Positions 1 through 64,000 of a stretch of DNA of 64,000 nt are shown here, piece by piece. A program made the position numbers and the translations under genes. Under the pieces are notes generated by a model. It was not told the DNA's origin. It worked only from the letters and a program-made list of their open reading frames with translations, and did no database searches. The DNA is from Phycisphaerales bacterium (lineage in GTDB: Bacteria; Planctomycetota; Phycisphaerae; Phycisphaerales; SM1A02). The stretch's first letter is position 1. Each line of letters begins with the position of its first letter. Location: positions 469,239 to 533,238 of the forward strand of contig JAKVBT010000005.1 of the NCBI GenBank assembly GCA_022446905.1. The letters run 5' to 3'.

Positions 1-62
1 CGAGATTCGATTGGGACGTCAAATGCGTCCGTCATCGCTTCCAGGTTCGGGGCAGTGCTCAT
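1..62 (-). CDS. Start of an unidentified gene, cut by the window edge
   Basis: An ATG at position 62 opens a frame that stays open to the window edge (20 codons, beginning MSTAPNLEAM). It lies 7 bases after the purA stop codon on the same strand, so it is probably co-transcribed with purA. Too little is visible to name a product. An isoprenyl transferase would fit the short leader, but that is only a guess. Confidence 0.5.
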   Translation of the reverse strand, partial: MSTAPNLEAMTDAFDVPIES

Positions 63-69
63 GGGCAGG

Positions 70-1407
<1,338 letters not shown>

Positions 1408-1430
1408 GCTGTCTATGGTAGGTCAGGAGG

Positions 1431-1769
1431 TCAGGGCTCGCGACGGACGCTCAGGTCGGTAGACCCCTGTGGATCACTCACCGACATCGACACGCGGAAG
1501 GTGACCGGCCCGATTTGGACCACATCCTCATCGGCCAATTGGGTCCGGGTGACAGCGGCGCCGTTGACTAGGGTTTCCATGGTCTCGTCGCGATTCAGTA
1601 GGACTGCCCGTTGATTTTCCAGCAGGATTTCGCAGTGCCGGCTGGAGACGGAGGGGATGGGCAAACGCAGGTCACAGCGACCGTCTCGGCCAATAACGGT
1701 GCGATCGCGGTCGATCGGGAAGATCCGATCTTGATGGTCGCTGGTTTGCATGATCAGGGCCAGTTTCAC
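1431..1769 (-). CDS. Small stand-alone FHA domain protein
   Basis: This 112-residue protein is almost entirely one forkhead-associated domain, a phosphothreonine-binding fold. The core residues are visible: Gly-Arg at 27-28, SSRH at 42-45 and Asn-Gly at 69-70. The start is GTG, preceded by GAGGGG at good spacing. It leads the purA transcript and diverges from hemW. No kinase or other partner is attached, so it probably reads phosphorylation made elsewhere. Its target cannot be told from sequence. Confidence 0.85.
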   Translation of the reverse strand: MKLALIMQTSDHQDRIFPIDRDRTVIGRDGRCDLRLPIPSVSSRHCEILLENQRAVLLNRDETMETLVNGAAVTRTQLADEDVVQIGPVTFRVSMSVSDPQGSTDLSVRREP

Positions 1770-1834
1770 CTCAGCACCCCTCAGTGGGTTGTCGGCCGGT
1801 GCGGCACGGTCGGTTGTCAGGGTATGGTTTTCGC

Positions 1835-3070
1835 ATGGCCATGCCCCAGTTCGACCATTCTACAGCGAGCCTCCCGCAGCTGGCCGAAACGCCCTCGACG
1901 GCTGAATCTATCCTCAGGGGGCTGCAAGATGCAGGTACCTGTATACAAGGGGCTTATGTCCATGTCCCATTCTGTATGCACCGCTGTCACTACTGTGATT
2001 TCTTCACGGTGGCAGGCCGGGATCAGTGGCGATCGGCCTATGTGACCAGGCTGCTGGATGAGGCCACTGTGGTGGCCCAGCATTGGCCTGGTCCAGCGGA
2101 CACCCTATTTGTGGGTGGGGGCACGCCAACGTGGTTAGAGCCACCTGATTTAGCACGCTTGCTCGAGGGCTTGGCTGCATGCTCCCTGCTTGGAAAGGGT
2201 GGGGAGTGGACAGTCGAGGCCAACCCGGAAACGGTCACGGAGGAGGTGGCAGGCATTCTCGCTGGTGCAGGTGTGAATCGAGTCAGTCTTGGGGCCCAGT
2301 CATTTCGAACTGAGGCGCTCAAGGCTTTAGAACGATGGCATGATCCAGATTCCGTTCCCCGAGCGCTCGCATTTCTGCGTGATGCAGGCATTCAGGATTG
2401 TTCGCTTGACCTGATCTTTGCAGTACCCGACGGTGGGGACGCGGTGTCTGGTTGGACCAGTGACCTCAAGCGTGCGGTGTCGCTTGCGCCAACACATCTG
2501 AGTTGCTACGGACTGACCTATGAGCCAGGGACCCCCTTGCGTCGTCGATTGGAGTCCGGGGCAGTGACACAGGTTGATCAGGATATTGAAGCGGTCTTGT
2601 ATGCGACCACCCAGTCAGTGCTTGCAGACCACGGTTATACGCAGTACGAAATCAGTAACTGGGCACAAGGCGATCAAGTCTGTGACCACAACCTCAACTA
2701 CTGGCGGAATGCCAACTGGTGGCCCTTGGGGCCTTCTGGATCTGGTCATGTCAATGGCACGCGTTGGCGAAATAGGCCCCGGCTTGGGCCATATCTTGAA
2801 GGGCAGGGCTTGTCAGAGATCGATACCGTCGAAGTGCTCGATGCCGATGGTCGAGCTGGAGAGGTTCTGATGCTTGGGCTGCGTTGCACCCGTGGCATTG
2901 AGCGTCAGAAGGTGATTGCGGCAACATCACTTCCAATGCGAGGGCAGCAGCGGGCTGCAGCCATTGAGCGACATCTTGAATCAGGGCTACTGGTCTGGGA
3001 TGACGACTTGCTGCGATTGACCCAAGCGGGCATGTTGCTGGGCGATACGGTTCTGGTGGATCTGCTCTAG
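1835..3070 (+). CDS. hemW: HemW-type radical SAM protein (heme chaperone family)
   Basis: This is a radical SAM protein of the HemN/HemW family. The cluster motif is CMHRCHYCDF with cysteines at 47, 51 and 54. Asp-Phe after the third cysteine is the HemW pattern, not the CxC of the oxidase HemN. The HNLNYW stretch near residue 283 matches the HNxxYW heme-binding motif of HemW. It is therefore more likely a heme-trafficking protein than coproporphyrinogen dehydrogenase. An upstream in-frame ATG at 1784 would add 17 residues with no family similarity, so the ATG at 1835 is preferred. Confidence 0.88.
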   Translation: MAMPQFDHSTASLPQLAETPSTAESILRGLQDAGTCIQGAYVHVPFCMHRCHYCDFFTVAGRDQWRSAYVTRLLDEATVVAQHWPGPADTLFVGGGTPTWLEPPDLARLLEGLAACSLLGKGGEWTVEANPETVTEEVAGILAGAGVNRVSLGAQSFRTEALKALERWHDPDSVPRALAFLRDAGIQDCSLDLIFAVPDGGDAVSGWTSDLKRAVSLAPTHLSCYGLTYEPGTPLRRRLESGAVTQVDQDIEAVLYATTQSVLADHGYTQYEISNWAQGDQVCDHNLNYWRNANWWPLGPSGSGHVNGTRWRNRPRLGPYLEGQGLSEIDTVEVLDADGRAGEVLMLGLRCTRGIERQKVIAATSLPMRGQQRAAAIERHLESGLLVWDDDLLRLTQAGMLLGDTVLVDLL

Positions 3071-3092
3071 TTACGTTGAATCTCAACTGGCT

Positions 3093-4022
3093 ATGCTCAA
3101 GACCACACCCGCAAAGGTCGATGAAGGGTGGCGTAGAAAGGCCGGCATGCTCCGAATGGTCGGGTTCAATCGTGTGAGATCAGCGATGGCACCGCTACTG
3201 CGGCCGGTGCTTGAGCATGTGCCCCCGATTCGCTGGTTGGCCAAGGCCTTGCTTCGGCGGCAGCCTTCGCGGGTGCAGGTTGAGGGGCTTGATTTTCAGG
3301 TCCATCAATCGGACTTTGGTGTCACCTTGGAGCTGAGTTCAACTGGTGATTATGAGCCTGCTACCCGGGCATCATGTCTGGGAGTACTTGGGCCTGGCAT
3401 GATCTTTCTTGATATTGGTGCTCATGTTGGTTTGTTTGCTTTACCAGCGGCCAAAGCGCTTGGCGAGCAGGGCATCGTGCATGCCTTTGAGCCCAACCCT
3501 GACAATCGCGCCATGTTGGAGGCCAACGTACTGACCAATCGGTTGAACAATGTATGGGTTCATGCAGAGGCCATGTCTGATCAAGTTGGCAAGGCGATAT
3601 TGAGCTGCTCCTCATTCAATACCGGAGATCATCGCCTCGCAGACATGCCTTCGCGAACCTCGGTCGAAGTTGACACGACAACTGTGGACTCTTGGTGTCG
3701 GCGGCATGAAGTGCATCCAGATGTCATCAAGATGGATGTGCAAGGCGCTGAGCCCCAGGTGATCGCTGGCATGCAGGAACTTCTTCAAGGCGAACGACCA
3801 TTGCATGTCTTTTTGGAGTTCACTCCATCGCTCTTGAAATCTGCAGGGGTAGATCCGTTGGCCTTCCTCGAGTCGTTTGTAGGCCATGGTCTGCATTTGC
3901 ATCTGCTTGATGAGCATCGTGGTATAGAAACGCCAGCTACGCCCAGTCAGGTGCTTGCGGCTTGCCCTCGGCGCTCCTATGTCAACATCCGATGTTCACG
4001 GGGGGCAGCGCGTGAGGATTGA
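3093..4022 (+). CDS. FkbM-family SAM-dependent methyltransferase
   Basis: This 309-residue protein has the class I methyltransferase core of the FkbM family. The SAM-binding segment is FLDIGAHVGLF near residue 107, followed by the acidic AFEPNPDN block and a later IKMDVQGAEPQVI motif. FkbM enzymes often methylate sugars or natural products, so a role in surface polysaccharide modification is possible. The membrane protein gene that follows overlaps its end by about 44 bases, which suggests a shared transcript. The first ATG has no obvious binding site; an ATG at 3147 preceded by AAAGG is an alternative start. Confidence 0.85.
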   Translation: MLKTTPAKVDEGWRRKAGMLRMVGFNRVRSAMAPLLRPVLEHVPPIRWLAKALLRRQPSRVQVEGLDFQVHQSDFGVTLELSSTGDYEPATRASCLGVLGPGMIFLDIGAHVGLFALPAAKALGEQGIVHAFEPNPDNRAMLEANVLTNRLNNVWVHAEAMSDQVGKAILSCSSFNTGDHRLADMPSRTSVEVDTTTVDSWCRRHEVHPDVIKMDVQGAEPQVIAGMQELLQGERPLHVFLEFTPSLLKSAGVDPLAFLESFVGHGLHLHLLDEHRGIETPATPSQVLAACPRRSYVNIRCSRGAARED

Positions 4023-5433
4023 CGCGGAACAAGCGAGCACTGATCGTCGCTGGGGATTGGCTTCGATGGCACTGATTCTGCTCGCTGCAGTGGTGCTGCA
4101 GTGGGGCACGCAAGTGACATCGCGTGGTCCCACCTTTGATGAGCGTTGGATCACGCGCCCCATTGCAGAACTGATTCGGCATGGATGGAGTGTGGAGACC
4201 GCAATCGATTTTGAGGAAGCCAAGGGACCAGCGATGGTGTGGCCTTATGCCGCAATCGGTGGATGGATGGTTGAGGATCCATGGGAGATCACGCCCGAAG
4301 ATGCCCCTGCTGGAGGTTCTGGTGGCAATCAGGCGGATGCTTGGGACCCCCCTGTGCCTGGCGGGCCAAGTCCAGCGCCACCCAACATGCTGGCATCCCT
4401 GCGGCTGATCTCCGTGCTCTGTTTGGTGCTCTCCATGGTGCCACTGCTGATGTTGGCCATTGGGTGTGGGGTGCGTGGGCCGCCACTATTGCTGGTGACT
4501 TGGCTGTTGATCATTCTGCCATATCAGGCAGTGACGTCACAGTTAGTGATGGGTGAGCCGTCCTTTGTGCTCTTGGCGATCACCTTGGTGGCTGTTGTTG
4601 GGTGGGGGGCTGGAAGCGGCCACAGCACCAAGCATCCGATCGCAGGTCCAATCTGGTACGGCGTGCTTTTAGCGGTGCTCTTGCATAGTCGCATTCATGC
4701 TGTGGCGCTGGTGCCAGCGGTTTGTTTCGTGATGTGGCAGCGCGAGTCATGGCGGAGCTGGCCATGGTGGATTGCATCTCTAATTGCTTGTTTGCTCCGA
4801 TTGCCGTTGTGGTCAAGATGGGGTGGTTTGGTCAGTCCCGAATTTCAAAATCTGCACGGCTTGGGGTTGCGCCTTGAGAGCGTGACTTATCTCGGTGCTG
4901 CCATGGCACCATTGTTGGGTGTGTTTCTGCTTGCGTGGTTATGGCGTCGCAAGCGGCATCTGTGGTATTTGCCAGTGGGGGGCATGATTCTGGGCCTGCT
5001 TTTTGGGCTCATTGCGAGTCCAGACCTCACGCCCATGGGGGCATTGGACCTGAGCATCAAGCAGGATCATTATGCGGGACTCGTATCCACTCTGGCACGA
5101 CAAGCCGGCTCAGTGGTCGGTGGTGCGTGGTGGCCAATGATGATGTTGGCCGTCATTGGGATCGGCGGACTTGGTGCTCTGGGCGCGTTTGCCTTGGCGC
5201 GGCCAGCTCAGCAGATTCACGGTTTGATCGTGCGTTTGCAATGGTTGACACTCTGTTTTGGTGTTCTGCTGTACGCCCTCACCAGAGGATCGGTATTTGA
5301 TCGCTATCTACTGGTGTGGGCCTTCATGCTTCCCGTGGTGTGGGTGGTGGTGCTTCCACGCTGGCTCTGTGCGCTTCAGGCAATGGCATTGGCCATTATT
5401 GCCTGGATGCAGATTGACGCTTGGCTGTTGTGA
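3979..5433 (+). CDS. Polytopic membrane protein, GT-C glycosyltransferase-like
   Basis: The product is about 484 residues with an N-terminal membrane segment, a long extracytoplasmic loop, then some 8-10 hydrophobic segments. The first loop has an acidic TFDERWI stretch shortly after the first helix, the position where GT-C glycosyltransferases carry catalytic acidic residues. That makes a lipid-linked sugar transferase plausible, but no family is recognised firmly. It overlaps the FkbM gene. Start choices are TTG 3955, ATG 3979 and GTG 4012. The last overlaps the FkbM stop and could be the coupled start. Confidence 0.7.
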   Translation: MSTSDVHGGQRVRIDAEQASTDRRWGLASMALILLAAVVLQWGTQVTSRGPTFDERWITRPIAELIRHGWSVETAIDFEEAKGPAMVWPYAAIGGWMVEDPWEITPEDAPAGGSGGNQADAWDPPVPGGPSPAPPNMLASLRLISVLCLVLSMVPLLMLAIGCGVRGPPLLLVTWLLIILPYQAVTSQLVMGEPSFVLLAITLVAVVGWGAGSGHSTKHPIAGPIWYGVLLAVLLHSRIHAVALVPAVCFVMWQRESWRSWPWWIASLIACLLRLPLWSRWGGLVSPEFQNLHGLGLRLESVTYLGAAMAPLLGVFLLAWLWRRKRHLWYLPVGGMILGLLFGLIASPDLTPMGALDLSIKQDHYAGLVSTLARQAGSVVGGAWWPMMMLAVIGIGGLGALGAFALARPAQQIHGLIVRLQWLTLCFGVLLYALTRGSVFDRYLLVWAFMLPVVWVVVLPRWLCALQAMALAIIAWMQIDAWLL

Positions 5434-5493
5434 CACCAATCACAGAGCCGGGCGGCCTTTGGGGGTGATCCGGGATGTGCACTGCAGGGAGGG

Positions 5494-5946
5494 TCAGTCA
5501 GGAACGATGATCTTGGGCGCTTCACCGCCAGCCTCAGGGGATGCAGGGGAGCCTGTAGCAGCAGCTTGTTGGGCAAGCAGCTGGGTGATCTGCACAAATC
5601 GAGCGCGCAATTCGGTCAGGACCCCTTCGAGTTCCTTCTTTTCCTCATCATCCAGGTTCCCCGCGGTCTTTTCTTCAATAACCGAAAGCAGATCAATCGC
5701 GAACTTCGATCCCTCCAGATCAATCATGACGCCCTTGCCGGATTGATCTGGAACGGCTCCGAGGCCCATGATCGCCTGTGATGCAAGCATGCTGATGAGG
5801 CCTTTGAAGTCAGCTGGCGGCAACTGCCCTCGCTTTGGCTGACCTTCGCGCTCCTTCTCTTTGGCAGCCAGCTGGTCTTTTTCAGCCTGTGCTTGTGCCT
5901 TCCAGTCATCATCGATCTGAATTTGGGGGGTCTCTTCGGTCGTCAT
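5494..5946 (-). CDS. DUF1844 family protein
   Basis: A 150-residue acidic protein. The N-terminal third is charged and probably disordered or coiled (rich in Lys, Glu and Gln). The rest matches the DUF1844 pattern FKGLISMLASQAIMGLG, followed by a helical IDLLSVIEEKTAGNL stretch and a Gln/Ala/Pro tail. The ATG at 5946 follows AGAGGAAG on the minus strand, which decides the start over a longer upstream frame. It diverges from the SurA-like lipoprotein gene. The molecular function of DUF1844 proteins is not known. Confidence 0.85.
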   Translation of the reverse strand: MTTEETPQIQIDDDWKAQAQAEKDQLAAKEKEREGQPKRGQLPPADFKGLISMLASQAIMGLGAVPDQSGKGVMIDLEGSKFAIDLLSVIEEKTAGNLDDEEKKELEGVLTELRARFVQITQLLAQQAAATGSPASPEAGGEAPKIIVPD

Positions 5947-6051
5947 GGGAATCTTCCTCTCGAGGATGGTGGTCAGGGTGGCGTGGACGCTGGAGCGCCG
6001 AGAAGTGGCCGATCGCCCAGTATAGGACGCGCGGCGCGGTACTATCGCATT

Positions 6052-7284
6052 GTGACTCGGGAACCTCTGATATTGGCGGCCCTGATTGCTGGCAGTCTGG
6101 CCCTCGTGAGCGGATGCGGTGGTCATGATCATGTGCCATCAGCCCATCAGCTCTCATTGGCCGAGTTTTCAGATGCCGCGCAGCAGTGGCAGGCGCCCCC
6201 GGACGATGCAGCTATCAACGAGGCCTTGATCGCAAGTGGCTTCGGTCCCCGGCCAACGCCTCCTGAGCCCTTTGATCGCAGTGGGGCTGATGATGCATTC
6301 TTCACAGTCGATGCGCAAATGGGACAGCGGGTGGTTGTTGATAGTTTGATTGGGCAAGTCAACGGCCGCCCGATTTATGCAGATGAGGTTCTGTCCCCAA
6401 TTATGGACCGACTGCAGGCTGAATACCTCGAGTTGCCATATGCGTCATTCCGACAACGCTTGATTACGCTGGTCATGGATCAGCTCAATGCCGTAGTGCT
6501 CAATGAACTCATTGTTGCTGAGGCGCGCGCCGGACTCAGCAGTGATGAGCAGACTGGTCTTCTTGGTGTCATGAATATGATCAGGGAACAGGCGGTCGGC
6601 AAGCGTGGCGGCGTGCTGCGTGAGGCGGAGCGGCAGTTACTTGAAGAAGAGGGGAAGACCATTGATGAGTATCTCGAGTCAGAGCAGCAGAAGTTACTGA
6701 TCAGCGAGTTGCTGCAGCGTCGTGTCTCTCCACGGTCAATTGTGACATGGCGTGATATTGAGCGATCCTATCGGAAGCGAATTCGCGAGTTTCAGCCAGA
6801 GGCTACGGTTGCTCTTGGGCGTATTCGGGTCAGGACGGATGGCAATCAAGAGTCGATTGCGTTGTGGCAAAAGGAACTGAATCAGGGTGAGCCCTTCGAT
6901 GTGGTGGCAGACCAAGCCGGGATGCCAGACGCGGGCCTCTGGGAGACATTCCGATTGCCCAAGGGTGGATTGGCTGACATTGAGATTGCAGAGTTCTATA
7001 AGCAGCATCTCGAGGGACTCGAGCCTGGTGAAACTTCTCAGTCATTCCAGCGCGGATCGTGGACGTACTGGGTATCTGTGCTCGAGATCTCAAGACCCGA
7101 TGTGCAAACATTGGATGATGCGGAAGTGCAGCAACAACTTCAGCGAGATCTGGCTGCGCAGCATCATGGCGAGGCTGAAGGCGAGTTTATTCAGCAGGTA
7201 TTGCAGCGTGGCATCTTTGACGACATTCAGATCATGTCGCAGCGCGCCGTTCTGATTGCGGCTTCACGATTTCCACCCAGGTAA
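6052..7284 (+). CDS. SurA-like periplasmic foldase lipoprotein
   Basis: The GTG start at 6052 gives a classic lipoprotein signal: a hydrophobic stretch ending LVSG-Cys, with the acylated cysteine at residue 22. The mature part has a helical SurA-N-like region with the 'NGRPIYADEV' entry seen in SurA/PrsA chaperones, followed by a parvulin-like segment near residues 260-340. It probably helps fold exported proteins outside the inner membrane. The longer frame back to 5893 runs into the divergent DUF1844 gene and lacks a signal peptide. Whether the parvulin domain is catalytically active cannot be judged. Confidence 0.8.
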   Translation: MTREPLILAALIAGSLALVSGCGGHDHVPSAHQLSLAEFSDAAQQWQAPPDDAAINEALIASGFGPRPTPPEPFDRSGADDAFFTVDAQMGQRVVVDSLIGQVNGRPIYADEVLSPIMDRLQAEYLELPYASFRQRLITLVMDQLNAVVLNELIVAEARAGLSSDEQTGLLGVMNMIREQAVGKRGGVLREAERQLLEEEGKTIDEYLESEQQKLLISELLQRRVSPRSIVTWRDIERSYRKRIREFQPEATVALGRIRVRTDGNQESIALWQKELNQGEPFDVVADQAGMPDAGLWETFRLPKGGLADIEIAEFYKQHLEGLEPGETSQSFQRGSWTYWVSVLEISRPDVQTLDDAEVQQQLQRDLAAQHHGEAEGEFIQQVLQRGIFDDIQIMSQRAVLIAASRFPPR

Positions 7285-7287
7285 TCT

Positions 7288-7656
7288 GTGTCTGCGATAT
7301 CAGCAAAGCGAATCGGCTTTCGAGGAGAGCAGGCGGTCTCGCGTTATCTCCGATGGCGTGGGTGGCGTATTCTTGGCCGCAATGTGCGTATTGGCCGTGA
7401 TGAACTGGATCTAGTCGCAGCACATCGGAAAGACTCCATATTGGCAGTGGTGGAGGTGAAGTCATCCGTGGGTGATGCGTGTTTGCTGCATCGAGTGGAC
7501 CATCAAAAACAGTGTCGAGTTGCTCGGGCTGCTGAGCGACTTCCTGCTCAATGGGTGCGTGGCAGGGCATTGCGGTTTGATGTGGCTGCAGTTCGGGTCC
7601 GCCGAATCAAATGTCAGGTTCGATACCTTGAAGCTGCCTTTGATGATCCGCGCTGA
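7288..7656 (+). CDS. YraN / UPF0102 nuclease-fold protein
   Basis: At 122 residues this has the family's usual length. The restriction-endonuclease-like core is clear: G-x-x-GEQAVSRYL at the N-terminus, NVRIGRDELDLVA with the acidic residues, and VVEVKSS completing the PD-(D/E)xK arrangement. The start is GTG, 3 bases after the stop of the SurA-like gene, so the two are probably co-transcribed. The family is widespread and suspected of acting on DNA, but its role is not established. Confidence 0.9.
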   Translation: MSAISAKRIGFRGEQAVSRYLRWRGWRILGRNVRIGRDELDLVAAHRKDSILAVVEVKSSVGDACLLHRVDHQKQCRVARAAERLPAQWVRGRALRFDVAAVRVRRIKCQVRYLEAAFDDPR

Positions 7657-7663
7657 GGCGAGC

Positions 7664-8695
7664 TTATGACTCGGGAAGCACCCGGGCGTTCATTGGTGCA
7701 GGGGGCGGGGCGCCGGTTATCGCTGCCATGACTCGTGGGCCGTGATCATGGGAGGTTTCGATATAGGCTTTGTACCTTTTCTGAGTACCAGCAATGGCTG
7801 TTCCGACGACGTAAATGCCCGGGATGTTGGTCTCTAATGTTTCGGGATGAAAGACTGGCGCGTTTTGGTCGCCGGAGGTCGTAACTCCGAAGAGGCGGAA
7901 GATGGAATCATCCTGCTCATAACCAATCTGGAGGATGACGTCATCAAATGGGATTGTCTGGACTTCTCCTGAGTCAGCCATTTGGATGTCCACCGTATCT
8001 GGGGTAATGCATTGCACCTTTGATGGCATCCAGCCTGTGATTCGCCCCTCGTCAATCAATGACTGAAGTTCAGGGCGAATCCAGTACTTGATCCGCTCAT
8101 GCAGGGCTGGGCCGCGGTAGGAGAGGTGGACATCGGCGTGCACCCGCCAGCATCGCAGTGCTGATTCTGCAGCGGAGTTCTTGCCGCCAACAATGAGGAC
8201 CCGCCTGCGGAAATACTGGTGCGGATCACCCAGATGAGATCGGACGTGAGGAAGATCTTCTCCAGGGATACCAAGGCGTCGAGGATGGTGGGTGCCGCCT
8301 GTTGCCAGTACCAGTCGGTTGGCTTTGACCTCTTGGCGCGCGCCGGACTTGGACTCCAGGCTGACCGACCATCCGCGTGTCAACGGGCGGGCATCGATGA
8401 CACGATGCCAGGTCAGTACGGGCAGATCGCGTGTGACGGCCACACTTCGGAGATAGGCGAGATACTCGCTCCCAGTGACCTTTTCCTGATGGGTCGTGGG
8501 GAGATCCACTCCAGCGATGGCCAGTCGTTCAGGCGAGCTAAAGAAGCGAGTGTGCTCAGGAAAAAGGGTGCTGATAGTGGCTCCAATAGGGCCAGCATCA
8601 ACCTGGAGCACTTCGATTCCAGCCTTTCGAAGGTGCCAGGCGACTTCAAGGCCAATGGGGCCAGCTCCGATGATCAGCACGTCCGTCTGTTGCAT
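7664..8695 (-). CDS. YpdA-like FAD/NAD(P)-binding oxidoreductase
   Basis: A 343-residue flavoprotein of the thioredoxin-reductase-like superfamily. The FAD-binding GAGPIG motif is at residues 10-15, an ATGG motif near 131, and a second dinucleotide-binding VGGKNSAAE motif near 168. It lacks the CxxC active site of thioredoxin reductase and resembles YpdA, the bacillithiol disulfide reductase of Firmicutes, including the N-terminal FPEHTRFFSSPE region. Whether this organism makes bacillithiol cannot be seen here, so the substrate is unknown. It ends convergent with, and 7 bases from, the yraN-like gene. Confidence 0.8.
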   Translation of the reverse strand: MQQTDVLIIGAGPIGLEVAWHLRKAGIEVLQVDAGPIGATISTLFPEHTRFFSSPERLAIAGVDLPTTHQEKVTGSEYLAYLRSVAVTRDLPVLTWHRVIDARPLTRGWSVSLESKSGARQEVKANRLVLATGGTHHPRRLGIPGEDLPHVRSHLGDPHQYFRRRVLIVGGKNSAAESALRCWRVHADVHLSYRGPALHERIKYWIRPELQSLIDEGRITGWMPSKVQCITPDTVDIQMADSGEVQTIPFDDVILQIGYEQDDSIFRLFGVTTSGDQNAPVFHPETLETNIPGIYVVGTAIAGTQKRYKAYIETSHDHGPRVMAAITGAPPPAPMNARVLPES

Positions 8696-8742
8696 GTTGC
8701 ATAGACTAGATGACCCCGGCCAACTGTGGCCGAGGCACCATC

Positions 8743-10101
8743 ATGATCCACTGCTCACTTCTGCTGCTGGCACTCTCTACTCCCATCCCTTCGGATGTTG
8801 AAGCCGCGTTGTGGCACCCTGACGTCTTGACCAGAGATGTGGCCATGCTTTCTTCAATCATGGACCTCGATGTGGTTGAGCGTGGGGTTGTTGCCGAGTT
8901 AATTGACCAGTACGGGCGCGGGTACCAACATGCTGCGGAGGAGGCTCGCATCGCTGCGCTGTCAGCTGCTACGGCGGAGCCAGCGGACATTGAGTGGGCA
9001 GGCCAGCATCAAGAGTGGGCCGACATTCGAGCCAAAGCCGCCTCTATGTCTCAGGAGGATTCAGTGGTGTATCTGCAGTCCATGCAGGAATGGGCTGGTG
9101 AAGAACTTGAGCAAGTGCTTCGGGACTGGCCTGCCATGACGCCCTCTGCCCGTCGTCGCGCCTTGATTGCATGGGATCGGCAGCGTCAGGAATTGCGGCA
9201 ACAACTCTTCGCTGATTTGAGCCTCATCTTTGAAGAAGGCAGGCGTTCCCAGTTAGCGTTGGCAGATGCTCGCTTGCGGCTCGATCATGATTCGTCAGCA
9301 GCGACTCGTTGGGCCCTGCCGCTGGAGAAGGTGGACCTGTCGCGACTATTGGCCGAGCAGTTCAGCGACGGGATGCCTGACGAACTTGCCGAAGAAGTTG
9401 ATCAGTATGTGCTCGGCCATGCACGGGTTGTGGCGGATCGAGCTGGCAGACTTGGTGAGATTCTGGCTGCTCGGACGGATGCACAAGCAGCGAAAGATCA
9501 TTTGTCGGTATTGAAATGGACCAAGGCCGAAATGGAGTTGCGGCAGACCGTCGTGGACGACACATTGTTCTGGTACGAGCGATTAGGCCGCCAGCTCGAT
9601 GATGATGCGCTCATTCAGTTCCAGAGACGCTTTAACCAAGCTGTCTGGCCCGAAGCCTTCGCCCCTTCGAAGGCTGATCGCATCGTTCTTTGGGCGTTGC
9701 AGCAGGATCATCTTGATCCGGACCTCATGGTTGCGATGCGAAGCGTGCGGGCAAAGCGTGGTGCAGCGCGTCTCTCTCTAGCTTCAAAGGAGCGTGCGGC
9801 ATCCCGCATCGCAGATCGCCGGCGGCCAGTGCTGATGGCAGAGCAGCAGGCGATGGCCCAGTTGTTTGGCGATATGGCTTTGTTTGGAATTCCAAATGAG
9901 GCCGATGAACGTTTGCAGGAAGCATTTGATTTGGCACAGCGTCGGTCTTTGATTGAGGCATCAGCAGTGCATGAGATCCGGCAGTTGCTTGGCGATCAGT
10001 TGTGGGATGAGATCCCTGATGCCACGCATATAGCTCCTCACCAGCGGCGCGTGCTCGCCGAGCAGGGGGCTCCGCTTGATGGGACTGCGCCAAATGAGTA
10101 A
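8743..10101 (+). CDS. Secreted helical protein of unknown function (paralogue 1)
   Basis: I do not recognise this gene. The 452-residue product starts with a likely signal peptide (cleavage near residue 21). The rest is predicted almost wholly helical and rich in Gln, Ala, Arg and Glu, suggesting a periplasmic coiled-coil or repeat-helix protein. The ATG at 8743 follows GAGG at normal spacing. Its stop overlaps the start of the next gene (ATGAGTAA), and the two products have the same length and similar endings (LLGDQLWDEIPD and LLTEAQWAEIPG). They look like a tandem duplication. Confidence 0.75.
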   Translation: MIHCSLLLLALSTPIPSDVEAALWHPDVLTRDVAMLSSIMDLDVVERGVVAELIDQYGRGYQHAAEEARIAALSAATAEPADIEWAGQHQEWADIRAKAASMSQEDSVVYLQSMQEWAGEELEQVLRDWPAMTPSARRRALIAWDRQRQELRQQLFADLSLIFEEGRRSQLALADARLRLDHDSSAATRWALPLEKVDLSRLLAEQFSDGMPDELAEEVDQYVLGHARVVADRAGRLGEILAARTDAQAAKDHLSVLKWTKAEMELRQTVVDDTLFWYERLGRQLDDDALIQFQRRFNQAVWPEAFAPSKADRIVLWALQQDHLDPDLMVAMRSVRAKRGAARLSLASKERAASRIADRRRPVLMAEQQAMAQLFGDMALFGIPNEADERLQEAFDLAQRRSLIEASAVHEIRQLLGDQLWDEIPDATHIAPHQRRVLAEQGAPLDGTAPNE

Positions 10102-11464
10102 TCAGATTTCGAGCAATGTTTGCGCAGTCATCCAGTGTCTGCTGGCATGCATTGTGTTTGGTGCTGTCAATGTCAACGCTTCTGTCATTGTTCCAGGTGC
10201 GCATGTGCCAACGCTTACCCGTTCGCTGGTAGGACCCGATGATTTACGCTCATTGCGATTGTCGATGGATCTGAATGCGGATCAGTTGCAGTCTGCGCAT
10301 GCTCTATTGGCTCAGCATCAGGAGCAGATGCGGAGACTGCAGGCGGCCTTGCAACAGGCCATCAGCAAGGCTGCTCCAGACGGGGCTGTGGCTGCACAGG
10401 CTCGGCAGGAAGCATTTCAATCGCAGGCGGAGCAGATTCGTGAAGAGATCGAGCGGCGTCGGCAAAGCGGAGAGTTTCAGGGCCGGCCAGAAGCAATCAA
10501 GGAGGCCTTCGAAGAGGCCATGATGGAGGCGCAGCGCGAGATAGATGCTGGGTCTGCTCAGATGGCCCAGTTAGATGGATGGGCTGATGCCTTTCAGCAG
10601 CAGGTTCATGCTTTGGAGGACTTTCAGGTTCAGGTGGAGGAATTGGAGTTGCAGACTCAAGCAGCACTGATACCTCTCGTGGGAGAGTCACAACTCGAAG
10701 CCTTGAATGCGTGGTGGGTTGAACGTGAATTAACTCGGGATTTGCGTCAGGGTCGACTCAGTGGTGAGATGGTGGATGTGCTGCGTCTCTGGGAGAAGCG
10801 CGGGGTGGTTCGAACTCCAGAGATTGAAGAACAGATCAGCTCCTGGCGCGTAGCGCACCTCGATTTCATCCGGACACGACGCCAGTCGCTGTGGGAGGTG
10901 CCCCAGGCGGCGGTGAGGTCGATTCGTCATGACCGCATTGGCACGATGCAGGCGGCGACACATTCCATCATGCAAGCTCGGGCTGACGTGCGTGACAGTC
11001 ATCTTGCATTGGCAGAGTCCCTTGGGCAGACCTTGTCAGATCAGGAACAAGCAGATTGGATGGGGACGGTTCGTCGCCGCATGTACCCGGCGGTGTGGCG
11101 TCAAGATCGCGCGATGCGGGCCATGGCGGCAGCGCTGCAGCGTTCTGATCTGGAGCCTGCCCAGAAGGTCGCCATCGAACAACTGGTCGCCGAACACGAG
11201 GCATGGTGTGATTCGCTCAGAGTCGAGCATGTGCATGCCATCAATGAAGATGAGCCCAAGCAACTAGGCTATCTCGATGTCATGCAGGTGCAGCAGTACC
11301 TCTCTGGTCCTGCGCCCAAGCCTCCAAGTCGGACCAAGATCAAAAGGCTTCAGCAGGCACAGGATCGTGCTGAGCTTGACATCATGCGGTCCTTGATGGA
11401 GCTCTTGACTGAGGCGCAGTGGGCCGAGATTCCCGGGACGGCCACGGATTATGTTCGGGATTGA
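10094..11464 (+). CDS. Secreted helical protein of unknown function (paralogue 2)
   Basis: A 456-residue protein with a signal peptide (hydrophobic segment ending VNA, cleavage near 29). The mature part is Gln/Ala/Glu/Arg-rich and helical, with a coiled-coil-like stretch at about residues 55-190. It overlaps the previous gene by 8 bases and shares its length, composition and C-terminal pattern, so translational coupling and a shared role are likely. A 'DLNADQLQSAHALL' opening recalls the Spy/CpxP-type helical periplasmic proteins, but the resemblance is too weak for a family call. It is convergent with rlmN and overlaps it by 16 bases. Confidence 0.75.
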   Translation: MSNQISSNVCAVIQCLLACIVFGAVNVNASVIVPGAHVPTLTRSLVGPDDLRSLRLSMDLNADQLQSAHALLAQHQEQMRRLQAALQQAISKAAPDGAVAAQARQEAFQSQAEQIREEIERRRQSGEFQGRPEAIKEAFEEAMMEAQREIDAGSAQMAQLDGWADAFQQQVHALEDFQVQVEELELQTQAALIPLVGESQLEALNAWWVERELTRDLRQGRLSGEMVDVLRLWEKRGVVRTPEIEEQISSWRVAHLDFIRTRRQSLWEVPQAAVRSIRHDRIGTMQAATHSIMQARADVRDSHLALAESLGQTLSDQEQADWMGTVRRRMYPAVWRQDRAMRAMAAALQRSDLEPAQKVAIEQLVAEHEAWCDSLRVEHVHAINEDEPKQLGYLDVMQVQQYLSGPAPKPPSRTKIKRLQQAQDRAELDIMRSLMELLTEAQWAEIPGTATDYVRD

Positions 11465-12453
11465 CCAGCCCCGAGTTGGCCGCATGCTGCCATCACGGTT
11501 CGGCCCATCGTGCGTCGGCGATTGACTGGGAGGCCCGTGTCGCTGATGGATTGAATGAACTGCGACACTGATTCCTCTGCCGGGGCCGGCCAGGGGGAGT
11601 CCTGCTTGGGGTTGTAGGGGATGACATTGATACGACATGGCAGATCGTCAAGCCATTGGGCCAACTCCTCAGCAGCCTCGGGCTGATCATTGACGGTTGG
11701 TATGAGGACATACTCGATGAGAATTGGCCGTCCGCCGGCGTCGATCCAGCCTCGCATCGCTGCATGCAATGCAGTCATGTTCACGCCTCTGGCCATGGGC
11801 ATGATGGTGCGTCGTACTTGCTCATTGGATGCATTGACTGAAACAGCCAAGCGAATTTGATGCATGCCATCCTGCTGCATGAAGCGTGTGAATTTGCGAA
11901 TGCCCCGGGCATGGCCCACTGTCGAGACCCCGATTCGACTTGGGGGGATTGAGGCTCCGTGGTGGTCGACAAATACTTCGATGCTCGAGAGCACTGCTTC
12001 AAGATTGTCCATCGGCTCGCCCATGCCCATGAAGACGATGTTGGAGATCGGGGTGTCGAAATCATGTGTGGCTCGATGCCATTGGGCCACGATCTCAGCA
12101 GCAGATAGATGACGAATGCGACCGAGCGTCGCAGTCTGGCAGAAGGTGCATCCCATGGCACATCCGACCTGGCTTGAGACACAGAGGGTGTTTCGAATGC
12201 GGCCACTTCTGCCCTCGATGGGCATGATGACTGATTCGGTCTCACGGCCGTCAGCATGTTGCAGTAGGAACTTGCGGACCCCGTGCTCATGTTCAACGGC
12301 AACAACCTGCCCGGGAGATGACTCCACTAGACGATGCGCCCCAGCGCGGTGGAAGCCGTGATATACCTCGGCGGCAGCATTGGCTGTGAGGTCCGGATAG
12401 GCGGCCTGAAATCCCTCTAGGGTGTGGCCAAGAAGTGCATTGGCGGGGTACAT
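11449..12453 (-). CDS. rlmN: RlmN-family 23S rRNA/tRNA adenine C2 methyltransferase
   Basis: A radical SAM methyltransferase of the RlmN/Cfr family, acting on A2503 of 23S rRNA and on tRNA in characterised members. The cluster motif CAMGCTFC has cysteines at 98, 102 and 105. The C-terminal AACGQL carries the methyl-accepting cysteine near residue 324. FMGMGEPMDN is the family's SAM-binding segment. At 334 residues it is shorter than E. coli RlmN (384), mainly in the N-terminal domain. An upstream ATG at 12510 would extend it toward the divergent dehydrogenase, but the ATG at 12453 fits better. Cfr-type specificity cannot be excluded. Confidence 0.88.
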   Translation of the reverse strand: MYPANALLGHTLEGFQAAYPDLTANAAAEVYHGFHRAGAHRLVESSPGQVVAVEHEHGVRKFLLQHADGRETESVIMPIEGRSGRIRNTLCVSSQVGCAMGCTFCQTATLGRIRHLSAAEIVAQWHRATHDFDTPISNIVFMGMGEPMDNLEAVLSSIEVFVDHHGASIPPSRIGVSTVGHARGIRKFTRFMQQDGMHQIRLAVSVNASNEQVRRTIMPMARGVNMTALHAAMRGWIDAGGRPILIEYVLIPTVNDQPEAAEELAQWLDDLPCRINVIPYNPKQDSPWPAPAEESVSQFIQSISDTGLPVNRRRTMGRTVMAACGQLGAGQSRT

Positions 12454-12527
12454 CAAGGCCAAGATAGCGTTGATGGTGCAGTACCATGCACGCTTTGGTG
12501 CCAGATGCACCGCGAGGAGTGCGCAAG

Positions 12528-13565
12528 ATGTCCGAACGACGGATATTGATCACCGGAGCGGCAGGAGAGATCGGTCACGGCTTGATTCATGCCCTGAGTG
12601 GGCAGGATGATGTCCGCCTTGTTGCGATGGATCTGCGTGAGATTCCTGAGGCACTCACAGGCAAATTGGAATCGTCGCATCAGGGCGATATCTGTGATCG
12701 GTCCTTTGTTGAACATGTGATGTCGTTGCATCAGATCAATGAAGTAATGCATCTTGCGGCTCTCCTGAGTACCTCAGCCGAGCGCGCTCCCGAGCAGGCT
12801 CACGAAGTCAATGTGCAGGGCACCTTTAATCTTCTGCGTGTTTCAGCTGAGCAGGCCCAGGCCAATGAGGGGTCGGTGCGATTCATCTTTCCCAGCACCA
12901 TTGCCATTTACGGCGTAGACCCACGAGAAAAGGATGAATTGCCGCCCATCCGAGAATTTCAAGCCTTGCGTCCTATCACGATGTATGGGGCGAACAAGTT
13001 GTACTGCGAGGCCATGGGTCGATACTACGGTCGCTACTACCGCTCATTAAGCCGCGGGCAGCGACGGACGCCAATTGATTTCAGATGTGTCCGTTTGCCA
13101 GGGATCATTTCGGCAGAGACGGTGCCAGTTGGAGGTACCAGTGACTATGTGCCGGAGATGATCCACGCCGCTGCGCGTGGGGATGCCTGTACGTGCTTTG
13201 TGCGTCCAGAAACCAGTCTTCCCTGGATGATGATGCCAGAGTGCGTTGATGCCATTTTGCAACTCGCTGAAGCACCAGTGCTGAGCCGATGCGTCTACAA
13301 CATCGCCTCTTTCTCTGCGACCGCAGGCGCATTTGCGGATTCGGTGAGGAAGCACTTCCCTGGCGCTGAGATCTCATTTGAGCCGCATGAAGGCCGGCAG
13401 CGCCTGGTGGATTCATGGCCTGCGGATGTGGACTGCGTCCGAGCGCGGGAGGATTGGGGCTTTGCCGCCAGGTGGACGCTTGAGGAGGCGATGACGGAGT
13501 ACATCCTGCCTGCAATTCGCCGCCGATATGAATCAGCGAGGCCATCGGAAGGAGCAAATTCATGA
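12528..13565 (+). CDS. tdh: L-threonine 3-dehydrogenase, short-chain (epimerase-like) type
   Basis: A 345-residue extended short-chain dehydrogenase with the NAD-binding GAAGEIG at residues 10-16 and a catalytic Tyr-x3-Lys (YGANK) near 152. The fold alone would suggest a sugar epimerase. However, the stop codon overlaps the start of kbl (ATGA), and this pairing is characteristic of the epimerase-like L-threonine dehydrogenase. It would oxidise threonine to 2-amino-3-ketobutyrate. The ATG at 12528 follows GAGGAG with ideal spacing. Identification rests jointly on family and neighbour. Confidence 0.85.
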   Translation: MSERRILITGAAGEIGHGLIHALSGQDDVRLVAMDLREIPEALTGKLESSHQGDICDRSFVEHVMSLHQINEVMHLAALLSTSAERAPEQAHEVNVQGTFNLLRVSAEQAQANEGSVRFIFPSTIAIYGVDPREKDELPPIREFQALRPITMYGANKLYCEAMGRYYGRYYRSLSRGQRRTPIDFRCVRLPGIISAETVPVGGTSDYVPEMIHAAARGDACTCFVRPETSLPWMMMPECVDAILQLAEAPVLSRCVYNIASFSATAGAFADSVRKHFPGAEISFEPHEGRQRLVDSWPADVDCVRAREDWGFAARWTLEEAMTEYILPAIRRRYESARPSEGANS

Positions 13566-14791
13566 CAGCGATCACCAATGCGGGCGCAGCGCGATTTGAG
13601 CAACGAACGCGGCGCACTCTTGATGAGTTGGACACCACTGGGCAGTACAAGCACCTCCAGATGATCGAAGGGCCCATGGGGCCAACGATTGAAATGCGAG
13701 ATCGGGGGCCAGTGGATTGTTTCTGTTCGAACAATTACCTCGGCTTGGCAAATCACCCTGAAGTCGTGCAGGCCGGCATTGATGGGCTAAACAAGTGGGG
13801 GGGCGGCACCGCTTCGGTGCGCTTTATTTGTGGCACATTTTCTGCCCATGAACATCTTGAGAAGCAAATCGCGTCATTTCTGGGGGTAGATGCTTCGTAC
13901 ACATTTGTGTCGTGCTGGACGGCGACGGAGGCATTCTTCCCAACCGTGTGTGAGCCAGGTGATGTGATTGTGAGTGATGCCCTGAACCATGCATGCATCA
14001 TCGATGCCATGCGTTTGACTACGGTCATCAAGAAGGGTGTCCATAAAGCCGTCTATCAGCACTCAGATCTCGACCATTGTCGGGAAGTGCTTGCATCTGC
14101 GCGCGCGCGGGCAGGAGATGATGGTGTCATTTGGCTGGTAACCGATGGCGTCTTCTCGATGGAAGGGGACATTGCAGATCTTCCAGGCCTAAGAGCATTG
14201 TGTGACGAGTTTGGTGCCATGTTGGTGGTCGATGATTCTCATGGCACGGGGGTGATGGGCGCGACTGGGCGCGGGACCCACGAGCATTGGGGAATGGATC
14301 CGGCCAGTATCGACTTTTTCACCGGCACTTTGGGGAAAGCGCTTGGTGGTGCTGCAGGGGGGTATCTCGCTGGCTCGCGTACGGGCATGGACATGGTGGT
14401 GCAGCGCGCACGACCAACACTTTTTAGCAATGCCCTGCCTGCGACAGTGGCTGCATCGGCAGCCAAGGCGATTGAAGTGTTGGATCGCGAGCCAGAGCGA
14501 GTCTCTCGACTTCGTGACAACACCACCAAGGCCCGTGATGGCATCCGCGATGCTGGGTTTGAAGTGCTTGAATCACCTACCGCGATCTGTCCCATCATTG
14601 TGCATGACACCGCGCGAGCCATCGCCATGAGCCAGCGCTTGCTAGAGATGGGCTCCTTCGCCATCGGGTTTGGATACCCAGTAGTCCCGGAGGGTGAGGC
14701 TCGCATTCGAGTGCAGATCAGCGCCGCTCACACAGATGCGCACATCGATCGGCTCGTTGAGAATTTGAGGCGACTGAAGGCTGAGGCTTGA
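13562..14791 (+). CDS. kbl: 2-amino-3-ketobutyrate CoA ligase (glycine C-acetyltransferase)
   Basis: A PLP enzyme of the alpha-oxoamine synthase family, 409 residues. Lys259 in TGTLGKALGG is the PLP lysine and DDSHGTGV near 225 is the cofactor-binding stretch. The C-terminal GYPVVPEGEARIRVQ block matches Kbl rather than BioF. With the coupled dehydrogenase upstream it completes threonine breakdown: 2-amino-3-ketobutyrate plus CoA gives glycine and acetyl-CoA. AAGGAG precedes the ATG at good spacing. No transcription terminator is evident after it. Confidence 0.93.
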   Translation: MTAITNAGAARFEQRTRRTLDELDTTGQYKHLQMIEGPMGPTIEMRDRGPVDCFCSNNYLGLANHPEVVQAGIDGLNKWGGGTASVRFICGTFSAHEHLEKQIASFLGVDASYTFVSCWTATEAFFPTVCEPGDVIVSDALNHACIIDAMRLTTVIKKGVHKAVYQHSDLDHCREVLASARARAGDDGVIWLVTDGVFSMEGDIADLPGLRALCDEFGAMLVVDDSHGTGVMGATGRGTHEHWGMDPASIDFFTGTLGKALGGAAGGYLAGSRTGMDMVVQRARPTLFSNALPATVAASAAKAIEVLDREPERVSRLRDNTTKARDGIRDAGFEVLESPTAICPIIVHDTARAIAMSQRLLEMGSFAIGFGYPVVPEGEARIRVQISAAHTDAHIDRLVENLRRLKAEA

Positions 14792-14855
14792 AATTCTAGG
14801 CCTCTAGTGCTTGTCGCGTGCTCGAAAGATTTGGTGATTTGAGCATGTTCGGCTC

Positions 14856-15680
14856 CTAGTTCCGCCGGCCATTGCTGATGACTGCTTGGCACCGATCCAG
14901 TTCAAGAGTGTTCTTCCAGTAGCCATCCTTCTTGAGATCGCTTCCGATGATGCCACCGTCTGCGATGTCCAGCACGGAGCGGACTGTGGCTTCAGAGATG
15001 CCGCTGCCAACAAAGATCGGAAGATTGCAGGCATCTTTGGCTGCCTGAACATCGCTGAGATCGGTGGATTGCCCGGTGGCATCGCCTGTCACGATCAGCG
15101 CATCGGCACCCATGAACTCGGCTCCATGAGCCCAGTCAGCCATGGATAGGTCAGCAGTAATCGCATGGCTGCTGTGCTTTTTGCGTATATCTGCAAATAC
15201 TGCGATGTGCTCTGCGTTGATGGTTCGTCGATAACGCAGCAGGGGCCCGGCATCCGCAGTGAGCATGGCACCTTCGTCAGCGATGCTTGTGAAACAAAAT
15301 CCTTCTGCTCGAATAAACTGCGCGCCCGATGCGTGTGCGACAGCTAGCGCATCTCGATTAGCACCAGCTAGGATCTGCACACCAAGCGGCAGATCGACCG
15401 CCTGTCTGACAGCGGATGTGACTGCGGTCATGCAAGCCACAATCTCCGGGCCAACTGAACGAAGCAGGTAGGGGGTGTCATGCATATTTTCAAGCAGCAC
15501 GGCATCAAATCCAGCCTCAGCAAGTATGCGTGCTTGTCGCACGGATTCGCTGATGATGCTTGCGGGATCAGTGTCGTATGCGACAGTGCCCGGTAGCGCT
15601 GGCACATGCACCATGCCAATCAGTATGTCTTTTGTGCGACCGAAAATGGTCTCGAGATCCTGGCGCATCCGTGGGCTCAC
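14856..15680 (-). CDS. BtpA/SgcQ family TIM-barrel protein
   Basis: A 274-residue protein of the BtpA/SgcQ family. IGMVHVPALPG near the N-terminus, the LLENMHDTPY block, GVQILAGANRDAL and the FVGSGISEATV segment near the end are the family's beta-strand motifs. BtpA was described in cyanobacterial photosystem I biogenesis and SgcQ is a putative nucleosidase, so the reaction here is unknown. Nothing nearby is photosynthetic. Its ATG overlaps the stop of the S9 peptidase gene (ATGA), so translation is probably coupled to it. Confidence 0.88.
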   Translation of the reverse strand: MSPRMRQDLETIFGRTKDILIGMVHVPALPGTVAYDTDPASIISESVRQARILAEAGFDAVLLENMHDTPYLLRSVGPEIVACMTAVTSAVRQAVDLPLGVQILAGANRDALAVAHASGAQFIRAEGFCFTSIADEGAMLTADAGPLLRYRRTINAEHIAVFADIRKKHSSHAITADLSMADWAHGAEFMGADALIVTGDATGQSTDLSDVQAAKDACNLPIFVGSGISEATVRSVLDIADGGIIGSDLKKDGYWKNTLELDRCQAVISNGRRN

Positions 15681-17698
15681 TTTGATCCGATGTACTTATG
15701 TAGCCAATTCAGAATCTCATGCAAGCGGTGAATTCGCAGGTCTCGGGGCCCACCGCGGCTGAATCCATGGCTGGTTGATTCTGGGTAGCGGACAAATCGC
15801 GATGGGATGTTGCGAATCTGCAGCGCGGCCCACACTTGTTCTGCTTGCTCGACATTGCAGCGGAGATCACCTTCTGAGTGAATCACCAGCGTAGGTGTCT
15901 TCCATTTGTTTGCAAGCCGAATCGGGCTGCACTTCCAAAGGTGTTCGGGTTGGTCCCAGGCATTGCCCGGGAAGTACGAGTCGGGCTTTGAAAGAAAGTC
16001 ACTATTGCCTTCCATGCTGACCAAATTCGAAACGCAGCGGTCGGTGATAGCGCAGGCAAACTCGTTGGTGTGTCCCATGGCCCAGTTGGTCATATAGCCA
16101 CCATAGGAGCCACCCATGATCGCCATGCGGCTGGGGTCAACTTCGGGGCGTTCACGCATCCATTCAATCACAGCTTGAATGTCCACCCAGTCGGCGGTTC
16201 CCCAATCTCCACGAATCGCAGAGCAATGATCACGGCCGTAGCCTTTGGAGCCGCGTGGATTGGAATACACCACCACCATGCCTTTGGCAGCTTGGCATTG
16301 GAATTCGTGGAAGAAGGAGTACCCGTATTGAGCGTGTGGGCCGCCGTGAATCTGCAAGACACTGGGGCGACGTCGTGGATTCTTGGTGTTTGGCGGCGTC
16401 ATCATCCACACCTGTACACGATTGCCATCTTTGGATGTGATCCAAAATGACTTGGGCTTGGCAAGGGCTCGGGTTCTTTTGAATGCGGCATTCTCATTGC
16501 TCAGTCGAGTCGGCGATGCCCCGGTTGTGAGATCCATGACATGTACTTCAGGCGGAGATGCTGGCGTGTCAATCATCATCGTCAGCCAGCGTCCGTCGGC
16601 TGACTGGTTGCCAGGGTCATGAATGGCTCGGCCTGATGTGAGTGCTTCAGGCGTACCCCCACGTCGGTGGAAGCGATAGATCTGCTGGCATCCTTCGATG
16701 CCAATTCGTGCCAGTACTGCTTTGCTGTCATGGGTCCACTGAATTGATGCCTCGAAAGACACTTCAGCGGTGTCGCCAAGCGTCGCCGCCATCAGGCACA
16801 GGTCAGTCTTGGATGAGAGTGAGCGTGCCGAGCCCTTCTTGGCTGGTTTGCAGATCCACAATTCAAGGTTTTCAGTCGAGTAGGTGCCATCGGTGCCTTC
16901 TCGCCCCGACCACGCCAGCCACTGTCCATCTGGTGACCAGGTGACCATGTGTTTGGGGCCTTGGGGAAGCCAATCGAGCAGTCGATTGCGCCCGGAACCG
17001 ACATCCAGGAGTCGAACCTCCGTGCGGTGCCAGTCGAGAAAGGCGCGTTTGCCACGTGTGGTCGTGAGGGCAAGTGTGCGTCCATCGGGGGACCAGTCGT
17101 ATGAGAAAAACCCAACGCCATCTTTGTTCCAAAGGGTGCGTGTGCGACCAGTGGCGACGTCAACCACCATTAAGACAAAGCGTCGCTGGAGGAAGTAGCC
17201 GTCTCCATCAAGGCGGTACCAGCCGGTGGTGACCACACGTGGTGGTGTGCTCGCGCCGGATTCCTCACGTGCCTTGACGGCCTCTTTGGTCCATTCGGGA
17301 TCTGCTGCTCGCCAGGAAAATGCAATCTGTGTTCCATCCGGAGACCATTTGAATTGCGACAGTGTGCCTTCCGGCAGTGTGGTTAGATTGCGTGATTCGC
17401 CGCCATCGGCAGGCAGCAGTCGGATCTGTGGTTGGCCTTTCTCTCGGTCAGAAATAAAAGCAATCTGACTTCCGTCGGGCGACCATCGCCCATGGCGATC
17501 GCGATTTCCATTGGTCACGGATCGTCCACGGCCGCCATCGGTTGGGATCATCCAGAGATTGGTGGCATTGGTGTTGTTGGCCCCCGCGGTCCGCTGAACA
17601 TAGAGCACCTGTCGTCCGTCCGGAGAGATCCGGGGTTGTGACGGCACAATGATTGATTCAAGATCTTCAGGTGTCACTGGGCCTTTCCGAGTAGGCAT
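15677..17698 (-). CDS. S9 family prolyl oligopeptidase-type peptidase
   Basis: The 673-residue product has two parts. Residues 1-400 are WD40/TolB-like beta-propeller repeats carrying the recurrent 'SPDG' motif. The C-terminal alpha/beta hydrolase has GGSYGG with the nucleophile serine near 530, the catalytic Asp in EGDLRC near 611 and His in TSHGF near 643. It resembles acylaminoacyl or dipeptidyl peptidases. No signal peptide is seen, so it is probably cytoplasmic. The ATG at 17698 follows AAGGAAG, which decides against a longer frame reaching into the divergent M20 gene. Confidence 0.9.
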   Translation of the reverse strand: MPTRKGPVTPEDLESIIVPSQPRISPDGRQVLYVQRTAGANNTNATNLWMIPTDGGRGRSVTNGNRDRHGRWSPDGSQIAFISDREKGQPQIRLLPADGGESRNLTTLPEGTLSQFKWSPDGTQIAFSWRAADPEWTKEAVKAREESGASTPPRVVTTGWYRLDGDGYFLQRRFVLMVVDVATGRTRTLWNKDGVGFFSYDWSPDGRTLALTTTRGKRAFLDWHRTEVRLLDVGSGRNRLLDWLPQGPKHMVTWSPDGQWLAWSGREGTDGTYSTENLELWICKPAKKGSARSLSSKTDLCLMAATLGDTAEVSFEASIQWTHDSKAVLARIGIEGCQQIYRFHRRGGTPEALTSGRAIHDPGNQSADGRWLTMMIDTPASPPEVHVMDLTTGASPTRLSNENAAFKRTRALAKPKSFWITSKDGNRVQVWMMTPPNTKNPRRRPSVLQIHGGPHAQYGYSFFHEFQCQAAKGMVVVYSNPRGSKGYGRDHCSAIRGDWGTADWVDIQAVIEWMRERPEVDPSRMAIMGGSYGGYMTNWAMGHTNEFACAITDRCVSNLVSMEGNSDFLSKPDSYFPGNAWDQPEHLWKCSPIRLANKWKTPTLVIHSEGDLRCNVEQAEQVWAALQIRNIPSRFVRYPESTSHGFSRGGPRDLRIHRLHEILNWLHKYIGSK

Positions 17699-17774
17699 GA
17701 TCGCTTCCTTCCAGATGAGCGGGATCGGGGTGGAGATGGACCGACGCCTGACTCCAAGGGAGTATGCTGCGCCG

Positions 17775-18938
17775 ATGCCCGAACAGCCTACCGGACTGGC
17801 CGATGATCGATCACTGCTGGAGACCTTGATCGCGATCGACACCACTTCAGGTCAGCCGTGCAATCCCGCCCTGGATGTGATCTGCAACCGATTGGAGGAT
17901 GCGGGCTGTCGCATTGAACGGGTCGCAGGGCCAGCAGATGGTCGTGACAACTTGGTGGCAGTTGCTGGCCCCGTCGATGCTGGCGGTGGTCTGAGCCTGT
18001 CGGGTCATATTGACTGTGTGCCAGCAGGCCAGGGGTGGTCCAGTGATCCGTTCACCTTGACCGAACGTGATGCTTGCTGGTTTGGGCGAGGCAGTTGCGA
18101 TATGAAGGGCTTTGTGGCCCTGGCGACCAACCTGCTTTGTGAGGCCACGGACTTGTGCCATCCTCTGGCGATGATTCTGACCAGTGACGAAGAACTTGGC
18201 TCGGTTGGAGCGGCGTCGCTGTTGCAATCAGCAAATCAACTTCCGCCATTGCCCACGAGCTGTGTAGTGGGGGAGCCAACCTCTCTGTCGGTCGTTCGCA
18301 TGCATAAAGGGCATCTGAAGTTCACGATCCGTGTGCATGGGAAAACAGGGCATACAGGCACACCTGCCAGTGGGCTCAGTGCCATTGATGGGGTGCGCCA
18401 CGTTCTGGCAGCGCTAGATGAAGCACGATTACAACTTGAGGCCGTGCGTACTGCAACTTCTTCTGCATTTGCGACTGTGCCCTCTCCTGTGCTCAGCGCC
18501 GTGCGTCTGAATGCTGGCCATGCATGGAATGTCATTCCTGATGAGGCCACGGTTGATTGTGGCTTGCGTGTCCTTCCTGATCAAGATGCGGGGGCGGTGC
18601 TTGCTCAAGTGCGTCAGGTAGTAGAAACAGCAATGGGCAATTGGTCGGGCACCTGGGCCTTGGAAATCTTCAATGACAACCCGCCCATGTGCACGCAGCG
18701 AGATGCGGATATTGATCGGTCTTGTCGGGCGTTGGTGGGGCAGACCGATGACATCGGGGTCTCGTACTGCAGCGATGGTGGGCATCTTGGGCGGCTTGGG
18801 CTGGACTGTGTGCTCTTTGGGCCAGGGGATATCGCCCGTGCGCACCGTCCTGACGAGTATGTGCCAATCCAGGAGATGGCAGCGGCTCGCACGCACCTGA
18901 AGACGCTGATCGATGCGATGTGTGGAGGGGGATCATGA
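17775..18938 (+). CDS. M20 metallo-amidohydrolase, ArgE-like; possibly acts with HutF
   Basis: A 387-residue M20 family enzyme with complete metal ligands: His78 and Asp80 (GHIDC), Asp109 (CDMKGF), Glu139-Glu140 (SDEEL), a Glu in VGEPTS near 167 and a late His near 356 (RAHRPDEY). By sequence it is closest to acetylornithine deacetylase (ArgE). Its stop overlaps the start of hutF (ATGA), and no arginine genes are nearby. It may instead deacylate N-formylglutamate made by HutF. The family is certain; the substrate is open. Confidence 0.85.
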   Translation: MPEQPTGLADDRSLLETLIAIDTTSGQPCNPALDVICNRLEDAGCRIERVAGPADGRDNLVAVAGPVDAGGGLSLSGHIDCVPAGQGWSSDPFTLTERDACWFGRGSCDMKGFVALATNLLCEATDLCHPLAMILTSDEELGSVGAASLLQSANQLPPLPTSCVVGEPTSLSVVRMHKGHLKFTIRVHGKTGHTGTPASGLSAIDGVRHVLAALDEARLQLEAVRTATSSAFATVPSPVLSAVRLNAGHAWNVIPDEATVDCGLRVLPDQDAGAVLAQVRQVVETAMGNWSGTWALEIFNDNPPMCTQRDADIDRSCRALVGQTDDIGVSYCSDGGHLGRLGLDCVLFGPGDIARAHRPDEYVPIQEMAAARTHLKTLIDAMCGGGS

Positions 18939-20194
18939 CGGATCTCATTCGTCCTGCATTGGCCTGGGTTGATGGGGCCTTTCGCCCAGGCATGGAGATT
19001 GAAGTTGCTGGCGACACCATTGCGGCTGTTCGCAAGACTGATGCTGCAGTGGAGGAGCCAGGTGTGGCCGTACTGCCCGGTTTTGTCAATGCGCATAGCC
19101 ATGCCTTCCAGCGTGGTTTGCGGGGGTGTGGCGAGGTGTTCTCAGGCCTGGAGGATGATTTCTGGTCGTGGCGTGAGGCCATGTACGCTCTGGTAGACCG
19201 TTTGACCCCAGAAACGACGTACCAACTCAGTCTGCAGGCTTTCCGTGAGATGAAAGCAGCGGGCGTCACCAGTGTGGGCGAGTTTCACTATGTGCATCAT
19301 TCGGATGCTGGGCTCGACTTTGCGCTGGATGAAGCAGTGCTCTGTGCCGCTGATGAGGCTGGTATCCGCATTGTGTTACTGCATGCCTGTTATCTGACGG
19401 GGGGCTTTGGGTCGCCACTGGCTGGAGCGCAGCGGCGATTTGATGGGGGGTCCCAGGCAATCTGGTGGGAAGCATTTGATCGGGCAACTGCAGCCTGCCG
19501 CAGCCCGCGTCAGTCAACTGGCGTTGTTATCCACTCACTTCGCGCAGTGTCGATCGATGATGCAGCGGAGATCTGCCAAGAGGCAAGGCAGCGTGGTCTG
19601 GTCATCCACCTGCATTTGGAAGAGCAGCCAGCGGAAATTGAGGCATGTATCGCAGCTCATGGCTGCCGTCCGATGGAACTGGTCTTGGATCGCCTTGATC
19701 CCGGTCCGGATATGACTGCGGTGCATTGCACCCATACACATGCAGACGACATGCGACGATATGCGCAGACCGGTGCGCATGTATGTTTGTGCCCGTTGAC
19801 GGAAGCCAACCTCGGCGATGGCATTGCGGATATCACTGGGATGCGCACAAGTGGGGCGTCGTTGTGCCTTGGCACGGACTCCAACGCTCGCATCTCCATG
19901 CTCGAGGAAATGCGTTGGTGCGAGTATGGTCAGCGACTCAGAGATGGCCGGCGTGGTGCTTGTACAGATGGCAGTGGTCGTGTTGATGGTCCGCTCATGG
20001 ACATGGCTACCATCGGCGGGGCGAATTCCTTGGGGCTTTCTGCAGGGGTGCTTGCCCCTGGTGCTTTGGCAGACCTTGTGAAGGTTGACTTGGGCCACGC
20101 TTCTCTTGAGGGGGTTGATGCAGAAGGGCTTGCGGCGGCCTTGATCACAGGTGCAGATGCGCCTTTCCTGACCGAACGCTCAGCGGTGGGCTGA
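18935..20194 (+). CDS. hutF: Formimidoylglutamate deiminase HutF
   Basis: A 419-residue amidohydrolase. The metal motif NAHSHAFQRG lies near residues 52-61, the DDFWSWREAMY segment just after it, and CPLTEANLGDG and GTDSNARIS late in the protein. These are HutF signatures. The enzyme converts N-formimidoyl-L-glutamate to N-formyl-L-glutamate in the five-step histidine degradation route. The rest of that route (hutH, hutU, hutI, hutG) is not in the window. Translation is coupled to the M20 gene upstream. The gene converges on an amino acid permease. Confidence 0.9.
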   Translation: MTDLIRPALAWVDGAFRPGMEIEVAGDTIAAVRKTDAAVEEPGVAVLPGFVNAHSHAFQRGLRGCGEVFSGLEDDFWSWREAMYALVDRLTPETTYQLSLQAFREMKAAGVTSVGEFHYVHHSDAGLDFALDEAVLCAADEAGIRIVLLHACYLTGGFGSPLAGAQRRFDGGSQAIWWEAFDRATAACRSPRQSTGVVIHSLRAVSIDDAAEICQEARQRGLVIHLHLEEQPAEIEACIAAHGCRPMELVLDRLDPGPDMTAVHCTHTHADDMRRYAQTGAHVCLCPLTEANLGDGIADITGMRTSGASLCLGTDSNARISMLEEMRWCEYGQRLRDGRRGACTDGSGRVDGPLMDMATIGGANSLGLSAGVLAPGALADLVKVDLGHASLEGVDAEGLAAALITGADAPFLTERSAVG

Positions 20195-20199
20195 TCACA

Positions 20200-21564
20200 T
20201 CAATTGATTTCACTTGGTGGGAGTTCTGTCTTCCAATGCAGCACTGGGCGGCATGCCAAAATGACCACGAGTGTCAGTCCGCTGTAGATCGCTGTGATTG
20301 GCGCTGCGATGGTGGCTGAGATTGCCAGCCAAGTGGAGAGGGCCAGGAATACCACTACTGGTATCGGGTACAGCGGCATAGACCAGATGACCCGTTTGAG
20401 CCGCCGACGGCGGATCAGTACGGCTGCGCCTGACATGGCGCTGCAAATCGTAATCAGCAAGCCGATGTATTCCAGAAGGCTGCCAAGCGTGGGCAGCCAA
20501 AGAAATGGAAAGCACAAGATCATTTGCATGGTGATGGCCCGTGCGGGAACACTGCGGCTGCTTTGCTGGGAAAGTGAGCGGGGAAGCTGACCGTATGTTG
20601 CCATGGCCATGATGACGCGGCCGCCGGCAAAGATCATCGTGCTCAGCGTGGAGATCAAGACGGCGATGATGCCAAAGGTCATCAGTTGTCCGATGGTTGG
20701 TCCAAAGAGGATGTGCGCAGCTTCGCTTCCAATATTGGCCATGGGCTCGCCATTGGCATCGACCATGTTGGCAGGATCAATGGCATGGATGAATGCAAGG
20801 TTGACAAGAACATAGAGCGTTGTCACCACAGCGATGCTTCCAAGAATGGCCAGCGGTAGATTGCGTTGTGGTTTTTTGATTTCACCAGCAACGTCGGCGG
20901 CAGCACCCCAGCCCAGGTAGGCAAAGGAAATGGCGACCACGGCAGCTCCCATGACAGCGGACCAGGGGGCGGGGGTAGCGGTGTTTAGTTGGGTCGAAGT
21001 GCTCGCTGGCTCGACGGCCATGAACAGGCCCGCGACTGCAAAGATCAGTAGCAAGATGATCTTCAGGGCAGACATGAGATCATTGAGCCGGGCGCCAGCG
21101 TGTAGCCATCGCGCATGAACCAGTGTCAGTAGTACGACGATGCTTGTTGCCACGATGACGGGATGGCACCATGGGATGATCGGCTGGAGATAGGCAGCGA
21201 TGACCCCTGCGATATAGGCGTTGGCAGCGACATAGCCAACCAGCACTGTGACGGTGCCATTGAGAAACCCCATGGCAGGCCCCATGGTTTCGCATGCTGC
21301 GACATACAGCGCCCCGCGTTCTGGTCGCTGGGCGGCTAGTTCCGCCACCGTAAGTGCGCCAGCCAGTGCCAAAAGCCCGCCAAAGACCCAGGCAAGGATG
21401 AGATTGGTGCCTGATCCAAGGCTCGGCCCCCAGAGCCCTGTGATGGAGAAGATGCCTGATCCAATCATGCAGGCAGCACAGATCCCCAATGCAGAGGCAG
21501 CGGAAAGATGCCTCGATGGTGGTCGAGGTGTTGATTCTGGTGTTGTCGGTATGGACGTCGCCAT
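20200..21564 (-). CDS. APC superfamily amino acid permease
   Basis: A 454-residue membrane protein with about 12 hydrophobic segments. The first helix carries GSGIFSITG, the substrate-binding unwound helix of amino acid-polyamine-organocation transporters, and WAFGGLLAL-like and GWGAAADVAGEIKKPQR segments follow. It ends 5 bases from the stop of hutF on the opposite strand. Transport of histidine or a related amino acid would fit that neighbour but is only inference. No operon partner is apparent; about 220 bases separate it from the next gene. Confidence 0.88.
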   Translation of the reverse strand: MATSIPTTPESTPRPPSRHLSAASALGICAACMIGSGIFSITGLWGPSLGSGTNLILAWVFGGLLALAGALTVAELAAQRPERGALYVAACETMGPAMGFLNGTVTVLVGYVAANAYIAGVIAAYLQPIIPWCHPVIVATSIVVLLTLVHARWLHAGARLNDLMSALKIILLLIFAVAGLFMAVEPASTSTQLNTATPAPWSAVMGAAVVAISFAYLGWGAAADVAGEIKKPQRNLPLAILGSIAVVTTLYVLVNLAFIHAIDPANMVDANGEPMANIGSEAAHILFGPTIGQLMTFGIIAVLISTLSTMIFAGGRVIMAMATYGQLPRSLSQQSSRSVPARAITMQMILCFPFLWLPTLGSLLEYIGLLITICSAMSGAAVLIRRRRLKRVIWSMPLYPIPVVVFLALSTWLAISATIAAPITAIYSGLTLVVILACRPVLHWKTELPPSEIN

Positions 21565-21701
21565 TTCAGGTGCACTCGCCTCGCATCATGGACTGCATTC
21601 TCCTCGATCTAGCTGAGATGGGTTGATATCCGCCTGTCGACCATCTCGGTCGGGCTACTGGCGGGCAAGGTGTCTGGCCAAGGACGCTTATGCACAAAAG
21701 A

Positions 21702-21733
21702 ACAGCCCCCTGATCCGAGGATCAGGGGGCTGT
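21702..21733 (-). terminator. Strong intrinsic terminator after the secreted protein gene
   Basis: A perfect 15-base inverted repeat (arms 21702-21716 and 21719-21733, left arm ACAGCCCCCTGATCC). On the minus strand the hairpin is followed by TCTTTTG, a U-rich tract. It lies 54 bases after the stop of the 888-residue secreted protein, which it very likely terminates. Confidence 0.85.
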
Positions 21734-21786
21734 GAAAGAACAGGTTGGATCAGGTCGTTCGAGGAACGACCATTTCCAGATCTAGA

Positions 21787-24453
21787 TCACTCTGTGATGC
21801 AGTAGTTGACGCCGAATGCTTCGGCAAGCCAACCAGTGCTGTCGTTGATCGCAGAAGTACCTGCGTCAGCCGACATCCACAGGAACCAGCATGAACCCTG
21901 GTTCGGATCGTTGGAGTAAGCAGCCAGTGCACCCGTGCTACCAGCATAGCCAACCGCTGTCGTCCAACTGCTCAGGGGGTAAATCCCTGCATAGGACAAG
22001 TTGGTTGTGCCATAGGTGGTAGACGAAGAACTCGCCAACTCGTTGTAGGAGGAGTCCATGGCAGCCATGCTGACATCCATGTCGCCAGCATCAGCGCAGG
22101 CGCTCCAACCACCGCTATAGACCAAAGCCAGACCGTAAACGGTGGCTTCACTCACACTTGGAGCAGACACGTCTGCTGCACGGGTGTAGGTACCCGCAGC
22201 ACCAACTGGACCGTTTGAGGTACCAGCTGTCCAAGCGCCGTCCACACCCGTTGGTGCTTCGCCATTGCCTGTGTTGCAGGAGACATCCTGCGGGCAATCG
22301 ACATCAGCACAGAGGGTGTTGGCGTACCAAAGGCCACCAAAGCCAGCACAGTCTGCAGCGGTGAGGTTGTCACCGATGCAGTCGCCAGCAACACAGCAGG
22401 CACCAGTTGCGCCAGCACCTGTGAAGGTGATCGTGCAGGTACCTGGGCCAGTAGCAGCATTCCATCCGCCGATTCGGACGTAGATGGTGCTGCCGCCTGT
22501 GACAGGCAGGTCATAAACGCCGGAGTAGTAACTCTGGCATCCACTCTCGACAGTGCTGTCACCATTGCAGGCGATCTGAGTCAAGCTGCCACAATCAGCA
22601 CCTTCATAGAGCACCAAGGAGGTGTCATAGGAGGCGCTGTCGCACAGGCTGACACTCAGGGTGCCATCGCCTTGGACCATGTAGTAGCCCCAGACGTCAG
22701 GGCTGCCTCCCCAGTCAAGGTACGTACCTTCGCACTGGGTGTCATCCGGCTCACCAAAGCCACTGTCTTGGGCATCGGTGGTGTCGAATGGATTGGCGCC
22801 GTCAACGAACTCAGAAGCTGTATCGCAGGTGTCATTGCCGGCACCGCACTCAGTAGTGTTGCAATCTGTGCCGTTGCCCTGGAACTCGCCACCGAAGTCA
22901 GCGCAGTCCGCGGGATACAGGTCATCAAGGCAGTCATCGCCAGCGAGGCAGCATGCGCCTGGTTCTGGAGCCACGCAGCTTACGCTGAGGACACCAGTGC
23001 CAGTTGCACCTTCGCCGAATGAACCGAGGCGGATGTAGGCCATCTCACCAGCAGCCATATCAACAGCAAGCTCTGAGGAGAGGCCGTTATTGGCACCACC
23101 ACAGTCATCATTGCAAGCAACGATTTCGCCACCGCAGGAAGCGTACACAGCCAGGCGGCTGTCGAAGTCGACCGTATCACAGGTCGAAATCGTGACGGTT
23201 CCGTCGCAGGAAGCTGTGTAGACATACCAGATGTCGTTGTAGACCTGCTCTTCGCCGAAGTTATCACACGCGGTGAAGTCGGCAGGACCATCCGTGTAAG
23301 CGGACGTATTGTCGACACCAGTATCACCGTCGCCGATGGCGATCGCGTTTTCGCAGGTGTCATTGTCCGGAGCAACCGCACAAGCGACGTCTGCACACAA
23401 GACATCTTGACCCTGGAATGCGCCACCGCAATCAGGCTCATAGACGTATACGCAGGAGCCGTCTGGGAGACAGCAGGCACCATTGACACATGAAGCGCAG
23501 GAGGAGCCATCGCCGAGCCATTCGCCCGTGCAATCGTCTTCCTTCACAGTTTCTTGACATCCGTCAAGACCGAAGCAGCATGCGCCAACTGGGAGGCAGT
23601 CGCCGCCGAAGTTGGCAATGACCTCAAGAAGGTCATCGACCGTGACAGCGCAGTCGCCTGTGGGCAGGGGGTAGCAGTCGCCGAGGGGGCGGCTCAAACC
23701 ATCACCCACTTGGCCGAACGAGCCGATGACGCCAAGGACGTCGTCGACGTTGGTCAGGCCATCAGGGACGCCAGCAGGTCCAGTGATGTCAGTGTTGCAA
23801 CTGGCATCCAGTGGTACATCGCAAGGATCGCCTGTGCCACCCATCACGCGGTACGCGAGGTTGTATGCCAACTGTTGGTAGGGGCCAAAGCCGAATCCAC
23901 CATTTGGGTTGCACTGATAGGAGAGGCCGTCGCCGTCATAGGAGATGGCAGCACCAGTCTGACCATTTACGCCGAACTCATTCGTTGGAATCACGGAGAC
24001 CCATTGAAGGCCAGCAGCGATGGGCCATCCGCCAGCAGATGACGACATGCCAATCAGGTCATAACCAGCGAATACAAAGTCGGGGTCAGCGCTGATCGGA
24101 CCAGGCAGAGTCTCTGACAGATAGCCTGTGAGATCTGTGCCGGCTTCGGTGTAATCATTGTAGAAGTTAGTGGTTAGAGCTGAGATGCCGTCGATTCCGG
24201 CGTAGCCATTCCAGCCACCGACGACCATCGCCGAACTCATAGCCTGAGAACCACTGGCGTTATCGAAATCATCGACACAACCGATGTCATAGACGCTAAA
24301 TGCGGCCTCAAAGATCTGGTTCGCAACGATATTGCTGGTGTCGATGGAAGAGCCGTCATCCAGACCAATTTGGTCCATCAGGACGATTCCACCGCCAGCC
24401 GTCGCTGCGCCAGCGAGGCCAAAGATACAAAGGCAAGTAGGAATTGTTTTCAT
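21787..24453 (-). CDS. Large secreted Cys-rich protein with dockerin-like and GACC modules
   Basis: An 888-residue exported protein with a signal peptide (cleavage near residue 18). After an N-terminal domain of about 200 residues come two dockerin-like repeats near 216-290 (NVDDVLGVIGSFG and VTVDDLLEVIANFG), then Cys modules starting GACC. Two repeats opening NDTC follow (about 365-500 and 540-690), resembling bacterial pre-peptidase C-terminal beta domains. After these come another GACC module and a C-terminal domain of unknown type. It is acidic and poor in Lys and Arg, as expected for a marine extracellular protein. There is no membrane anchor or sorting tail. Function is unknown; cell-surface or matrix attachment is likely. 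Confidence 0.85.
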   Translation of the reverse strand: MKTIPTCLCIFGLAGAATAGGGIVLMDQIGLDDGSSIDTSNIVANQIFEAAFSVYDIGCVDDFDNASGSQAMSSAMVVGGWNGYAGIDGISALTTNFYNDYTEAGTDLTGYLSETLPGPISADPDFVFAGYDLIGMSSSAGGWPIAAGLQWVSVIPTNEFGVNGQTGAAISYDGDGLSYQCNPNGGFGFGPYQQLAYNLAYRVMGGTGDPCDVPLDASCNTDITGPAGVPDGLTNVDDVLGVIGSFGQVGDGLSRPLGDCYPLPTGDCAVTVDDLLEVIANFGGDCLPVGACCFGLDGCQETVKEDDCTGEWLGDGSSCASCVNGACCLPDGSCVYVYEPDCGGAFQGQDVLCADVACAVAPDNDTCENAIAIGDGDTGVDNTSAYTDGPADFTACDNFGEEQVYNDIWYVYTASCDGTVTISTCDTVDFDSRLAVYASCGGEIVACNDDCGGANNGLSSELAVDMAAGEMAYIRLGSFGEGATGTGVLSVSCVAPEPGACCLAGDDCLDDLYPADCADFGGEFQGNGTDCNTTECGAGNDTCDTASEFVDGANPFDTTDAQDSGFGEPDDTQCEGTYLDWGGSPDVWGYYMVQGDGTLSVSLCDSASYDTSLVLYEGADCGSLTQIACNGDSTVESGCQSYYSGVYDLPVTGGSTIYVRIGGWNAATGPGTCTITFTGAGATGACCVAGDCIGDNLTAADCAGFGGLWYANTLCADVDCPQDVSCNTGNGEAPTGVDGAWTAGTSNGPVGAAGTYTRAADVSAPSVSEATVYGLALVYSGGWSACADAGDMDVSMAAMDSSYNELASSSSTTYGTTNLSYAGIYPLSSWTTAVGYAGSTGALAAYSNDPNQGSCWFLWMSADAGTSAINDSTGWLAEAFGVNYCITE

Positions 24454-24489
24454 TTCTTAGATTCCCCTCCAGGGAGGTTTCCTGCCTCC
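24451..24489 (-). promoter_or_regulatory. Possible hairpin switch around the ribosome binding site
   Basis: Upstream of the ATG the minus strand reads GGAGG (24489-24485), CCTCC (24477-24473) and GGAGG (24470-24466), the last being the ribosome binding site. The middle element could pair with either GGAGG. One pairing leaves the binding site free and the other hides part of it. This is a structural possibility seen by eye, not a known riboswitch class. Confidence 0.25.
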
Positions 24490-24817
24490 AGCAACGGGCC
24501 AGAGACACTCTCAAATTAAAGGGTGGTTGAACACCCACGCACCGCCCAACCGCGGACGACGCGGAAAGGCACACACACTTATGCAGCAGTTCCGGTGATG
24601 TACCGGGACTCCTTCTCGTCAGCCATTGCCCCACAACGGCTGCAACTCTCTTCACCGCTGGTACGGGATAACCTGCGGCCCCTCTAATGTGGTCGGCAAG
24701 CAGGGGTATGTCAAGGACTTGTCTGCGTGTTCGGGGGGGGTTTGGGAGGTTTTTTTGTCTTGTAGCAGAATGTGGGATAGCCCTTATTTGGCTCTAATCG
24801 GGGGTGCCCCCCAATCA
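24490..24817. other. Long non-coding stretch between the two large secreted protein genes
   Basis: Together with its flanks, about 450 bases here carry no credible gene. The part nearest 24453 probably holds the promoter and a long leader of the 888-residue protein gene. It includes a small hairpin with a 5-base stem (24592-24596 with 24602-24606) and GC-rich short repeats around 24550-24565. No sequence matching a riboswitch class known to me was found. Confidence 0.5.
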
Positions 24818-24849
24818 CAGAAGCCCAGCCGGTCTGGGCTGGGCTTCTG
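24818..24849 (-). terminator. Hairpin, probable terminator of the 1042-residue protein gene
   Basis: A perfect 13-base inverted repeat (CAGAAGCCCAGCC at 24818-24830, its complement at 24837-24849) with a 6-base loop. It lies 54 bases after the stop codon of the minus-strand gene, the same distance as the strong terminator after the neighbouring secreted protein. No U-run follows, so termination may be weak or the hairpin may protect the RNA end. Confidence 0.55.
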
Positions 24850-24902
24850 CATGTATGAGGCTCGAGTATGTGGCCAAGAGGCCCCTTGGTGATTACAGGG
24901 CA

Positions 24903-27900
24903 CTAGGGGGCAATGGTCTGGCCATCATTGGACTGTCCGGGGTTGGCCAGGTCCGTCAAGGTCGTCCAAGTAAAGGCCGCTGGATCGGCTCCTGAGCCAC
25001 TCAGGCCCAGAGAACTGAACTCATTGGTCCCACTGCTCTCCGAGACGCCCACATCTTCCGAACTGAGGCCCACAGCAGGCCCAGCGGTGGCGGTGAGTGA
25101 TCCCTCGTAGGAGATGAAGTGAGCCACACTGCCGCCAATGGTCAGGCAGAAGCCATCCGGGGCACCATTTTGAATGCCTTCATGGAGCACTGAGTAGATG
25201 GTGTAGCCCGCCCCAGCCTCACCAGCGGTCAGATCACCACCTGCATAGGAGGCATAGACGGTGCCGTTGCTGCCGTTGTAGAGCGAGAGCTCGACGTTGG
25301 CGATGTCCACTCCATCAAGGATGACGATCTCAATGAACTCATTGAGGTCACTGCCACCATTGTCGTAGTGGAATTCGTTAATCCAGCCACCGCCAACAGT
25401 CTGCTCACACTCATCTGGAATGCCATTGCCATTCTCGTCAATGCTTGTGCCATCAGCGAGGTCGCAGACATCGCCGATGCCGTTCTCATTGCAGTCAGCC
25501 TGATCTTCGTTTGGAAGATCGCAGTTGTCATAGTCGTCAGGCACTCCATCGCCGTCGCTGTCAGGCAATTGTCCGCCTCCACAGTCACCACCAAAGGACA
25601 CGCCGTCAATGCGGGTGCCTGGTGAGAACAGTGCCCCATCGGGGGCGACCGTCGAGTGGTCGGCCCAGTCGGTGCCAAATACATCGGGGTTGCGGGTGAT
25701 CGACTGGTTATTGCCAGCGGAACCATAGGCTTCCTCGAGTTGAATGGTGCCATTGGCATCTCGAATGGTGATGGTGTCACCACCATTGTTCAGGCCCATG
25801 TAGCCAGACGAGGCCGTCATCACAATTGCGCCACCAAAGTCACCGGCGGGCTCTCCGCCACCAAAGACCACAACCGCGCATCCATCACCAACGATGGTGC
25901 CGAATGGGAAGGTATGGCGATCAGCGGTGGCATCACTCATGACCCAGCCACTCATGTCGATGTCGGCGCCACTCATGTTGACCAGTTCGAAGAACTCATC
26001 ATCAGCATAGTTGGCGACACCGTCACCATTGGCATCGCCAAGGGTTGAGTCTGGGTCTGCGTTGATTTCGTTAATGACAAAGACGAGCCCTTCGCACTCA
26101 TCAGGCACACCGTTGCCATCCGAGTCCTCACTTGTGCCGTCGGCGATGTCACACACGTCTGGGACGTTGTTGCCATTGCAGTCAGGGTCACATTCGTCAG
26201 GATTGCCGTTGCCGTCACAATCCTCGCTGTTGCCATTGTCGACATCGCAGTCATCGGGCGATCCGTTGCCATTGCAATCAGCTTCGCATTCGTCCGGGAT
26301 GCCATTGCTATTGCAGTCTGCTGAAAGTCCATCTGCAATCGCGCAGGCATCGCCTACGCCATCGGAATCACAGTCTTGCTGATCTGGGTTGGCCAGATCT
26401 GGGCAGTTGTCGACGATGTCGTAAACGCCATCGCCATCCGAGTCGCTTGTGTCGCAGTTGTTCTCATCGCCTGGCGTATCGAGGATCGAAAGTTCAAAGG
26501 TTCCAACGAGCCAGTCGACGTCACAGAGGTAGGCATGGCCTGGCGTATAGATGCCGTCAGGGCCGACCTGGACGTCGCAATACACGGGGTCGCCTGAAGC
26601 CGGATCTGGTCCAACAAAGGCGACGCAGTCGATGATGCTGTCCCATGGTTCAATGTCGAGAACGCCGTCGTCATCGGTGTCCAGATCATCGCCAAACATG
26701 CCGGTAAAGCCGGAAACGAGCAGGAAAGTCGTTTGGTCATTGCTCTCGAAGTTGAGCTCATAGGCGTAATCTGGCACGGCGATTGTCATCGTCGGCTCAC
26801 CGATTACGAAGAACCCAGCGGCATTGATTGACAGTCCATCCAGTGCGACGGCCTCTTCAATAGCGCCGACACCGGTCGCGCTTCCATCGCCAATGACGAT
26901 GAAGGCCAGTCCATCGAGCGATTCGCCAGGGGTACCGACAAACTCGACGTACTCATTGTCATCTGTTCCAGGCTCATTCAGGCGTGTTTCGTTAATCATC
27001 ACGCCGGAGGTTGCGCACTGGCTGCAGTCGGTGTTGTCGCCCTGATAAGAGCCGCCAGCGTTGTCACAGTCATCAGATGTGACGATCTCGCATTGCCCAT
27101 TTGTGAGACAACAAGCGCCAGTCTCGATCGGGGCGCACTCGGTGCCGAAGGCGGCAATCACGGTTAGAAGGTCATCAACTGTGACCTGGCAATCGCCAGT
27201 GGGCATTGGGTCGCAGTCACCGGTAGGCCGGAAGGTTCCGTCGCCAGTGACACCAAAGTTCGCAATCACAGCTAGGACGTCATTGACATCGACCTGCTGA
27301 TCGAGTTCTTCTCCAGGGCCGGCGATATCAGCAACGCACTCTGGAAGGAGCTCGTCACAAGGATCGCCAGTGCCTGCGAGCATGAATTCAGCAGCCTCTA
27401 CATAGGCAACGGATGGGAATCCGATGCTGCCTGTGGTGGTCCAGTCTGGGATATTGCAATCACCGTTGATTGTGCGGAGATAACTCGGCGTTGATTCGCC
27501 TGCGTTGTTGGCGCCAATGATTAGATCACCACTGCTCGATGGCGTTTCGAGTTCGATAAAGATCAGGCTCGTCGTGAGCGAGTCCCATTCAATTTCTGGT
27601 ACGAAGTTGAAGGTCACCATCATTGGATCCGATGTTGCTGGGATCTCCTGTGTGGCGGAGCCCAATTCGACCAGATCTCCTGTGGAACTTCCCGGGACAC
27701 GATCGCCATCGATGTCGAGGTAGACCCGAACGACGGCAGTATGCGCTTCATCGCTTTTCTCAATTCCCCAGTGCACGCAGGTCAACGCAACATCACCGCT
27801 GAGATTGAGTTCAGCCACATCATGAGAACGCCCATAGGCGTGGGCGAAGGTGCCGCCTCCTTGGCATGCAACGGAACCACCAGGCAGAATGGTGTTCGGG

Positions 27901-28031
27901 TCAGCATTCTCTGACAGAATCAATCCATCTATCTGGCAGGGCATGAGTTGTGCTCCAGCCAAGCCAGTCATGGTGGCGATGCCGAAGAACGTAGACAAAA
28001 CGATCGTGGGTTGGAATGACATCTGACTCAA
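24903..28031 (-). CDS. Giant secreted protein with dockerin-like, thrombospondin-3-like and lamin-tail-like domains
   Basis: A 1042-residue exported protein (signal peptide cleaved near residue 27). An N-terminal domain of about 215 residues is followed by a dockerin-like pair (VDVNDVLAVIANFG, VTVDDLLTVIAAFG), a GACC module, and a lamin-tail-like domain opening MINETRLNEPG. Next come Asp/Asn/Gly/Cys repeats of the calcium-binding thrombospondin type 3 kind (DSDGDG...DNCP, NGIPDECEADCNGNG). A second lamin-tail-like domain (VINEINADPDS), more calcium repeats and a third such domain complete it. It is very acidic and probably calcium-rigidified outside the cell. Function is unknown. Confidence 0.87.
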   Translation of the reverse strand: MSQMSFQPTIVLSTFFGIATMTGLAGAQLMPCQIDGLILSENADPNTILPGGSVACQGGGTFAHAYGRSHDVAELNLSGDVALTCVHWGIEKSDEAHTAVVRVYLDIDGDRVPGSSTGDLVELGSATQEIPATSDPMMVTFNFVPEIEWDSLTTSLIFIELETPSSSGDLIIGANNAGESTPSYLRTINGDCNIPDWTTTGSIGFPSVAYVEAAEFMLAGTGDPCDELLPECVADIAGPGEELDQQVDVNDVLAVIANFGVTGDGTFRPTGDCDPMPTGDCQVTVDDLLTVIAAFGTECAPIETGACCLTNGQCEIVTSDDCDNAGGSYQGDNTDCSQCATSGVMINETRLNEPGTDDNEYVEFVGTPGESLDGLAFIVIGDGSATGVGAIEEAVALDGLSINAAGFFVIGEPTMTIAVPDYAYELNFESNDQTTFLLVSGFTGMFGDDLDTDDDGVLDIEPWDSIIDCVAFVGPDPASGDPVYCDVQVGPDGIYTPGHAYLCDVDWLVGTFELSILDTPGDENNCDTSDSDGDGVYDIVDNCPDLANPDQQDCDSDGVGDACAIADGLSADCNSNGIPDECEADCNGNGSPDDCDVDNGNSEDCDGNGNPDECDPDCNGNNVPDVCDIADGTSEDSDGNGVPDECEGLVFVINEINADPDSTLGDANGDGVANYADDEFFELVNMSGADIDMSGWVMSDATADRHTFPFGTIVGDGCAVVVFGGGEPAGDFGGAIVMTASSGYMGLNNGGDTITIRDANGTIQLEEAYGSAGNNQSITRNPDVFGTDWADHSTVAPDGALFSPGTRIDGVSFGGDCGGGQLPDSDGDGVPDDYDNCDLPNEDQADCNENGIGDVCDLADGTSIDENGNGIPDECEQTVGGGWINEFHYDNGGSDLNEFIEIVILDGVDIANVELSLYNGSNGTVYASYAGGDLTAGEAGAGYTIYSVLHEGIQNGAPDGFCLTIGGSVAHFISYEGSLTATAGPAVGLSSEDVGVSESSGTNEFSSLGLSGSGADPAAFTWTTLTDLANPGQSNDGQTIAP
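25370..26400 (-). repeat. Coding repeats for calcium-binding Asp/Asn/Gly/Cys motifs
   Basis: Within the 1042-residue gene, short degenerate repeats recur, mainly at 26090-26400 and again at 25395-25560. Each encodes a variant of D-x-(D/N)-G-x-G-x-x-D-x-C. The DNA period is about 30-60 bases and the copies differ at synonymous sites, so these are protein repeats kept by selection, not recent DNA repeats. Confidence 0.7.
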
Positions 28032-28152
28032 TCTCTCCTCTGCTTCAGATGCGGCAACAGCCTGTATTCGGGCTGTCGATACGGCCTAGACGCGTTAGTC
28101 CAAGCACCCGTGATCGTACATGACAATCCACATAATCCAAAGGACTTGCGGG

Positions 28153-28656
28153 TCAATCTTCGGTTTGAATTCGGTGAGTTCCACCAGGGCGGGGGTTGCC
28201 TCTTGGGGCAGGCTGATCCAGCATGGACTGGGTTCTGGCAGGGTCGATTTGAACTGGGGGCCAGTTCTGGGTGCGAAATGGGCATTCCATTGTCAGCGAC
28301 CAGCCTTGGGGCAGCGGGACCTCAAGATGCAGCCCGTTTGGGCCGGTAGAGGCAATGGTGCCATCCAAACTGTAGATTCGACGCCGTTCCCGCCTGGTGG
28401 CCACTACAAGCCCGGCCTCTTCCAGTTTCCGCAGATTGTGGCTGGCCAATGAAAGCCCGATGCCTAGGGACTCAGCGGCATCTCCAACGCAGCGGGGGCC
28501 ACTAGCCAGCAGCCGGAGCAGTTGTAAACGTACTGCACCTCCTAAGAGCGTCAGTGCGGTATTGAGCTCAAGCGTGTATGGGCTGGTGGGATCAATGGAG
28601 AGCGTTTCTGCAGGATGCGAGTTCTGCTGAGAATGGGGTCTGGGAGGTTGCTGCAT
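28153..28656 (-). CDS. ArsR-type winged-helix regulator
   Basis: A 167-residue protein with an ArsR-family winged helix at about residues 30-95: LGGAVRLQLLRLLASGPRCV, the LSLASHNLRKLEEAGLV recognition helix and the RRERRRIYSLDG wing. It lacks the ELCVCDL metal-binding motif of metal sensors. It also has an extra C-terminal tail of about 65 residues rich in Pro, Gln and Arg. It probably senses something other than thiophilic metals. The ATG at 28656 is the first start close to the domain; a longer frame to 28761 exists. Confidence 0.78.
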   Translation of the reverse strand: MQQPPRPHSQQNSHPAETLSIDPTSPYTLELNTALTLLGGAVRLQLLRLLASGPRCVGDAAESLGIGLSLASHNLRKLEEAGLVVATRRERRRIYSLDGTIASTGPNGLHLEVPLPQGWSLTMECPFRTQNWPPVQIDPARTQSMLDQPAPRGNPRPGGTHRIQTED

Positions 28657-28744
28657 CTGGCACTCTGAACTGTGACGCAGCCCAACCCACGTGCTGGAAC
28701 AAAGTGTCAGCATCAGTGGGTCCAGGCACGCGTCTGGCGTGTCG

Positions 28745-28759
28745 GACATCCGGGATGTC
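28745..28759. promoter_or_regulatory. Perfect 7-1-7 palindrome upstream of the ArsR-type gene
   Basis: GACATCC-G-GGATGTC lies about 90 bases upstream of the regulator's start and downstream of the tRNA-Leu gene. ArsR-family repressors often bind such inverted repeats in their own promoter, so an autoregulatory operator is possible. No second copy was noticed. Confidence 0.3.
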
Positions 28760-28795
28760 ATCGATACGCGCTGCGGCCGATGTTGTTCACATCCC

Positions 28796-28828
28796 CTCCA
28801 AAAACAGTTGGAGAAAGGCCCCTGGGCC
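28796..28828 (-). terminator. Two small hairpins after tRNA-Leu, possible terminator
   Basis: On the minus strand, directly after the tRNA, GGCCC-AG-GGGCC (28828-28817) is followed by TTTC. A second hairpin, CTCCAA with TTGGAG (28813-28796), then follows. They may end the tRNA-Leu transcript. The stems are short, so confidence is modest. Confidence 0.4.
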
Positions 28829-28833
28829 GCTCA

Positions 28834-28917
28834 TACCGGAGGAGGGACTCGAACCCTCAATCCCTTTCGAGAAGCGGATTTTGAATCCGCCGCGTATGCC
28901 AATTCCGCCACTCCGGC
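28834..28917 (-). tRNA. tRNA-Leu (anticodon CAA)
   Basis: An 84-base class II tRNA. The acceptor stem is GCCGGAG paired with CTCCGGT, followed by discriminator A. The anticodon stem is GCGGA/TCCGC around loop TTCAAAA, giving anticodon CAA. A long variable arm and the T-arm GGGTTCGAGTCCC follow. The 3' CCA is not encoded. Confidence 0.95.
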
Positions 28918-29012
28918 TTGGGAATTTCCCCATGATGGCGAAGGTGCGCCCAAATCGCAAACGGTGGGTTGATGTGGAGTGGCTGCTCAAGTGAACGTAC
29001 ACTGACCATCCC

Positions 29013-30197
29013 ATGCGTTCATCAGATGATTCTTCCGGCGGTGGCCTGTCAACGCGAGCTGCCCTGCAACTAGTCGCGGCAGCGGTCATTTTGGTTGCCT
29101 TAGTGGGGCTCTCTGGTGGTTTCTTTGGTTCGTCATCCGGACCCTCGGCGCCGCCGCGTGTGACCTCTTCGCCGCCCCCAAAGGCGACCTTGCCTCAGCC
29201 TGGTCTGGCCTCGGCTGTGACGGCCACAGGTGAGAGCGACGCGCCGGTGTCGGTCACGCTGGAACCCTCAAGTTATGCCTTCGGGTTTCTTCGCCCCAGC
29301 GAAGTGCGGTCGCGTACGTTGGTCGTGACCAACCGTGAGTCACAGCCCATTCGACTCAAGGGCACCTGGAAGGGATGCAGTTGCACTACCTTGGATGTGC
29401 AAGCAGGTCTTCTCGGCCCGGGTGAATCACGTGAGGTCACAGCAACGCTCACTGCGGGGTTGACACCGACCACCAAGGATTCCTCAGTCAAACTCGAAGT
29501 CACTGGTCGGCCACCGATCGTACTTCCAATGACTGGTGAGATCATTCGCGGCGTTCGGGCTCGCCCGCGTGATATCTCAACCTATGCCTACCGCGGCGCG
29601 GAGGGCAATTATCGCCCGCGAGGCTCAGTCACTTTGGATGCGCCTGAAGGTGTGCCATTTCGAATTCTGGCGATTAATGGTCAGCCACAGCAAACCGAGC
29701 CTTCTTTGCAGCACACCGTGGTTTGGGATGTGAGTCAGTATGACGCGACGACCGGCTTGGACGCAGATGGCGAATTGGTGCCGCGCTTTTGGTTGGTTGA
29801 GACGGACCATCCCGATACGCCAGTCATGGAGTTGCGCGTATCGCACCGCGCTAGTCGGATACCCCCACGTGGCGATCGTCCATGGTTCTTTACAGAGTTG
29901 TACGTCAATGCCGGTCCCGCAGGGGAGGATGGGAATGCAGTATTTACGCTTCCAATTAAAGGCTTGAGTGGCTTAAAGGCAAATGCAGACACCATTCGAG
30001 GTGTGCGTAGCCTCAGCGATGAATTTACAGCAAGACTTCGATCGCTTCGTCTTGAAGGTCGTGATGTGATGGCCGAGATTGTGCTGACCCCAGTGAGTGA
30101 TGCCGTTGGTGCTATCAAGGGGCAGATCATGATTGAGGGTGAGCAGTGGCAGGCGCCATTGCATGTGGTATTGATGGGACGCCCGCGTTCATCATGA
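29013..30197 (+). CDS. Membrane-anchored DUF1573 protein
   Basis: A 394-residue protein with one N-terminal membrane segment (residues about 17-38), a Pro/Ser-rich linker and then a DUF1573 domain near residues 75-165. That domain is an Ig-like fold with the typical 'FGFLRPSEV' opening and a WKGCSCTTLD cysteine pair. The remaining half, about residues 170-390, is beta-rich and looks like further domains of the same kind, but is not recognised. It faces the periplasm. DUF1573 proteins are abundant in Planctomycetota and of unknown function. Its stop overlaps the ispD start (ATGA). Confidence 0.82.
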   Translation: MRSSDDSSGGGLSTRAALQLVAAAVILVALVGLSGGFFGSSSGPSAPPRVTSSPPPKATLPQPGLASAVTATGESDAPVSVTLEPSSYAFGFLRPSEVRSRTLVVTNRESQPIRLKGTWKGCSCTTLDVQAGLLGPGESREVTATLTAGLTPTTKDSSVKLEVTGRPPIVLPMTGEIIRGVRARPRDISTYAYRGAEGNYRPRGSVTLDAPEGVPFRILAINGQPQQTEPSLQHTVVWDVSQYDATTGLDADGELVPRFWLVETDHPDTPVMELRVSHRASRIPPRGDRPWFFTELYVNAGPAGEDGNAVFTLPIKGLSGLKANADTIRGVRSLSDEFTARLRSLRLEGRDVMAEIVLTPVSDAVGAIKGQIMIEGEQWQAPLHVVLMGRPRSS

Positions 30198-30961
30198 AAG
30201 TGTCAATCATCATCCCGGCAGCTGGCAGCGGGGAGCGGTTTGGGGGCGACAAATTGTCGCGCGACTTGCATGGCCGTCCAGTGCTTGTGCGAACAATCGA
30301 AGCGTTTACTCGGCGCGACGAAGTTGCCCAAATCATTGTGGCGGGTCCGCCGGATGGGTTCGAACTTTTTGCAGATCGCTTCGGCCCGGTGCTTGGCTTC
30401 CACGGGGTAGATTTGGTACAGGGCGGCCGTGCTGATCGCTGGGAAACGGTGAGTTTGGCGTTACAGGCAGTCAACGAGGACGCCACACACGTGGGGGTGC
30501 ATGATGCCGCTCGCCCATGTCTTTCAGAGGCCATGTTGGATCGGATATTCGAGGCAGCGGATCGTCTTGATGCAGTGATTCCAGGTGTAGATATCAGCAG
30601 CACAGTGAAAGAGGTGGATCGCAAGCGTTCGCAGGATGTTGCTGTCACGGATGCATTGGCCGATGCCATTCTGGGTTCAGAGACCGCTGACCGGCTTGAG
30701 GCAATGCCAGTGACCCGTACTGTTCCACGTGATGGGTTGATATTGGCCCAGACCCCTCAGATATTCCGTGGAGATCTTCTTTCTCGTGTTGCTGCCAAGG
30801 GCATGATGGATGGGGTTTCGGACGACGCATCAGCCGTAGAGCAACTGGGTGTGGATGTTCATGTGGTGCCAGGCGATCCCTGCAATATCAAGATCACGCA
30901 GCCTGAGGATCTGGCGTTGGCTGCGGCCATATTGAGTGGGCTGCGTTCTGGCGGACTTTGA
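30194..30961 (+). CDS. ispD: 2-C-methyl-D-erythritol 4-phosphate cytidylyltransferase IspD
   Basis: IspD couples CTP to methylerythritol phosphate in the non-mevalonate isoprenoid route. The 255-residue protein has the nucleotide-binding AAGSGERFGGDK loop at residues 9-20, HDAARP near 103 and the TPQIFRGDLL and DDASAVE blocks later on. The ATG overlaps the DUF1573 stop, and the glycosyltransferase gene begins 14 bases after its stop. ispF, often fused or adjacent, is not seen here. Confidence 0.93.
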   Translation: MKVSIIIPAAGSGERFGGDKLSRDLHGRPVLVRTIEAFTRRDEVAQIIVAGPPDGFELFADRFGPVLGFHGVDLVQGGRADRWETVSLALQAVNEDATHVGVHDAARPCLSEAMLDRIFEAADRLDAVIPGVDISSTVKEVDRKRSQDVAVTDALADAILGSETADRLEAMPVTRTVPRDGLILAQTPQIFRGDLLSRVAAKGMMDGVSDDASAVEQLGVDVHVVPGDPCNIKITQPEDLALAAAILSGLRSGGL

Positions 30962-30975
30962 GCGGAGATTCCGCG

Positions 30976-32148
30976 ATGGGTGGGCAGGATGTGACCGATA
31001 GCAGGAATGCCCCCGAAGCCTCAGATATGACCATCCACGATTCAGCCAACCCAATGCGGCCAAGCCTCAGCATCATCGTGCCAACCTATGAGGAGGCTGA
31101 CAGCCTTCCGCCACTTTTTGCTCGGATTGGCGATCTTCATGACAGTGGCTTGAGTCTTGAAGTCATCGTGGTGGATGATGACTCCAGGGACGGTACAGAG
31201 CAAGCCATGCGCAATCTGGCGCTTCCGTGGGCGCGACTCATTACCCGGCGTGGCCAGCGAGGCCTGAGTTCAGCTGTGCTCACGGGGCTCCGCGCGGCGC
31301 GTGGTGACACCATGATTGTGATGGATGCAGATTTGTCGCATCCTCCAGAAGCGATACCAGCCATGGTTGCAGCCCTTGATCAGGGTGCTGACTTTGTCGT
31401 TGGTTCACGCTACGTGCCTGGAGGGAGTACGGAAGACGGGTGGGGCGTTTTGCGCTGGATCAACTCCAAGGTGGCGACGGTCATGGCGCGGCCGTTTACC
31501 ACAGTCAAAGACTGCATGAGTGGATTTCTTGGATTCCGCGCGGACGCTTGGCAGAGGGCGGTCGACCTCGATCCAGTGGGGTACAAGATTGGTCTTGAAC
31601 TCATTGTGAAGTGTCAATGCCGCAATGTGGTTGAAGTTCCAATTCACTTTTCAACGCGGCAGCATGGGGAAAGCAAGCTGACGCTCAAAGTGCAGATCCA
31701 ATATTTGGATCATGTGCTTCGTCTCTTGCGGTGGAAGCACCCAAAGTGGTCGAGTTTTGTGCCCTTTGCGCTCATCGGTCTCTCAGGAATCGGTGTGTAT
31801 GCAGGGTTGCTTGCAATCTTCGGCGCATTGTTAGACGGACTGCTTTCCACCGATCTTCAGGTCATCTTGGCGATTGCTTTGACGATTGGTTGGAACTTCC
31901 TCTGGGATCGTTGGCTTGCGTTCTGGTATGCCAGGGGCGATTCAATATGGCGGCAGTTCATCGGCTTTATGGCGGTTTGTGCGGTGCCAGTGGCGATCAA
32001 TTACTTCGTCACCACTTGGTTGGTAGATGACCGCATGATTGCGCCCGCAGCAGGGGCGATCGGTGCACTGATTGGCTCTGCTGCAGGGGTCGTCTTTAAC
32101 TGGTTTGTCGCGCGGGCCATTGTGTTCCGTCGCCGATCATCCAGTTGA
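30976..32148 (+). CDS. GT2 polyprenyl-phosphate glycosyltransferase fused to a GtrA domain
   Basis: A 390-residue fusion. The N-terminal half is a dolichol-phosphate-mannose-synthase-like GT2 domain: SIIVPTYEEADSLPPL, VVDDDSRDGT and MDADLSHPPEA near residue 117. The C-terminal part has four membrane helices of the GtrA flippase-like family. It probably charges a polyprenyl phosphate with a sugar and helps move it across the membrane for envelope glycosylation. GGAG lies 8 bases before the ATG; a TTG at 30958 overlapping the ispD stop is the alternative start. Its end overlaps the convergent uvrA gene by 12 bases. Confidence 0.87.
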   Translation: MGGQDVTDSRNAPEASDMTIHDSANPMRPSLSIIVPTYEEADSLPPLFARIGDLHDSGLSLEVIVVDDDSRDGTEQAMRNLALPWARLITRRGQRGLSSAVLTGLRAARGDTMIVMDADLSHPPEAIPAMVAALDQGADFVVGSRYVPGGSTEDGWGVLRWINSKVATVMARPFTTVKDCMSGFLGFRADAWQRAVDLDPVGYKIGLELIVKCQCRNVVEVPIHFSTRQHGESKLTLKVQIQYLDHVLRLLRWKHPKWSSFVPFALIGLSGIGVYAGLLAIFGALLDGLLSTDLQVILAIALTIGWNFLWDRWLAFWYARGDSIWRQFIGFMAVCAVPVAINYFVTTWLVDDRMIAPAAGAIGALIGSAAGVVFNWFVARAIVFRRRSSS

Positions 32149-35073
32149 GGTAACGCACATGTCCTCGATGCCGATCTGACGAAGTGCTGCGCCGGTGTGA
32201 CTCTGATCGCATGCGGCAATGGCACTTGGCGGTCCCTCGGCTACCAGCGTTCCTCCGCCCGCGCCGCCTTCTGGCCCCAGGTCGATGATCCAGTCCGCAT
32301 GGCGGATGATGTCAACATTGTGTTCAATCACCAGAAGTGTATGACTTCGATCAGCAAGTCGCTGTAAGACGTTCAGTAGCAAATCAACATCAGCAAAGTG
32401 AAGCCCCGTGGTTGGTTCGTCAAGAACGTAGAGCACATGGCCCTGTGCACGCACTCCGAGTTCGCGGGCAAGTTTGACGCGCTGCGCTTCGCCGCCAGAA
32501 AGGTGGGGCGCCTTTTGGCCTAACTCGAGATAGCCCAGGCCAACATCAACAAGGCATTGGAGCATGCGACTGATTGAAGGATGAGATGCAAAAAATTCAA
32601 CTGCTTCTTCAATTGTCATGGACAGCACGTCCGAAATCGTGCGTCCACGCCATTTCACCTGCAATGTTTCAGCGTTGTATCGACTTCCATGGCAGGTGTC
32701 GCAGGTCACATAGACATCGGGAAGAAAGTGCATTTCAATGCGTCGCATGCCTTGTCCTTGACACGCTTCGCATCGGCCACCTTTGACATTGAAACTAAAG
32801 CGTCCCGGCTTCCATCCGCGAATTCGAGATTCGCTTGTCTTTGCAAAGAGGGATCTGATGTCATCGAAGATCCCGGTGTAGGTCGCGGGGTTGGAGCGGG
32901 GGGTGCGGCCGATGGGAGACTGATCGACTTCGATCACCCGGTCGATGTGCTGCATGCCGGTGATTCGGCGATGTTTGCCCGGCAGGTCCCCAGAGCCATT
33001 GAGATGACGACGGATGGCTTTCAGCAAGACCTCATTGGTCATGGTTGACTTGCCTGACCCGGAGACCCCAGTGACGCAAACCAATCCGCCCAGTGGAATA
33101 TCGACGTTCAGTGATTTGAGATTGTGGGCCTTGGCTGCTCGAATGCCGAGGCATTTGCGGCTGGGTATGCGTGGGGTGTCGACCTGGCCGCCGACCACGC
33201 GCTTGCCTGAGAGAAACTGGCCAGTGAGCGATGTTGGGGTGTTAATGATGTCTTGCACGTCACCTTGCGCGACGATCTTGCCTCCATGTTTGCCCGCGCC
33301 AGGGCCTATATCAAGGATGTGATCTGCGGCTCGAATCATCTCCTCGTCATGCTCTACAACGAGCACGGTGTTGCCAATGGAGACAAGTCGCTCGAGCGTT
33401 GTGATGAGTCTGGCATTGTCGCGGTGGTGCAGTCCAATGGTGGGCTCGTCAAGGACATAGCAGACGCCAACAAGGCCTGAGCCAACTTGGGTTGCCAGGC
33501 GGATTCGTTGGGCTTCCCCTCCTGAGAGTGTGGCCGTGGCGCGATTCAGTGTCAGGTAGTTCAGCCCAACACTTTGGAGAAAGCCAAGTCGGGACATGAG
33601 CTCTTGTCGAATCGGTTCGGCGATGACAGCGGATTCGGCATCCAATTGCACATGCTTAAGAAATGCGGCAGCCTGATCAATTGTTAGCTCGCACAACTCA
33701 GCAATATTGAGTGTGCGATCGCCATCGGTCAACAGTACGTGCAGGCTCGGCTTTCGTAGTTTTGCTCCGCGACATTCTGGGCAGGCGCGCTGCGACATAA
33801 ACCCATGAAGGCGTGTGCGGACAAGTTCACTTTCTGTTTCCCGATACCGCCTCTGGACATTTGGGATGACGCCTTCAAACCGAAGCCCTTTGGCTTCAGC
33901 AGCAGTGGCGCCGTGCAACAGGAGTGTGCGATCAGCTTGCGGCAGTTCCGCAATCGGAGTCGTTCGCGTATGTCCAGTGTGCTCGCAAAATCGTCTGAGT
34001 TGTCGGCTATACCAGGTGTTCAGGCGTCGACCATTTTTTGTCCATGGTTTGATCGCCCCTTCGCCCAGCCCAATCTGTTCATCTGGGATCAGCAGTGCCA
34101 GATCAAACTCACGTTTGGTGCCCAGTCCATCACAGGCCGGGCATGCCCCATGCGGGGAGTTGAAAGAGAAAATTCTTGGCTCGAGTTCTGCTAGCCCGCA
34201 TGCTGGGTGCACGCTGCAGGCCATCTTCTCGCTCCAGATATCGGTGACCCATTCTGAGTCGTGTTCTTGGAGCACCAATAGGACGCCGTCGCCTGTTTGT
34301 AGTGCTGTGTCAACGGAGTCTGCGAGTCGGCTGCGAGTAGAGTCGCCACGAATGATGAGTCGATCCACGACGGCTTCGATGTCATGTTTGACATGGCGTG
34401 CGAGACCTGCAGGATTTTCGCCTCCAAGTGCGAGTGTCTCGCGAATGTCGATGATTTCACTATCGACGCGGGCGCGAACAAATCCAGATGCCTGCAGTTC
34501 CTCCAGTACTTCTTTGTGGTGGCCCTTGCGTCCGCTCACGATCGGTGCACACAAAATGATGCGTGTGCCATCTGGTAATCCGGCCAGATGTTCAATAATG
34601 GCTGAGGCGCTGCTTCGCTCAATTGGCCGGCCACAACTGGACTTTCCGACTGGAGCCCAGCATGTCGGAAGGCCACAGCGGGCATAGAGCAGTCGGAGAT
34701 AGTCGTAGACTTCTGTCGTGGTGGCGACTGTGGAGCGGGGTGTGTGTCCGCCTCGTCGCTGCTGAATGGCGATGGTCGGGGGGAGTCCAGCCATCGACTC
34801 CACGTCCGGTTTCTGCATCTGCTGAAGGAACTGCCTGGCGTAGGCGGTCAAGGACTCCATGTATTTTCGTTGGCCCTCGGCGAAGACCGTGTCGAATGCA
34901 AGTGAGGATTTTCCCGACCCAGACACGCCAGTGACCACAACCATCTGGTTGCGTGGAATGACCACGTCAATTCCCTGAAGATTGTGTTCGCGTGCACCTG
35001 TAATGGTGATTGCTGACGGGGATTGGTTTTGCGGTGCGTTGGCTTTAGCTGACGCTCTCTTGCGGGCGGGCAT
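32137..35073 (-). CDS. uvrA: Excinuclease ABC subunit A UvrA
   Basis: A 978-residue DNA damage-recognition ATPase of nucleotide excision repair. It carries the N-terminal Walker A GVSGSGKSS, the KYMESLTAYARQFL block, the second Walker A GVSGSGKST and two LSGGEAQR signatures. The central zinc finger (RCEACQGQGMRR...CDTCHGSRYN) is complete. The length is normal, with a short Ala/Lys-rich N-terminal extension. The ATG overlaps the stop of the ABC permease upstream by one base (TGATG), so the two are translated together. Confidence 0.98.
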   Translation of the reverse strand: MPARKRASAKANAPQNQSPSAITITGAREHNLQGIDVVIPRNQMVVVTGVSGSGKSSLAFDTVFAEGQRKYMESLTAYARQFLQQMQKPDVESMAGLPPTIAIQQRRGGHTPRSTVATTTEVYDYLRLLYARCGLPTCWAPVGKSSCGRPIERSSASAIIEHLAGLPDGTRIILCAPIVSGRKGHHKEVLEELQASGFVRARVDSEIIDIRETLALGGENPAGLARHVKHDIEAVVDRLIIRGDSTRSRLADSVDTALQTGDGVLLVLQEHDSEWVTDIWSEKMACSVHPACGLAELEPRIFSFNSPHGACPACDGLGTKREFDLALLIPDEQIGLGEGAIKPWTKNGRRLNTWYSRQLRRFCEHTGHTRTTPIAELPQADRTLLLHGATAAEAKGLRFEGVIPNVQRRYRETESELVRTRLHGFMSQRACPECRGAKLRKPSLHVLLTDGDRTLNIAELCELTIDQAAAFLKHVQLDAESAVIAEPIRQELMSRLGFLQSVGLNYLTLNRATATLSGGEAQRIRLATQVGSGLVGVCYVLDEPTIGLHHRDNARLITTLERLVSIGNTVLVVEHDEEMIRAADHILDIGPGAGKHGGKIVAQGDVQDIINTPTSLTGQFLSGKRVVGGQVDTPRIPSRKCLGIRAAKAHNLKSLNVDIPLGGLVCVTGVSGSGKSTMTNEVLLKAIRRHLNGSGDLPGKHRRITGMQHIDRVIEVDQSPIGRTPRSNPATYTGIFDDIRSLFAKTSESRIRGWKPGRFSFNVKGGRCEACQGQGMRRIEMHFLPDVYVTCDTCHGSRYNAETLQVKWRGRTISDVLSMTIEEAVEFFASHPSISRMLQCLVDVGLGYLELGQKAPHLSGGEAQRVKLARELGVRAQGHVLYVLDEPTTGLHFADVDLLLNVLQRLADRSHTLLVIEHNVDIIRHADWIIDLGPEGGAGGGTLVAEGPPSAIAACDQSHTGAALRQIGIEDMCVTSTG

Positions 35074-36209
35074 CAGCCTAGGTCACGCCGCTGGAAGAGG
35101 GCGATGCCTGCAGCCAGGGCTGCAGCGGTATAGATCAGCCCGTAAATGGTGCTCTGAATGAGGTAGTCAGTTGGAATGGTGATGTTCTGGGTGACGGCAT
35201 CAGACAACCAGAGCACCTGGAAGTTTGGGAGCACTGCATAGCCAGCTTTGAGCAGCCACCATGCGATGACTTCGCCCGTGGATGCAAAATCGGTGAGTGG
35301 GACGATGGGTACTTCAATGATCTGTGTGGCGGTCTGCACTTCTCCAGTAACACGCTCGACCGTAGTCACAATCTCTTGCGGCTCAGTCTGGCCAGCTTCG
35401 TCGGCTCGAGCAAGCCAATCTGATTCGATGGCATGGAGGGGTCGTCCAAAGATCCAGTCTGAGAGCAAGCCAAGTACGAACAAGCCAGTTGTGACCAGCA
35501 ATGTCATGAGTTGTCCAAGACGTGTCGAAACAGCAACGGCGATGGCTGAGAGCATCATCACGGATGCAATGATGGCAATCACAGCAAGCCACAGATTGGG
35601 CTTGAAAGCAATCGCCATGTCTTGAGCGGTGAAATCAGGGCGGAAGTTCAGTGTGACGAGGTATGCAATGAGCAGTAGTGGAGCGGCAATGAATATCACT
35701 GTGCTGGTAAAAACGGTGTTGTAGAAAAAATTGCACCAGACAGCGACCGCTACTGAGATCAGTGCGGCACCAATACCAAAGATGATCACTGGAACATGAA
35801 TGGGGTCGCGGACTGTCTGTAGGACAGTGTGCATTTCCACCAACATGAAGACCAGTGTCAGGATGGCCACAGCCAAGAGGAGCGCCATGGTGGCGCCAAT
35901 GAATTTGCCGATCAGAAATGTCGGACGGCCAATTGGTTTGGAGACGACGGTCAAGGCCGTTCGATTGCCAATCTCGCGTCCAAGGACGGAGGTGGCGATG
36001 AAGGCAGCGAGTATGGCTCCTGCGAGAAAGACCGTGGCCAGGCCGATATCAATGAGCATCCGCTGGTCGTCATCCATCGTGAAGGCAGCGAGTGGATTGC
36101 TGAGCACCAGCAGCAGGCTGGCCGCAAGGATGACCACCAGAGTCACTGGCTGGCGGACGCTCTCGAAAAACGTGTTTCGGGCGACGGCAATGATCTGGGA
36201 GAGATACAT
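35073..36209 (-). CDS. ABC-2 type permease-like membrane protein
   Basis: A 378-residue protein with about six membrane segments. The N-terminal pattern IIAVARNTFFESVRQP followed by a hydrophobic helix, and the conserved ELG/GREIGNRTALTVVSKPI segment near residue 85, are typical of ABC-2 family permeases. No ATPase gene is adjacent. The nearest is at 40954 in the divergent operon, so that ATPase may serve both permeases. It is coupled to uvrA downstream. Substrate is unknown. Confidence 0.82.
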   Translation of the reverse strand: MYLSQIIAVARNTFFESVRQPVTLVVILAASLLLVLSNPLAAFTMDDDQRMLIDIGLATVFLAGAILAAFIATSVLGREIGNRTALTVVSKPIGRPTFLIGKFIGATMALLLAVAILTLVFMLVEMHTVLQTVRDPIHVPVIIFGIGAALISVAVAVWCNFFYNTVFTSTVIFIAAPLLLIAYLVTLNFRPDFTAQDMAIAFKPNLWLAVIAIIASVMMLSAIAVAVSTRLGQLMTLLVTTGLFVLGLLSDWIFGRPLHAIESDWLARADEAGQTEPQEIVTTVERVTGEVQTATQIIEVPIVPLTDFASTGEVIAWWLLKAGYAVLPNFQVLWLSDAVTQNITIPTDYLIQSTIYGLIYTAAALAAGIALFQRRDLG

Positions 36210-36279
36210 GTGGCGGACATCGTACCGGGGGGCGGCCTGCAGTCGGTTGAGGGACTACTGACGGCCACAGGCTGGGCAA

Positions 36280-36319
36280 GGTTCAGCCCAACCTGATATT
36301 TTGCCAACCCACCTGAACC
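36280..36319. promoter_or_regulatory. Inverted repeat between the uvrA and SPFH/ABC operons
   Basis: GGTTCAG (36280-36286) and CTGAACC (36313-36319) flank 26 bases that themselves repeat a CCAACC-like word. The pair sits between the divergent transcripts, where both promoters must lie, so it could be an operator. The evidence is only the symmetry and position. Confidence 0.25.
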
Positions 36320-36421
36320 GGCTCAGTACCTCGTGCCGTAGTGACGGCGTGGCTGCGTGAGGTCTTCCTCTCGTGGTGTATGGAAGCATTGGCCCTTTTC
36401 CTTGATCCGACTGGAGCACCT

Positions 36422-38599
36422 GTGAGCGAGATGAGAGTCGACCATCTGGCCTTCCAGCGGGCCGTCAACATTGCCGGCTTTGGATTTCTCCTGCAGGCTG
36501 TGTTGGGGGCGATCCTGCTGATTGTTGGCCTGTCTTTAGATGACACATCCTCTGTGGTGGCATCGCTCTGGTGTCTGATCGGACTGGTTGTCTGGCTCGG
36601 GTTGCTCATCGTCTTTAATCAGCATCGTCTGGAACGGCTTGAGGCGCTTGAGCAGGAAGACCTGTCCAGCGACACCTCTGCCATCTTTGAGCACGCCGGA
36701 GAAGATGGGCTTCCGGCAGCGAGGCGTTTGCGGTCTGTGTACCGCTGGATCATGCCTGGGGTCAGTGTGCTTTATGCAGGTGGGTTGGCGGTTGCTGGCT
36801 GGCTCGTCATGCGATGGATGGCTTCGCTCGAAAGTGAAGCATCTGCTGCTGAATTCATGATGTCTTCACATCTTGGATGGATGGTGGCGATCTACCTCAC
36901 ATTTGCTGTTGCGTCATTCATCATGTCTCGGTTCCTCGCGGGCATGGCCCAGCAGGATGCGTGGCGCCATTTGCGAGGTGGTGCGGGCGTGATGATCGGC
37001 AATGCCCTGGTGCTGCTGGCCGGTGCGATTGGTGAAACCTTCCGCTTCTTTGATTTGGATGGTGTGATCGAGGGGGTCGTGTGGGGTGTGGCAGCCTTTA
37101 TGGTTGCTGTGGCGATTGAAGTCGTCCTTGGGTTGATCCTCAATGTGTATCGTCCGAGATCAGCGGGCGACTTCCCGCGAGCAGCGCACGATTCCAGCAC
37201 CCTGAGCCTACTGACTCGACCAGACTCATTTGTTCGGTCAATCAATGAGGCAGTCAATTATCAGTTTGGATTCGACATCAGCAGTTCATGGGGCTATCAG
37301 CTGCTGTTGCGGAGCGGAGCCTGGTTGGTGGCGTTGGCGATAGTGGCTTTGCTGGCCATGAGCACGGTCGTCGTTGTCGGTGGCCGTGATGAAGGTCTGC
37401 GTTTGCAGTGGGGGCGCATTGTCGGCGAACCAGGCAGTGAGGTTCGGCCTTCTGGATTGATGATGAAATTGCCTTGGCCCATTGAGCAGTCAGACACATG
37501 GGATGTCACTACGGTCCGCCAACTGGCAGTGACCCCTCCAGAAGCTGGTCCAGTGATTTACAACGATTGGGCGAATCCAGCGCGACTTCTAGATCGCGCG
37601 ATGCCCGTTGGGTTCATCGTTCGCCCGTCGGAGTCGTCAGATGGGCGGACTGATGACAGTGGCGAGTCTGCGAGCAATGCAAGTGGCCAAGAGTCTGCTT
37701 ACTCACTAGTGACCGCGACGATCTCTGTGCAATGGAGGCCAAAGGGAGTTCATGATGGGAGCGAGCCCTCAGAGCTTCTTTCCTATCTCGACTTTGGCGG
37801 AGAACGGGTTCAGCGGCGTTCGATGTACACCGATCGTGAGCGCATGATTCGGGCACTTCTGCTTTCAGAAACAACGCGCTATCTTGGAGGCCTGACGCTT
37901 GATGATGCACTGGCCAACGATCGGGCTGCGTTGGGTGAAATGCTGCGTGGGCTTGTGCAGGATCGCCTGGACACACTTGATGCCGGAATCGAAGTTGTGT
38001 CGGTTGATCTTCCTTCTGTTGCGCCGCCAAAGGATTCTGTGCGGAGCTTTGAAGACTTGCCCGTTGCTATTCAGCAATCTGACAGCACAGTAGCTCGTGC
38101 TGAGCGTGACAAGACTAAACAGCTGACAACATTGGTCGGCAGGCAAGACTTGATTGATCCGGTCATTCAGGCCATTGATGCGGTTGATGCTGCCCGAAAC
38201 GCGATGTTGGAATCTGATGACGCAGATCGAGATGCATTGAAGCGAGATTGGCAGCAAGCAGTTGAGCATGCAGAATTGCTCCTGCGTCAGGGTGGCGGTG
38301 CCGCCTACCAGGTGGTCAGTAGCGCAGACTTGTTGCGCTGGGTTGAGCTCATGGATCACCGCAGTCAGGTAAGTCGTGTGCGGGGCCAGGAGGCGGCTTG
38401 GAAAGTCTCACCTGACATCTTTCAGCAGCGCGCGATCATGGAGATCTATGCCCGCAATCTGCCCTACATGCGAAAATTTGTGCTTGGTATCAAACCCGAG
38501 CAACTCGACCTGTCCTACGAAGTGCGTGAACTGGCCGCTCCCAACATGATTTTCTCAGACATGTTGTCAGATGAGCAGGCCAAACAGATGGAGCCTTGA
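36422..38599 (+). CDS. HflK-like SPFH protein with polytopic N-terminal membrane domain
   Basis: First gene of the SPFH/ABC operon. The 725-residue product has about six membrane segments in the first 240 residues and another near 300-320. An SPFH (band 7) domain of HflK type follows, ending LDAGIEVVSVDLPSVAPPKDS and a coiled region. E. coli HflK has one membrane helix and about 419 residues, so the membrane domain is an addition. The GTG at 36422 has GGAG 5 bases upstream; in-frame starts at 36380 and 36341 lack one. FtsH, the usual HflKC partner, is not in the window. Confidence 0.8.
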   Translation: MSEMRVDHLAFQRAVNIAGFGFLLQAVLGAILLIVGLSLDDTSSVVASLWCLIGLVVWLGLLIVFNQHRLERLEALEQEDLSSDTSAIFEHAGEDGLPAARRLRSVYRWIMPGVSVLYAGGLAVAGWLVMRWMASLESEASAAEFMMSSHLGWMVAIYLTFAVASFIMSRFLAGMAQQDAWRHLRGGAGVMIGNALVLLAGAIGETFRFFDLDGVIEGVVWGVAAFMVAVAIEVVLGLILNVYRPRSAGDFPRAAHDSSTLSLLTRPDSFVRSINEAVNYQFGFDISSSWGYQLLLRSGAWLVALAIVALLAMSTVVVVGGRDEGLRLQWGRIVGEPGSEVRPSGLMMKLPWPIEQSDTWDVTTVRQLAVTPPEAGPVIYNDWANPARLLDRAMPVGFIVRPSESSDGRTDDSGESASNASGQESAYSLVTATISVQWRPKGVHDGSEPSELLSYLDFGGERVQRRSMYTDRERMIRALLLSETTRYLGGLTLDDALANDRAALGEMLRGLVQDRLDTLDAGIEVVSVDLPSVAPPKDSVRSFEDLPVAIQQSDSTVARAERDKTKQLTTLVGRQDLIDPVIQAIDAVDAARNAMLESDDADRDALKRDWQQAVEHAELLLRQGGGAAYQVVSSADLLRWVELMDHRSQVSRVRGQEAAWKVSPDIFQQRAIMEIYARNLPYMRKFVLGIKPEQLDLSYEVRELAAPNMIFSDMLSDEQAKQMEP

Positions 38600-38601
38600 C
38601 C

Positions 38602-39525
38602 GTGAAGAAGACAGTTGCCATTGTGGTAGGTCTGATTGTTCTGGTGGTGCTTGCGATTTTCAGCATGACCTATTCAGTCGCCTTCAATCAAGTGGCTATC
38701 AAGAGTCGATTTGGCAAGGTCGACGAGTCAAGTATCGTTCGGGAATCAGGCTTGCATTTTCGCTTGCCATTCTTTGCTGATTCCGTGCATCTTTATGACA
38801 CCCGTCTACAGATCGCCGAAACACCTTTGGAGAATGTGCTGACGAAGGATGGGCAGCAGATTGTTGTCAAAGGGTTTTTGTTGTGGCGGGTGGAGCGTGA
38901 AGGAACTGGGCCACTTGAGTTCTACCAATCGTTCAAGGACATTGATGATGCGCGAGCAATGCTCAATCCGCAGTTGCGCGATGGGTTGACTGTTCTCTCG
39001 GAATATCGCTTTGACGACTTGTTGGGCCCCGGATCGCAGTTGGAAAAGGCTGAGGCTTCATTGTTGGCCCGTATGCAGAATGTGGCTTCTGAAGGTGTCC
39101 AGCCAGTCGCCGCTGGGATCAGTCGTATTGAGTTCAAGGGGTCGACGAGCTCGGAAGTCGTGCGGCGCATGCAAGCGCGGCGTGACACGCTTGCTGAAAA
39201 TGAACGTGCTCGAGGCACCGCGGAAGCTCAGCGAATCAAGGCTGATGCCAGAGCTGTGTCAGAGCGGATTCTTGCATTCGCATCTCAGCGAGCGCAGGAG
39301 ATTCGCACTCGTGGCGAGGAGCGTGCTGCTACCTATCTCAAGGAAATGAGCAAGGATGAAGATCTGGCGATCTTCCTGTTGTGGACAGATGCGCTTGAGG
39401 AATCGCTCTCACGCAATACAACGTACGTCATTGACACATTGACTGAGCCGTGGCATCTGCTCAAGGGAGATGGCTCGAGTGCTCCGGCTGGTGCTCAGTC
39501 TTCTAAGGAGGGTTCCGGTGGCTGA
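38602..39525 (+). CDS. hflC: HflC-like SPFH protein
   Basis: A 307-residue protein with one N-terminal membrane helix (KTVAIVVGLIVLVVLAIFSM) followed by an SPFH domain: NQVAIKSRFGKV, the DTRLQIAE strand, DARAMLNPQL, and a long Ala/Arg/Glu helix ending near TWHLL-like WHLLKG. This is the HflC layout and length. GTG at 38602 follows GGAG at 8 bases; a TTG overlapping the upstream stop is possible. It presumably forms mixed rings with one or both HflK-like partners in the operon. Confidence 0.87.
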   Translation: MKKTVAIVVGLIVLVVLAIFSMTYSVAFNQVAIKSRFGKVDESSIVRESGLHFRLPFFADSVHLYDTRLQIAETPLENVLTKDGQQIVVKGFLLWRVEREGTGPLEFYQSFKDIDDARAMLNPQLRDGLTVLSEYRFDDLLGPGSQLEKAEASLLARMQNVASEGVQPVAAGISRIEFKGSTSSEVVRRMQARRDTLAENERARGTAEAQRIKADARAVSERILAFASQRAQEIRTRGEERAATYLKEMSKDEDLAIFLLWTDALEESLSRNTTYVIDTLTEPWHLLKGDGSSAPAGAQSSKEGSGG

Positions 39526-40954
39526 GCTTCCGAAGAATGACCCTTTGCGTGATTCGGGAGAATCCCGTGGCCGTGAGGCGTCCGTCCAACTTGATGTCGA
39601 AGGCGATGTCGGTTCAGAGGCCATGCTTCGAGAGGCGATGGACCCAGCCAATCGCTCGCTGACTGACGCGCTGCAGTTGAGCTTTCGGGTACTTCAACTG
39701 GCAATCATTGTGCTCTTTGTGCTCTTTCTCTTTTCGGGTTTCAGAACTATTGAGGCCAATCAGGCGGGTGTGGCAACCCGTTGGGGACATATTGAAAGTT
39801 TGCAGGGGTTGGAGCCGGGATTGCAGATGAACTGGCCGCCTCCAGTGGGGGACTTCATTGTCTTCCAGGCGGAAGGCCGAGTGGTCGATGATGGCAAGAA
39901 ATTCCTTCCTGATCCCACAAGTATCACGCAGCAGGATGTTCAGGTCGCCCAGGCATCTGCCTCCGATCGTATTAAGCCCGAGCGTGACGGATCCTTCATT
40001 ACTGCGGCAGGCGAGATCGCTCACGTCTCTGTCAGTGCCCGCTTTGATGTCGTTGATGCGGTGTCATTCCTCGAATCGATGTCAAGTGATGAGGCCGACA
40101 GTCTTGTGCGGCTGGCCCTTCAACGTGCCGTTGTAGACGTGGGTGCCAGGCATACACTTGCAGAGCTTCGCGAGGATCTCTCAGGTGATGCGTTGCGTGG
40201 GATGATTCAGTCAGCGTGCCAACAGTTTCTTGACCGGATTGATTCTGGTATTCGCGTGGCAGACGTCACTATTTTGAGTGAAGTCAACCCGCCGCTTTTC
40301 ATTCAGCAGTCGTTTGAGGAATACACACGAGTGCGCCAGCAGGTAGAGGCCGACGTTGAATCTGCAAGGCAGCAGGCCCAGGAGACCAAGATCGCTGCAG
40401 CCGGCGAGCACTATGGTGAGCTCGCCGATTTGCTCAATGCTTGGGAAGCACAGTGGGAGATAGATGACAAGGATGGCATGGCGGCCACCATGTCACGCAT
40501 GGATGCATTGCTTGCCAGTGGCCGGATGAGTGGGGATGCATTCCGGGCGATCAGTTCAGCTCAGAGATATGAATCGATGGTCGAGAACTCGGTTGGTGGT
40601 CTTGCTCGAAGATTTGAAGGTTTGTTGCCTGCATGGCGGGATACACCTGAGTTAGTTCGAGCGCAGGTGCTGCTCGAAATGCGTGGGGCTTTATTTGGTG
40701 CAGCCGATGCTGAGACGATTCAGGTGCCATACGCACTTGGGGCGATGTCGCTCAATATCTCAGGCTTACAGCATGTGCGAGATATTCGTCGGCGTGAGGA
40801 CATGCAACGTCGTGAGAGCGAGACTTGGGCAAATCGGCCCGGATCAGACATGGATCTGTTCAAGCGTGTAGAGGAACTCAAGGGTGATGCGGCAGCACGG
40901 CAATTGAAGATCGATGAATCCGGGAATCTCCGTGGCATGCGGGAGGAAAATTAA
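39518..40954 (+). CDS. Second HflK-like SPFH protein
   Basis: A 478-residue protein: an acidic N-terminal tail of about 40 residues, one membrane helix (about 45-65), an SPFH domain beginning FRTIEANQAGVATRWG, and a long helical C-terminal half with coiled-coil character near residues 265-300. The start is GTG, with AAGGAGG just upstream, overlapping the hflC stop by 8 bases. Having two HflK-type partners for one HflC is unusual. The product is longer than E. coli HflK, and its last 150 residues are not matched to a known domain. Confidence 0.82.
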   Translation: MAELPKNDPLRDSGESRGREASVQLDVEGDVGSEAMLREAMDPANRSLTDALQLSFRVLQLAIIVLFVLFLFSGFRTIEANQAGVATRWGHIESLQGLEPGLQMNWPPPVGDFIVFQAEGRVVDDGKKFLPDPTSITQQDVQVAQASASDRIKPERDGSFITAAGEIAHVSVSARFDVVDAVSFLESMSSDEADSLVRLALQRAVVDVGARHTLAELREDLSGDALRGMIQSACQQFLDRIDSGIRVADVTILSEVNPPLFIQQSFEEYTRVRQQVEADVESARQQAQETKIAAAGEHYGELADLLNAWEAQWEIDDKDGMAATMSRMDALLASGRMSGDAFRAISSAQRYESMVENSVGGLARRFEGLLPAWRDTPELVRAQVLLEMRGALFGAADAETIQVPYALGAMSLNISGLQHVRDIRRREDMQRRESETWANRPGSDMDLFKRVEELKGDAAARQLKIDESGNLRGMREEN

Positions 40955-42150
40955 TGGTGCGTCAGCGTCAGGTGGCACCTACCAGCAGCGTTGTATCTGC
41001 CAAGGCATTGACCCGTACCTTCCGGGATTTCTGGATGCGGACTCGCGCCAAAGCGGTAGACCGTATTGACTTTGAAATTGAGCCCGGTGAGATCTTTGGT
41101 TTGCTTGGGCCAAATGGGTCAGGTAAGAGCACAACGATCAAGATGATTTTGGGCTTGCTCCGTCCGACCAGTGGGCTCCTGACGGTCTTTGGCCGCCCGC
41201 CATCAGATGTGATGGTCAAGAAGTACATCGGCTTTCTGCCCGAAGAGTCCTATCTCTACGGCTACTTGACGCCGCTGGAAACATTGGATTACTACGGCAG
41301 GTTGTTCGGCATTGCGCGGGGCGAGCGTCGTAGGCGTAGCGAAGAACTGCTCGAGATGGTCGGTCTTGCCGGCGTTGGACATCGTCCAGTTGGTGAGTTC
41401 TCTAAAGGCATGATGCGGCGAATTGGATTGGCCCAGGCGTTAGTGAATGATCCTGATCTTTTAATTCTTGATGAGCCGACATCTGGACTCGATCCAATCG
41501 GTACCCGGCAAGTCAAGCAACTGTTGCAGGATCTGCGTGGCCGGGGCAAGACCATCCTCCTGAGTTCGCATCTGCTCGGCGATGTGCAGGATGTCTGCGA
41601 TCGTATGGTCATGCTTTATGGAGGTCGCATTCGTGCCTCCGGTACCGTTGATGAATTGCTCGAAGACAGCCAGCACACCGTATTGCGCATGCCTCGTCTT
41701 TCCTCGGATCTGATTGGCGAGATTGAGAAGGTGTTGCAAGCCAGGGGTGCCGCAATCGAGTCAGTGGAATTGCCGCGACAGCGACTCGAAGATTTATTCA
41801 TGCGCATTGTTGATGAGGCCCGCCGGGATCAGGCAGAAACTTCGGGAGCGACTGAGGGCGGGCCAACGGCGGAGTTTCTGCTGAAGGATCGCAGCGGAGA
41901 TGCGCTGGTAGAAGCATTGCAGAGAACAGTCGATGCCCCAATCAAGGCGGCAGTCCGATCAGATGCGCCAGCAGATAGCCTCGCTTCTGAAACGGCAGAA
42001 GTTGTGGAGTCGCTCGTCGATGAGTCGGCGGCAGAGACCTCTGTGAAGAAGGCCGCTCGGCGAAAAGACGAATCTGCTGACAAGCCTCAGGTTGACGTCG
42101 GGATGATTGACCAATTGCTCGATGATGCTGACCGAGGCGATTCGGCGTGA
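40954..42150 (+). CDS. ABC transporter ATPase with long acidic C-terminal tail
   Basis: A 398-residue ABC ATPase of the drug/lipid/Nos-type class. Walker A GPNGSGKST is at 52-60, the signature reads FSKGM at 149-153 instead of LSGGQ, and Walker B with LDEPTSGLD is at 169-180. Residues from about 285 on are an Ala/Asp/Glu/Ser-rich extension that looks disordered and has no ATPase counterpart. It could dock on a partner. The ATG overlaps the upstream TAA by one base and the permease GTG overlaps its own stop, so expression is tightly coupled. Confidence 0.92.
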   Translation: MVRQRQVAPTSSVVSAKALTRTFRDFWMRTRAKAVDRIDFEIEPGEIFGLLGPNGSGKSTTIKMILGLLRPTSGLLTVFGRPPSDVMVKKYIGFLPEESYLYGYLTPLETLDYYGRLFGIARGERRRRSEELLEMVGLAGVGHRPVGEFSKGMMRRIGLAQALVNDPDLLILDEPTSGLDPIGTRQVKQLLQDLRGRGKTILLSSHLLGDVQDVCDRMVMLYGGRIRASGTVDELLEDSQHTVLRMPRLSSDLIGEIEKVLQARGAAIESVELPRQRLEDLFMRIVDEARRDQAETSGATEGGPTAEFLLKDRSGDALVEALQRTVDAPIKAAVRSDAPADSLASETAEVVESLVDESAAETSVKKAARRKDESADKPQVDVGMIDQLLDDADRGDSA

Positions 42151-44267
42151 GTCGATTTGGGATCATTCGTCAGCGAGCCGATGCTTTGCAGCGGCGCCGT
42201 TCTCTTCGAGTCGTTGTCAGTCTTCTTGTGGTGACACTTGCTGGTTGGTTTTTTGGCACGGCATTAGTCACTAGGAATACCTTTGATACTCGTGCTCGTC
42301 TCATTGATGCTGCGATCAATGGCGAGGATGGGGCGGAGTATGCCCGGGTGTTGCGCCAAACTGGGCAGGTGGATATTGGTGGCGAAACCTATTCTGCGCC
42401 GCCAGGGCCGCTGGAACTTCTGATTACGTCGGAAGATCAAATTACAGATCCGATCCGACTGGTGTTCTTGCTGCTGCGTGATCATGTGCCGGCTTGGATG
42501 CCATCGTGGTTGCTCGTTGAACAGACCACTGCGTGGACATTGCTGATTTCAACGGTTGTCTTAGGCCTGCTCACGATTTGGCTTGGACTGCTTGTACCAG
42601 CGTTCATGGCTCTCTGTCTTGGCGGCCTTGGGGCCTTATTGGCTTGGGTCATCGGTGCCGATGCTTGGGTGCTGCCGCCGCTTGCGATGGCCGGCCTCTT
42701 TTTAGTGTTTCTTGTTCTGACTGATGTGGCATCAACATTGCTTGCACGCCCGATTGGATGGTGTGCAGTAGCACACACGCTGCTCAAGGAGGCCTCGCGG
42801 ACAAGGTTGTCGCTGGGCTTTGTAATCGTGCTGCTCGTGGTGCTTCCGCTTCTGCCATTGACCATCAATTTGGATGGGCCGCTTCGCCACGCCATTCAGG
42901 CTTATCTCGGACGGAGTATCGGATTCACCTTCTTGCTCTTGGCGATCATGACTGTTGCGCTCACATGCAGCACCGTGGCATTTGATGTTCGTGATCGGTA
43001 CATCTGGCACATTGTGACTAAATCGCTGGACCGATTCAGTTACATGCTCGGCAAGAGCGCTGGCGTCGTCATTCTTAATGCAATCATTCTTCTCATCGCG
43101 GGCGGTTGGATCTATGGCTATGTTCAGTACATGCGCCATCTGCCAGTTCCTCCAACGCTTGCTGGTGCTGCGGACCAAGTGGCTATTGATGAAGAGGTGC
43201 TGGTAGCTCGTGATGTGATCAGGCCTGAGTATGAACAAATGGCCGAGTCGGAGATTCGGTCAGCCGTTGATAGGGTCATTGAAAACGACCCCGCCTATGT
43301 TGACTATGTGGATACCGATGTCCCGCTCGCTGTCCGTCGCCGCATACGCAAGAAGGTGATTGAAGATTTTGACTGGACTCGTCGTCGCGTTGCCTCGCCA
43401 CAGGACAGGGCAACCGATCCATGGACTACAGTTCATTTTCATGGTCTTGGCGCTGCGAAAGATGCTGGAAATGTCCGATTGCGTTTCAGGTTCTATGGCG
43501 GGGCTTCAGATGAACACGATCGCCGGCTCGTTGGTTTCACCGTGGGGAAAGAAACAGCCCCTGGTCTGGTTGGTGCCTTTATTCCAACGGTGAAGCAATA
43601 CCTCGACATTCCAGGAAAAGCCATCAATGACAATGGCACACTGAGTGTGACTATTGCCAATCTCACGCAGCACGCTGTGCCGCCAGGATCGGGCTGGCGA
43701 GGGCCAGCGGATATTGTCCCACTATCACAAGCTTCTGGGCCTTTGCAGCCGTTCTCGCTGATATGGCTTGAGGAAGACTTTGAGATTGTGTATCCATCCG
43801 GCGGTTTTGATGCGAATCTTGGCCGAGCACTCATTGTCCTATGGATCAAATTGGCCGCATTGGCACTGATCGGAGTCACGCTGTCAATATTCCTCAGTTT
43901 CCCAGTCGCTTGCCTGGCAACGTTGACGATTTTGGCTGGAGCATCCATTGCGCCGTGGCTTGCGCGTGCGCTGGGGATGACGATACCGATGACCGCGTCA
44001 TCGGTGGATTGGGCCAATATCGGGCAGGTCATTCAGTGGGCAGTGGAGTCATTTGTACGAACTATTGCAGAGGGCATGGTGTACATCCTTGGTGCCTATG
44101 GCGAGTTCCAACCAACTGAGGATCTGGTTCAAGGCCGGCGTGTCTCCTGGCATGTTGTTGGGTCCTGCCTGCTTCGGCTTGGTCTGATTTGGGGTGGCAT
44201 ATCGATGTTCTTTGGATGGCTGATATTCAGGCAACGACAAGTAGCCATTTACAGTGGCGGGCAGTGA
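42147..44267 (+). CDS. Large ABC permease with extracytoplasmic domain
   Basis: A 706-residue membrane protein starting with GTG (GTGA overlap with the ATPase stop). A first helix near 23-43 precedes a loop of about 75 residues. A cluster of helices spans roughly 125-315, followed by a large soluble beta-rich region (about 320-555) and three or four helices to the end. It pairs with the preceding ATPase by position and ABC-2-like layout (SRTRLSLGFVIVLLVVLPLL). The extracytoplasmic domain is not recognised. A role in exporting a lipid or envelope component is a guess. Confidence 0.8.
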   Translation: MSRFGIIRQRADALQRRRSLRVVVSLLVVTLAGWFFGTALVTRNTFDTRARLIDAAINGEDGAEYARVLRQTGQVDIGGETYSAPPGPLELLITSEDQITDPIRLVFLLLRDHVPAWMPSWLLVEQTTAWTLLISTVVLGLLTIWLGLLVPAFMALCLGGLGALLAWVIGADAWVLPPLAMAGLFLVFLVLTDVASTLLARPIGWCAVAHTLLKEASRTRLSLGFVIVLLVVLPLLPLTINLDGPLRHAIQAYLGRSIGFTFLLLAIMTVALTCSTVAFDVRDRYIWHIVTKSLDRFSYMLGKSAGVVILNAIILLIAGGWIYGYVQYMRHLPVPPTLAGAADQVAIDEEVLVARDVIRPEYEQMAESEIRSAVDRVIENDPAYVDYVDTDVPLAVRRRIRKKVIEDFDWTRRRVASPQDRATDPWTTVHFHGLGAAKDAGNVRLRFRFYGGASDEHDRRLVGFTVGKETAPGLVGAFIPTVKQYLDIPGKAINDNGTLSVTIANLTQHAVPPGSGWRGPADIVPLSQASGPLQPFSLIWLEEDFEIVYPSGGFDANLGRALIVLWIKLAALALIGVTLSIFLSFPVACLATLTILAGASIAPWLARALGMTIPMTASSVDWANIGQVIQWAVESFVRTIAEGMVYILGAYGEFQPTEDLVQGRRVSWHVVGSCLLRLGLIWGGISMFFGWLIFRQRQVAIYSGGQ

Positions 44268-44273
44268 CTCCTT

Positions 44274-46244
44274 ATGAAGCGTGACCGGCTCATTCAGTTT
44301 GGTGCCCTCGCCGTCGTGGCTGCTGGCGTCACTGTTGCAGGGGGCATGTTGCCTGGCTTGGTAGAGACTGCCGACCGAAAGAGCCTGCGCTATACGAATG
44401 TTGCAGTTGACAATGCGCCGCCAATTGTTGCACTTGGTACGGCCATCGGTGCATTGCGCGGTCTCGTGGTGGATTACCTCTGGATCAAAGCCAATCTCAT
44501 GCAGGAAGAGGGGCAGTACTATGACATCCTTGAAGATGCTCGCCTGATCACCAAACTTCAGCCGCACTTTGGTCAAGTTTGGTTGTTCCATGGGCACAAC
44601 ATGGCCTACAACATTTCAGTCCTCACCAATACTCCGCAGGAGCGGTGGGAGTGGGTCAACAAAGGCATCAGTCTGGTCCGTGATGAGGGTCTTCGCTACA
44701 ACCCCAATGACATTCTTCTATATAAGGACCTTGCTTGGTGGCTCGGGCACAAGGTCGATGGTGTCAGCGATGATGCTCATCTGTACTACAAGCGCGAGTT
44801 CGCTCATGAATGGAACAACCTGTTGGGAGTTCCGCCAATGGGTCGTGCGCAGCGGGAGGCATGGATCAAAGTTGTGGCCGATGCGCCAGACACGCTTACT
44901 GCTGCGATTGATCGTACCCCTGCAGTGGCCGAGCTTGTGGAGCGATTGAATGAGGGCATGTCTGAGTACACCCCAGACAAGGAATTCGAACTTGATGACA
45001 AACTCTTGGCCCAGGTCGCTTGGTGGAATGCTATTCAGAGCCAGTCTTGGATAGCACAGAAACTCCAGGCCGAGGGATTGTTGGAGGAAATGGACGACCC
45101 AATGCTCGCCGTCCTTGATGGTCTCTTGTCTGAGGAGGAGTTGGAAGAAGCATGGGAGACGTTGCTGGCCTACTTGCGCAAGCAGATCCTGCGTGATCAG
45201 TACAACATGGATGCTGGGGTGATGTACGAGTACACCCGTGACTTGGGGCCGCTGGACTGGCGGCATCCGCAGTCACATTCGTTGTACTGGTCGAGGTTGG
45301 GATCGCAGACCAGCGCGCATCGGGTGACAGATGACAATGAGCACCATGCGCTCAACACTGACCGGCAGCAATTGCACTCGCTTCAAGCGCTTGCCAGATC
45401 TGGAAGGGTCACCTACGACCAATTCTCCCCAGGCATTCCGGGGCGATTCCCTGAGCCGGACTTTATTGATACGGTCGATGAACTTTTTGAAGAGTTCTAT
45501 ATCAAGTATTTCGATGCCAAAGGTGCCGGTGGCGAAACCTTCATGAGCTTCATGGAGAACTTCATGTCCTCGGCAGTGCGTGAGTCCTACCGTGAAGGTG
45601 AACATGAGCGTGCTCGCAAGATCCTTGATCGCCTCGACCGGCTCTTTGGGACTGGCGCATACCCCCCGAATCACAAGTACAACGAGGACCTCGATGTCTT
45701 CATCAAGAATTCGATGCAGGGCGAGTATGACCGCCAACCTCATCTTGCCGTGAGTGATGCGGTCGCCTCACTCCGATATGGTTTCCGCGTTGGGATTGGC
45801 CAGCGTCGTCCAGAGGTCTACCAAGAAGCAATTGCATTTGCGAACTCAGTGATCGAGTTCTTTAAGACCAATGAGTACGCCGACTATGTCACAAAGATGG
45901 GCACTGGTCGGATGGCCGACATTATTGGGGCGATTGGGGATTCGGCAGAAACGGCGTTTGTGCAGATCATGATTGACCCGAGTGTTCCATTGCCCGAGCG
46001 CATCACCATTTGGTCACAGGCCGACGAACTTGAGCCGCAGATTCGCTTGCGGACTTACGATCGAATTCGTCCCTTACTTCAGAGAGAACTGTCCTATATG
46101 GCCTTGGGTGATCAAATCACCATTGATGAAGTATTGCCTGCTCCTCCTGGCATTGAGGCATGGCGAGCGCGAATGGCAACTGAGGCCCAGCAGCGCATTG
46201 AGGCTGCTGATGATCGCCAGGGAACCAACATCGAGCGTCAGTAG
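44274..46244 (+). CDS. Membrane-anchored helical-repeat protein of unknown function
   Basis: Last gene of the operon, starting 6 bases after the permease stop. The 656-residue product has an N-terminal membrane helix (about 8-28), then a soluble, Trp- and Tyr-rich helical region. The segment LRGLVVDYLWIKANLMQEEGQYYDI, here spanning about residues 62-86, and the following LQPHFGQVWLFHGHNMAYN resemble TPR-like repeats found in envelope-linked proteins. It probably lies in the periplasm next to the ABC permease. I recognise no catalytic motif and cannot name a function. Confidence 0.78.
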   Translation: MKRDRLIQFGALAVVAAGVTVAGGMLPGLVETADRKSLRYTNVAVDNAPPIVALGTAIGALRGLVVDYLWIKANLMQEEGQYYDILEDARLITKLQPHFGQVWLFHGHNMAYNISVLTNTPQERWEWVNKGISLVRDEGLRYNPNDILLYKDLAWWLGHKVDGVSDDAHLYYKREFAHEWNNLLGVPPMGRAQREAWIKVVADAPDTLTAAIDRTPAVAELVERLNEGMSEYTPDKEFELDDKLLAQVAWWNAIQSQSWIAQKLQAEGLLEEMDDPMLAVLDGLLSEEELEEAWETLLAYLRKQILRDQYNMDAGVMYEYTRDLGPLDWRHPQSHSLYWSRLGSQTSAHRVTDDNEHHALNTDRQQLHSLQALARSGRVTYDQFSPGIPGRFPEPDFIDTVDELFEEFYIKYFDAKGAGGETFMSFMENFMSSAVRESYREGEHERARKILDRLDRLFGTGAYPPNHKYNEDLDVFIKNSMQGEYDRQPHLAVSDAVASLRYGFRVGIGQRRPEVYQEAIAFANSVIEFFKTNEYADYVTKMGTGRMADIIGAIGDSAETAFVQIMIDPSVPLPERITIWSQADELEPQIRLRTYDRIRPLLQRELSYMALGDQITIDEVLPAPPGIEAWRARMATEAQQRIEAADDRQGTNIERQ

Positions 46245-46248
46245 ATCT

Positions 46249-46902
46249 TTAGTCGGCTTGGACTGGGTTGGTGAGTGTGCCGATGCCTGCGATGTGTACT
46301 TCAACCACATCTCCGGTCTCAAGAAATCGTGGTGGGGTTCTGGCAGCGCCGACGCCAGCAGGTGTGCCGGTCAAAATGACAGTGCCCTTGAGTAGGGTGG
46401 TGCCTCGGCTCAGTTCAGCAATCAAGTCAACAACAGGAAAGATCATGTCTGCTGTGTTGCCGTCCTGCATCCGTGCACCGGAGACATTTGTATGTAAATG
46501 TAATGCCTGTGGATCTATCCCATCTGATGGAACAGGCTCTGTCATCGGGCAGAAGGTGTCAAAGCTTTTGCCTCGAATCCACTGCCCGCCTGCACCTTGC
46601 TTCTGCCACCATCTTGCAGACACGTCATTGGCCACGGCGTATCCATCAATGTAGTTGGAAGCTTGTTCTGCGGATACGTCGCGACAGTCCTCGCCAATGA
46701 TGACTGCAAGTTCTCCCTCGAAGTCTACTTGTGGCCCATGCTCTTGGCAGATGGTTGGGATACGAATCGTTTCTCCTGAAGCAATCACAGAAGCAGGATT
46801 CTTCATGAATACAGTTGGACGCTCAGGGGGAGTTGCATTCATCTCCTTGGCATGATCTGCGTAGTTTCGGCCAATACAGAAGACGGCGGGGGGCCTCATC
46901 AT
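46249..46902 (-). CDS. Fumarylacetoacetate hydrolase family protein
   Basis: A 217-residue member of the FAH family. The divalent-metal ligands are Glu62 and Glu64 (DFEGELA) and Asp93 (ANDVSAR). The usual [11 protein letters not shown]-like block is present as [11 protein letters not shown], and the end has [17 protein letters not shown]. Members cleave C-C bonds of acylpyruvates or hydrate related substrates; the substrate here is unknown. GAGGAG on the minus strand supports the ATG at 46902, which overlaps the yidD stop. It is the last gene of the clc-rnpA-yidD run. Confidence 0.9.
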
Positions 46903-47165
46903 GAGGAAACTCCTCTGTGCTTTGGCCCTTGTTCGGGGACCGGATCCCATCCAGCGCCGCCCCAAGGGTGGCACCGGCCGATGCGCCGTGCTGTCAAGAA
47001 CGTCCCTTTGATCAAGCCGAATCGTCGTATCGCTTCTTCGGCATAACAAGAGCAGGTCGGCTGAAAGCGGCAGTGACGTCCGATGAAAGGGCTGAGCGTC
47101 CACTGATAGAGCCGAATGGCCGCAACGCATAGCCAGATCCCTGTGCAATTCACTGCATGCCTCAT
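46899..47165 (-). CDS. yidD: Membrane protein insertion efficiency factor YidD
   Basis: An 88-residue protein with an amphipathic N-terminus ([18 protein letters not shown]) and the family's cysteine signature [13 protein letters not shown], followed by [17 protein letters not shown]. YidD assists YidC-dependent membrane insertion at the inner membrane. Its ATG overlaps the rnpA stop (ATGA) and its own stop overlaps the FAH start, so the three are coupled. Longer in-frame starts run inside rnpA and are not credible. yidC is not in the window. Confidence 0.93.
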
Positions 47166-47533
47166 GTGCAGTCGCCCTTGCCATGTAGTGCATGTTGGAC
47201 CGCATTGCTTAGGTGAAGGCGGTATTGGTCGAGATTGAGCAGCGTGTGCGGTTGAACGACCACCATGATGTTGGCTGGGGGTTCCCATGCTTGTCGATCG
47301 GTGCGAAATGCTTCGCGCAGCAGTCGCTTCATTCGATTGCGCGTTACAGCCCCGCCAACGCGCCGAGATACGGACAAGCCCAAGCGATGGCAAGTACCTC
47401 CGCAGGCGTGCACATGTACTCGAAGTGGTCCTTCGTGGACGCGGCGACCACGTCGTAGCGTGTTGCGAATCTCGGTTGGCTTCCGTAGGCGCATGGATGC
47501 TGTCAGGCGTAATGAATCTGCATTTGCGGTCAT
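47162..47533 (-). CDS. rnpA: Ribonuclease P protein component
   Basis: RnpA is the basic protein subunit that helps the RNase P RNA trim tRNA 5' leaders. The 123-residue product has the conserved [17 protein letters not shown] segment with the RNR motif near residue 65 and KRLLREAFR following it. The gene overlaps the ClC gene upstream and yidD downstream by four bases each. The usual upstream partner rpmH is missing and replaced by the chloride-channel gene. Confidence 0.95.
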
Positions 47534-49329
47534 GCGTCTTCGTCCAATGCCGATTGGTACCTCTTCATAAGCCGTCGTCGAGTGACTAGGCCACTGATAC
47601 GGCTGAGATCGCCATCTACTAGGACAGGCAGGGCATCCACATTGGTGCTTGCGAATTTTTCAAGGACGGTGTCGAGTGTGTCTTCGGGAGTGAGAATGCC
47701 AAGATCGGTCCTGGTCAATTCGCTCACTTGGAGTAATGGGAGTGCTTCGCGGAAGACTAATGTGGCCTTGAGGTCTTGCGATGTCACCATGCCTAAGTAT
47801 TGGCCGTGTGAATCCAGCACGACAAAATCGCTGGCGTTGCTGTCTTCAGCCAACTGCACGAGATCATCAGCAGAAGCTTTCGCGGGCACAGTCACTGCCT
47901 CGTCCAATAGGAGGTCCTGAACAGTCAGCCTGCACAGCGCTGACATTTCGCCGCCGCCGCCAAACCGGATGCCTGCTGCTCGAAGTCGTGCGGAGTAAAT
48001 GCTGTCCTGACAAAGCCATCGCGAGACAACTGTGGCAACAACTGCGGCAAGCATGAGCGGTAACACGACTTCGTACTGGCGCGTCAGTTCATAAACGATC
48101 AGGATTCCGGTCAGTGGGGCATGTGTTACTGATGCGACCATTGCAGCCATGCCAACTAGGGCGAATCGGGCGGGGGTTCCGTGTTCAAGCAGCCCCATCC
48201 ATTCGAGGCTCAGTCCGAGTGCGCCGCCAATGAGCGCTCCCATCATCAGTGAAGGTGCAAACATGCCGCCAGCCCCTCCTGACCCGATGGTGATGCATGT
48301 GCCCACCAATTTCAGGCCAAGCATGGCGATCATTGCCAAAAGCAGCCATCCAATCGTCGAGCTGCTGTTCTCGGGCAAGTAGCGGTCCGGTGAGAGCAGT
48401 GAAGCAATTTCGGGATAGCCGTTGCCATAGAAGAATGGCAGTGTTGGCCCTGTCAACAGAAGGAAGCCAAGCCCAAGCAGGGCGAGCAGCAAGCCGCCGA
48501 TGGCAGGACGTGCCCAGAATGGAACTGGGCATTTCGTCATCAGATTCTCGGAGACTGCCAGTGTTCGAATAAATACCACCCCAATGAGTCCGCATAGCAG
48601 TCCCAGCAGAGCCCACACTGGGATGTAGCTCATTCGAAACTCACCCTCTTGAAGCAAGAACTCTGGGCCAATCGCGAACATTGCCTCGTCGTGGAGAATG
48701 CCTTGTGTGCTCGCTGAGGCGCAAACGGCTGCAATCACAATGGGCGTAAAGGTGCGCAGGGAAAAGTCGCGGAGCAGGATCTCCATGACAAAGAGGACCC
48801 CTGCAATGGGGGCATTAAAAACGGCAGCAATTCCTGCCGCAGCCCCGCAGCCAAGCAAGGTCGTGGTGTTTTGTGAACTCAGATGCAGGGCGCGGCCAAT
48901 GCTTGATCCAATGGCACTGCCAATGGTGACGATTGGACCTTCCGCGCCTGCTGATCCTCCAGATCCAATCGTCAGCGTGCTGCAGATCCACTGTTGCAGG
49001 CCGACCCGCCACCGCAGTCGACCTCGTTGGCGAAGCACTGCATAGATTGCCGTAGTGACCCCAGGTCCAATATAGGGCGCATTGATCACGCGGCGGACCA
49101 GTCCAACCAGCAGCCCACCGACGCAGGGGCCGATCAGGACCAGCATCCAGATCAGTTCTGAACTGAGTTCACTTTCCTGTTGGCTGATCCACTCAAGAGG
49201 CCAAAGAAATGCGGTGGCCACCAAAGCCATGGCAAGCCCAATGAGGGCGGCAACCAAAAACAGATACCACTCATTCTTGAGGCCCAGTCGGCGACCGAAT
49301 CGACGAATGTGGCGAGCATGAATCGGCAT
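47530..49329 (-). CDS. ClC-family anion channel/transporter with CBS pair
   Basis: A 599-residue ClC protein: about 10-12 membrane segments followed by two CBS domains (about 470-590) that probably sense nucleotides. The filter motif [10 protein letters not shown] holds the gating Glu130. GGAGGMFAP is intact, as is the Tyr in TRQYEVVLP. The position of the 'proton glutamate' (after Glu183 in FVME) is Ile, and the usual GSGIP serine is Pro89. Loss of the proton glutamate points to channel-like rather than antiport behaviour. Its stop overlaps the rnpA start. Confidence 0.92.
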
Positions 49330-49535
49330 GGTCAGGGTCGCTCCTTGCCGGTCGTGCAGTAGCGGCGGCGGCTCGGTGGGGCGGTAGTGTACGGCCTCAG
49401 CGGTCTCGAAGCGGCTTTGAGTGGCTCTTCAAGCACCTCTGGCTGGCATCAAATGGGCTGGGGCGGTATCATGGCTCGATTCAGCCTCAGGTCCCACGTT
49501 TCGGCGGGACCATCAGATCATTGGAGTCGGTGACC

Positions 49536-49787
49536 ATGCTTGAAGCACTTCGAAGCGATGAAATCGTCAACAAGGTCGGTGGACGATTCAAGTTGTGTGC
49601 GTTGATTCAGCGTCGCATGCGTGAACTCATCATTGACGGGGCTCGCCCGTTGGTAGAGCGGGAGGGCCGCACAGATCTCGAACTCGTCATCGAGGAGATC
49701 ATGCAGGACAAGATCGAGCCACGCTGGGTTGATGCCACTGATGGTGGGCACAAGAACGGCGCCGGCTGGCCCATAGAGCAGGCGTGA
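49536..49787 (+). CDS. rpoZ: RNA polymerase omega subunit
   Basis: An 83-residue protein with the omega pattern: EALRSDEIVNKVGGRFKLCALIQRRMRELI at the N-terminus and an acidic middle part (ELVIEEIMQDKIEP). Here the normal Val-Asn-Arg-Phe element reads Val-Gly-Gly-Arg-Phe. It helps assemble RNA polymerase around the beta' subunit. Its stop overlaps the GTG start of coaC; rpoZ next to a coaBC-type gene is a common bacterial arrangement that supports both calls. Confidence 0.85.
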   Translation: MLEALRSDEIVNKVGGRFKLCALIQRRMRELIIDGARPLVEREGRTDLELVIEEIMQDKIEPRWVDATDGGHKNGAGWPIEQA

Positions 49788-50356
49788 GCACTCCTTCGCA
49801 GCGGCATGTGCTGGTCGGTGTGACCGGCGGTATTGCTGCCTACAAGACAGCAGAACTTGTCAGCCGACTGATCAAGCGAGGCGACTTGGTGACTGTCGCC
49901 ATGACCGATGCGGCCACACGATTTGTCGGCGTTGAGACATTTTCATCACTCTCTGGTCGTCCAGTGCTCCGCGAGCCTTGGGGCGCATTTGAGGATCATG
50001 AGTCACAACATGTAGCTTTGGCTGGGCAGGCTGACATCATGATTGTGGCGCCGTGCAGTATGAATTCGCTGTCCAAATTTGCTGCTGGCTTCGCATCTGA
50101 CATGGTGTCACTGTTAGTTGCCGCCATCGACCGTGCGCAAACACCAGTCTTGCTAGCGCCATCAATGAATGCTGCGATGTGGAATCAGCCTGCGACACAG
50201 CGGCACGTGGCCACCCTGCAGCAAGATGGTTTTACCGTCCTGATGCCTGAGACAGGCTGGCAGGCATGTCGGACAGAAGGCTGCGGCCGTCTGCCAGAAG
50301 CTGACTCACTGATCGAGGCGATTGATGCCGCGATCATTCATCCTCAGTCATCTTGA
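49784..50356 (+). CDS. coaC: Phosphopantothenoylcysteine decarboxylase (CoaC domain only)
   Basis: A 190-residue flavoprotein that decarboxylates phosphopantothenoylcysteine in coenzyme A synthesis. It has the FMN-binding [11 protein letters not shown], the catalytic His76 region ([11 protein letters not shown]), PSMNAAMW at 126-133 and the flexible flap with Cys162 and Cys167 before GRLPE. Most bacteria fuse CoaC to CoaB in one protein of about 400 residues; here the synthetase half is absent and must be encoded elsewhere. The GTG overlaps the rpoZ stop. Its end overlaps the convergent rpoD gene by 23 bases. Confidence 0.92.
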
Positions 50357-52157
50357 CGCCTTCTAGGAAACTCTCAAGCCGCCGTCGACGGACCGGATGC
50401 TGGAGTTTTCGGATGGCTTTGGATTCCACTTGGCGGACACGTTCGCGGGTGACCTTGAAGATCCGGCCGACTTCCTCGAGTGTATAGGTGTACCCATCAC
50501 CAACCCCGTAGCGGAGTTTGATGATTTCCCGCTCGCGGTAGGTCAGTGTCTTCAGGACATCATTGATCCTATGTCGGATCATTTCTCCAGCGGCCGATTC
50601 CGATGGGGGCGCCTGGCGCTCATCCTCAATGAAGTCGCCGAATTGCGAATCTTCTGATTCTCCAACTGGACGATCAAGACTGATCGGGTGCCGGGAGATC
50701 TTCATGACGCGTCGGGTTTCGTCGACGGTCATGTCTGCCTGTGCGGCAAGCTCCTCAATTGTTGGCTCTCGGCCGAGTTCCTGGAGCATGCGTTTCTGGA
50801 TCGTGCGCAGTTTGGACATCGTCTCGATCATGTGCACCGGGACACGGATAGTTCTTGCGTGGTCAGCAATCGCTCGGGTAATCGCTTGGCGAATCCACCA
50901 AGTGGCATATGTCGAGAACTTGTAGCCACGCATGTACTCGTACTTGTCAACAGCGCGCATCAATCCGGTGTTGCCCTCCTGAATAATGTCAAGGAAAGGC
51001 AGTCCGCGGTTGCGGTACTTCTTGGCGATTGATACGACTAGTCGAAGGTTGCCGCCGCTGAGGTCGCGTTTGGCTTGCTCATATTCTTCGAAAACATCTT
51101 CGATGCGTTGTACGCGTGCGGCGAGATGTTCTGGGGATTCGAGGACAAGGCCGATGAGTCCTGAAAGTTCCTCGCGCATAACCACCAAGTCATCGGCATC
51201 AACGCTATTGGGGTGTTTTTCAGCGTGTTGAATTTCCTCTTGGATCGACTGAATCTTCTTGCTGACCGATTCAATTTTGCGAAGCAGTGGCTGGATGCGA
51301 GCTGTCCGCAGGCAGCATTCCTCAATGAGTGTGGCGACCTTGCGACGCCGACGATTCATCGCCAGTCGCATTGTCTGGGCTGTGCGATCAGCGACGCCGT
51401 TTTGGATTTTCTCCCAGTCTGCAGCATTGGCATCGAGCAGGCGCCGAACGGCTGCCATGATGATCGGAATTCGCGAGGCTACTTTTTCCTTGGCGTTGTC
51501 TTCTGCTGTGGAGATACGCATGGTGCGGTCAAAGGGCAGTTCGCCATGGTGGACCTGCTGAAGGACGCCGCACGCCTGATGTGCAGCAAAATCAGATTCA
51601 ATCACCATGCGGCGGAAAATCATGCGTGTGGTTTCGATTTTCTTCGCCAGCCGGATTTCTTCTTCTCTGGTCAACAGTGGAAGTGTGCCCATCTGTGTGA
51701 GGTACATGCGGATCGGGTCATCAATCTTCTTGGATCCCGGCTCATCAACAACGCCCTCGATGGGGGCTGCTTCGCCATCCTCAAGATTGGCATCGGGCGG
51801 GATTTCCTGCCCCTGTTGTCGCAACTCCTCAGCTTCTTCAGCTGCTTCCTGTTCGAGAATTTCTTCCTCAGTGGCGAGTTTGAAGGTCCGTCGAGGGTTG
51901 TCACGCTTGAATCGAAGGTTGGTCTGGAGTGGGCCGTAGAAGTGTGGCCCGCGATGGGACCGCAGGTCCAGGTAGTTAGTGAGCTCCAAGCCATGGGCAT
52001 TGATGGCGATCATCAATTCGTCCATCTTGTCAGGACGGATGTACTCATCCGGTAAGGCGGTGTTGAGTTCTTCATAGGACAACCAGCCACGTTCCGCGCT
52101 GAATCGAATGAGTTTGGAGATGGTTGGGTGCATGTCGTTTCTATTGGTCGAAATCAC
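50334..52157 (-). CDS. rpoD: Primary sigma factor RpoD (sigma-70)
   Basis: A 607-residue housekeeping sigma factor. It has region 1.2 ([12 protein letters not shown]), a long non-conserved insert, region 2 ([38 protein letters not shown]), region 3 and region 4 ([27 protein letters not shown]). The acidic stretch around residues 85-135 is Glu/Gln-rich. The GTG at 52157 is preceded by GAGAGGA at good spacing and is preferred to the ATG at 52133. It follows dnaG by 40 bases, the classic macromolecular-synthesis arrangement, without rpsU. Confidence 0.97.
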
Positions 52158-52197
52158 GGTGTAAGTCCTCTCGGGTGTCAGGCTCGAGGTGAGTGGG

Positions 52198-54033
52198 TCA
52201 TTGGGTTGTTGCTCGCGGCGCAGCAGCGGCGCGAGGAGGTGCATGTTTGAGGTGTTCAATGAGATCAGCGGCCGCTTGGGGGTCGCTGCTGGAATCGGCG
52301 CCCCATTCGTCAAGGCGTCGGGCAGTGTCGTCGGTGTGGTGGCATCGCTGTAGTGTGCCACAGGCGTCATTGAGGGCAGCTTCAGCATCGTGATCAAAAG
52401 AGCTGATGAGATGGCCGCCTGAGAAGAACAACTCAGACACCAAATCTCGATCACTGGCGGGCACTTCGTCGAGCAGTCGCGGGACGGTAAGGTCATCGCC
52501 ACGAGCAGCGAGCGACCGAATTGCCATGGCGATGCGGCATGCTGGCGGATCGTGCATCAACTCAATCACAGCATCGGTGAGTTGGTCAGAGCGGCCCGAG
52601 TGAATCATTGCGCCCAGCAACTCATGTTCGGCTCTTCGAGACGCAATGCTTTGATCGGCGTTGACATCCATTGCTGCAAAGGTTTCGCCGGCAATCTCGG
52701 GACTTGATTGTTTGGGCTTGTCACGCAGCAGTCCATCTACGATGGCGGGTGAGACGCCGGCAATTTCACCAAGTTTGGCAGTCAGCATGGCGCGGCGGAG
52801 GGTGTCCGCTTGTCCAAGGCCACTTTCACGCAACTCCGCAATGAAAGCTTCGATCCGCCGCTGTCGGGCGGAGACGCCAACATCGCCGGAGAGTTGGTCC
52901 TGAAGTTGTTGGAATAAGTAGTCAAATGCGTCCAGTGCGGCATCAAGTGCGGCTGCAAATTGTGTTGGCCCATTGGGTGAGCGGAGAACATCGTCAGGAT
53001 CTTGGCCGTCCGCGAGTACACAGATGCGGACATCCAATTGGTGTGAGGCGATGATGGGAATCGCACGCTGGGCAGCTCGCTGACCAGCTTGGTCGCCATC
53101 GAAGAGAAGAATGACTTCATCGCACAGTCTGGCCAGCATTCTGGCATGGTCCGGTGTCATGGCGGTTCCAAGGGTGCCAACTGAATGTGTGAATCCATGT
53201 TGGTGCAGGGCGATCACGTCGGTGTAGCCCTCGGCAACGATGGCTGTGCGATGCTGCATGATTGACTTGCGTGCGAGATGCATTCCATAGAGCGTGCGAC
53301 TCTTATTGAACAGATCATGCTCACATGAGTTGAGATACTTCGGTGTTTCATCGGTCCCAAGAACGCGTCCGCCAAATGCGATGGGTTGTCCGGTGTCATC
53401 GCAGATCGGGAACATCAGACGATGGCGGAAGGCGTCGTAGGTGTGATCCGACTCATCTCGCTGCTTGAGAAGGCCAGCAGCGATGAGGACTTTGGACGGG
53501 AGATCCTCGCCTTCGAGGTGATCACCAAAGTCCTGCCAGCCTTCAGCGGCAGCGCCGAGGCCGAACTGGTCAGCAATCTCGGGGGAATACCCACGTGATT
53601 CAATCATCGCACGGGCATCTTGGCCAAGTTGCTCATGCTTGAGTACTTGCAAGAAGCGGGCCTGTGCGGCTTCCATCGCTTTGCGGAGCCAGTCGCGGCG
53701 GGTCCGGCGGCGGTCCAATTCTTCGCGATCGGCCCCTTGTTGGGATAACTCTACGCCAGCTCTTTGGGCCAGCCAGGTAAGGGCATCGCCGAAGTCTTTT
53801 CCGAGGTGGTCTTGGACGAAACGGAAGCAGTCTCCAGCAGCACCGCATGCATGGCACTTGTAGAAGCCATCGCCCTTGTGGGTCACTACAGCGAATGATG
53901 GTCTTGAGTCATCGTGGAATGGACAAAGGCCGACATGCTCACGCCCGCGCGGCTTCAGAGCCACGTAGGTGCCGATCAGGTCAACCAAGTCGGTTCGCGA
54001 GCGAACCTGTTCAATCTCATCACGCGTTGCCAC
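52198..54033 (-). CDS. dnaG: DNA primase DnaG
   Basis: The primase that makes RNA primers at the replication fork, 611 residues. The N-terminal CHC2 zinc site (LCPFHDD ... [10 protein letters not shown]) is at about residues 37-65. The catalytic core contains the Toprim motifs [11 protein letters not shown] and LLFDGDQAG, and the C-terminal part (about 430-600) would bind helicase. The start is GTG with GAGAGG upstream. It leads the dnaG-rpoD pair. The product is typical in length and complete. Confidence 0.96.
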
Positions 54034-54333
54034 GCGTCGTACCTCTCATCCATTCGCCATCGGATAGCCAACCTGCCAATGCAGTATTGAGCCGATTTGT
54101 GAGGCGTATTCGCAACACATCCATCCTCAACAATGCCGGGCCATCAAGTTGCAGCCATCCAAGGGGTGGCTCCATACAGACCGACATTTAACAACTAGAT
54201 TGTGCGGTGCGTCGAGCGAATGGCGTCGTGTGGCGGGAGTCTTGCCTGAGAGGCGAAGATGCACCCCAAATTGAAGTAGGCGCTCTGAACCGTGTGATTA
54301 AATACCCCATACGGGGCAAAAGTCCATGAAAAA
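54034..54333. other. Intergenic stretch upstream of dnaG
   Basis: About 300 bases between dnaG and the rpmB terminator hold no gene that I can support. The promoter of the dnaG-rpoD transcript must lie here, near the dnaG end. The part near 54290-54340 is notably A/T-rich compared with the rest of the window. No promoter hexamers stood out. Confidence 0.5.
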
Positions 54334-54356
54334 CGAAAAAACAGGGCGTTTTTTCG
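54334..54356 (-). terminator. Terminator after rpmB
   Basis: An inverted repeat CGAAAAAAC (54334-54342) / GTTTTTTCG (54348-54356) with a 5-base loop. On the minus strand it is followed by TTTTTC. It lies 16 bases beyond the rpmB stop. The stem is A/T-rich and so weak, but the position and U-run support termination. Confidence 0.6.
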
Positions 54357-54371
54357 GTCCTTGCCGCAATC

Positions 54372-54653
54372 TCAGCCAGCTTGCTGCTGGAGTTTCTGGA
54401 GCCTGGTATAGCCGTACTTTCGTCGCAAAGGCTTCACGACCAGCCCATTGCGAATGGACTTGGCAGTTGCCTTGATGCGTGCAGGCTTGCCGTCAATGAG
54501 CGCACGTACGGTTTGGATATTGGGCTTGATTTTGCGCTGGGCAATGCCACTGGGCTTCAAGCCAATTCCGCCTTGGTACTTGGGGCGACCGCGATAGTGA
54601 ATCTTGCGACCGGTGGTCGTGCGGGCACCGGTGAACTTGCAGACACGTGGCAT
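54372..54653 (-). CDS. rpmB: Large ribosomal subunit protein bL28
   Basis: A 93-residue basic protein beginning PRVCKFTGARTTTGRKI, the bL28 opening, with the NIQTVRALIDGKPARIK and KSIRNGLVVKP blocks following it. It is somewhat longer than the 78-residue E. coli protein, partly in the Gly-rich segment 25-36. A strong GAGGAGG precedes the ATG. It lies about 80 bases after clpX on the same strand and is followed by its own terminator. Confidence 0.9.
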   Translation of the reverse strand: MPRVCKFTGARTTTGRKIHYRGRPKYQGGIGLKPSGIAQRKIKPNIQTVRALIDGKPARIKATAKSIRNGLVVKPLRRKYGYTRLQKLQQQAG

Positions 54654-54736
54654 GGTGGCCTCCTCAAGGAAACAGCGAGAATCGAGGATGGTAGGCCCGT
54701 CCGGGGGGTCAAGTCAAGGTCCGCCCGTGGGGGGTT

Positions 54737-56158
54737 TCAGGCTGATTCCCGGGCTTCTACCGGCTTGAGGAGGTCATCGAGGCTGGAGGCGCCCTCGAGG
54801 GCGGCTTGGTCAATGACATAGGTGTGCCCAGAGCGGTCATGCTCTGGGAGGTCATACATCAGGTCAAGCATGAGGTCGTCGATGACCGCCCGCAAGGCTC
54901 TGGCCCCAGTGCCGCGTTCCATGGCCCGTTTTGCCAGCGCCGAAAGGGCATCATCGGTGAATTGCAGAGTTGCCCCTTCAATGGAAAAGAGGTGTTGATA
55001 CTGCTTGATGATGGCATTCTTGGGCTCGAGCAGGACACGAATCATCTGCTCCTCTTCCAGTGGCAGCAGGGGGGCGACAATGGGGAGTCGCCCAATGAGT
55101 TCGGGGATCAGTCCAAACTGCAGCACATCGTGTGGTGTGACATCGGCCAGTGTTGGCTCGGTTGCTTCGTCAGATTCTTCGGTGGCATCAGCGCCAAAGC
55201 CGATCTGTCGTTGTCCAAGCCGACGGGCGATCAGTTCATCAATGCCCTCAAAGGACCCGCCGCAGATGAACAAGATCTGACTGGTGTCCATCTGGATGTA
55301 TTGCTGCTCGGGGTGCTTGCGGCCACCTTGGGGGGGCACATTGGCGACTACGCCTTCAAGCATCTTCAACAGGGACTGCTGCACACCTTCGCCGCTGACA
55401 TCACGAGTGATCGAGACATTGTTGGAGGTCTTGCCAATCTTGTCGATCTCGTCGATGTAGATGATGCCACGTTGGGCTGATTCGAGGTCATAGTCAGCCG
55501 CTTGGAGCAACTTGAGCAGCAAGTTCTCCACATCTTCCCCGACATAGCCTGCTTCTGTCAGCGTGGTTGCATCGCCAATGGCGAATGGGACATTGAGGAT
55601 TCTGGCAAGTGTTCGTGCCAGCAGCGTTTTGCCGGTCCCAGTTGGCCCAATCAAGAGCACATTGGACTTGTCCAGTTCGATGTCCCGTTCTTCATTCTCC
55701 AGATGCGTCAATCGTTTGTAGTGATTGTGCACGGCAACCGATAGCGTCCGTTTGGCTCGAGTTTGACCGATGATGTACTGGTCAAGAAATTCATTGATCT
55801 GCCGTGGGGCGGGAATGGTGGTAAACAGCGGCTGGGCAGCTGTCAGCCGTCGCTTCTCCTGCCGAAAGATGTTCTGGCACAGGTCAGTGCAGTTGGAGCA
55901 GATGTAGATGTCGCTTGGCCCTTCAACCATCGGGCCAACTTCGCGCGAGGTCTTCCCGCAGAACGAGCACGTGGTCACGCGGCGACCACGGAAGCCGCCA
56001 TCGTCACCATCATTGCCACCGCCGCCACCGCCGCCTCCGCCATGGGAGGATTCTTGTTCCTCCTGGAACTGGCCGGAAGATGGGGGTGTGCCATCGGTAC
56101 TTGACAGGATGTCAGGGATCTCTGTCAGGGGACTGGATTGCAGTTCGCGACGCTTCAA
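54737..56158 (-). CDS. clpX: ATP-dependent protease unfoldase ClpX
   Basis: The AAA+ unfoldase of the ClpXP protease, 473 residues. The zinc-binding domain has Cys64, Cys67, Cys87 and Cys90. Walker A GPTGTGKT is at 171-178 and Walker B carries DE at 236-237. E. coli ClpX starts close to the zinc finger; here about 60 extra residues precede it, including a run of nine glycines at 40-48. The TTG start is supported by GAGGAG 8 bases upstream. clpP is not adjacent; a small membrane protein gene and tig lie upstream. Confidence 0.96.
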
Positions 56159-56282
56159 GGCGTGCTCCTCTCATCTTCATCACGCGTCAATCAGGGCGTT
56201 CTCGCGGCGATTGTACCGTGCGGGGAAGTTCCTCAATGGTCCTATCCTGACATCGAAAGGGGGTCGAGTCAGCAGGATTCGC

Positions 56283-56591
56283 TCAATCTGGATCAGATGA
56301 TGCATCTTCTTGGGGCGGCGTTTTGGTCATATGCTGGGTCAGGCGTGCTGCAGCCCGTTCAAACTCCTCATCGGAGAGTTGGCCGGTATCGCGCATCATC
56401 TTCAGGTCCTGCAGGGTAAATGAGAGTGAGGGTGTTTGCGGGTGTTTCTGGATGAGGCGCTTGCGAAGTGGTCCGGTCACGAGGACGCCGATGAGCACAA
56501 AGCCAGCCAGCAGTAGCAGCCACGGGGCCAAGTCGACCAGGAGGTTCTGGCTCTGAGTGGTGCTCGAGAGCAGCAGTGGGCATGGGGCCAT
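56283..56591 (-). CDS. Small membrane protein with SHOCT-like tail
   Basis: A 102-residue protein with one membrane helix (about residues 22-42), a basic segment RKRLIQK on the probable cytoplasmic side and a short helical hairpin (LQDLKMMRDTGQLSDEEFE) like the SHOCT motif. The ATG overlaps the tig stop (ATGA), so it is translated with tig, and clpX follows after 124 bases. It occupies the slot where clpP often lies. Function is unknown. Confidence 0.75.
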   Translation of the reverse strand: MAPCPLLLSSTTQSQNLLVDLAPWLLLLAGFVLIGVLVTGPLRKRLIQKHPQTPSLSFTLQDLKMMRDTGQLSDEEFERAAARLTQHMTKTPPQEDASSDPD

Positions 56592-57982
56592 CAGGCCGAT
56601 GCCGCAGCCTTCTGATCTTTGACCTTCGTCTCCCATTCGTCCAGTGAGATGTCCTTCACCGTGGATTGGGAGACCACCCAATCGGCAGCCTTGCGGTCAC
56701 GAATGGAACTGGCGATGGCATTGACTCGATCATGCTTGACCAGTTCGGCTCGCAGGAGATCTGCGCGAACACCTTGTCGCATGGCCATCGTCGCAATACG
56801 GCCATTGATTTCCTGCTCGGAGACCTCAATGTCCTGATCTTGGGCGATCTTCTGCATGATGAACCAACTTTTAAGGTTGTCCTTGGTGTTCTCTTCAGAG
56901 CGTTCCCGCAGATCGGCCAGTTGGGATTCTATTTCGCTCTGCGTGAGTCCCTTCTGCATCATCTCCATTTCAATGCGTTGCAGGTCGCTGGTGATCTGCT
57001 GGCTTGAAAGTCGTTCGGGAAGTTCCATCTCGATCGCTTCTGAAAGCCCGCGCATGGCTTGCTCGCGCAGGACATTGCCTTGTTCCTCGTCTCTTTGCTG
57101 CTCCAGTGCGAGGCGAATCTGTTCGCGCAGGACATCTTCTGAAGGCAGACTGAACTTTTCGATGAGATCTGCGGGCTTGCAGGGGGATACGCGTTCGGCC
57201 ACCTCGATCTTGTATTCGATTCGAAGCGGCTTTCCTTGAATATCTTCACGTTCGTGGGAGTCTGGGCCAGTGGTTTCAGCTGTGATGACCTGGCCAACCT
57301 TCTTGCGTTTAAAGCACGCGCCGAGATCTTCGATGTTGAGGCCAAGCATGGTGCCAGTCTCGCCTTTTTCAGGGAGGACCACGAGGATTTCCTCATGTTG
57401 GAAGGCGGCCTCTTCTTCTCCGTCGATGTACATCATCGCTTTGCCAAGGAATCGGTCTTTGGGCTTGAAACTACTCTCGAGCGACTCGACTTCTCCGTTT
57501 CGCATGCATTGGCGTTCAAGTTCTTCGTCGATGTGTTTGTCCTCAACTTCAATAGTCGGCCTGGACAACTCAAGGGTGGACAAGTCTGGCAGTTCAAACT
57601 CTGGTACGACTTCGAACTCAACGGACAGTTCAAGCGGCTGACCATCGACAATGGTGGGGTTGGCTTCTGGGTCAGTTGGTTCGAGCCCACCAAGTGGCTG
57701 CAGTGAGAAAGCCTCGAGGCCGCGGCGGCAGCCGTCCTGAATAAGTTCTTGGCAGGCGTCTGCTCGAATGGCCTCGCCGAACTTTCGCTGCAATAGGTGC
57801 CGGGGTGCGCGGCCTTTGCGGAATCCGGGCAGCGTCGACTGCATTTCAAGGGTCTGCATGGAATCAGACAGTTTTGCCTGGATGGCGTCGGTGGTGACGC
57901 AGATGTGCATTCGCTTGCGGGCTGGTCCAGCCTCTTCGAGTTTGAATTCGAAACCTTCAGCGGCGGCGGTCGAATCGGACAT
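56591..57982 (-). CDS. tig: Trigger factor chaperone
   Basis: The ribosome-associated chaperone, 463 residues. The ribosome-docking signature GFRKGRAP is at 53-60. A central FKBP-like region (about 165-260) and a long helical C-terminal part follow. Two ATGs lie close together; the one at 57982 has GGAAG at proper spacing. It precedes the small membrane protein and clpX on the same strand, a variant of the common tig-clpP-clpX order. The FKBP-like region has lost much of the usual core pattern, so isomerase activity is uncertain. Confidence 0.93.
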   Translation of the reverse strand: MSDSTAAAEGFEFKLEEAGPARKRMHICVTTDAIQAKLSDSMQTLEMQSTLPGFRKGRAPRHLLQRKFGEAIRADACQELIQDGCRRGLEAFSLQPLGGLEPTDPEANPTIVDGQPLELSVEFEVVPEFELPDLSTLELSRPTIEVEDKHIDEELERQCMRNGEVESLESSFKPKDRFLGKAMMYIDGEEEAAFQHEEILVVLPEKGETGTMLGLNIEDLGACFKRKKVGQVITAETTGPDSHEREDIQGKPLRIEYKIEVAERVSPCKPADLIEKFSLPSEDVLREQIRLALEQQRDEEQGNVLREQAMRGLSEAIEMELPERLSSQQITSDLQRIEMEMMQKGLTQSEIESQLADLRERSEENTKDNLKSWFIMQKIAQDQDIEVSEQEINGRIATMAMRQGVRADLLRAELVKHDRVNAIASSIRDRKAADWVVSQSTVKDISLDEWETKVKDQKAAASA

Positions 57983-58108
57983 GAGCATGACTTCCTTGAG
58001 GGTTGGCGTCCGTTGTTGGGCGCGACCGCTCAGGGTACCAAATGACTGCCGCATCGTCAGCGGTGGGGGGCAGTCTTTCGTTGGGCATGGAAGTGGAAGT
58101 GGAGGCCG

Positions 58109-58897
58109 TCAGGAGCGGTGAATGCCGGTGGCTAAGGACTCCACCATGGTGACAGCGGCGGCGACGGGGTCATCTGACTCCCCCATGAAATTGACCAGCG
58201 CGGAACCAACGATGGCGGCATCGCAGGACTCTGTGGCTTGGCGCACCTGTTCGGCAGTGGAGATGCCAAAACCAGCCGCGATTGGCAGTGTCGTACAAGC
58301 GCGGAGTGATTCAACGCGTTCAGAGAGGTCAGGCAGTTCAGACCGAGTGCCGGTCAGCCCGGTTCGGGCAAGTAGATAGACAAAGCCACGACATCGCTGG
58401 GCCAACTCGACCATTCGGGCAGGTGGAGTCGTGGGGGCAATCAGCAGAGCGCAGGCAAGATCAAGCGCTTCCAAAGTGTCAGCCATCGAATCCAGTGCAT
58501 TGAGATCGGCGTCGGGAATGACTACTCCATCAGTGCCCACATCAGCAAGATTTTGCAAAAAGGTTGTGCCTCCCCGGCGATGAACAATGGACTGGCTCAC
58601 CATGGCAACCATGGGTACATCGGAGTGGCTGCGCACGCGCTCAATGACACTCATGGCTGCATCCACCGTCACGCCTTGCTCCAGCGCCTGGTGCATAGCG
58701 CCTGCAATCACTGGGCCGTCAGCAATCGGATCAGAATATGGGATGCCGACTTCAATGATGTCTGCACCAGCATCAGGAAGGGCTGCGAGCACAGACTCGG
58801 TGGCCGCAATTGATGGGTAGCCAGCCGTGATGTAGGGGATCAGGGCAGCTCGGCCTTCCGCTCGAGTAGTTGCCAGCGCGTCGTCAATCCTTGACAT
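58109..58897 (-). CDS. trpA: Tryptophan synthase alpha chain
   Basis: TrpA cleaves indole-3-glycerol phosphate to indole and glyceraldehyde 3-phosphate. The 262-residue protein has both catalytic acids at the canonical positions, Glu49 (IIEVGIPYSDP) and Asp60 (IADGP), and the late phosphate-binding AAGFGIS block. The trpB partner is not adjacent, which is unusual because the two normally form an operon. The MazG-type gene lies 35 bases upstream on the same strand. Confidence 0.95.
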   Translation of the reverse strand: MSRIDDALATTRAEGRAALIPYITAGYPSIAATESVLAALPDAGADIIEVGIPYSDPIADGPVIAGAMHQALEQGVTVDAAMSVIERVRSHSDVPMVAMVSQSIVHRRGGTTFLQNLADVGTDGVVIPDADLNALDSMADTLEALDLACALLIAPTTPPARMVELAQRCRGFVYLLARTGLTGTRSELPDLSERVESLRACTTLPIAAGFGISTAEQVRQATESCDAAIVGSALVNFMGESDDPVAAAVTMVESLATGIHRS

Positions 58898-58932
58898 GGC
58901 CGACAGGGTAGCGTCGCTGGGTCATGGCGCCG

Positions 58933-59217
58933 CTACTTGGTTCCGCTTGGCCCGCCGTCTCGAAGGTATTTGTTGTGAATCGCCTCAGCGAGATCGACTC
59001 CAGTGATGTTTGCCAGGGTCGCCAGCCATGCCAGGACGTCGGCGAATTCTTCACGCAAATTGTCAGGGTCGCCATCGCCGCGCTCAAGGCGGGCAATAGC
59101 TTCAGCCAGTTCACCAACTTCCTCCATGAACCAGAGAAAGGTGCTTGCAGCGCCGCGGGCGGCATCCGTTTCAAAGTACCGATCACGAATGAGGGACTGG
59201 AATGCTTGAATGGTCAT
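58933..59217 (-). CDS. MazG-type nucleotide pyrophosphohydrolase
   Basis: A 94-residue all-helical enzyme of the MazG/dUTPase-like superfamily. The metal-binding acidic residues are visible: EEVGE at 32-36 and EFAD with Glu57 and Asp60. Such proteins hydrolyse nucleoside triphosphates and clean the nucleotide pool; the preferred nucleotide is not predictable. The ATG at 59217 follows AGGTGA. It lies between tRNA-Val and trpA on the same strand. Confidence 0.88.
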   Translation of the reverse strand: MTIQAFQSLIRDRYFETDAARGAASTFLWFMEEVGELAEAIARLERGDGDPDNLREEFADVLAWLATLANITGVDLAEAIHNKYLRDGGPSGTK

Positions 59218-59319
59218 GTCACCTGCCATGGGGACGCAGTCTAAGCCATGGCTCACTTGGGCTTCCCTGAATCAGGGGGTTCAGACTTACTACTTCATAA
59301 CCTACTAAGGAATTACGAC

Positions 59320-59345
59320 AGAACCCCGCTCTAAGCGGGGTTCTG
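59320..59345 (-). terminator. Hairpin after tRNA-Val, possible terminator
   Basis: An inverted repeat (CAGAACCCCGCT with AGCGGGTTCTG, one bulged C) begins 4 bases after the tRNA-Val end. GC content and position suit a terminator or processing signal, but no U-run follows on the minus strand. Confidence 0.4.
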
Positions 59346-59349
59346 AAAG

Positions 59350-59423
59350 TGGGCCATACTGGACTTGAACCAGTGACCTCTTGTGTGTCATACAAGCGCG
59401 CTAGCCAACTGCGCCAATGGCCC
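59350..59423 (-). tRNA. tRNA-Val (anticodon GAC)
   Basis: A 74-base class I tRNA. The acceptor stem is GGGCCAT/ATGGCCC with discriminator A. The anticodon stem CTTGT/ACAAG encloses loop ATGACAC, giving anticodon GAC. The T-arm loop is TTCAAGT. The 3' CCA is not encoded. Confidence 0.95.
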
Positions 59424-59786
59424 CTAAGTGGGGCAGGATACCACGAACAGAACAGGCAACAAACGCTGGATCTGATGGTGTGATGGGCGATCAAAGTGGT
59501 CCGAGCAGCTCAAGGACCCCATGAACTGGTTCGGCCTCGGGCCCCGCAAGTCCTTGCCCGATAAAACCTTGGTGATAAGTGCCCAGAATCTAGGAGAATC
59601 CACTTGGGCAGCCCAGTGGGCGATCTATAGTTGGGCAGCAGGGAGAACGCGACTGGCAGGATGCAGTTGGGGAAGGTCGCACTAATGCTGAGTGTTCTGG
59701 TTGGCTAGGCAGGCCACTGGTGGGGCATTCGAGATGGATTCCGGCCGTGTGCTTGGAATCACAGCAGCGTATGGAGATGGAAAAGG
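59424..59786. other. Intergenic stretch upstream of the PEP-CTERM-like gene
   Basis: About 360 bases between tRNA-Val and the secreted-protein gene hold no gene I can support. The word TTGGGCAGC occurs twice around 59605-59642, and a small hairpin (CCAC(T)TGGGC with GCCCAGTGG) overlaps the first copy. Promoters for the tRNA (left) and for the secreted-protein gene (right) should lie here. Confidence 0.5.
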
Positions 59787-60473
59787 ATGAAGACTTCAGT
59801 AGCAGCCGGTTTCGGCTTGTTGGCGATGGCAATTAGTGGCGCAGCGTTGGCAGGGTTCAATGGCATTACCGCTGATCTCATCGCCGTCAATGCGGTGGTT
59901 GGGGATGACGATGTCGAAGACCCCGCAACTTGGACATGTCGTGTGTACGCCGAACTTGATCAAGGTGATCAACTCCTCGGTATGAGTGGATCAGGCGCCG
60001 ACCCAATGTACTGGGCAGCTGAGAGCCAGTTCTACAATCACTATGCCGGCGGGCCAACGTCACTATGGATTGATCCAGATATCTTTCCAAATCACGTTGA
60101 CCTCCCATATGACAGTTGGTTCACCATTGGCGCCGACAGCATGTACGACAACGTGCTTGAGATCGACAATGTCTCGTTCAGCGGATTCAATACCGGCGGT
60201 GCCCTGTATGTCATTGATGGCGGGTTCTCAGTTTCCCAAGAGAGCGGACAGGGTGCTGAACAGAATGGACGTGTGCTGGTTGCTCAGTTAACGGTACTTG
60301 GGGACTTTGACATCTCAATTCTCGGATCGATCAACGTTAATGGTGTCGATGCCATGGGCGATGCTTGGTCGGTTGATGGTTATGAGTTTGAAATCAACTT
60401 CATCCCGGCACCTGCATCGCTTGCGTTGCTGGCTGTGGGTGGTATGGCTTTCCGTTCGCGACGTAGAGGTTGA
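59787..60473 (+). CDS. Exported protein with PEP-CTERM-like sorting tail
   Basis: A 228-residue protein with a signal peptide (cleaved near residue 22), a beta-rich middle, and a C-terminal tail: PAPASLALLAVGG, a hydrophobic helix, then RSRRRG. This matches the PEP-CTERM layout, with Pro-Ala-Pro in place of Pro-Glu-Pro, and would be recognised by an exosortase. No exosortase gene is in the window. AAAAGG precedes the ATG. The next secreted-protein gene follows after 34 bases. Function of the middle region is unknown. Confidence 0.85.
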   Translation: MKTSVAAGFGLLAMAISGAALAGFNGITADLIAVNAVVGDDDVEDPATWTCRVYAELDQGDQLLGMSGSGADPMYWAAESQFYNHYAGGPTSLWIDPDIFPNHVDLPYDSWFTIGADSMYDNVLEIDNVSFSGFNTGGALYVIDGGFSVSQESGQGAEQNGRVLVAQLTVLGDFDISILGSINVNGVDAMGDAWSVDGYEFEINFIPAPASLALLAVGGMAFRSRRRG

Positions 60474-60507
60474 ACAGATGAATCACACAATGCTGGAGCG
60501 TATCAAT

Positions 60508-61947
60508 ATGCACACAACTCTTTCGTTAGGCGTCTTGCTCTTGTCAGGCGCAGCTGGAGCCTCCACCGTTTTGTACGAGGTCCAGGAACTGCTTGCAGAT
60601 GATCCGGCCCAATATGGCGGCTATGGTTCTGAGGTGTCCTTGGACGGGGATACGCTTGTGGTCTGTGCCCCTGGTAATGACACCTATGGATTGGATGCTG
60701 GAATCTGCTGGGTATTGACCCGTGATTGGAGCGGGGCATTTAGTGAGCAGCAGGTCATTGTTGGAAGCGACATCGCGTGGTTCGAGCGTTTTGGATACTC
60801 CGCGACGGTCCATGGTGATCTCATGGTGATTGGTGCGCGGGCCAAGGTCGTTGATGGGCTTGTAGATGCTGGTGCGGTGTACGTCTTTGAACGCATGAGT
60901 GGCACATGGCAGGAAACAGCCATCTTGACAGCGCCTGTGCCGCAGCAGGGTGCTGTCTACGGGTGGTCTGTTGATACTGACGGCGAGTCAATCATTGTTG
61001 GGGCGCGCATGACAGACAATGAACTTGGGGCTGCTTGGGTCTATGTTCAAGACAGCACAGGTGATTGGGAAGTGCAGGGCACATTGATGGGTGACATCAT
61101 CGACGAGGGCGATCAGTTCGGTTTTAGCGTTGCCATCCAGGGTGATACCGCACTTGCCGGAGCGCCTTATGTCAACACCTGTGGCGGCAACAATCGATGT
61201 GGTGGGGTCGTGGTCTTCCAGCGTGATGGCACGACGTGGTCGCAATCTGAGATGCTCGTTCCAGACGACATTGCCTATGAGGACTATTTTGGTTGGGATT
61301 GTGATTTAGACGAAGAGGCCGATCGTATTGTCGCAACAAGTATCTACGACGACACCAATGGCAACCAATCAGGCTGCGGCTACATTTGGGATCTGCAAAA
61401 TGGCTCCTGGGTGCAGACTGCCAAACTGCTCCCCTCAGACGGCGAAACGCAGGACCAATGTGGCAAACAGTGCGAAATCGATGGCGATATGGTCGTGATC
61501 AGTAGTTGGTACGGCAATGATGACAAGGGCGAGGCATGGGCCTGGCAACTCAATGGCGATGCATGGACTGAAGTAGCGATGCTTCGTGCAAGTGATGGTG
61601 GAGGAACTGATATTTTCGGTCGATCAGTCACACTTGACGGTGAAACTGCCGTGGTTGGGGCTGATTGGCATGATGTCGTGCCTGCTGATGATGACAATGC
61701 TGGCGCTGCTTATGTCTACGACTTGGCGATGGTTTCGTTGCCGACTGGTGCATGCTGTACCAACGGTACGTGTATTGCGGCTACTTCCGGAGACTGTGAC
61801 CTCTTCGGCGGGACTTATCAGGGTGACGGCGCCGATTGTGCCGACTTCGACTGCGGAGATGACTGTGCTGCAGATGTCGACGGAGATGGTGTAGTGGCTG
61901 TCGATGACCTTCTTGAGGTCATTGGTGCTTGGGGCCTGTGCCCCTGA
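60508..61947 (+). CDS. Secreted beta-propeller-like protein with GACC module and dockerin-like repeat
   Basis: A 479-residue exported protein. The ATG at 60508 follows GGAG at 9 bases and begins a clean signal peptide; an ATG at 60478 gives a less typical one. Residues about 25-400 contain seven FG-GAP-like repeats ('FG.S...DGD...VGA' pattern), as in integrin-type propellers. A GACC Cys module (about 408-445) and one complete dockerin-like repeat (DVDGDGVVAVDDLLEVIGAWG) end the protein. It shares the last two modules with the large secreted proteins at 21.8-28.0 kb. Role: probably surface attachment or binding. Confidence 0.85.
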   Translation: MHTTLSLGVLLLSGAAGASTVLYEVQELLADDPAQYGGYGSEVSLDGDTLVVCAPGNDTYGLDAGICWVLTRDWSGAFSEQQVIVGSDIAWFERFGYSATVHGDLMVIGARAKVVDGLVDAGAVYVFERMSGTWQETAILTAPVPQQGAVYGWSVDTDGESIIVGARMTDNELGAAWVYVQDSTGDWEVQGTLMGDIIDEGDQFGFSVAIQGDTALAGAPYVNTCGGNNRCGGVVVFQRDGTTWSQSEMLVPDDIAYEDYFGWDCDLDEEADRIVATSIYDDTNGNQSGCGYIWDLQNGSWVQTAKLLPSDGETQDQCGKQCEIDGDMVVISSWYGNDDKGEAWAWQLNGDAWTEVAMLRASDGGGTDIFGRSVTLDGETAVVGADWHDVVPADDDNAGAAYVYDLAMVSLPTGACCTNGTCIAATSGDCDLFGGTYQGDGADCADFDCGDDCAADVDGDGVVAVDDLLEVIGAWGLCP

Positions 61948-61991
61948 TTCAATGGAATCATTCCATACTCGCATGCTCCCTGCATGTGTAC

Positions 61992-62030
61992 ACACGACCC
62001 CGGCCTTCCGTCGGGGTCGTGTTGTTTTTG
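61992..62030 (+). terminator. Strong intrinsic terminator after the propeller protein gene
   Basis: A perfect 11-base inverted repeat (ACACGACCCCG at 61992-62002, complement at 62012-62022) is followed by TGTTTTTG. It lies 45 bases after the stop codon and just before the end of the convergent crcB gene. Confidence 0.9.
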
Positions 62031-62031
62031 C

Positions 62032-62553
62032 TCATTGACGTGAGGTGGTTTGTATCCAGCAACGGCGTCCGATTTCAAGGCCGATCAGTACGGCAGCAAC
62101 AGTGATGAGTAAAGACATCGACATATTGATGATTGCCGTGGTCAGTTCTCCGTGTACAAGCAGGTTGACCGTATCAAGTGACCATGAACTCACAGTCGTC
62201 AGGCCGCCCATCAAACCAGTCATATAAAAGCCGGATTCGAGTTGTAGTCTGTGATGGAATCGAGCAAGTTCAGTTGGGGGAAGCGTGAGGTCAGGTTGAA
62301 GCAGCCCGGGGCGAGCGCTCAGGTGCTGCTTCATCGGGTGTTGTTCGAGACGACTGCCGCCACTGCGGCGCAGACGCACATCCAGCCAGACCAGCAGGAA
62401 CCCGATGAGGCCACTGCCAATCACATTGATGATCAGAACGGCAGCCCAGGCAGGCATCTCGGCCATGTGTCCTACTTTTTCGCCGCCATGTCGAATCAGC
62501 GCGCCGATGCCGCCCCCAAGTGCCACCGCGATGATGATCTGTACAGACCTCAT
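62032..62553 (-). CDS. crcB: CrcB/Fluc-type fluoride channel subunit with insertion and altered phenylalanine box
   Basis: A 173-residue four-helix membrane protein of the fluoride exporter family. A loop of about 45 residues between helices 2 and 3 makes it longer than the usual 125. The pore motif reads GLTTVSSWSLD, where the family has GLTTFSTF or similar, so both pore phenylalanines are replaced (Val, Trp). Its ATG overlaps the stop of the preceding crcB copy, and the pair probably forms a heterodimeric channel in the inner membrane. Confidence 0.87.
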   Translation of the reverse strand: MRSVQIIIAVALGGGIGALIRHGGEKVGHMAEMPAWAAVLIINVIGSGLIGFLLVWLDVRLRRSGGSRLEQHPMKQHLSARPGLLQPDLTLPPTELARFHHRLQLESGFYMTGLMGGLTTVSSWSLDTVNLLVHGELTTAIINMSMSLLITVAAVLIGLEIGRRCWIQTTSRQ

Positions 62554-62924
62554 CCGACGGTGTGTCCCAGTTCATGGGCTAGCTGCCAGCCTAGCCAGGT
62601 CAAAATCGGTCCTGCGATCATGGTGAAACCGACACAAATCAAGACGGAACGCCATGCGCGAACCATGATGAGTAAGGCCACATCCAATGCAAAACTACTG
62701 AACGTCGTCAAAGCACCGCAGAATCCGGTCATTGCCAAAGCATGCATCCATCCAGCGTGACCAATGGCGCCAGCACCGATGCCAATGAGCATGCAGCCAA
62801 TCAGGTTGACCAGCACGATGGCGACCCAGCCCGGCCAGCGCTCGTGGCGCGCCATGACAGTGATGGCGCCAAAGCGGCTGAGCGCACCCAGCGCGCCTCC
62901 AAGTACGACCCATCCGGCAATCAA
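62550..62924 (-). CDS. crcB: CrcB/Fluc-type fluoride channel subunit, canonical
   Basis: A 124-residue four-helix protein of the CrcB fluoride channel family. GGALGALSRFG opens helix 1, the conserved Asn lies in VNLIGCMLIG, and the pore motif is GALTTFSSFALD with both phenylalanines. It follows sod after 25 bases on the same strand, and its stop overlaps the second copy. These are probably one transcript. No fluoride riboswitch precedes it: the gap is too short and the motif is absent. Confidence 0.92.
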   Translation of the reverse strand: MIAGWVVLGGALGALSRFGAITVMARHERWPGWVAIVLVNLIGCMLIGIGAGAIGHAGWMHALAMTGFCGALTTFSSFALDVALLIMVRAWRSVLICVGFTMIAGPILTWLGWQLAHELGHTVG

Positions 62925-62949
62925 CTTGCAGCCCTATGTGGGATCAATA

Positions 62950-63588
62950 TCAGCCACTGCATCCGCAGGTATTGGTGGCACAGCCGTAGCGGGATGCCAC
63001 TGCTGACCAGTCAACCACATTCCAGAATGCGCTGATGTAATCAGGGCGGCGATTCTGGTAATTCAGGTAGTAGGCGTGCTCCCACACATCAAGGCCGAGA
63101 AGTGGTGTGCAGCAGGATTCTTCGCAGATCAGTGGGTTGTCCTGATTTGGGCTTGAGCAGATGCAAAGGCCATCGTTGCAGGCGCACAGCCATGCCCATC
63201 CTGAACCAAAGCGTCCAGCAGCCTCGGCGGCGAACTTCTCTTTCATGGCATCAAGACTGCCGAAACTAGTATCGATGGCTGCAGCAAGATCACCATCTGG
63301 TGTGCCGCCACCATTTGGGCTCATGCTTGTCCAAAACAGGCTGTGATTGAAGTGCCCGCCACCATTGTTGCGTACAGCAGTGCGAATCGACTCCGGCACT
63401 CGATTGAGCCCGCGGCAGAGATCCGCAATGTCCATGCCAGCGAGATCATCATGTCCTTCAAGGGCCGCATTGAGTTTGGCCACATAGCCTGCATGATGTT
63501 TCCCATGGTGAATCTCCATGGTGCGGGCATCAATGTGAGGCTCGAGGGCGTCAAATGCATATGGGAGATCAGGCAGGGTGAAACTCAT
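62950..63588 (-). CDS. sodA: Cys-rich Mn-type superoxide dismutase
   Basis: A 212-residue Fe/Mn superoxide dismutase. The metal ligands are His27, His82, Asp167 and His171. Gly77/Gly78 before HFNH and Gln149 in PNQD favour manganese. Unusually, 11 cysteines are present, seven of them at 135-160 (LCAC, LCIC, IC, SCC) and three in the tail (GCATNTCGC). The E. coli enzyme has none in these places. They could form disulfides or bind an extra metal. The ATG at 63588 follows GGAGG; no signal peptide is seen. The two crcB genes follow. Confidence 0.94.
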
Positions 63589-63709
63589 AGTGGGGCTCCT
63601 CCGAGGGGTTCTTTGATGAATACCTCGCAGGATACCGTCTTTGGGTTCATCGCTTGACGGCACGCGTGGACTGCTCCATCATCCACATCATGAACTGGGA
63701 GTGGCCAAG

Positions 63710-63841
63710 ATGAGTGAAGAGCCTGTCATTGAAACGCAGCAGGACGCGGGCCATGGTCGTGGCTGTTGGACCATCGTCTTGGTCACCATCATCCTGCTCT
63801 TTGCCTTGCTGACAGCTTTCTTGGTGCTCACTGGAGGCTGA
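63710..63841 (+). CDS. Small single-helix membrane protein
   Basis: A 43-residue protein with an acidic N-terminus (SEEPVIETQQD), a GHGRGCW turn and a C-terminal membrane helix ending VLTGG. GGGAG lies upstream of the ATG at normal spacing. It diverges from sod and converges on an esterase-like gene. Function is unknown. Its short length keeps confidence moderate. Confidence 0.55.
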   Translation: MSEEPVIETQQDAGHGRGCWTIVLVTIILLFALLTAFLVLTGG

Positions 63842-63846
63842 AGCAA

Positions 63847-64000
63847 TCAGGTGCTGGCCCGTGGCGCAGCTAGTGCGGAAAACCACTCCTGAAGCGATTG
63901 CAGCATGGCAGGGCCAATGCCATGACCAATCTGCTCCGGGCACCAGGTGACGTCTGCGGCGGTCTGCGCTTGGTAGAAGGCAGCAATCTCTTCGCCGGAT
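63847..64000 (-). CDS. C-terminal end of a phospholipase/carboxylesterase-type hydrolase (partial)
   Basis: Fifty codons remain, running off the window edge. The piece EQIGHGIGPAMLQSLQEWF carries the catalytic-His segment of alpha/beta hydrolases of the phospholipase/carboxylesterase family (usually GHxI followed by a helix). The rest of the protein, including the nucleophile, lies outside the window, so the substrate cannot be guessed. Confidence 0.6.
   Translation of the reverse strand, partial: SGEEIAAFYQAQTAADVTWCPEQIGHGIGPAMLQSLQEWFSALAAPRAST

Follow-up and report, generated by a model that had tools for sequence, protein, structure and literature searches.

An ArgE-like M20 deacylase encoded in overlap with hutF as a candidate N-formylglutamate deformylase in place of HutG

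Results

An ArgE-like M20 gene overlaps hutF

The window, i.e. the whole analysed stretch of 64,000 nucleotides from a Phycisphaerales bacterium, contains an M20 deacylase gene and, directly downstream on the same strand, hutF. The encoded proteins are called P0001 and P0002 (Table 1). The M20 reading frame ends in ...GGATCATGA, and its TGA at 18936-18938 shares bases with the hutF ATG starting at 18935, giving an overlap of 4 bases. The initial annotation had placed the stop of an ArgE-like gene over the hutF start; the ATGA shared at 18935-18938 bears this out, coordinates included. The overlap suggests that both genes are translationally coupled.

Table 1. Features of the window at and around the M20-hutF pair.
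Feature	Position	Strand	Remarks
M20 (ArgE-like) deacylase gene, protein P0001	17775..18938	+	387 aa; proposed N-formyl-L-glutamate deformylase replacing HutG
hutF, formimidoylglutamate deiminase, protein P0002	18935..20194	+	419 aa; NF006681 415.3 bits
ATGA overlap, M20 stop / hutF start	18935..18938	+	putative translational coupling
APC-family amino acid permease gene	20200..21564	-	end 5 bases past hutF, opposite strand
Two long ORFs	21787..28031	-	repeated cysteine-rich stretches and dockerin-like Asp-rich segments (by eye)
Gene block	11449..17749		radical SAM (RlmN-like by eye), D-erythronate dehydrogenase-like, glycine C-acetyltransferase-like, BtpA-family and S9 peptidase genes

P0002 passes the cut-off of the formimidoylglutamate deiminase model NF006681 (362 bits) and stays under that of TIGR02022 (383.0 bits vs. 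413.05). Its best solved relative is 3mdu, the Pseudomonas N-formimino-L-glutamate iminohydrolase, whose HSHAFQR, FWSWRE, EFHYVHH and HSLRAV stretches are retained with at most one change apiece. The sole Pfam matches of P0001 are PF01546 and PF07687 (M20 catalytic and dimerisation domains), both over cut-off; there was no match to PF05013, the HutG family. Judged by its sequence, the M20 protein is ArgE-like: NCBI acetylornithine deacetylase models are its best family matches, and with 294.2 bits it falls 3.5 bits short of the cut-off of the equivalog TIGR01892 (297.7). Two members of the same clade (see below), L009 with 308.8 and L022 with 340.1 bits, do pass this model.

Family searches were carried out for seven neighbours of the pair (20200-21564, 15677-17749, 14856-15680, 13562-14791, 12486-13565, 11449-12510 and 28153-28761). 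None of these seven is a hut or arginine gene, in agreement with the earlier remark that no hutG or arginine genes lie nearby, and PF05013, ArgJ and ArgC had no match genome-wide either (see below). The gene block upstream of the pair is partly retained around it in close relatives.

Histidine breakdown and arginine genes in the own genome

The genome that holds the window is a draft of 2.58 Mb in 79 contigs with a completeness of 96.3%. It encodes one HutH and one HutU as well as HutI and HutF. The hutH, hutU and hutI genes are packed together with a type I methionine aminopeptidase gene in one orientation (L083:4998-10340); this contig also carries the M20-hutF pair, some 160 kb away.

FtcD, a fused glutamate formimidoyltransferase/cyclohydrolase, is the other known consumer of formiminoglutamate and bypasses N-formylglutamate. 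It had no match in a genome-wide search and was thus ruled out as the consumer in this genome; the check for such consumers comprised HutF and FtcD. The initial annotation had asked for a hutG elsewhere in the genome. A genome-wide search with PF05013 returned no match in the 96.3% complete draft. Since HutH, HutU, HutI and HutF are present while HutG is without a match, the step that lacks a known enzyme is the deformylation.

For arginine biosynthesis we searched the genome for ArgC and ArgJ, and neither gave a match. In absence of ArgC no N-acetylornithine is expected, such that an ArgE would have no substrate. With respect to a second argE, the other gene to be looked for, P0001 was the sole match to its own sequence at E <= 1e-3. 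The genome holds five further PF01546 members, and the two that were read look M20D-like by eye; the lack of ArgC and ArgJ matches removes the basis for an ArgE role.

Conservation of the pair

We scanned GTDB contigs with P0001 and kept the best 80 of 492 relatives as loci. Among these best 80, HutF directly follows the M20 gene on the same strand in 14, all within the top 24 (L003-L026), and was not found in the available flanks of L027-L082. The nearest named relative within this set is L003 from Phycisphaerales with 68% identity. A second sample comprised 392 genomes of the window's phylum, 32 of which have a HutF at E <= 1e-50 (13 of them over the model cut-off). Directly upstream of HutF, six of the 32 carry a P0001-type M20 (G000, G376, G041, G306, G070, G365) and 11 a second, distant M20 with 27-31% identity. 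Canonical HutG adjoins HutF in four (G411, G257, G135, G099). Neither M20 type nor canonical HutG was seen beside HutF in the remaining 11, a number that includes some HutF genes near a contig end and from which a divergent M20 could have escaped tblastn with P0001.

Together, the ArgE-like M20-HutF pair was found at 19 distinct loci including the window, in Planctomycetota and Acidobacteriota, where G306 and L026 are counted as one locus and likewise L026 and L187, whose contigs agree in length (166,107) and in the match. The conservation of the pair, which the initial annotation had left to be checked, is thus given across two phyla. Of the 18 loci besides the window, 15 offer a start codon that provides the 4-base overlap. 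Because of this and because 19 distinct loci carry the pair, the coupling of the M20 gene to hutF is more than chance.

Inherited synteny was considered as the sole cause of this conservation. Of the 18 other loci, 12 (L003-L008, L185, L010-L013, L189) share with the window the S9 peptidase neighbour or more, and here the pair may have been passed on together with the flanking genes. The remaining six (L015, L018, L023, L026, L186, L188) show none of six tested window neighbours in the available DNA, which is short for some of them (7.2 kb for L018), and the pair persists. In a genome of the same family, G408 (L182, L244), HutF adjoins the S9 peptidase gene with no M20 in between, and an M20 relative lies on another contig.

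HutG, ArgC, ArgJ and FtcD in pair-bearing genomes

Gene content was searched for 28 loci (L003-L030) of the best 80 of the 492 relatives. This covered 15 pair-bearing genomes, namely the own genome, G001-G006, G008-G011, G013, G016, G021 and G024. Urocanase (HutU) is encoded in all 15. PF05013 had no match in 14 of them, the exception being G021 with a best score of 85.9 bits; for scale, the HutG of G028 reaches 249 bits. ArgJ was found in none of the 15 and ArgC over cut-off in two (G013, G021), with weak matches of 40 bits in G001 and 20 bits in G009. The FtcD search, which covered 42 genomes, returned nothing for these 15; among pair-bearing genomes of the second sample it found none in G376, G365 and G306, one in G070 and a match under cut-off in G041.

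These data also bear on the idea that HutF and the M20 enzyme form a two-step module for another N-substituted glutamate, e.g. N-guanidino- or N-carbamoyl-glutamate, outside histidine breakdown. The M20-family model NF058540 is indeed named N-carbamyl-L-glutamate amidohydrolase ErtE (an actinobacterial protein matches it under cut-off), and in the own genome hutHUI lies elsewhere on the contig. However, HutH, HutU and HutI of the own genome, like the urocanase of all 15 pair-bearing genomes, need a sink for formiminoglutamate, and P0002 passes the formimidoylglutamate deiminase cut-off. We therefore regard such a module as very improbable.

If P0001-type enzymes replace HutG, both should rarely be found together. 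A P0001 search over 31 genomes gave no match at E <= 1e-20 for G411, G257, G135 and G099, the four that carry HutG next to HutF. The 13 genomes with HutF over cut-off divide into nine with a P0001 match, three with canonical HutG, none with both and one (G383) with neither. When every P0001 match is counted and kinship is left uncorrected, Fisher's test for exclusion yields p = 0.014 for these 13 genomes and 0.005 for 14 with G257 added; counting only members of the P0001 clade, again uncorrected for kinship, gives p = 0.07 in both sets. The matches of G284 and G194, both among the nine, show 34-37% identity, lie outside the P0001 clade and carry Glu instead of Asp at the ArgE position discussed below. 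Further PF05013 proteins are found away from HutF, with 75 to 86 bits in the pair-bearing G021, G070 and G365 and 75 to 137 bits in G070, G365, G284 and G383, and 114 of the 392 sampled genomes show some PF05013 match. The exclusion therefore concerns canonical HutG only, and we consider it as suggestive only.

Phylogeny, pocket residues and predicted structure

A midpoint-rooted tree was built from 73 sequences, from which the duplicates L242, L245, L243, L246, L247 and L187 were left out. P0001 falls into a 32-member clade (support 100/99) to which neither E. coli ArgE nor the proteobacterial sequences belong. Within this clade 19 members are linked to HutF, three to FtcD and ten (including that of G408) lie beside neither. 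The HutF linkage requires at least five changes on the branches of the clade and thus does not represent one frozen locus. For the FtcD-linked members, which come from three planctomycete contigs, the M20 gene lies directly upstream of FtcD (L022:9983-12936, L025:9983-12967, L027:9953-12967); FtcD was identified by a family search for the L022 protein and by likeness to it for L025 and L027.

P0001 retains the metal and catalytic positions of M20 enzymes (H78, D80, D109, E139, E140, E167, H193, H357), their roles being assigned partly by analogy with PMC11511702. According to PMC11270798, H182 and Y330 shrink the ArgE pocket to the size of a small acyl group and were proposed as marks of ArgE. 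Both are present in P0001 as H180 and Y331. In the 19 HutF-linked proteins the first position is always His, and the second is Tyr in 13 and Phe in six. Such a small-acyl pocket suits a formyl and an acetyl group alike. N-formyl groups are also removed by the ArgE of E. coli.

Two other ArgE positions differ. At the position of Glu333, Asp is found in all 32 members of the P0001 clade and in all 11 M20 proteins of the second type; of the 53 proteobacterial relatives (L030-L082, 15 of which entered the tree), 52 carry Glu. At the position of Asp262 all 32 clade members have Gly or Ser, with Gly in P0001. Both changes may matter for the glutamate side chain. Since Asp at the Glu333 position also occurs in L029, just outside the clade, and in distant M20 proteins, it marks a protein as 'not ArgE' and is not confined to the P0001 clade.

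The predicted structure of P0001 has a mean pLDDT of 94.8 and is closest to E. coli ArgE 8uw6_B (Z 43.7, rmsd 3.0, 367 aligned residues, 29% identity); E. coli ArgE is also the closest solved structure by sequence. Such similarity, together with the acetylornithine deacetylase models as best family matches and the missing ArgJ of the own genome, would be in line with a true ArgE of arginine biosynthesis that only accidentally adjoins hutF. The lack of an ArgC match in the own genome and of any ArgC over cut-off in 13 of the 15 pair-bearing genomes, where no N-acetylornithine is to be expected, argues against it, as do the retention of the M20-HutF pair across two phyla, the narrowly missed TIGR01892 cut-off and the replacement of Glu333 by Asp. 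The case for an ArgE role is weak and its probability, in our judgement, very low; with ArgC and ArgJ both lacking a match in the own genome, we rejected it.

A broader specificity has to be weighed as well. The M20 protein could be a general N-acyl-amino-acid deacylase, acting e.g. on N-acetylhistidine, N-acetylglutamate or other scavenged compounds, that is co-expressed with HutF without being a dedicated deformylase. Subfamily M20A includes aminoacylases besides ArgE (PMC11511702), the ArgE pocket residues are retained in P0001, and part of the clade is encoded next to FtcD or at a distance from hut genes. A general deacylase would, however, leave 14 of the 15 searched pair-bearing genomes with no enzyme for the N-formylglutamate step, and it does not account for canonical HutG and P0001-type M20 not co-occurring in the compared HutF genomes. 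We consider it unlikely.

Second and third M20 types beside hutF

The second M20 type forms a clade of its own with 11 members (support 100/99), far from the P0001 clade. In 11 sampled genomes it is encoded immediately ahead of a HutF-like gene (L206:2901-5278, L196:2-2349 and nine further loci), and in six of them a start codon for the 4-base overlap is available. The corresponding HutF-like proteins score 184 to 309 bits against NF006681, under its cut-off of 362, such that their identity as true HutF is unsure. Ten of these genomes, all but G065, for which none is listed, also have PF05013 proteins over the family cut-off at other sites, with best scores of 97 to 154 bits. This makes a replacement of HutG by the second type less plausible.

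A third type was encountered in Nonomuraea gerenzanensis, where a cluster (L263:515-6299) contains hutU, an AllC-like M20 gene and hutF (626 bits). The M20 protein reaches 595 bits against NF006770 (cut-off 372), an annotation family named 'allantoate amidohydrolase', and its gene lies directly upstream of hutF, abutting it if the hutF start is read correctly. A Streptomyces record (L262) contains hutU, hutI and hutF; among its tested ORFs, none next to hutF could be identified as an M20.

One may tentatively go further and imagine that M20 deacylases took over the HutG step at least three separate times, each time directly upstream of hutF: the ArgE-like clade in Planctomycetota and Acidobacteriota, the second clade in other genomes belonging to the phylum of the window, and AllC-like proteins in Actinomycetota. 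Where arginine biosynthesis is lacking, many of the genes annotated as argE would then encode N-formylglutamate deformylases. We regard this wider scenario as possible, though doubtful.

Discussion

The M20 enzyme of the window is probably an N-formyl-L-glutamate deformylase that catalyses the HutG reaction (EC 3.5.1.68) in place of the unrelated PF05013 protein. In the proposed pathway HutH, HutU and HutI would convert histidine to N-formimino-L-glutamate, from which HutF would strip ammonia to give N-formyl-L-glutamate. The presumably co-translated two-metal M20 enzyme would then take off the small N-formyl group and release glutamate and formate. We infer the substrate, the translational coupling and the cellular role of the enzyme from gene context. 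That it may replace HutG had already been suggested in the initial annotation. The suggestion has gained support from the gap in the pathway, the absence of ArgC and ArgJ matches, the conserved pair and the lack of a P0001 match in those four genomes whose HutG adjoins HutF, and overall the genomic case for a replacement of HutG by the P0001 clade is good. Counting against a deformylase are the ArgE marker residues His182/Tyr330 retained in P0001, the position of ten of the 32 clade members away from both HutF and FtcD and of three further ones upstream of FtcD, and the coexistence of the pair with an ArgC over cut-off in G013 and G021.

If a deformylase is indeed encoded, the last gap of histidine breakdown would be filled in Phycisphaerae and some Acidobacteriota. 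HutG would thereby have been replaced by a non-orthologous enzyme of unrelated fold, and automatic argE annotations that imply arginine synthesis where ArgC and ArgJ are not found would be corrected.

A full-text literature search, with few subscription papers in reach, revealed no recognisable report of an ArgE-like M20 in the role of HutG and none of ArgE acting on N-formyl amino acids, nor did it yield anything helpful on ErtE; PMC3223725 was directly relevant. A regulon study of Proteobacteria names, in its accessible part, COG0010 and COG3741 as the only HutG enzymes (PMC5343134). The general idea of an alternative deformylase from COG0624 is already in print for another COG0624 protein. 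It was predicted in a SEED-based study, and that paper reports no deformylase activity for the assayed protein of Streptomyces avermitilis (PMC3223725). From the Arabidopsis counterpart At5g43600 and the Nonomuraea cluster, the tested protein appears to be AllC-like. The negative assay, probably made on another M20 subfamily, is still a real warning for the deformylase assignment.

Compared to known systems, P0001 shares with ArgE (M20A; E. coli 7rsf, 8uw6) the whole-chain fold, the metal and catalytic residues and the His and Tyr of the small-acyl pocket. It differs by Asp for Glu333 and Gly for Asp262, by its overlap with hutF, by a score just under TIGR01892 and by a genome in which ArgC and ArgJ have no match. 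With HutG (N-formylglutamate amidohydrolase, PF05013, COG3741) it has in common the proposed reaction and the slot beside HutF, which HutG occupies in four sampled genomes, whereas the protein families are unrelated and the own genome has no PF05013 match. The COG0624 prediction (PMC3223725) embodies the same idea of a COG0624 protein filling the HutG step, but the Streptomyces avermitilis protein assayed there had no deformylase activity. The AllC-like M20 of Nonomuraea (NF006770, L263) resembles P0001 as an M20 hydrolase encoded directly upstream of hutF, with hutU nearby, but belongs to the hydantoinase/carbamoylase subfamily of M20 and not to the ArgE-like proteins.
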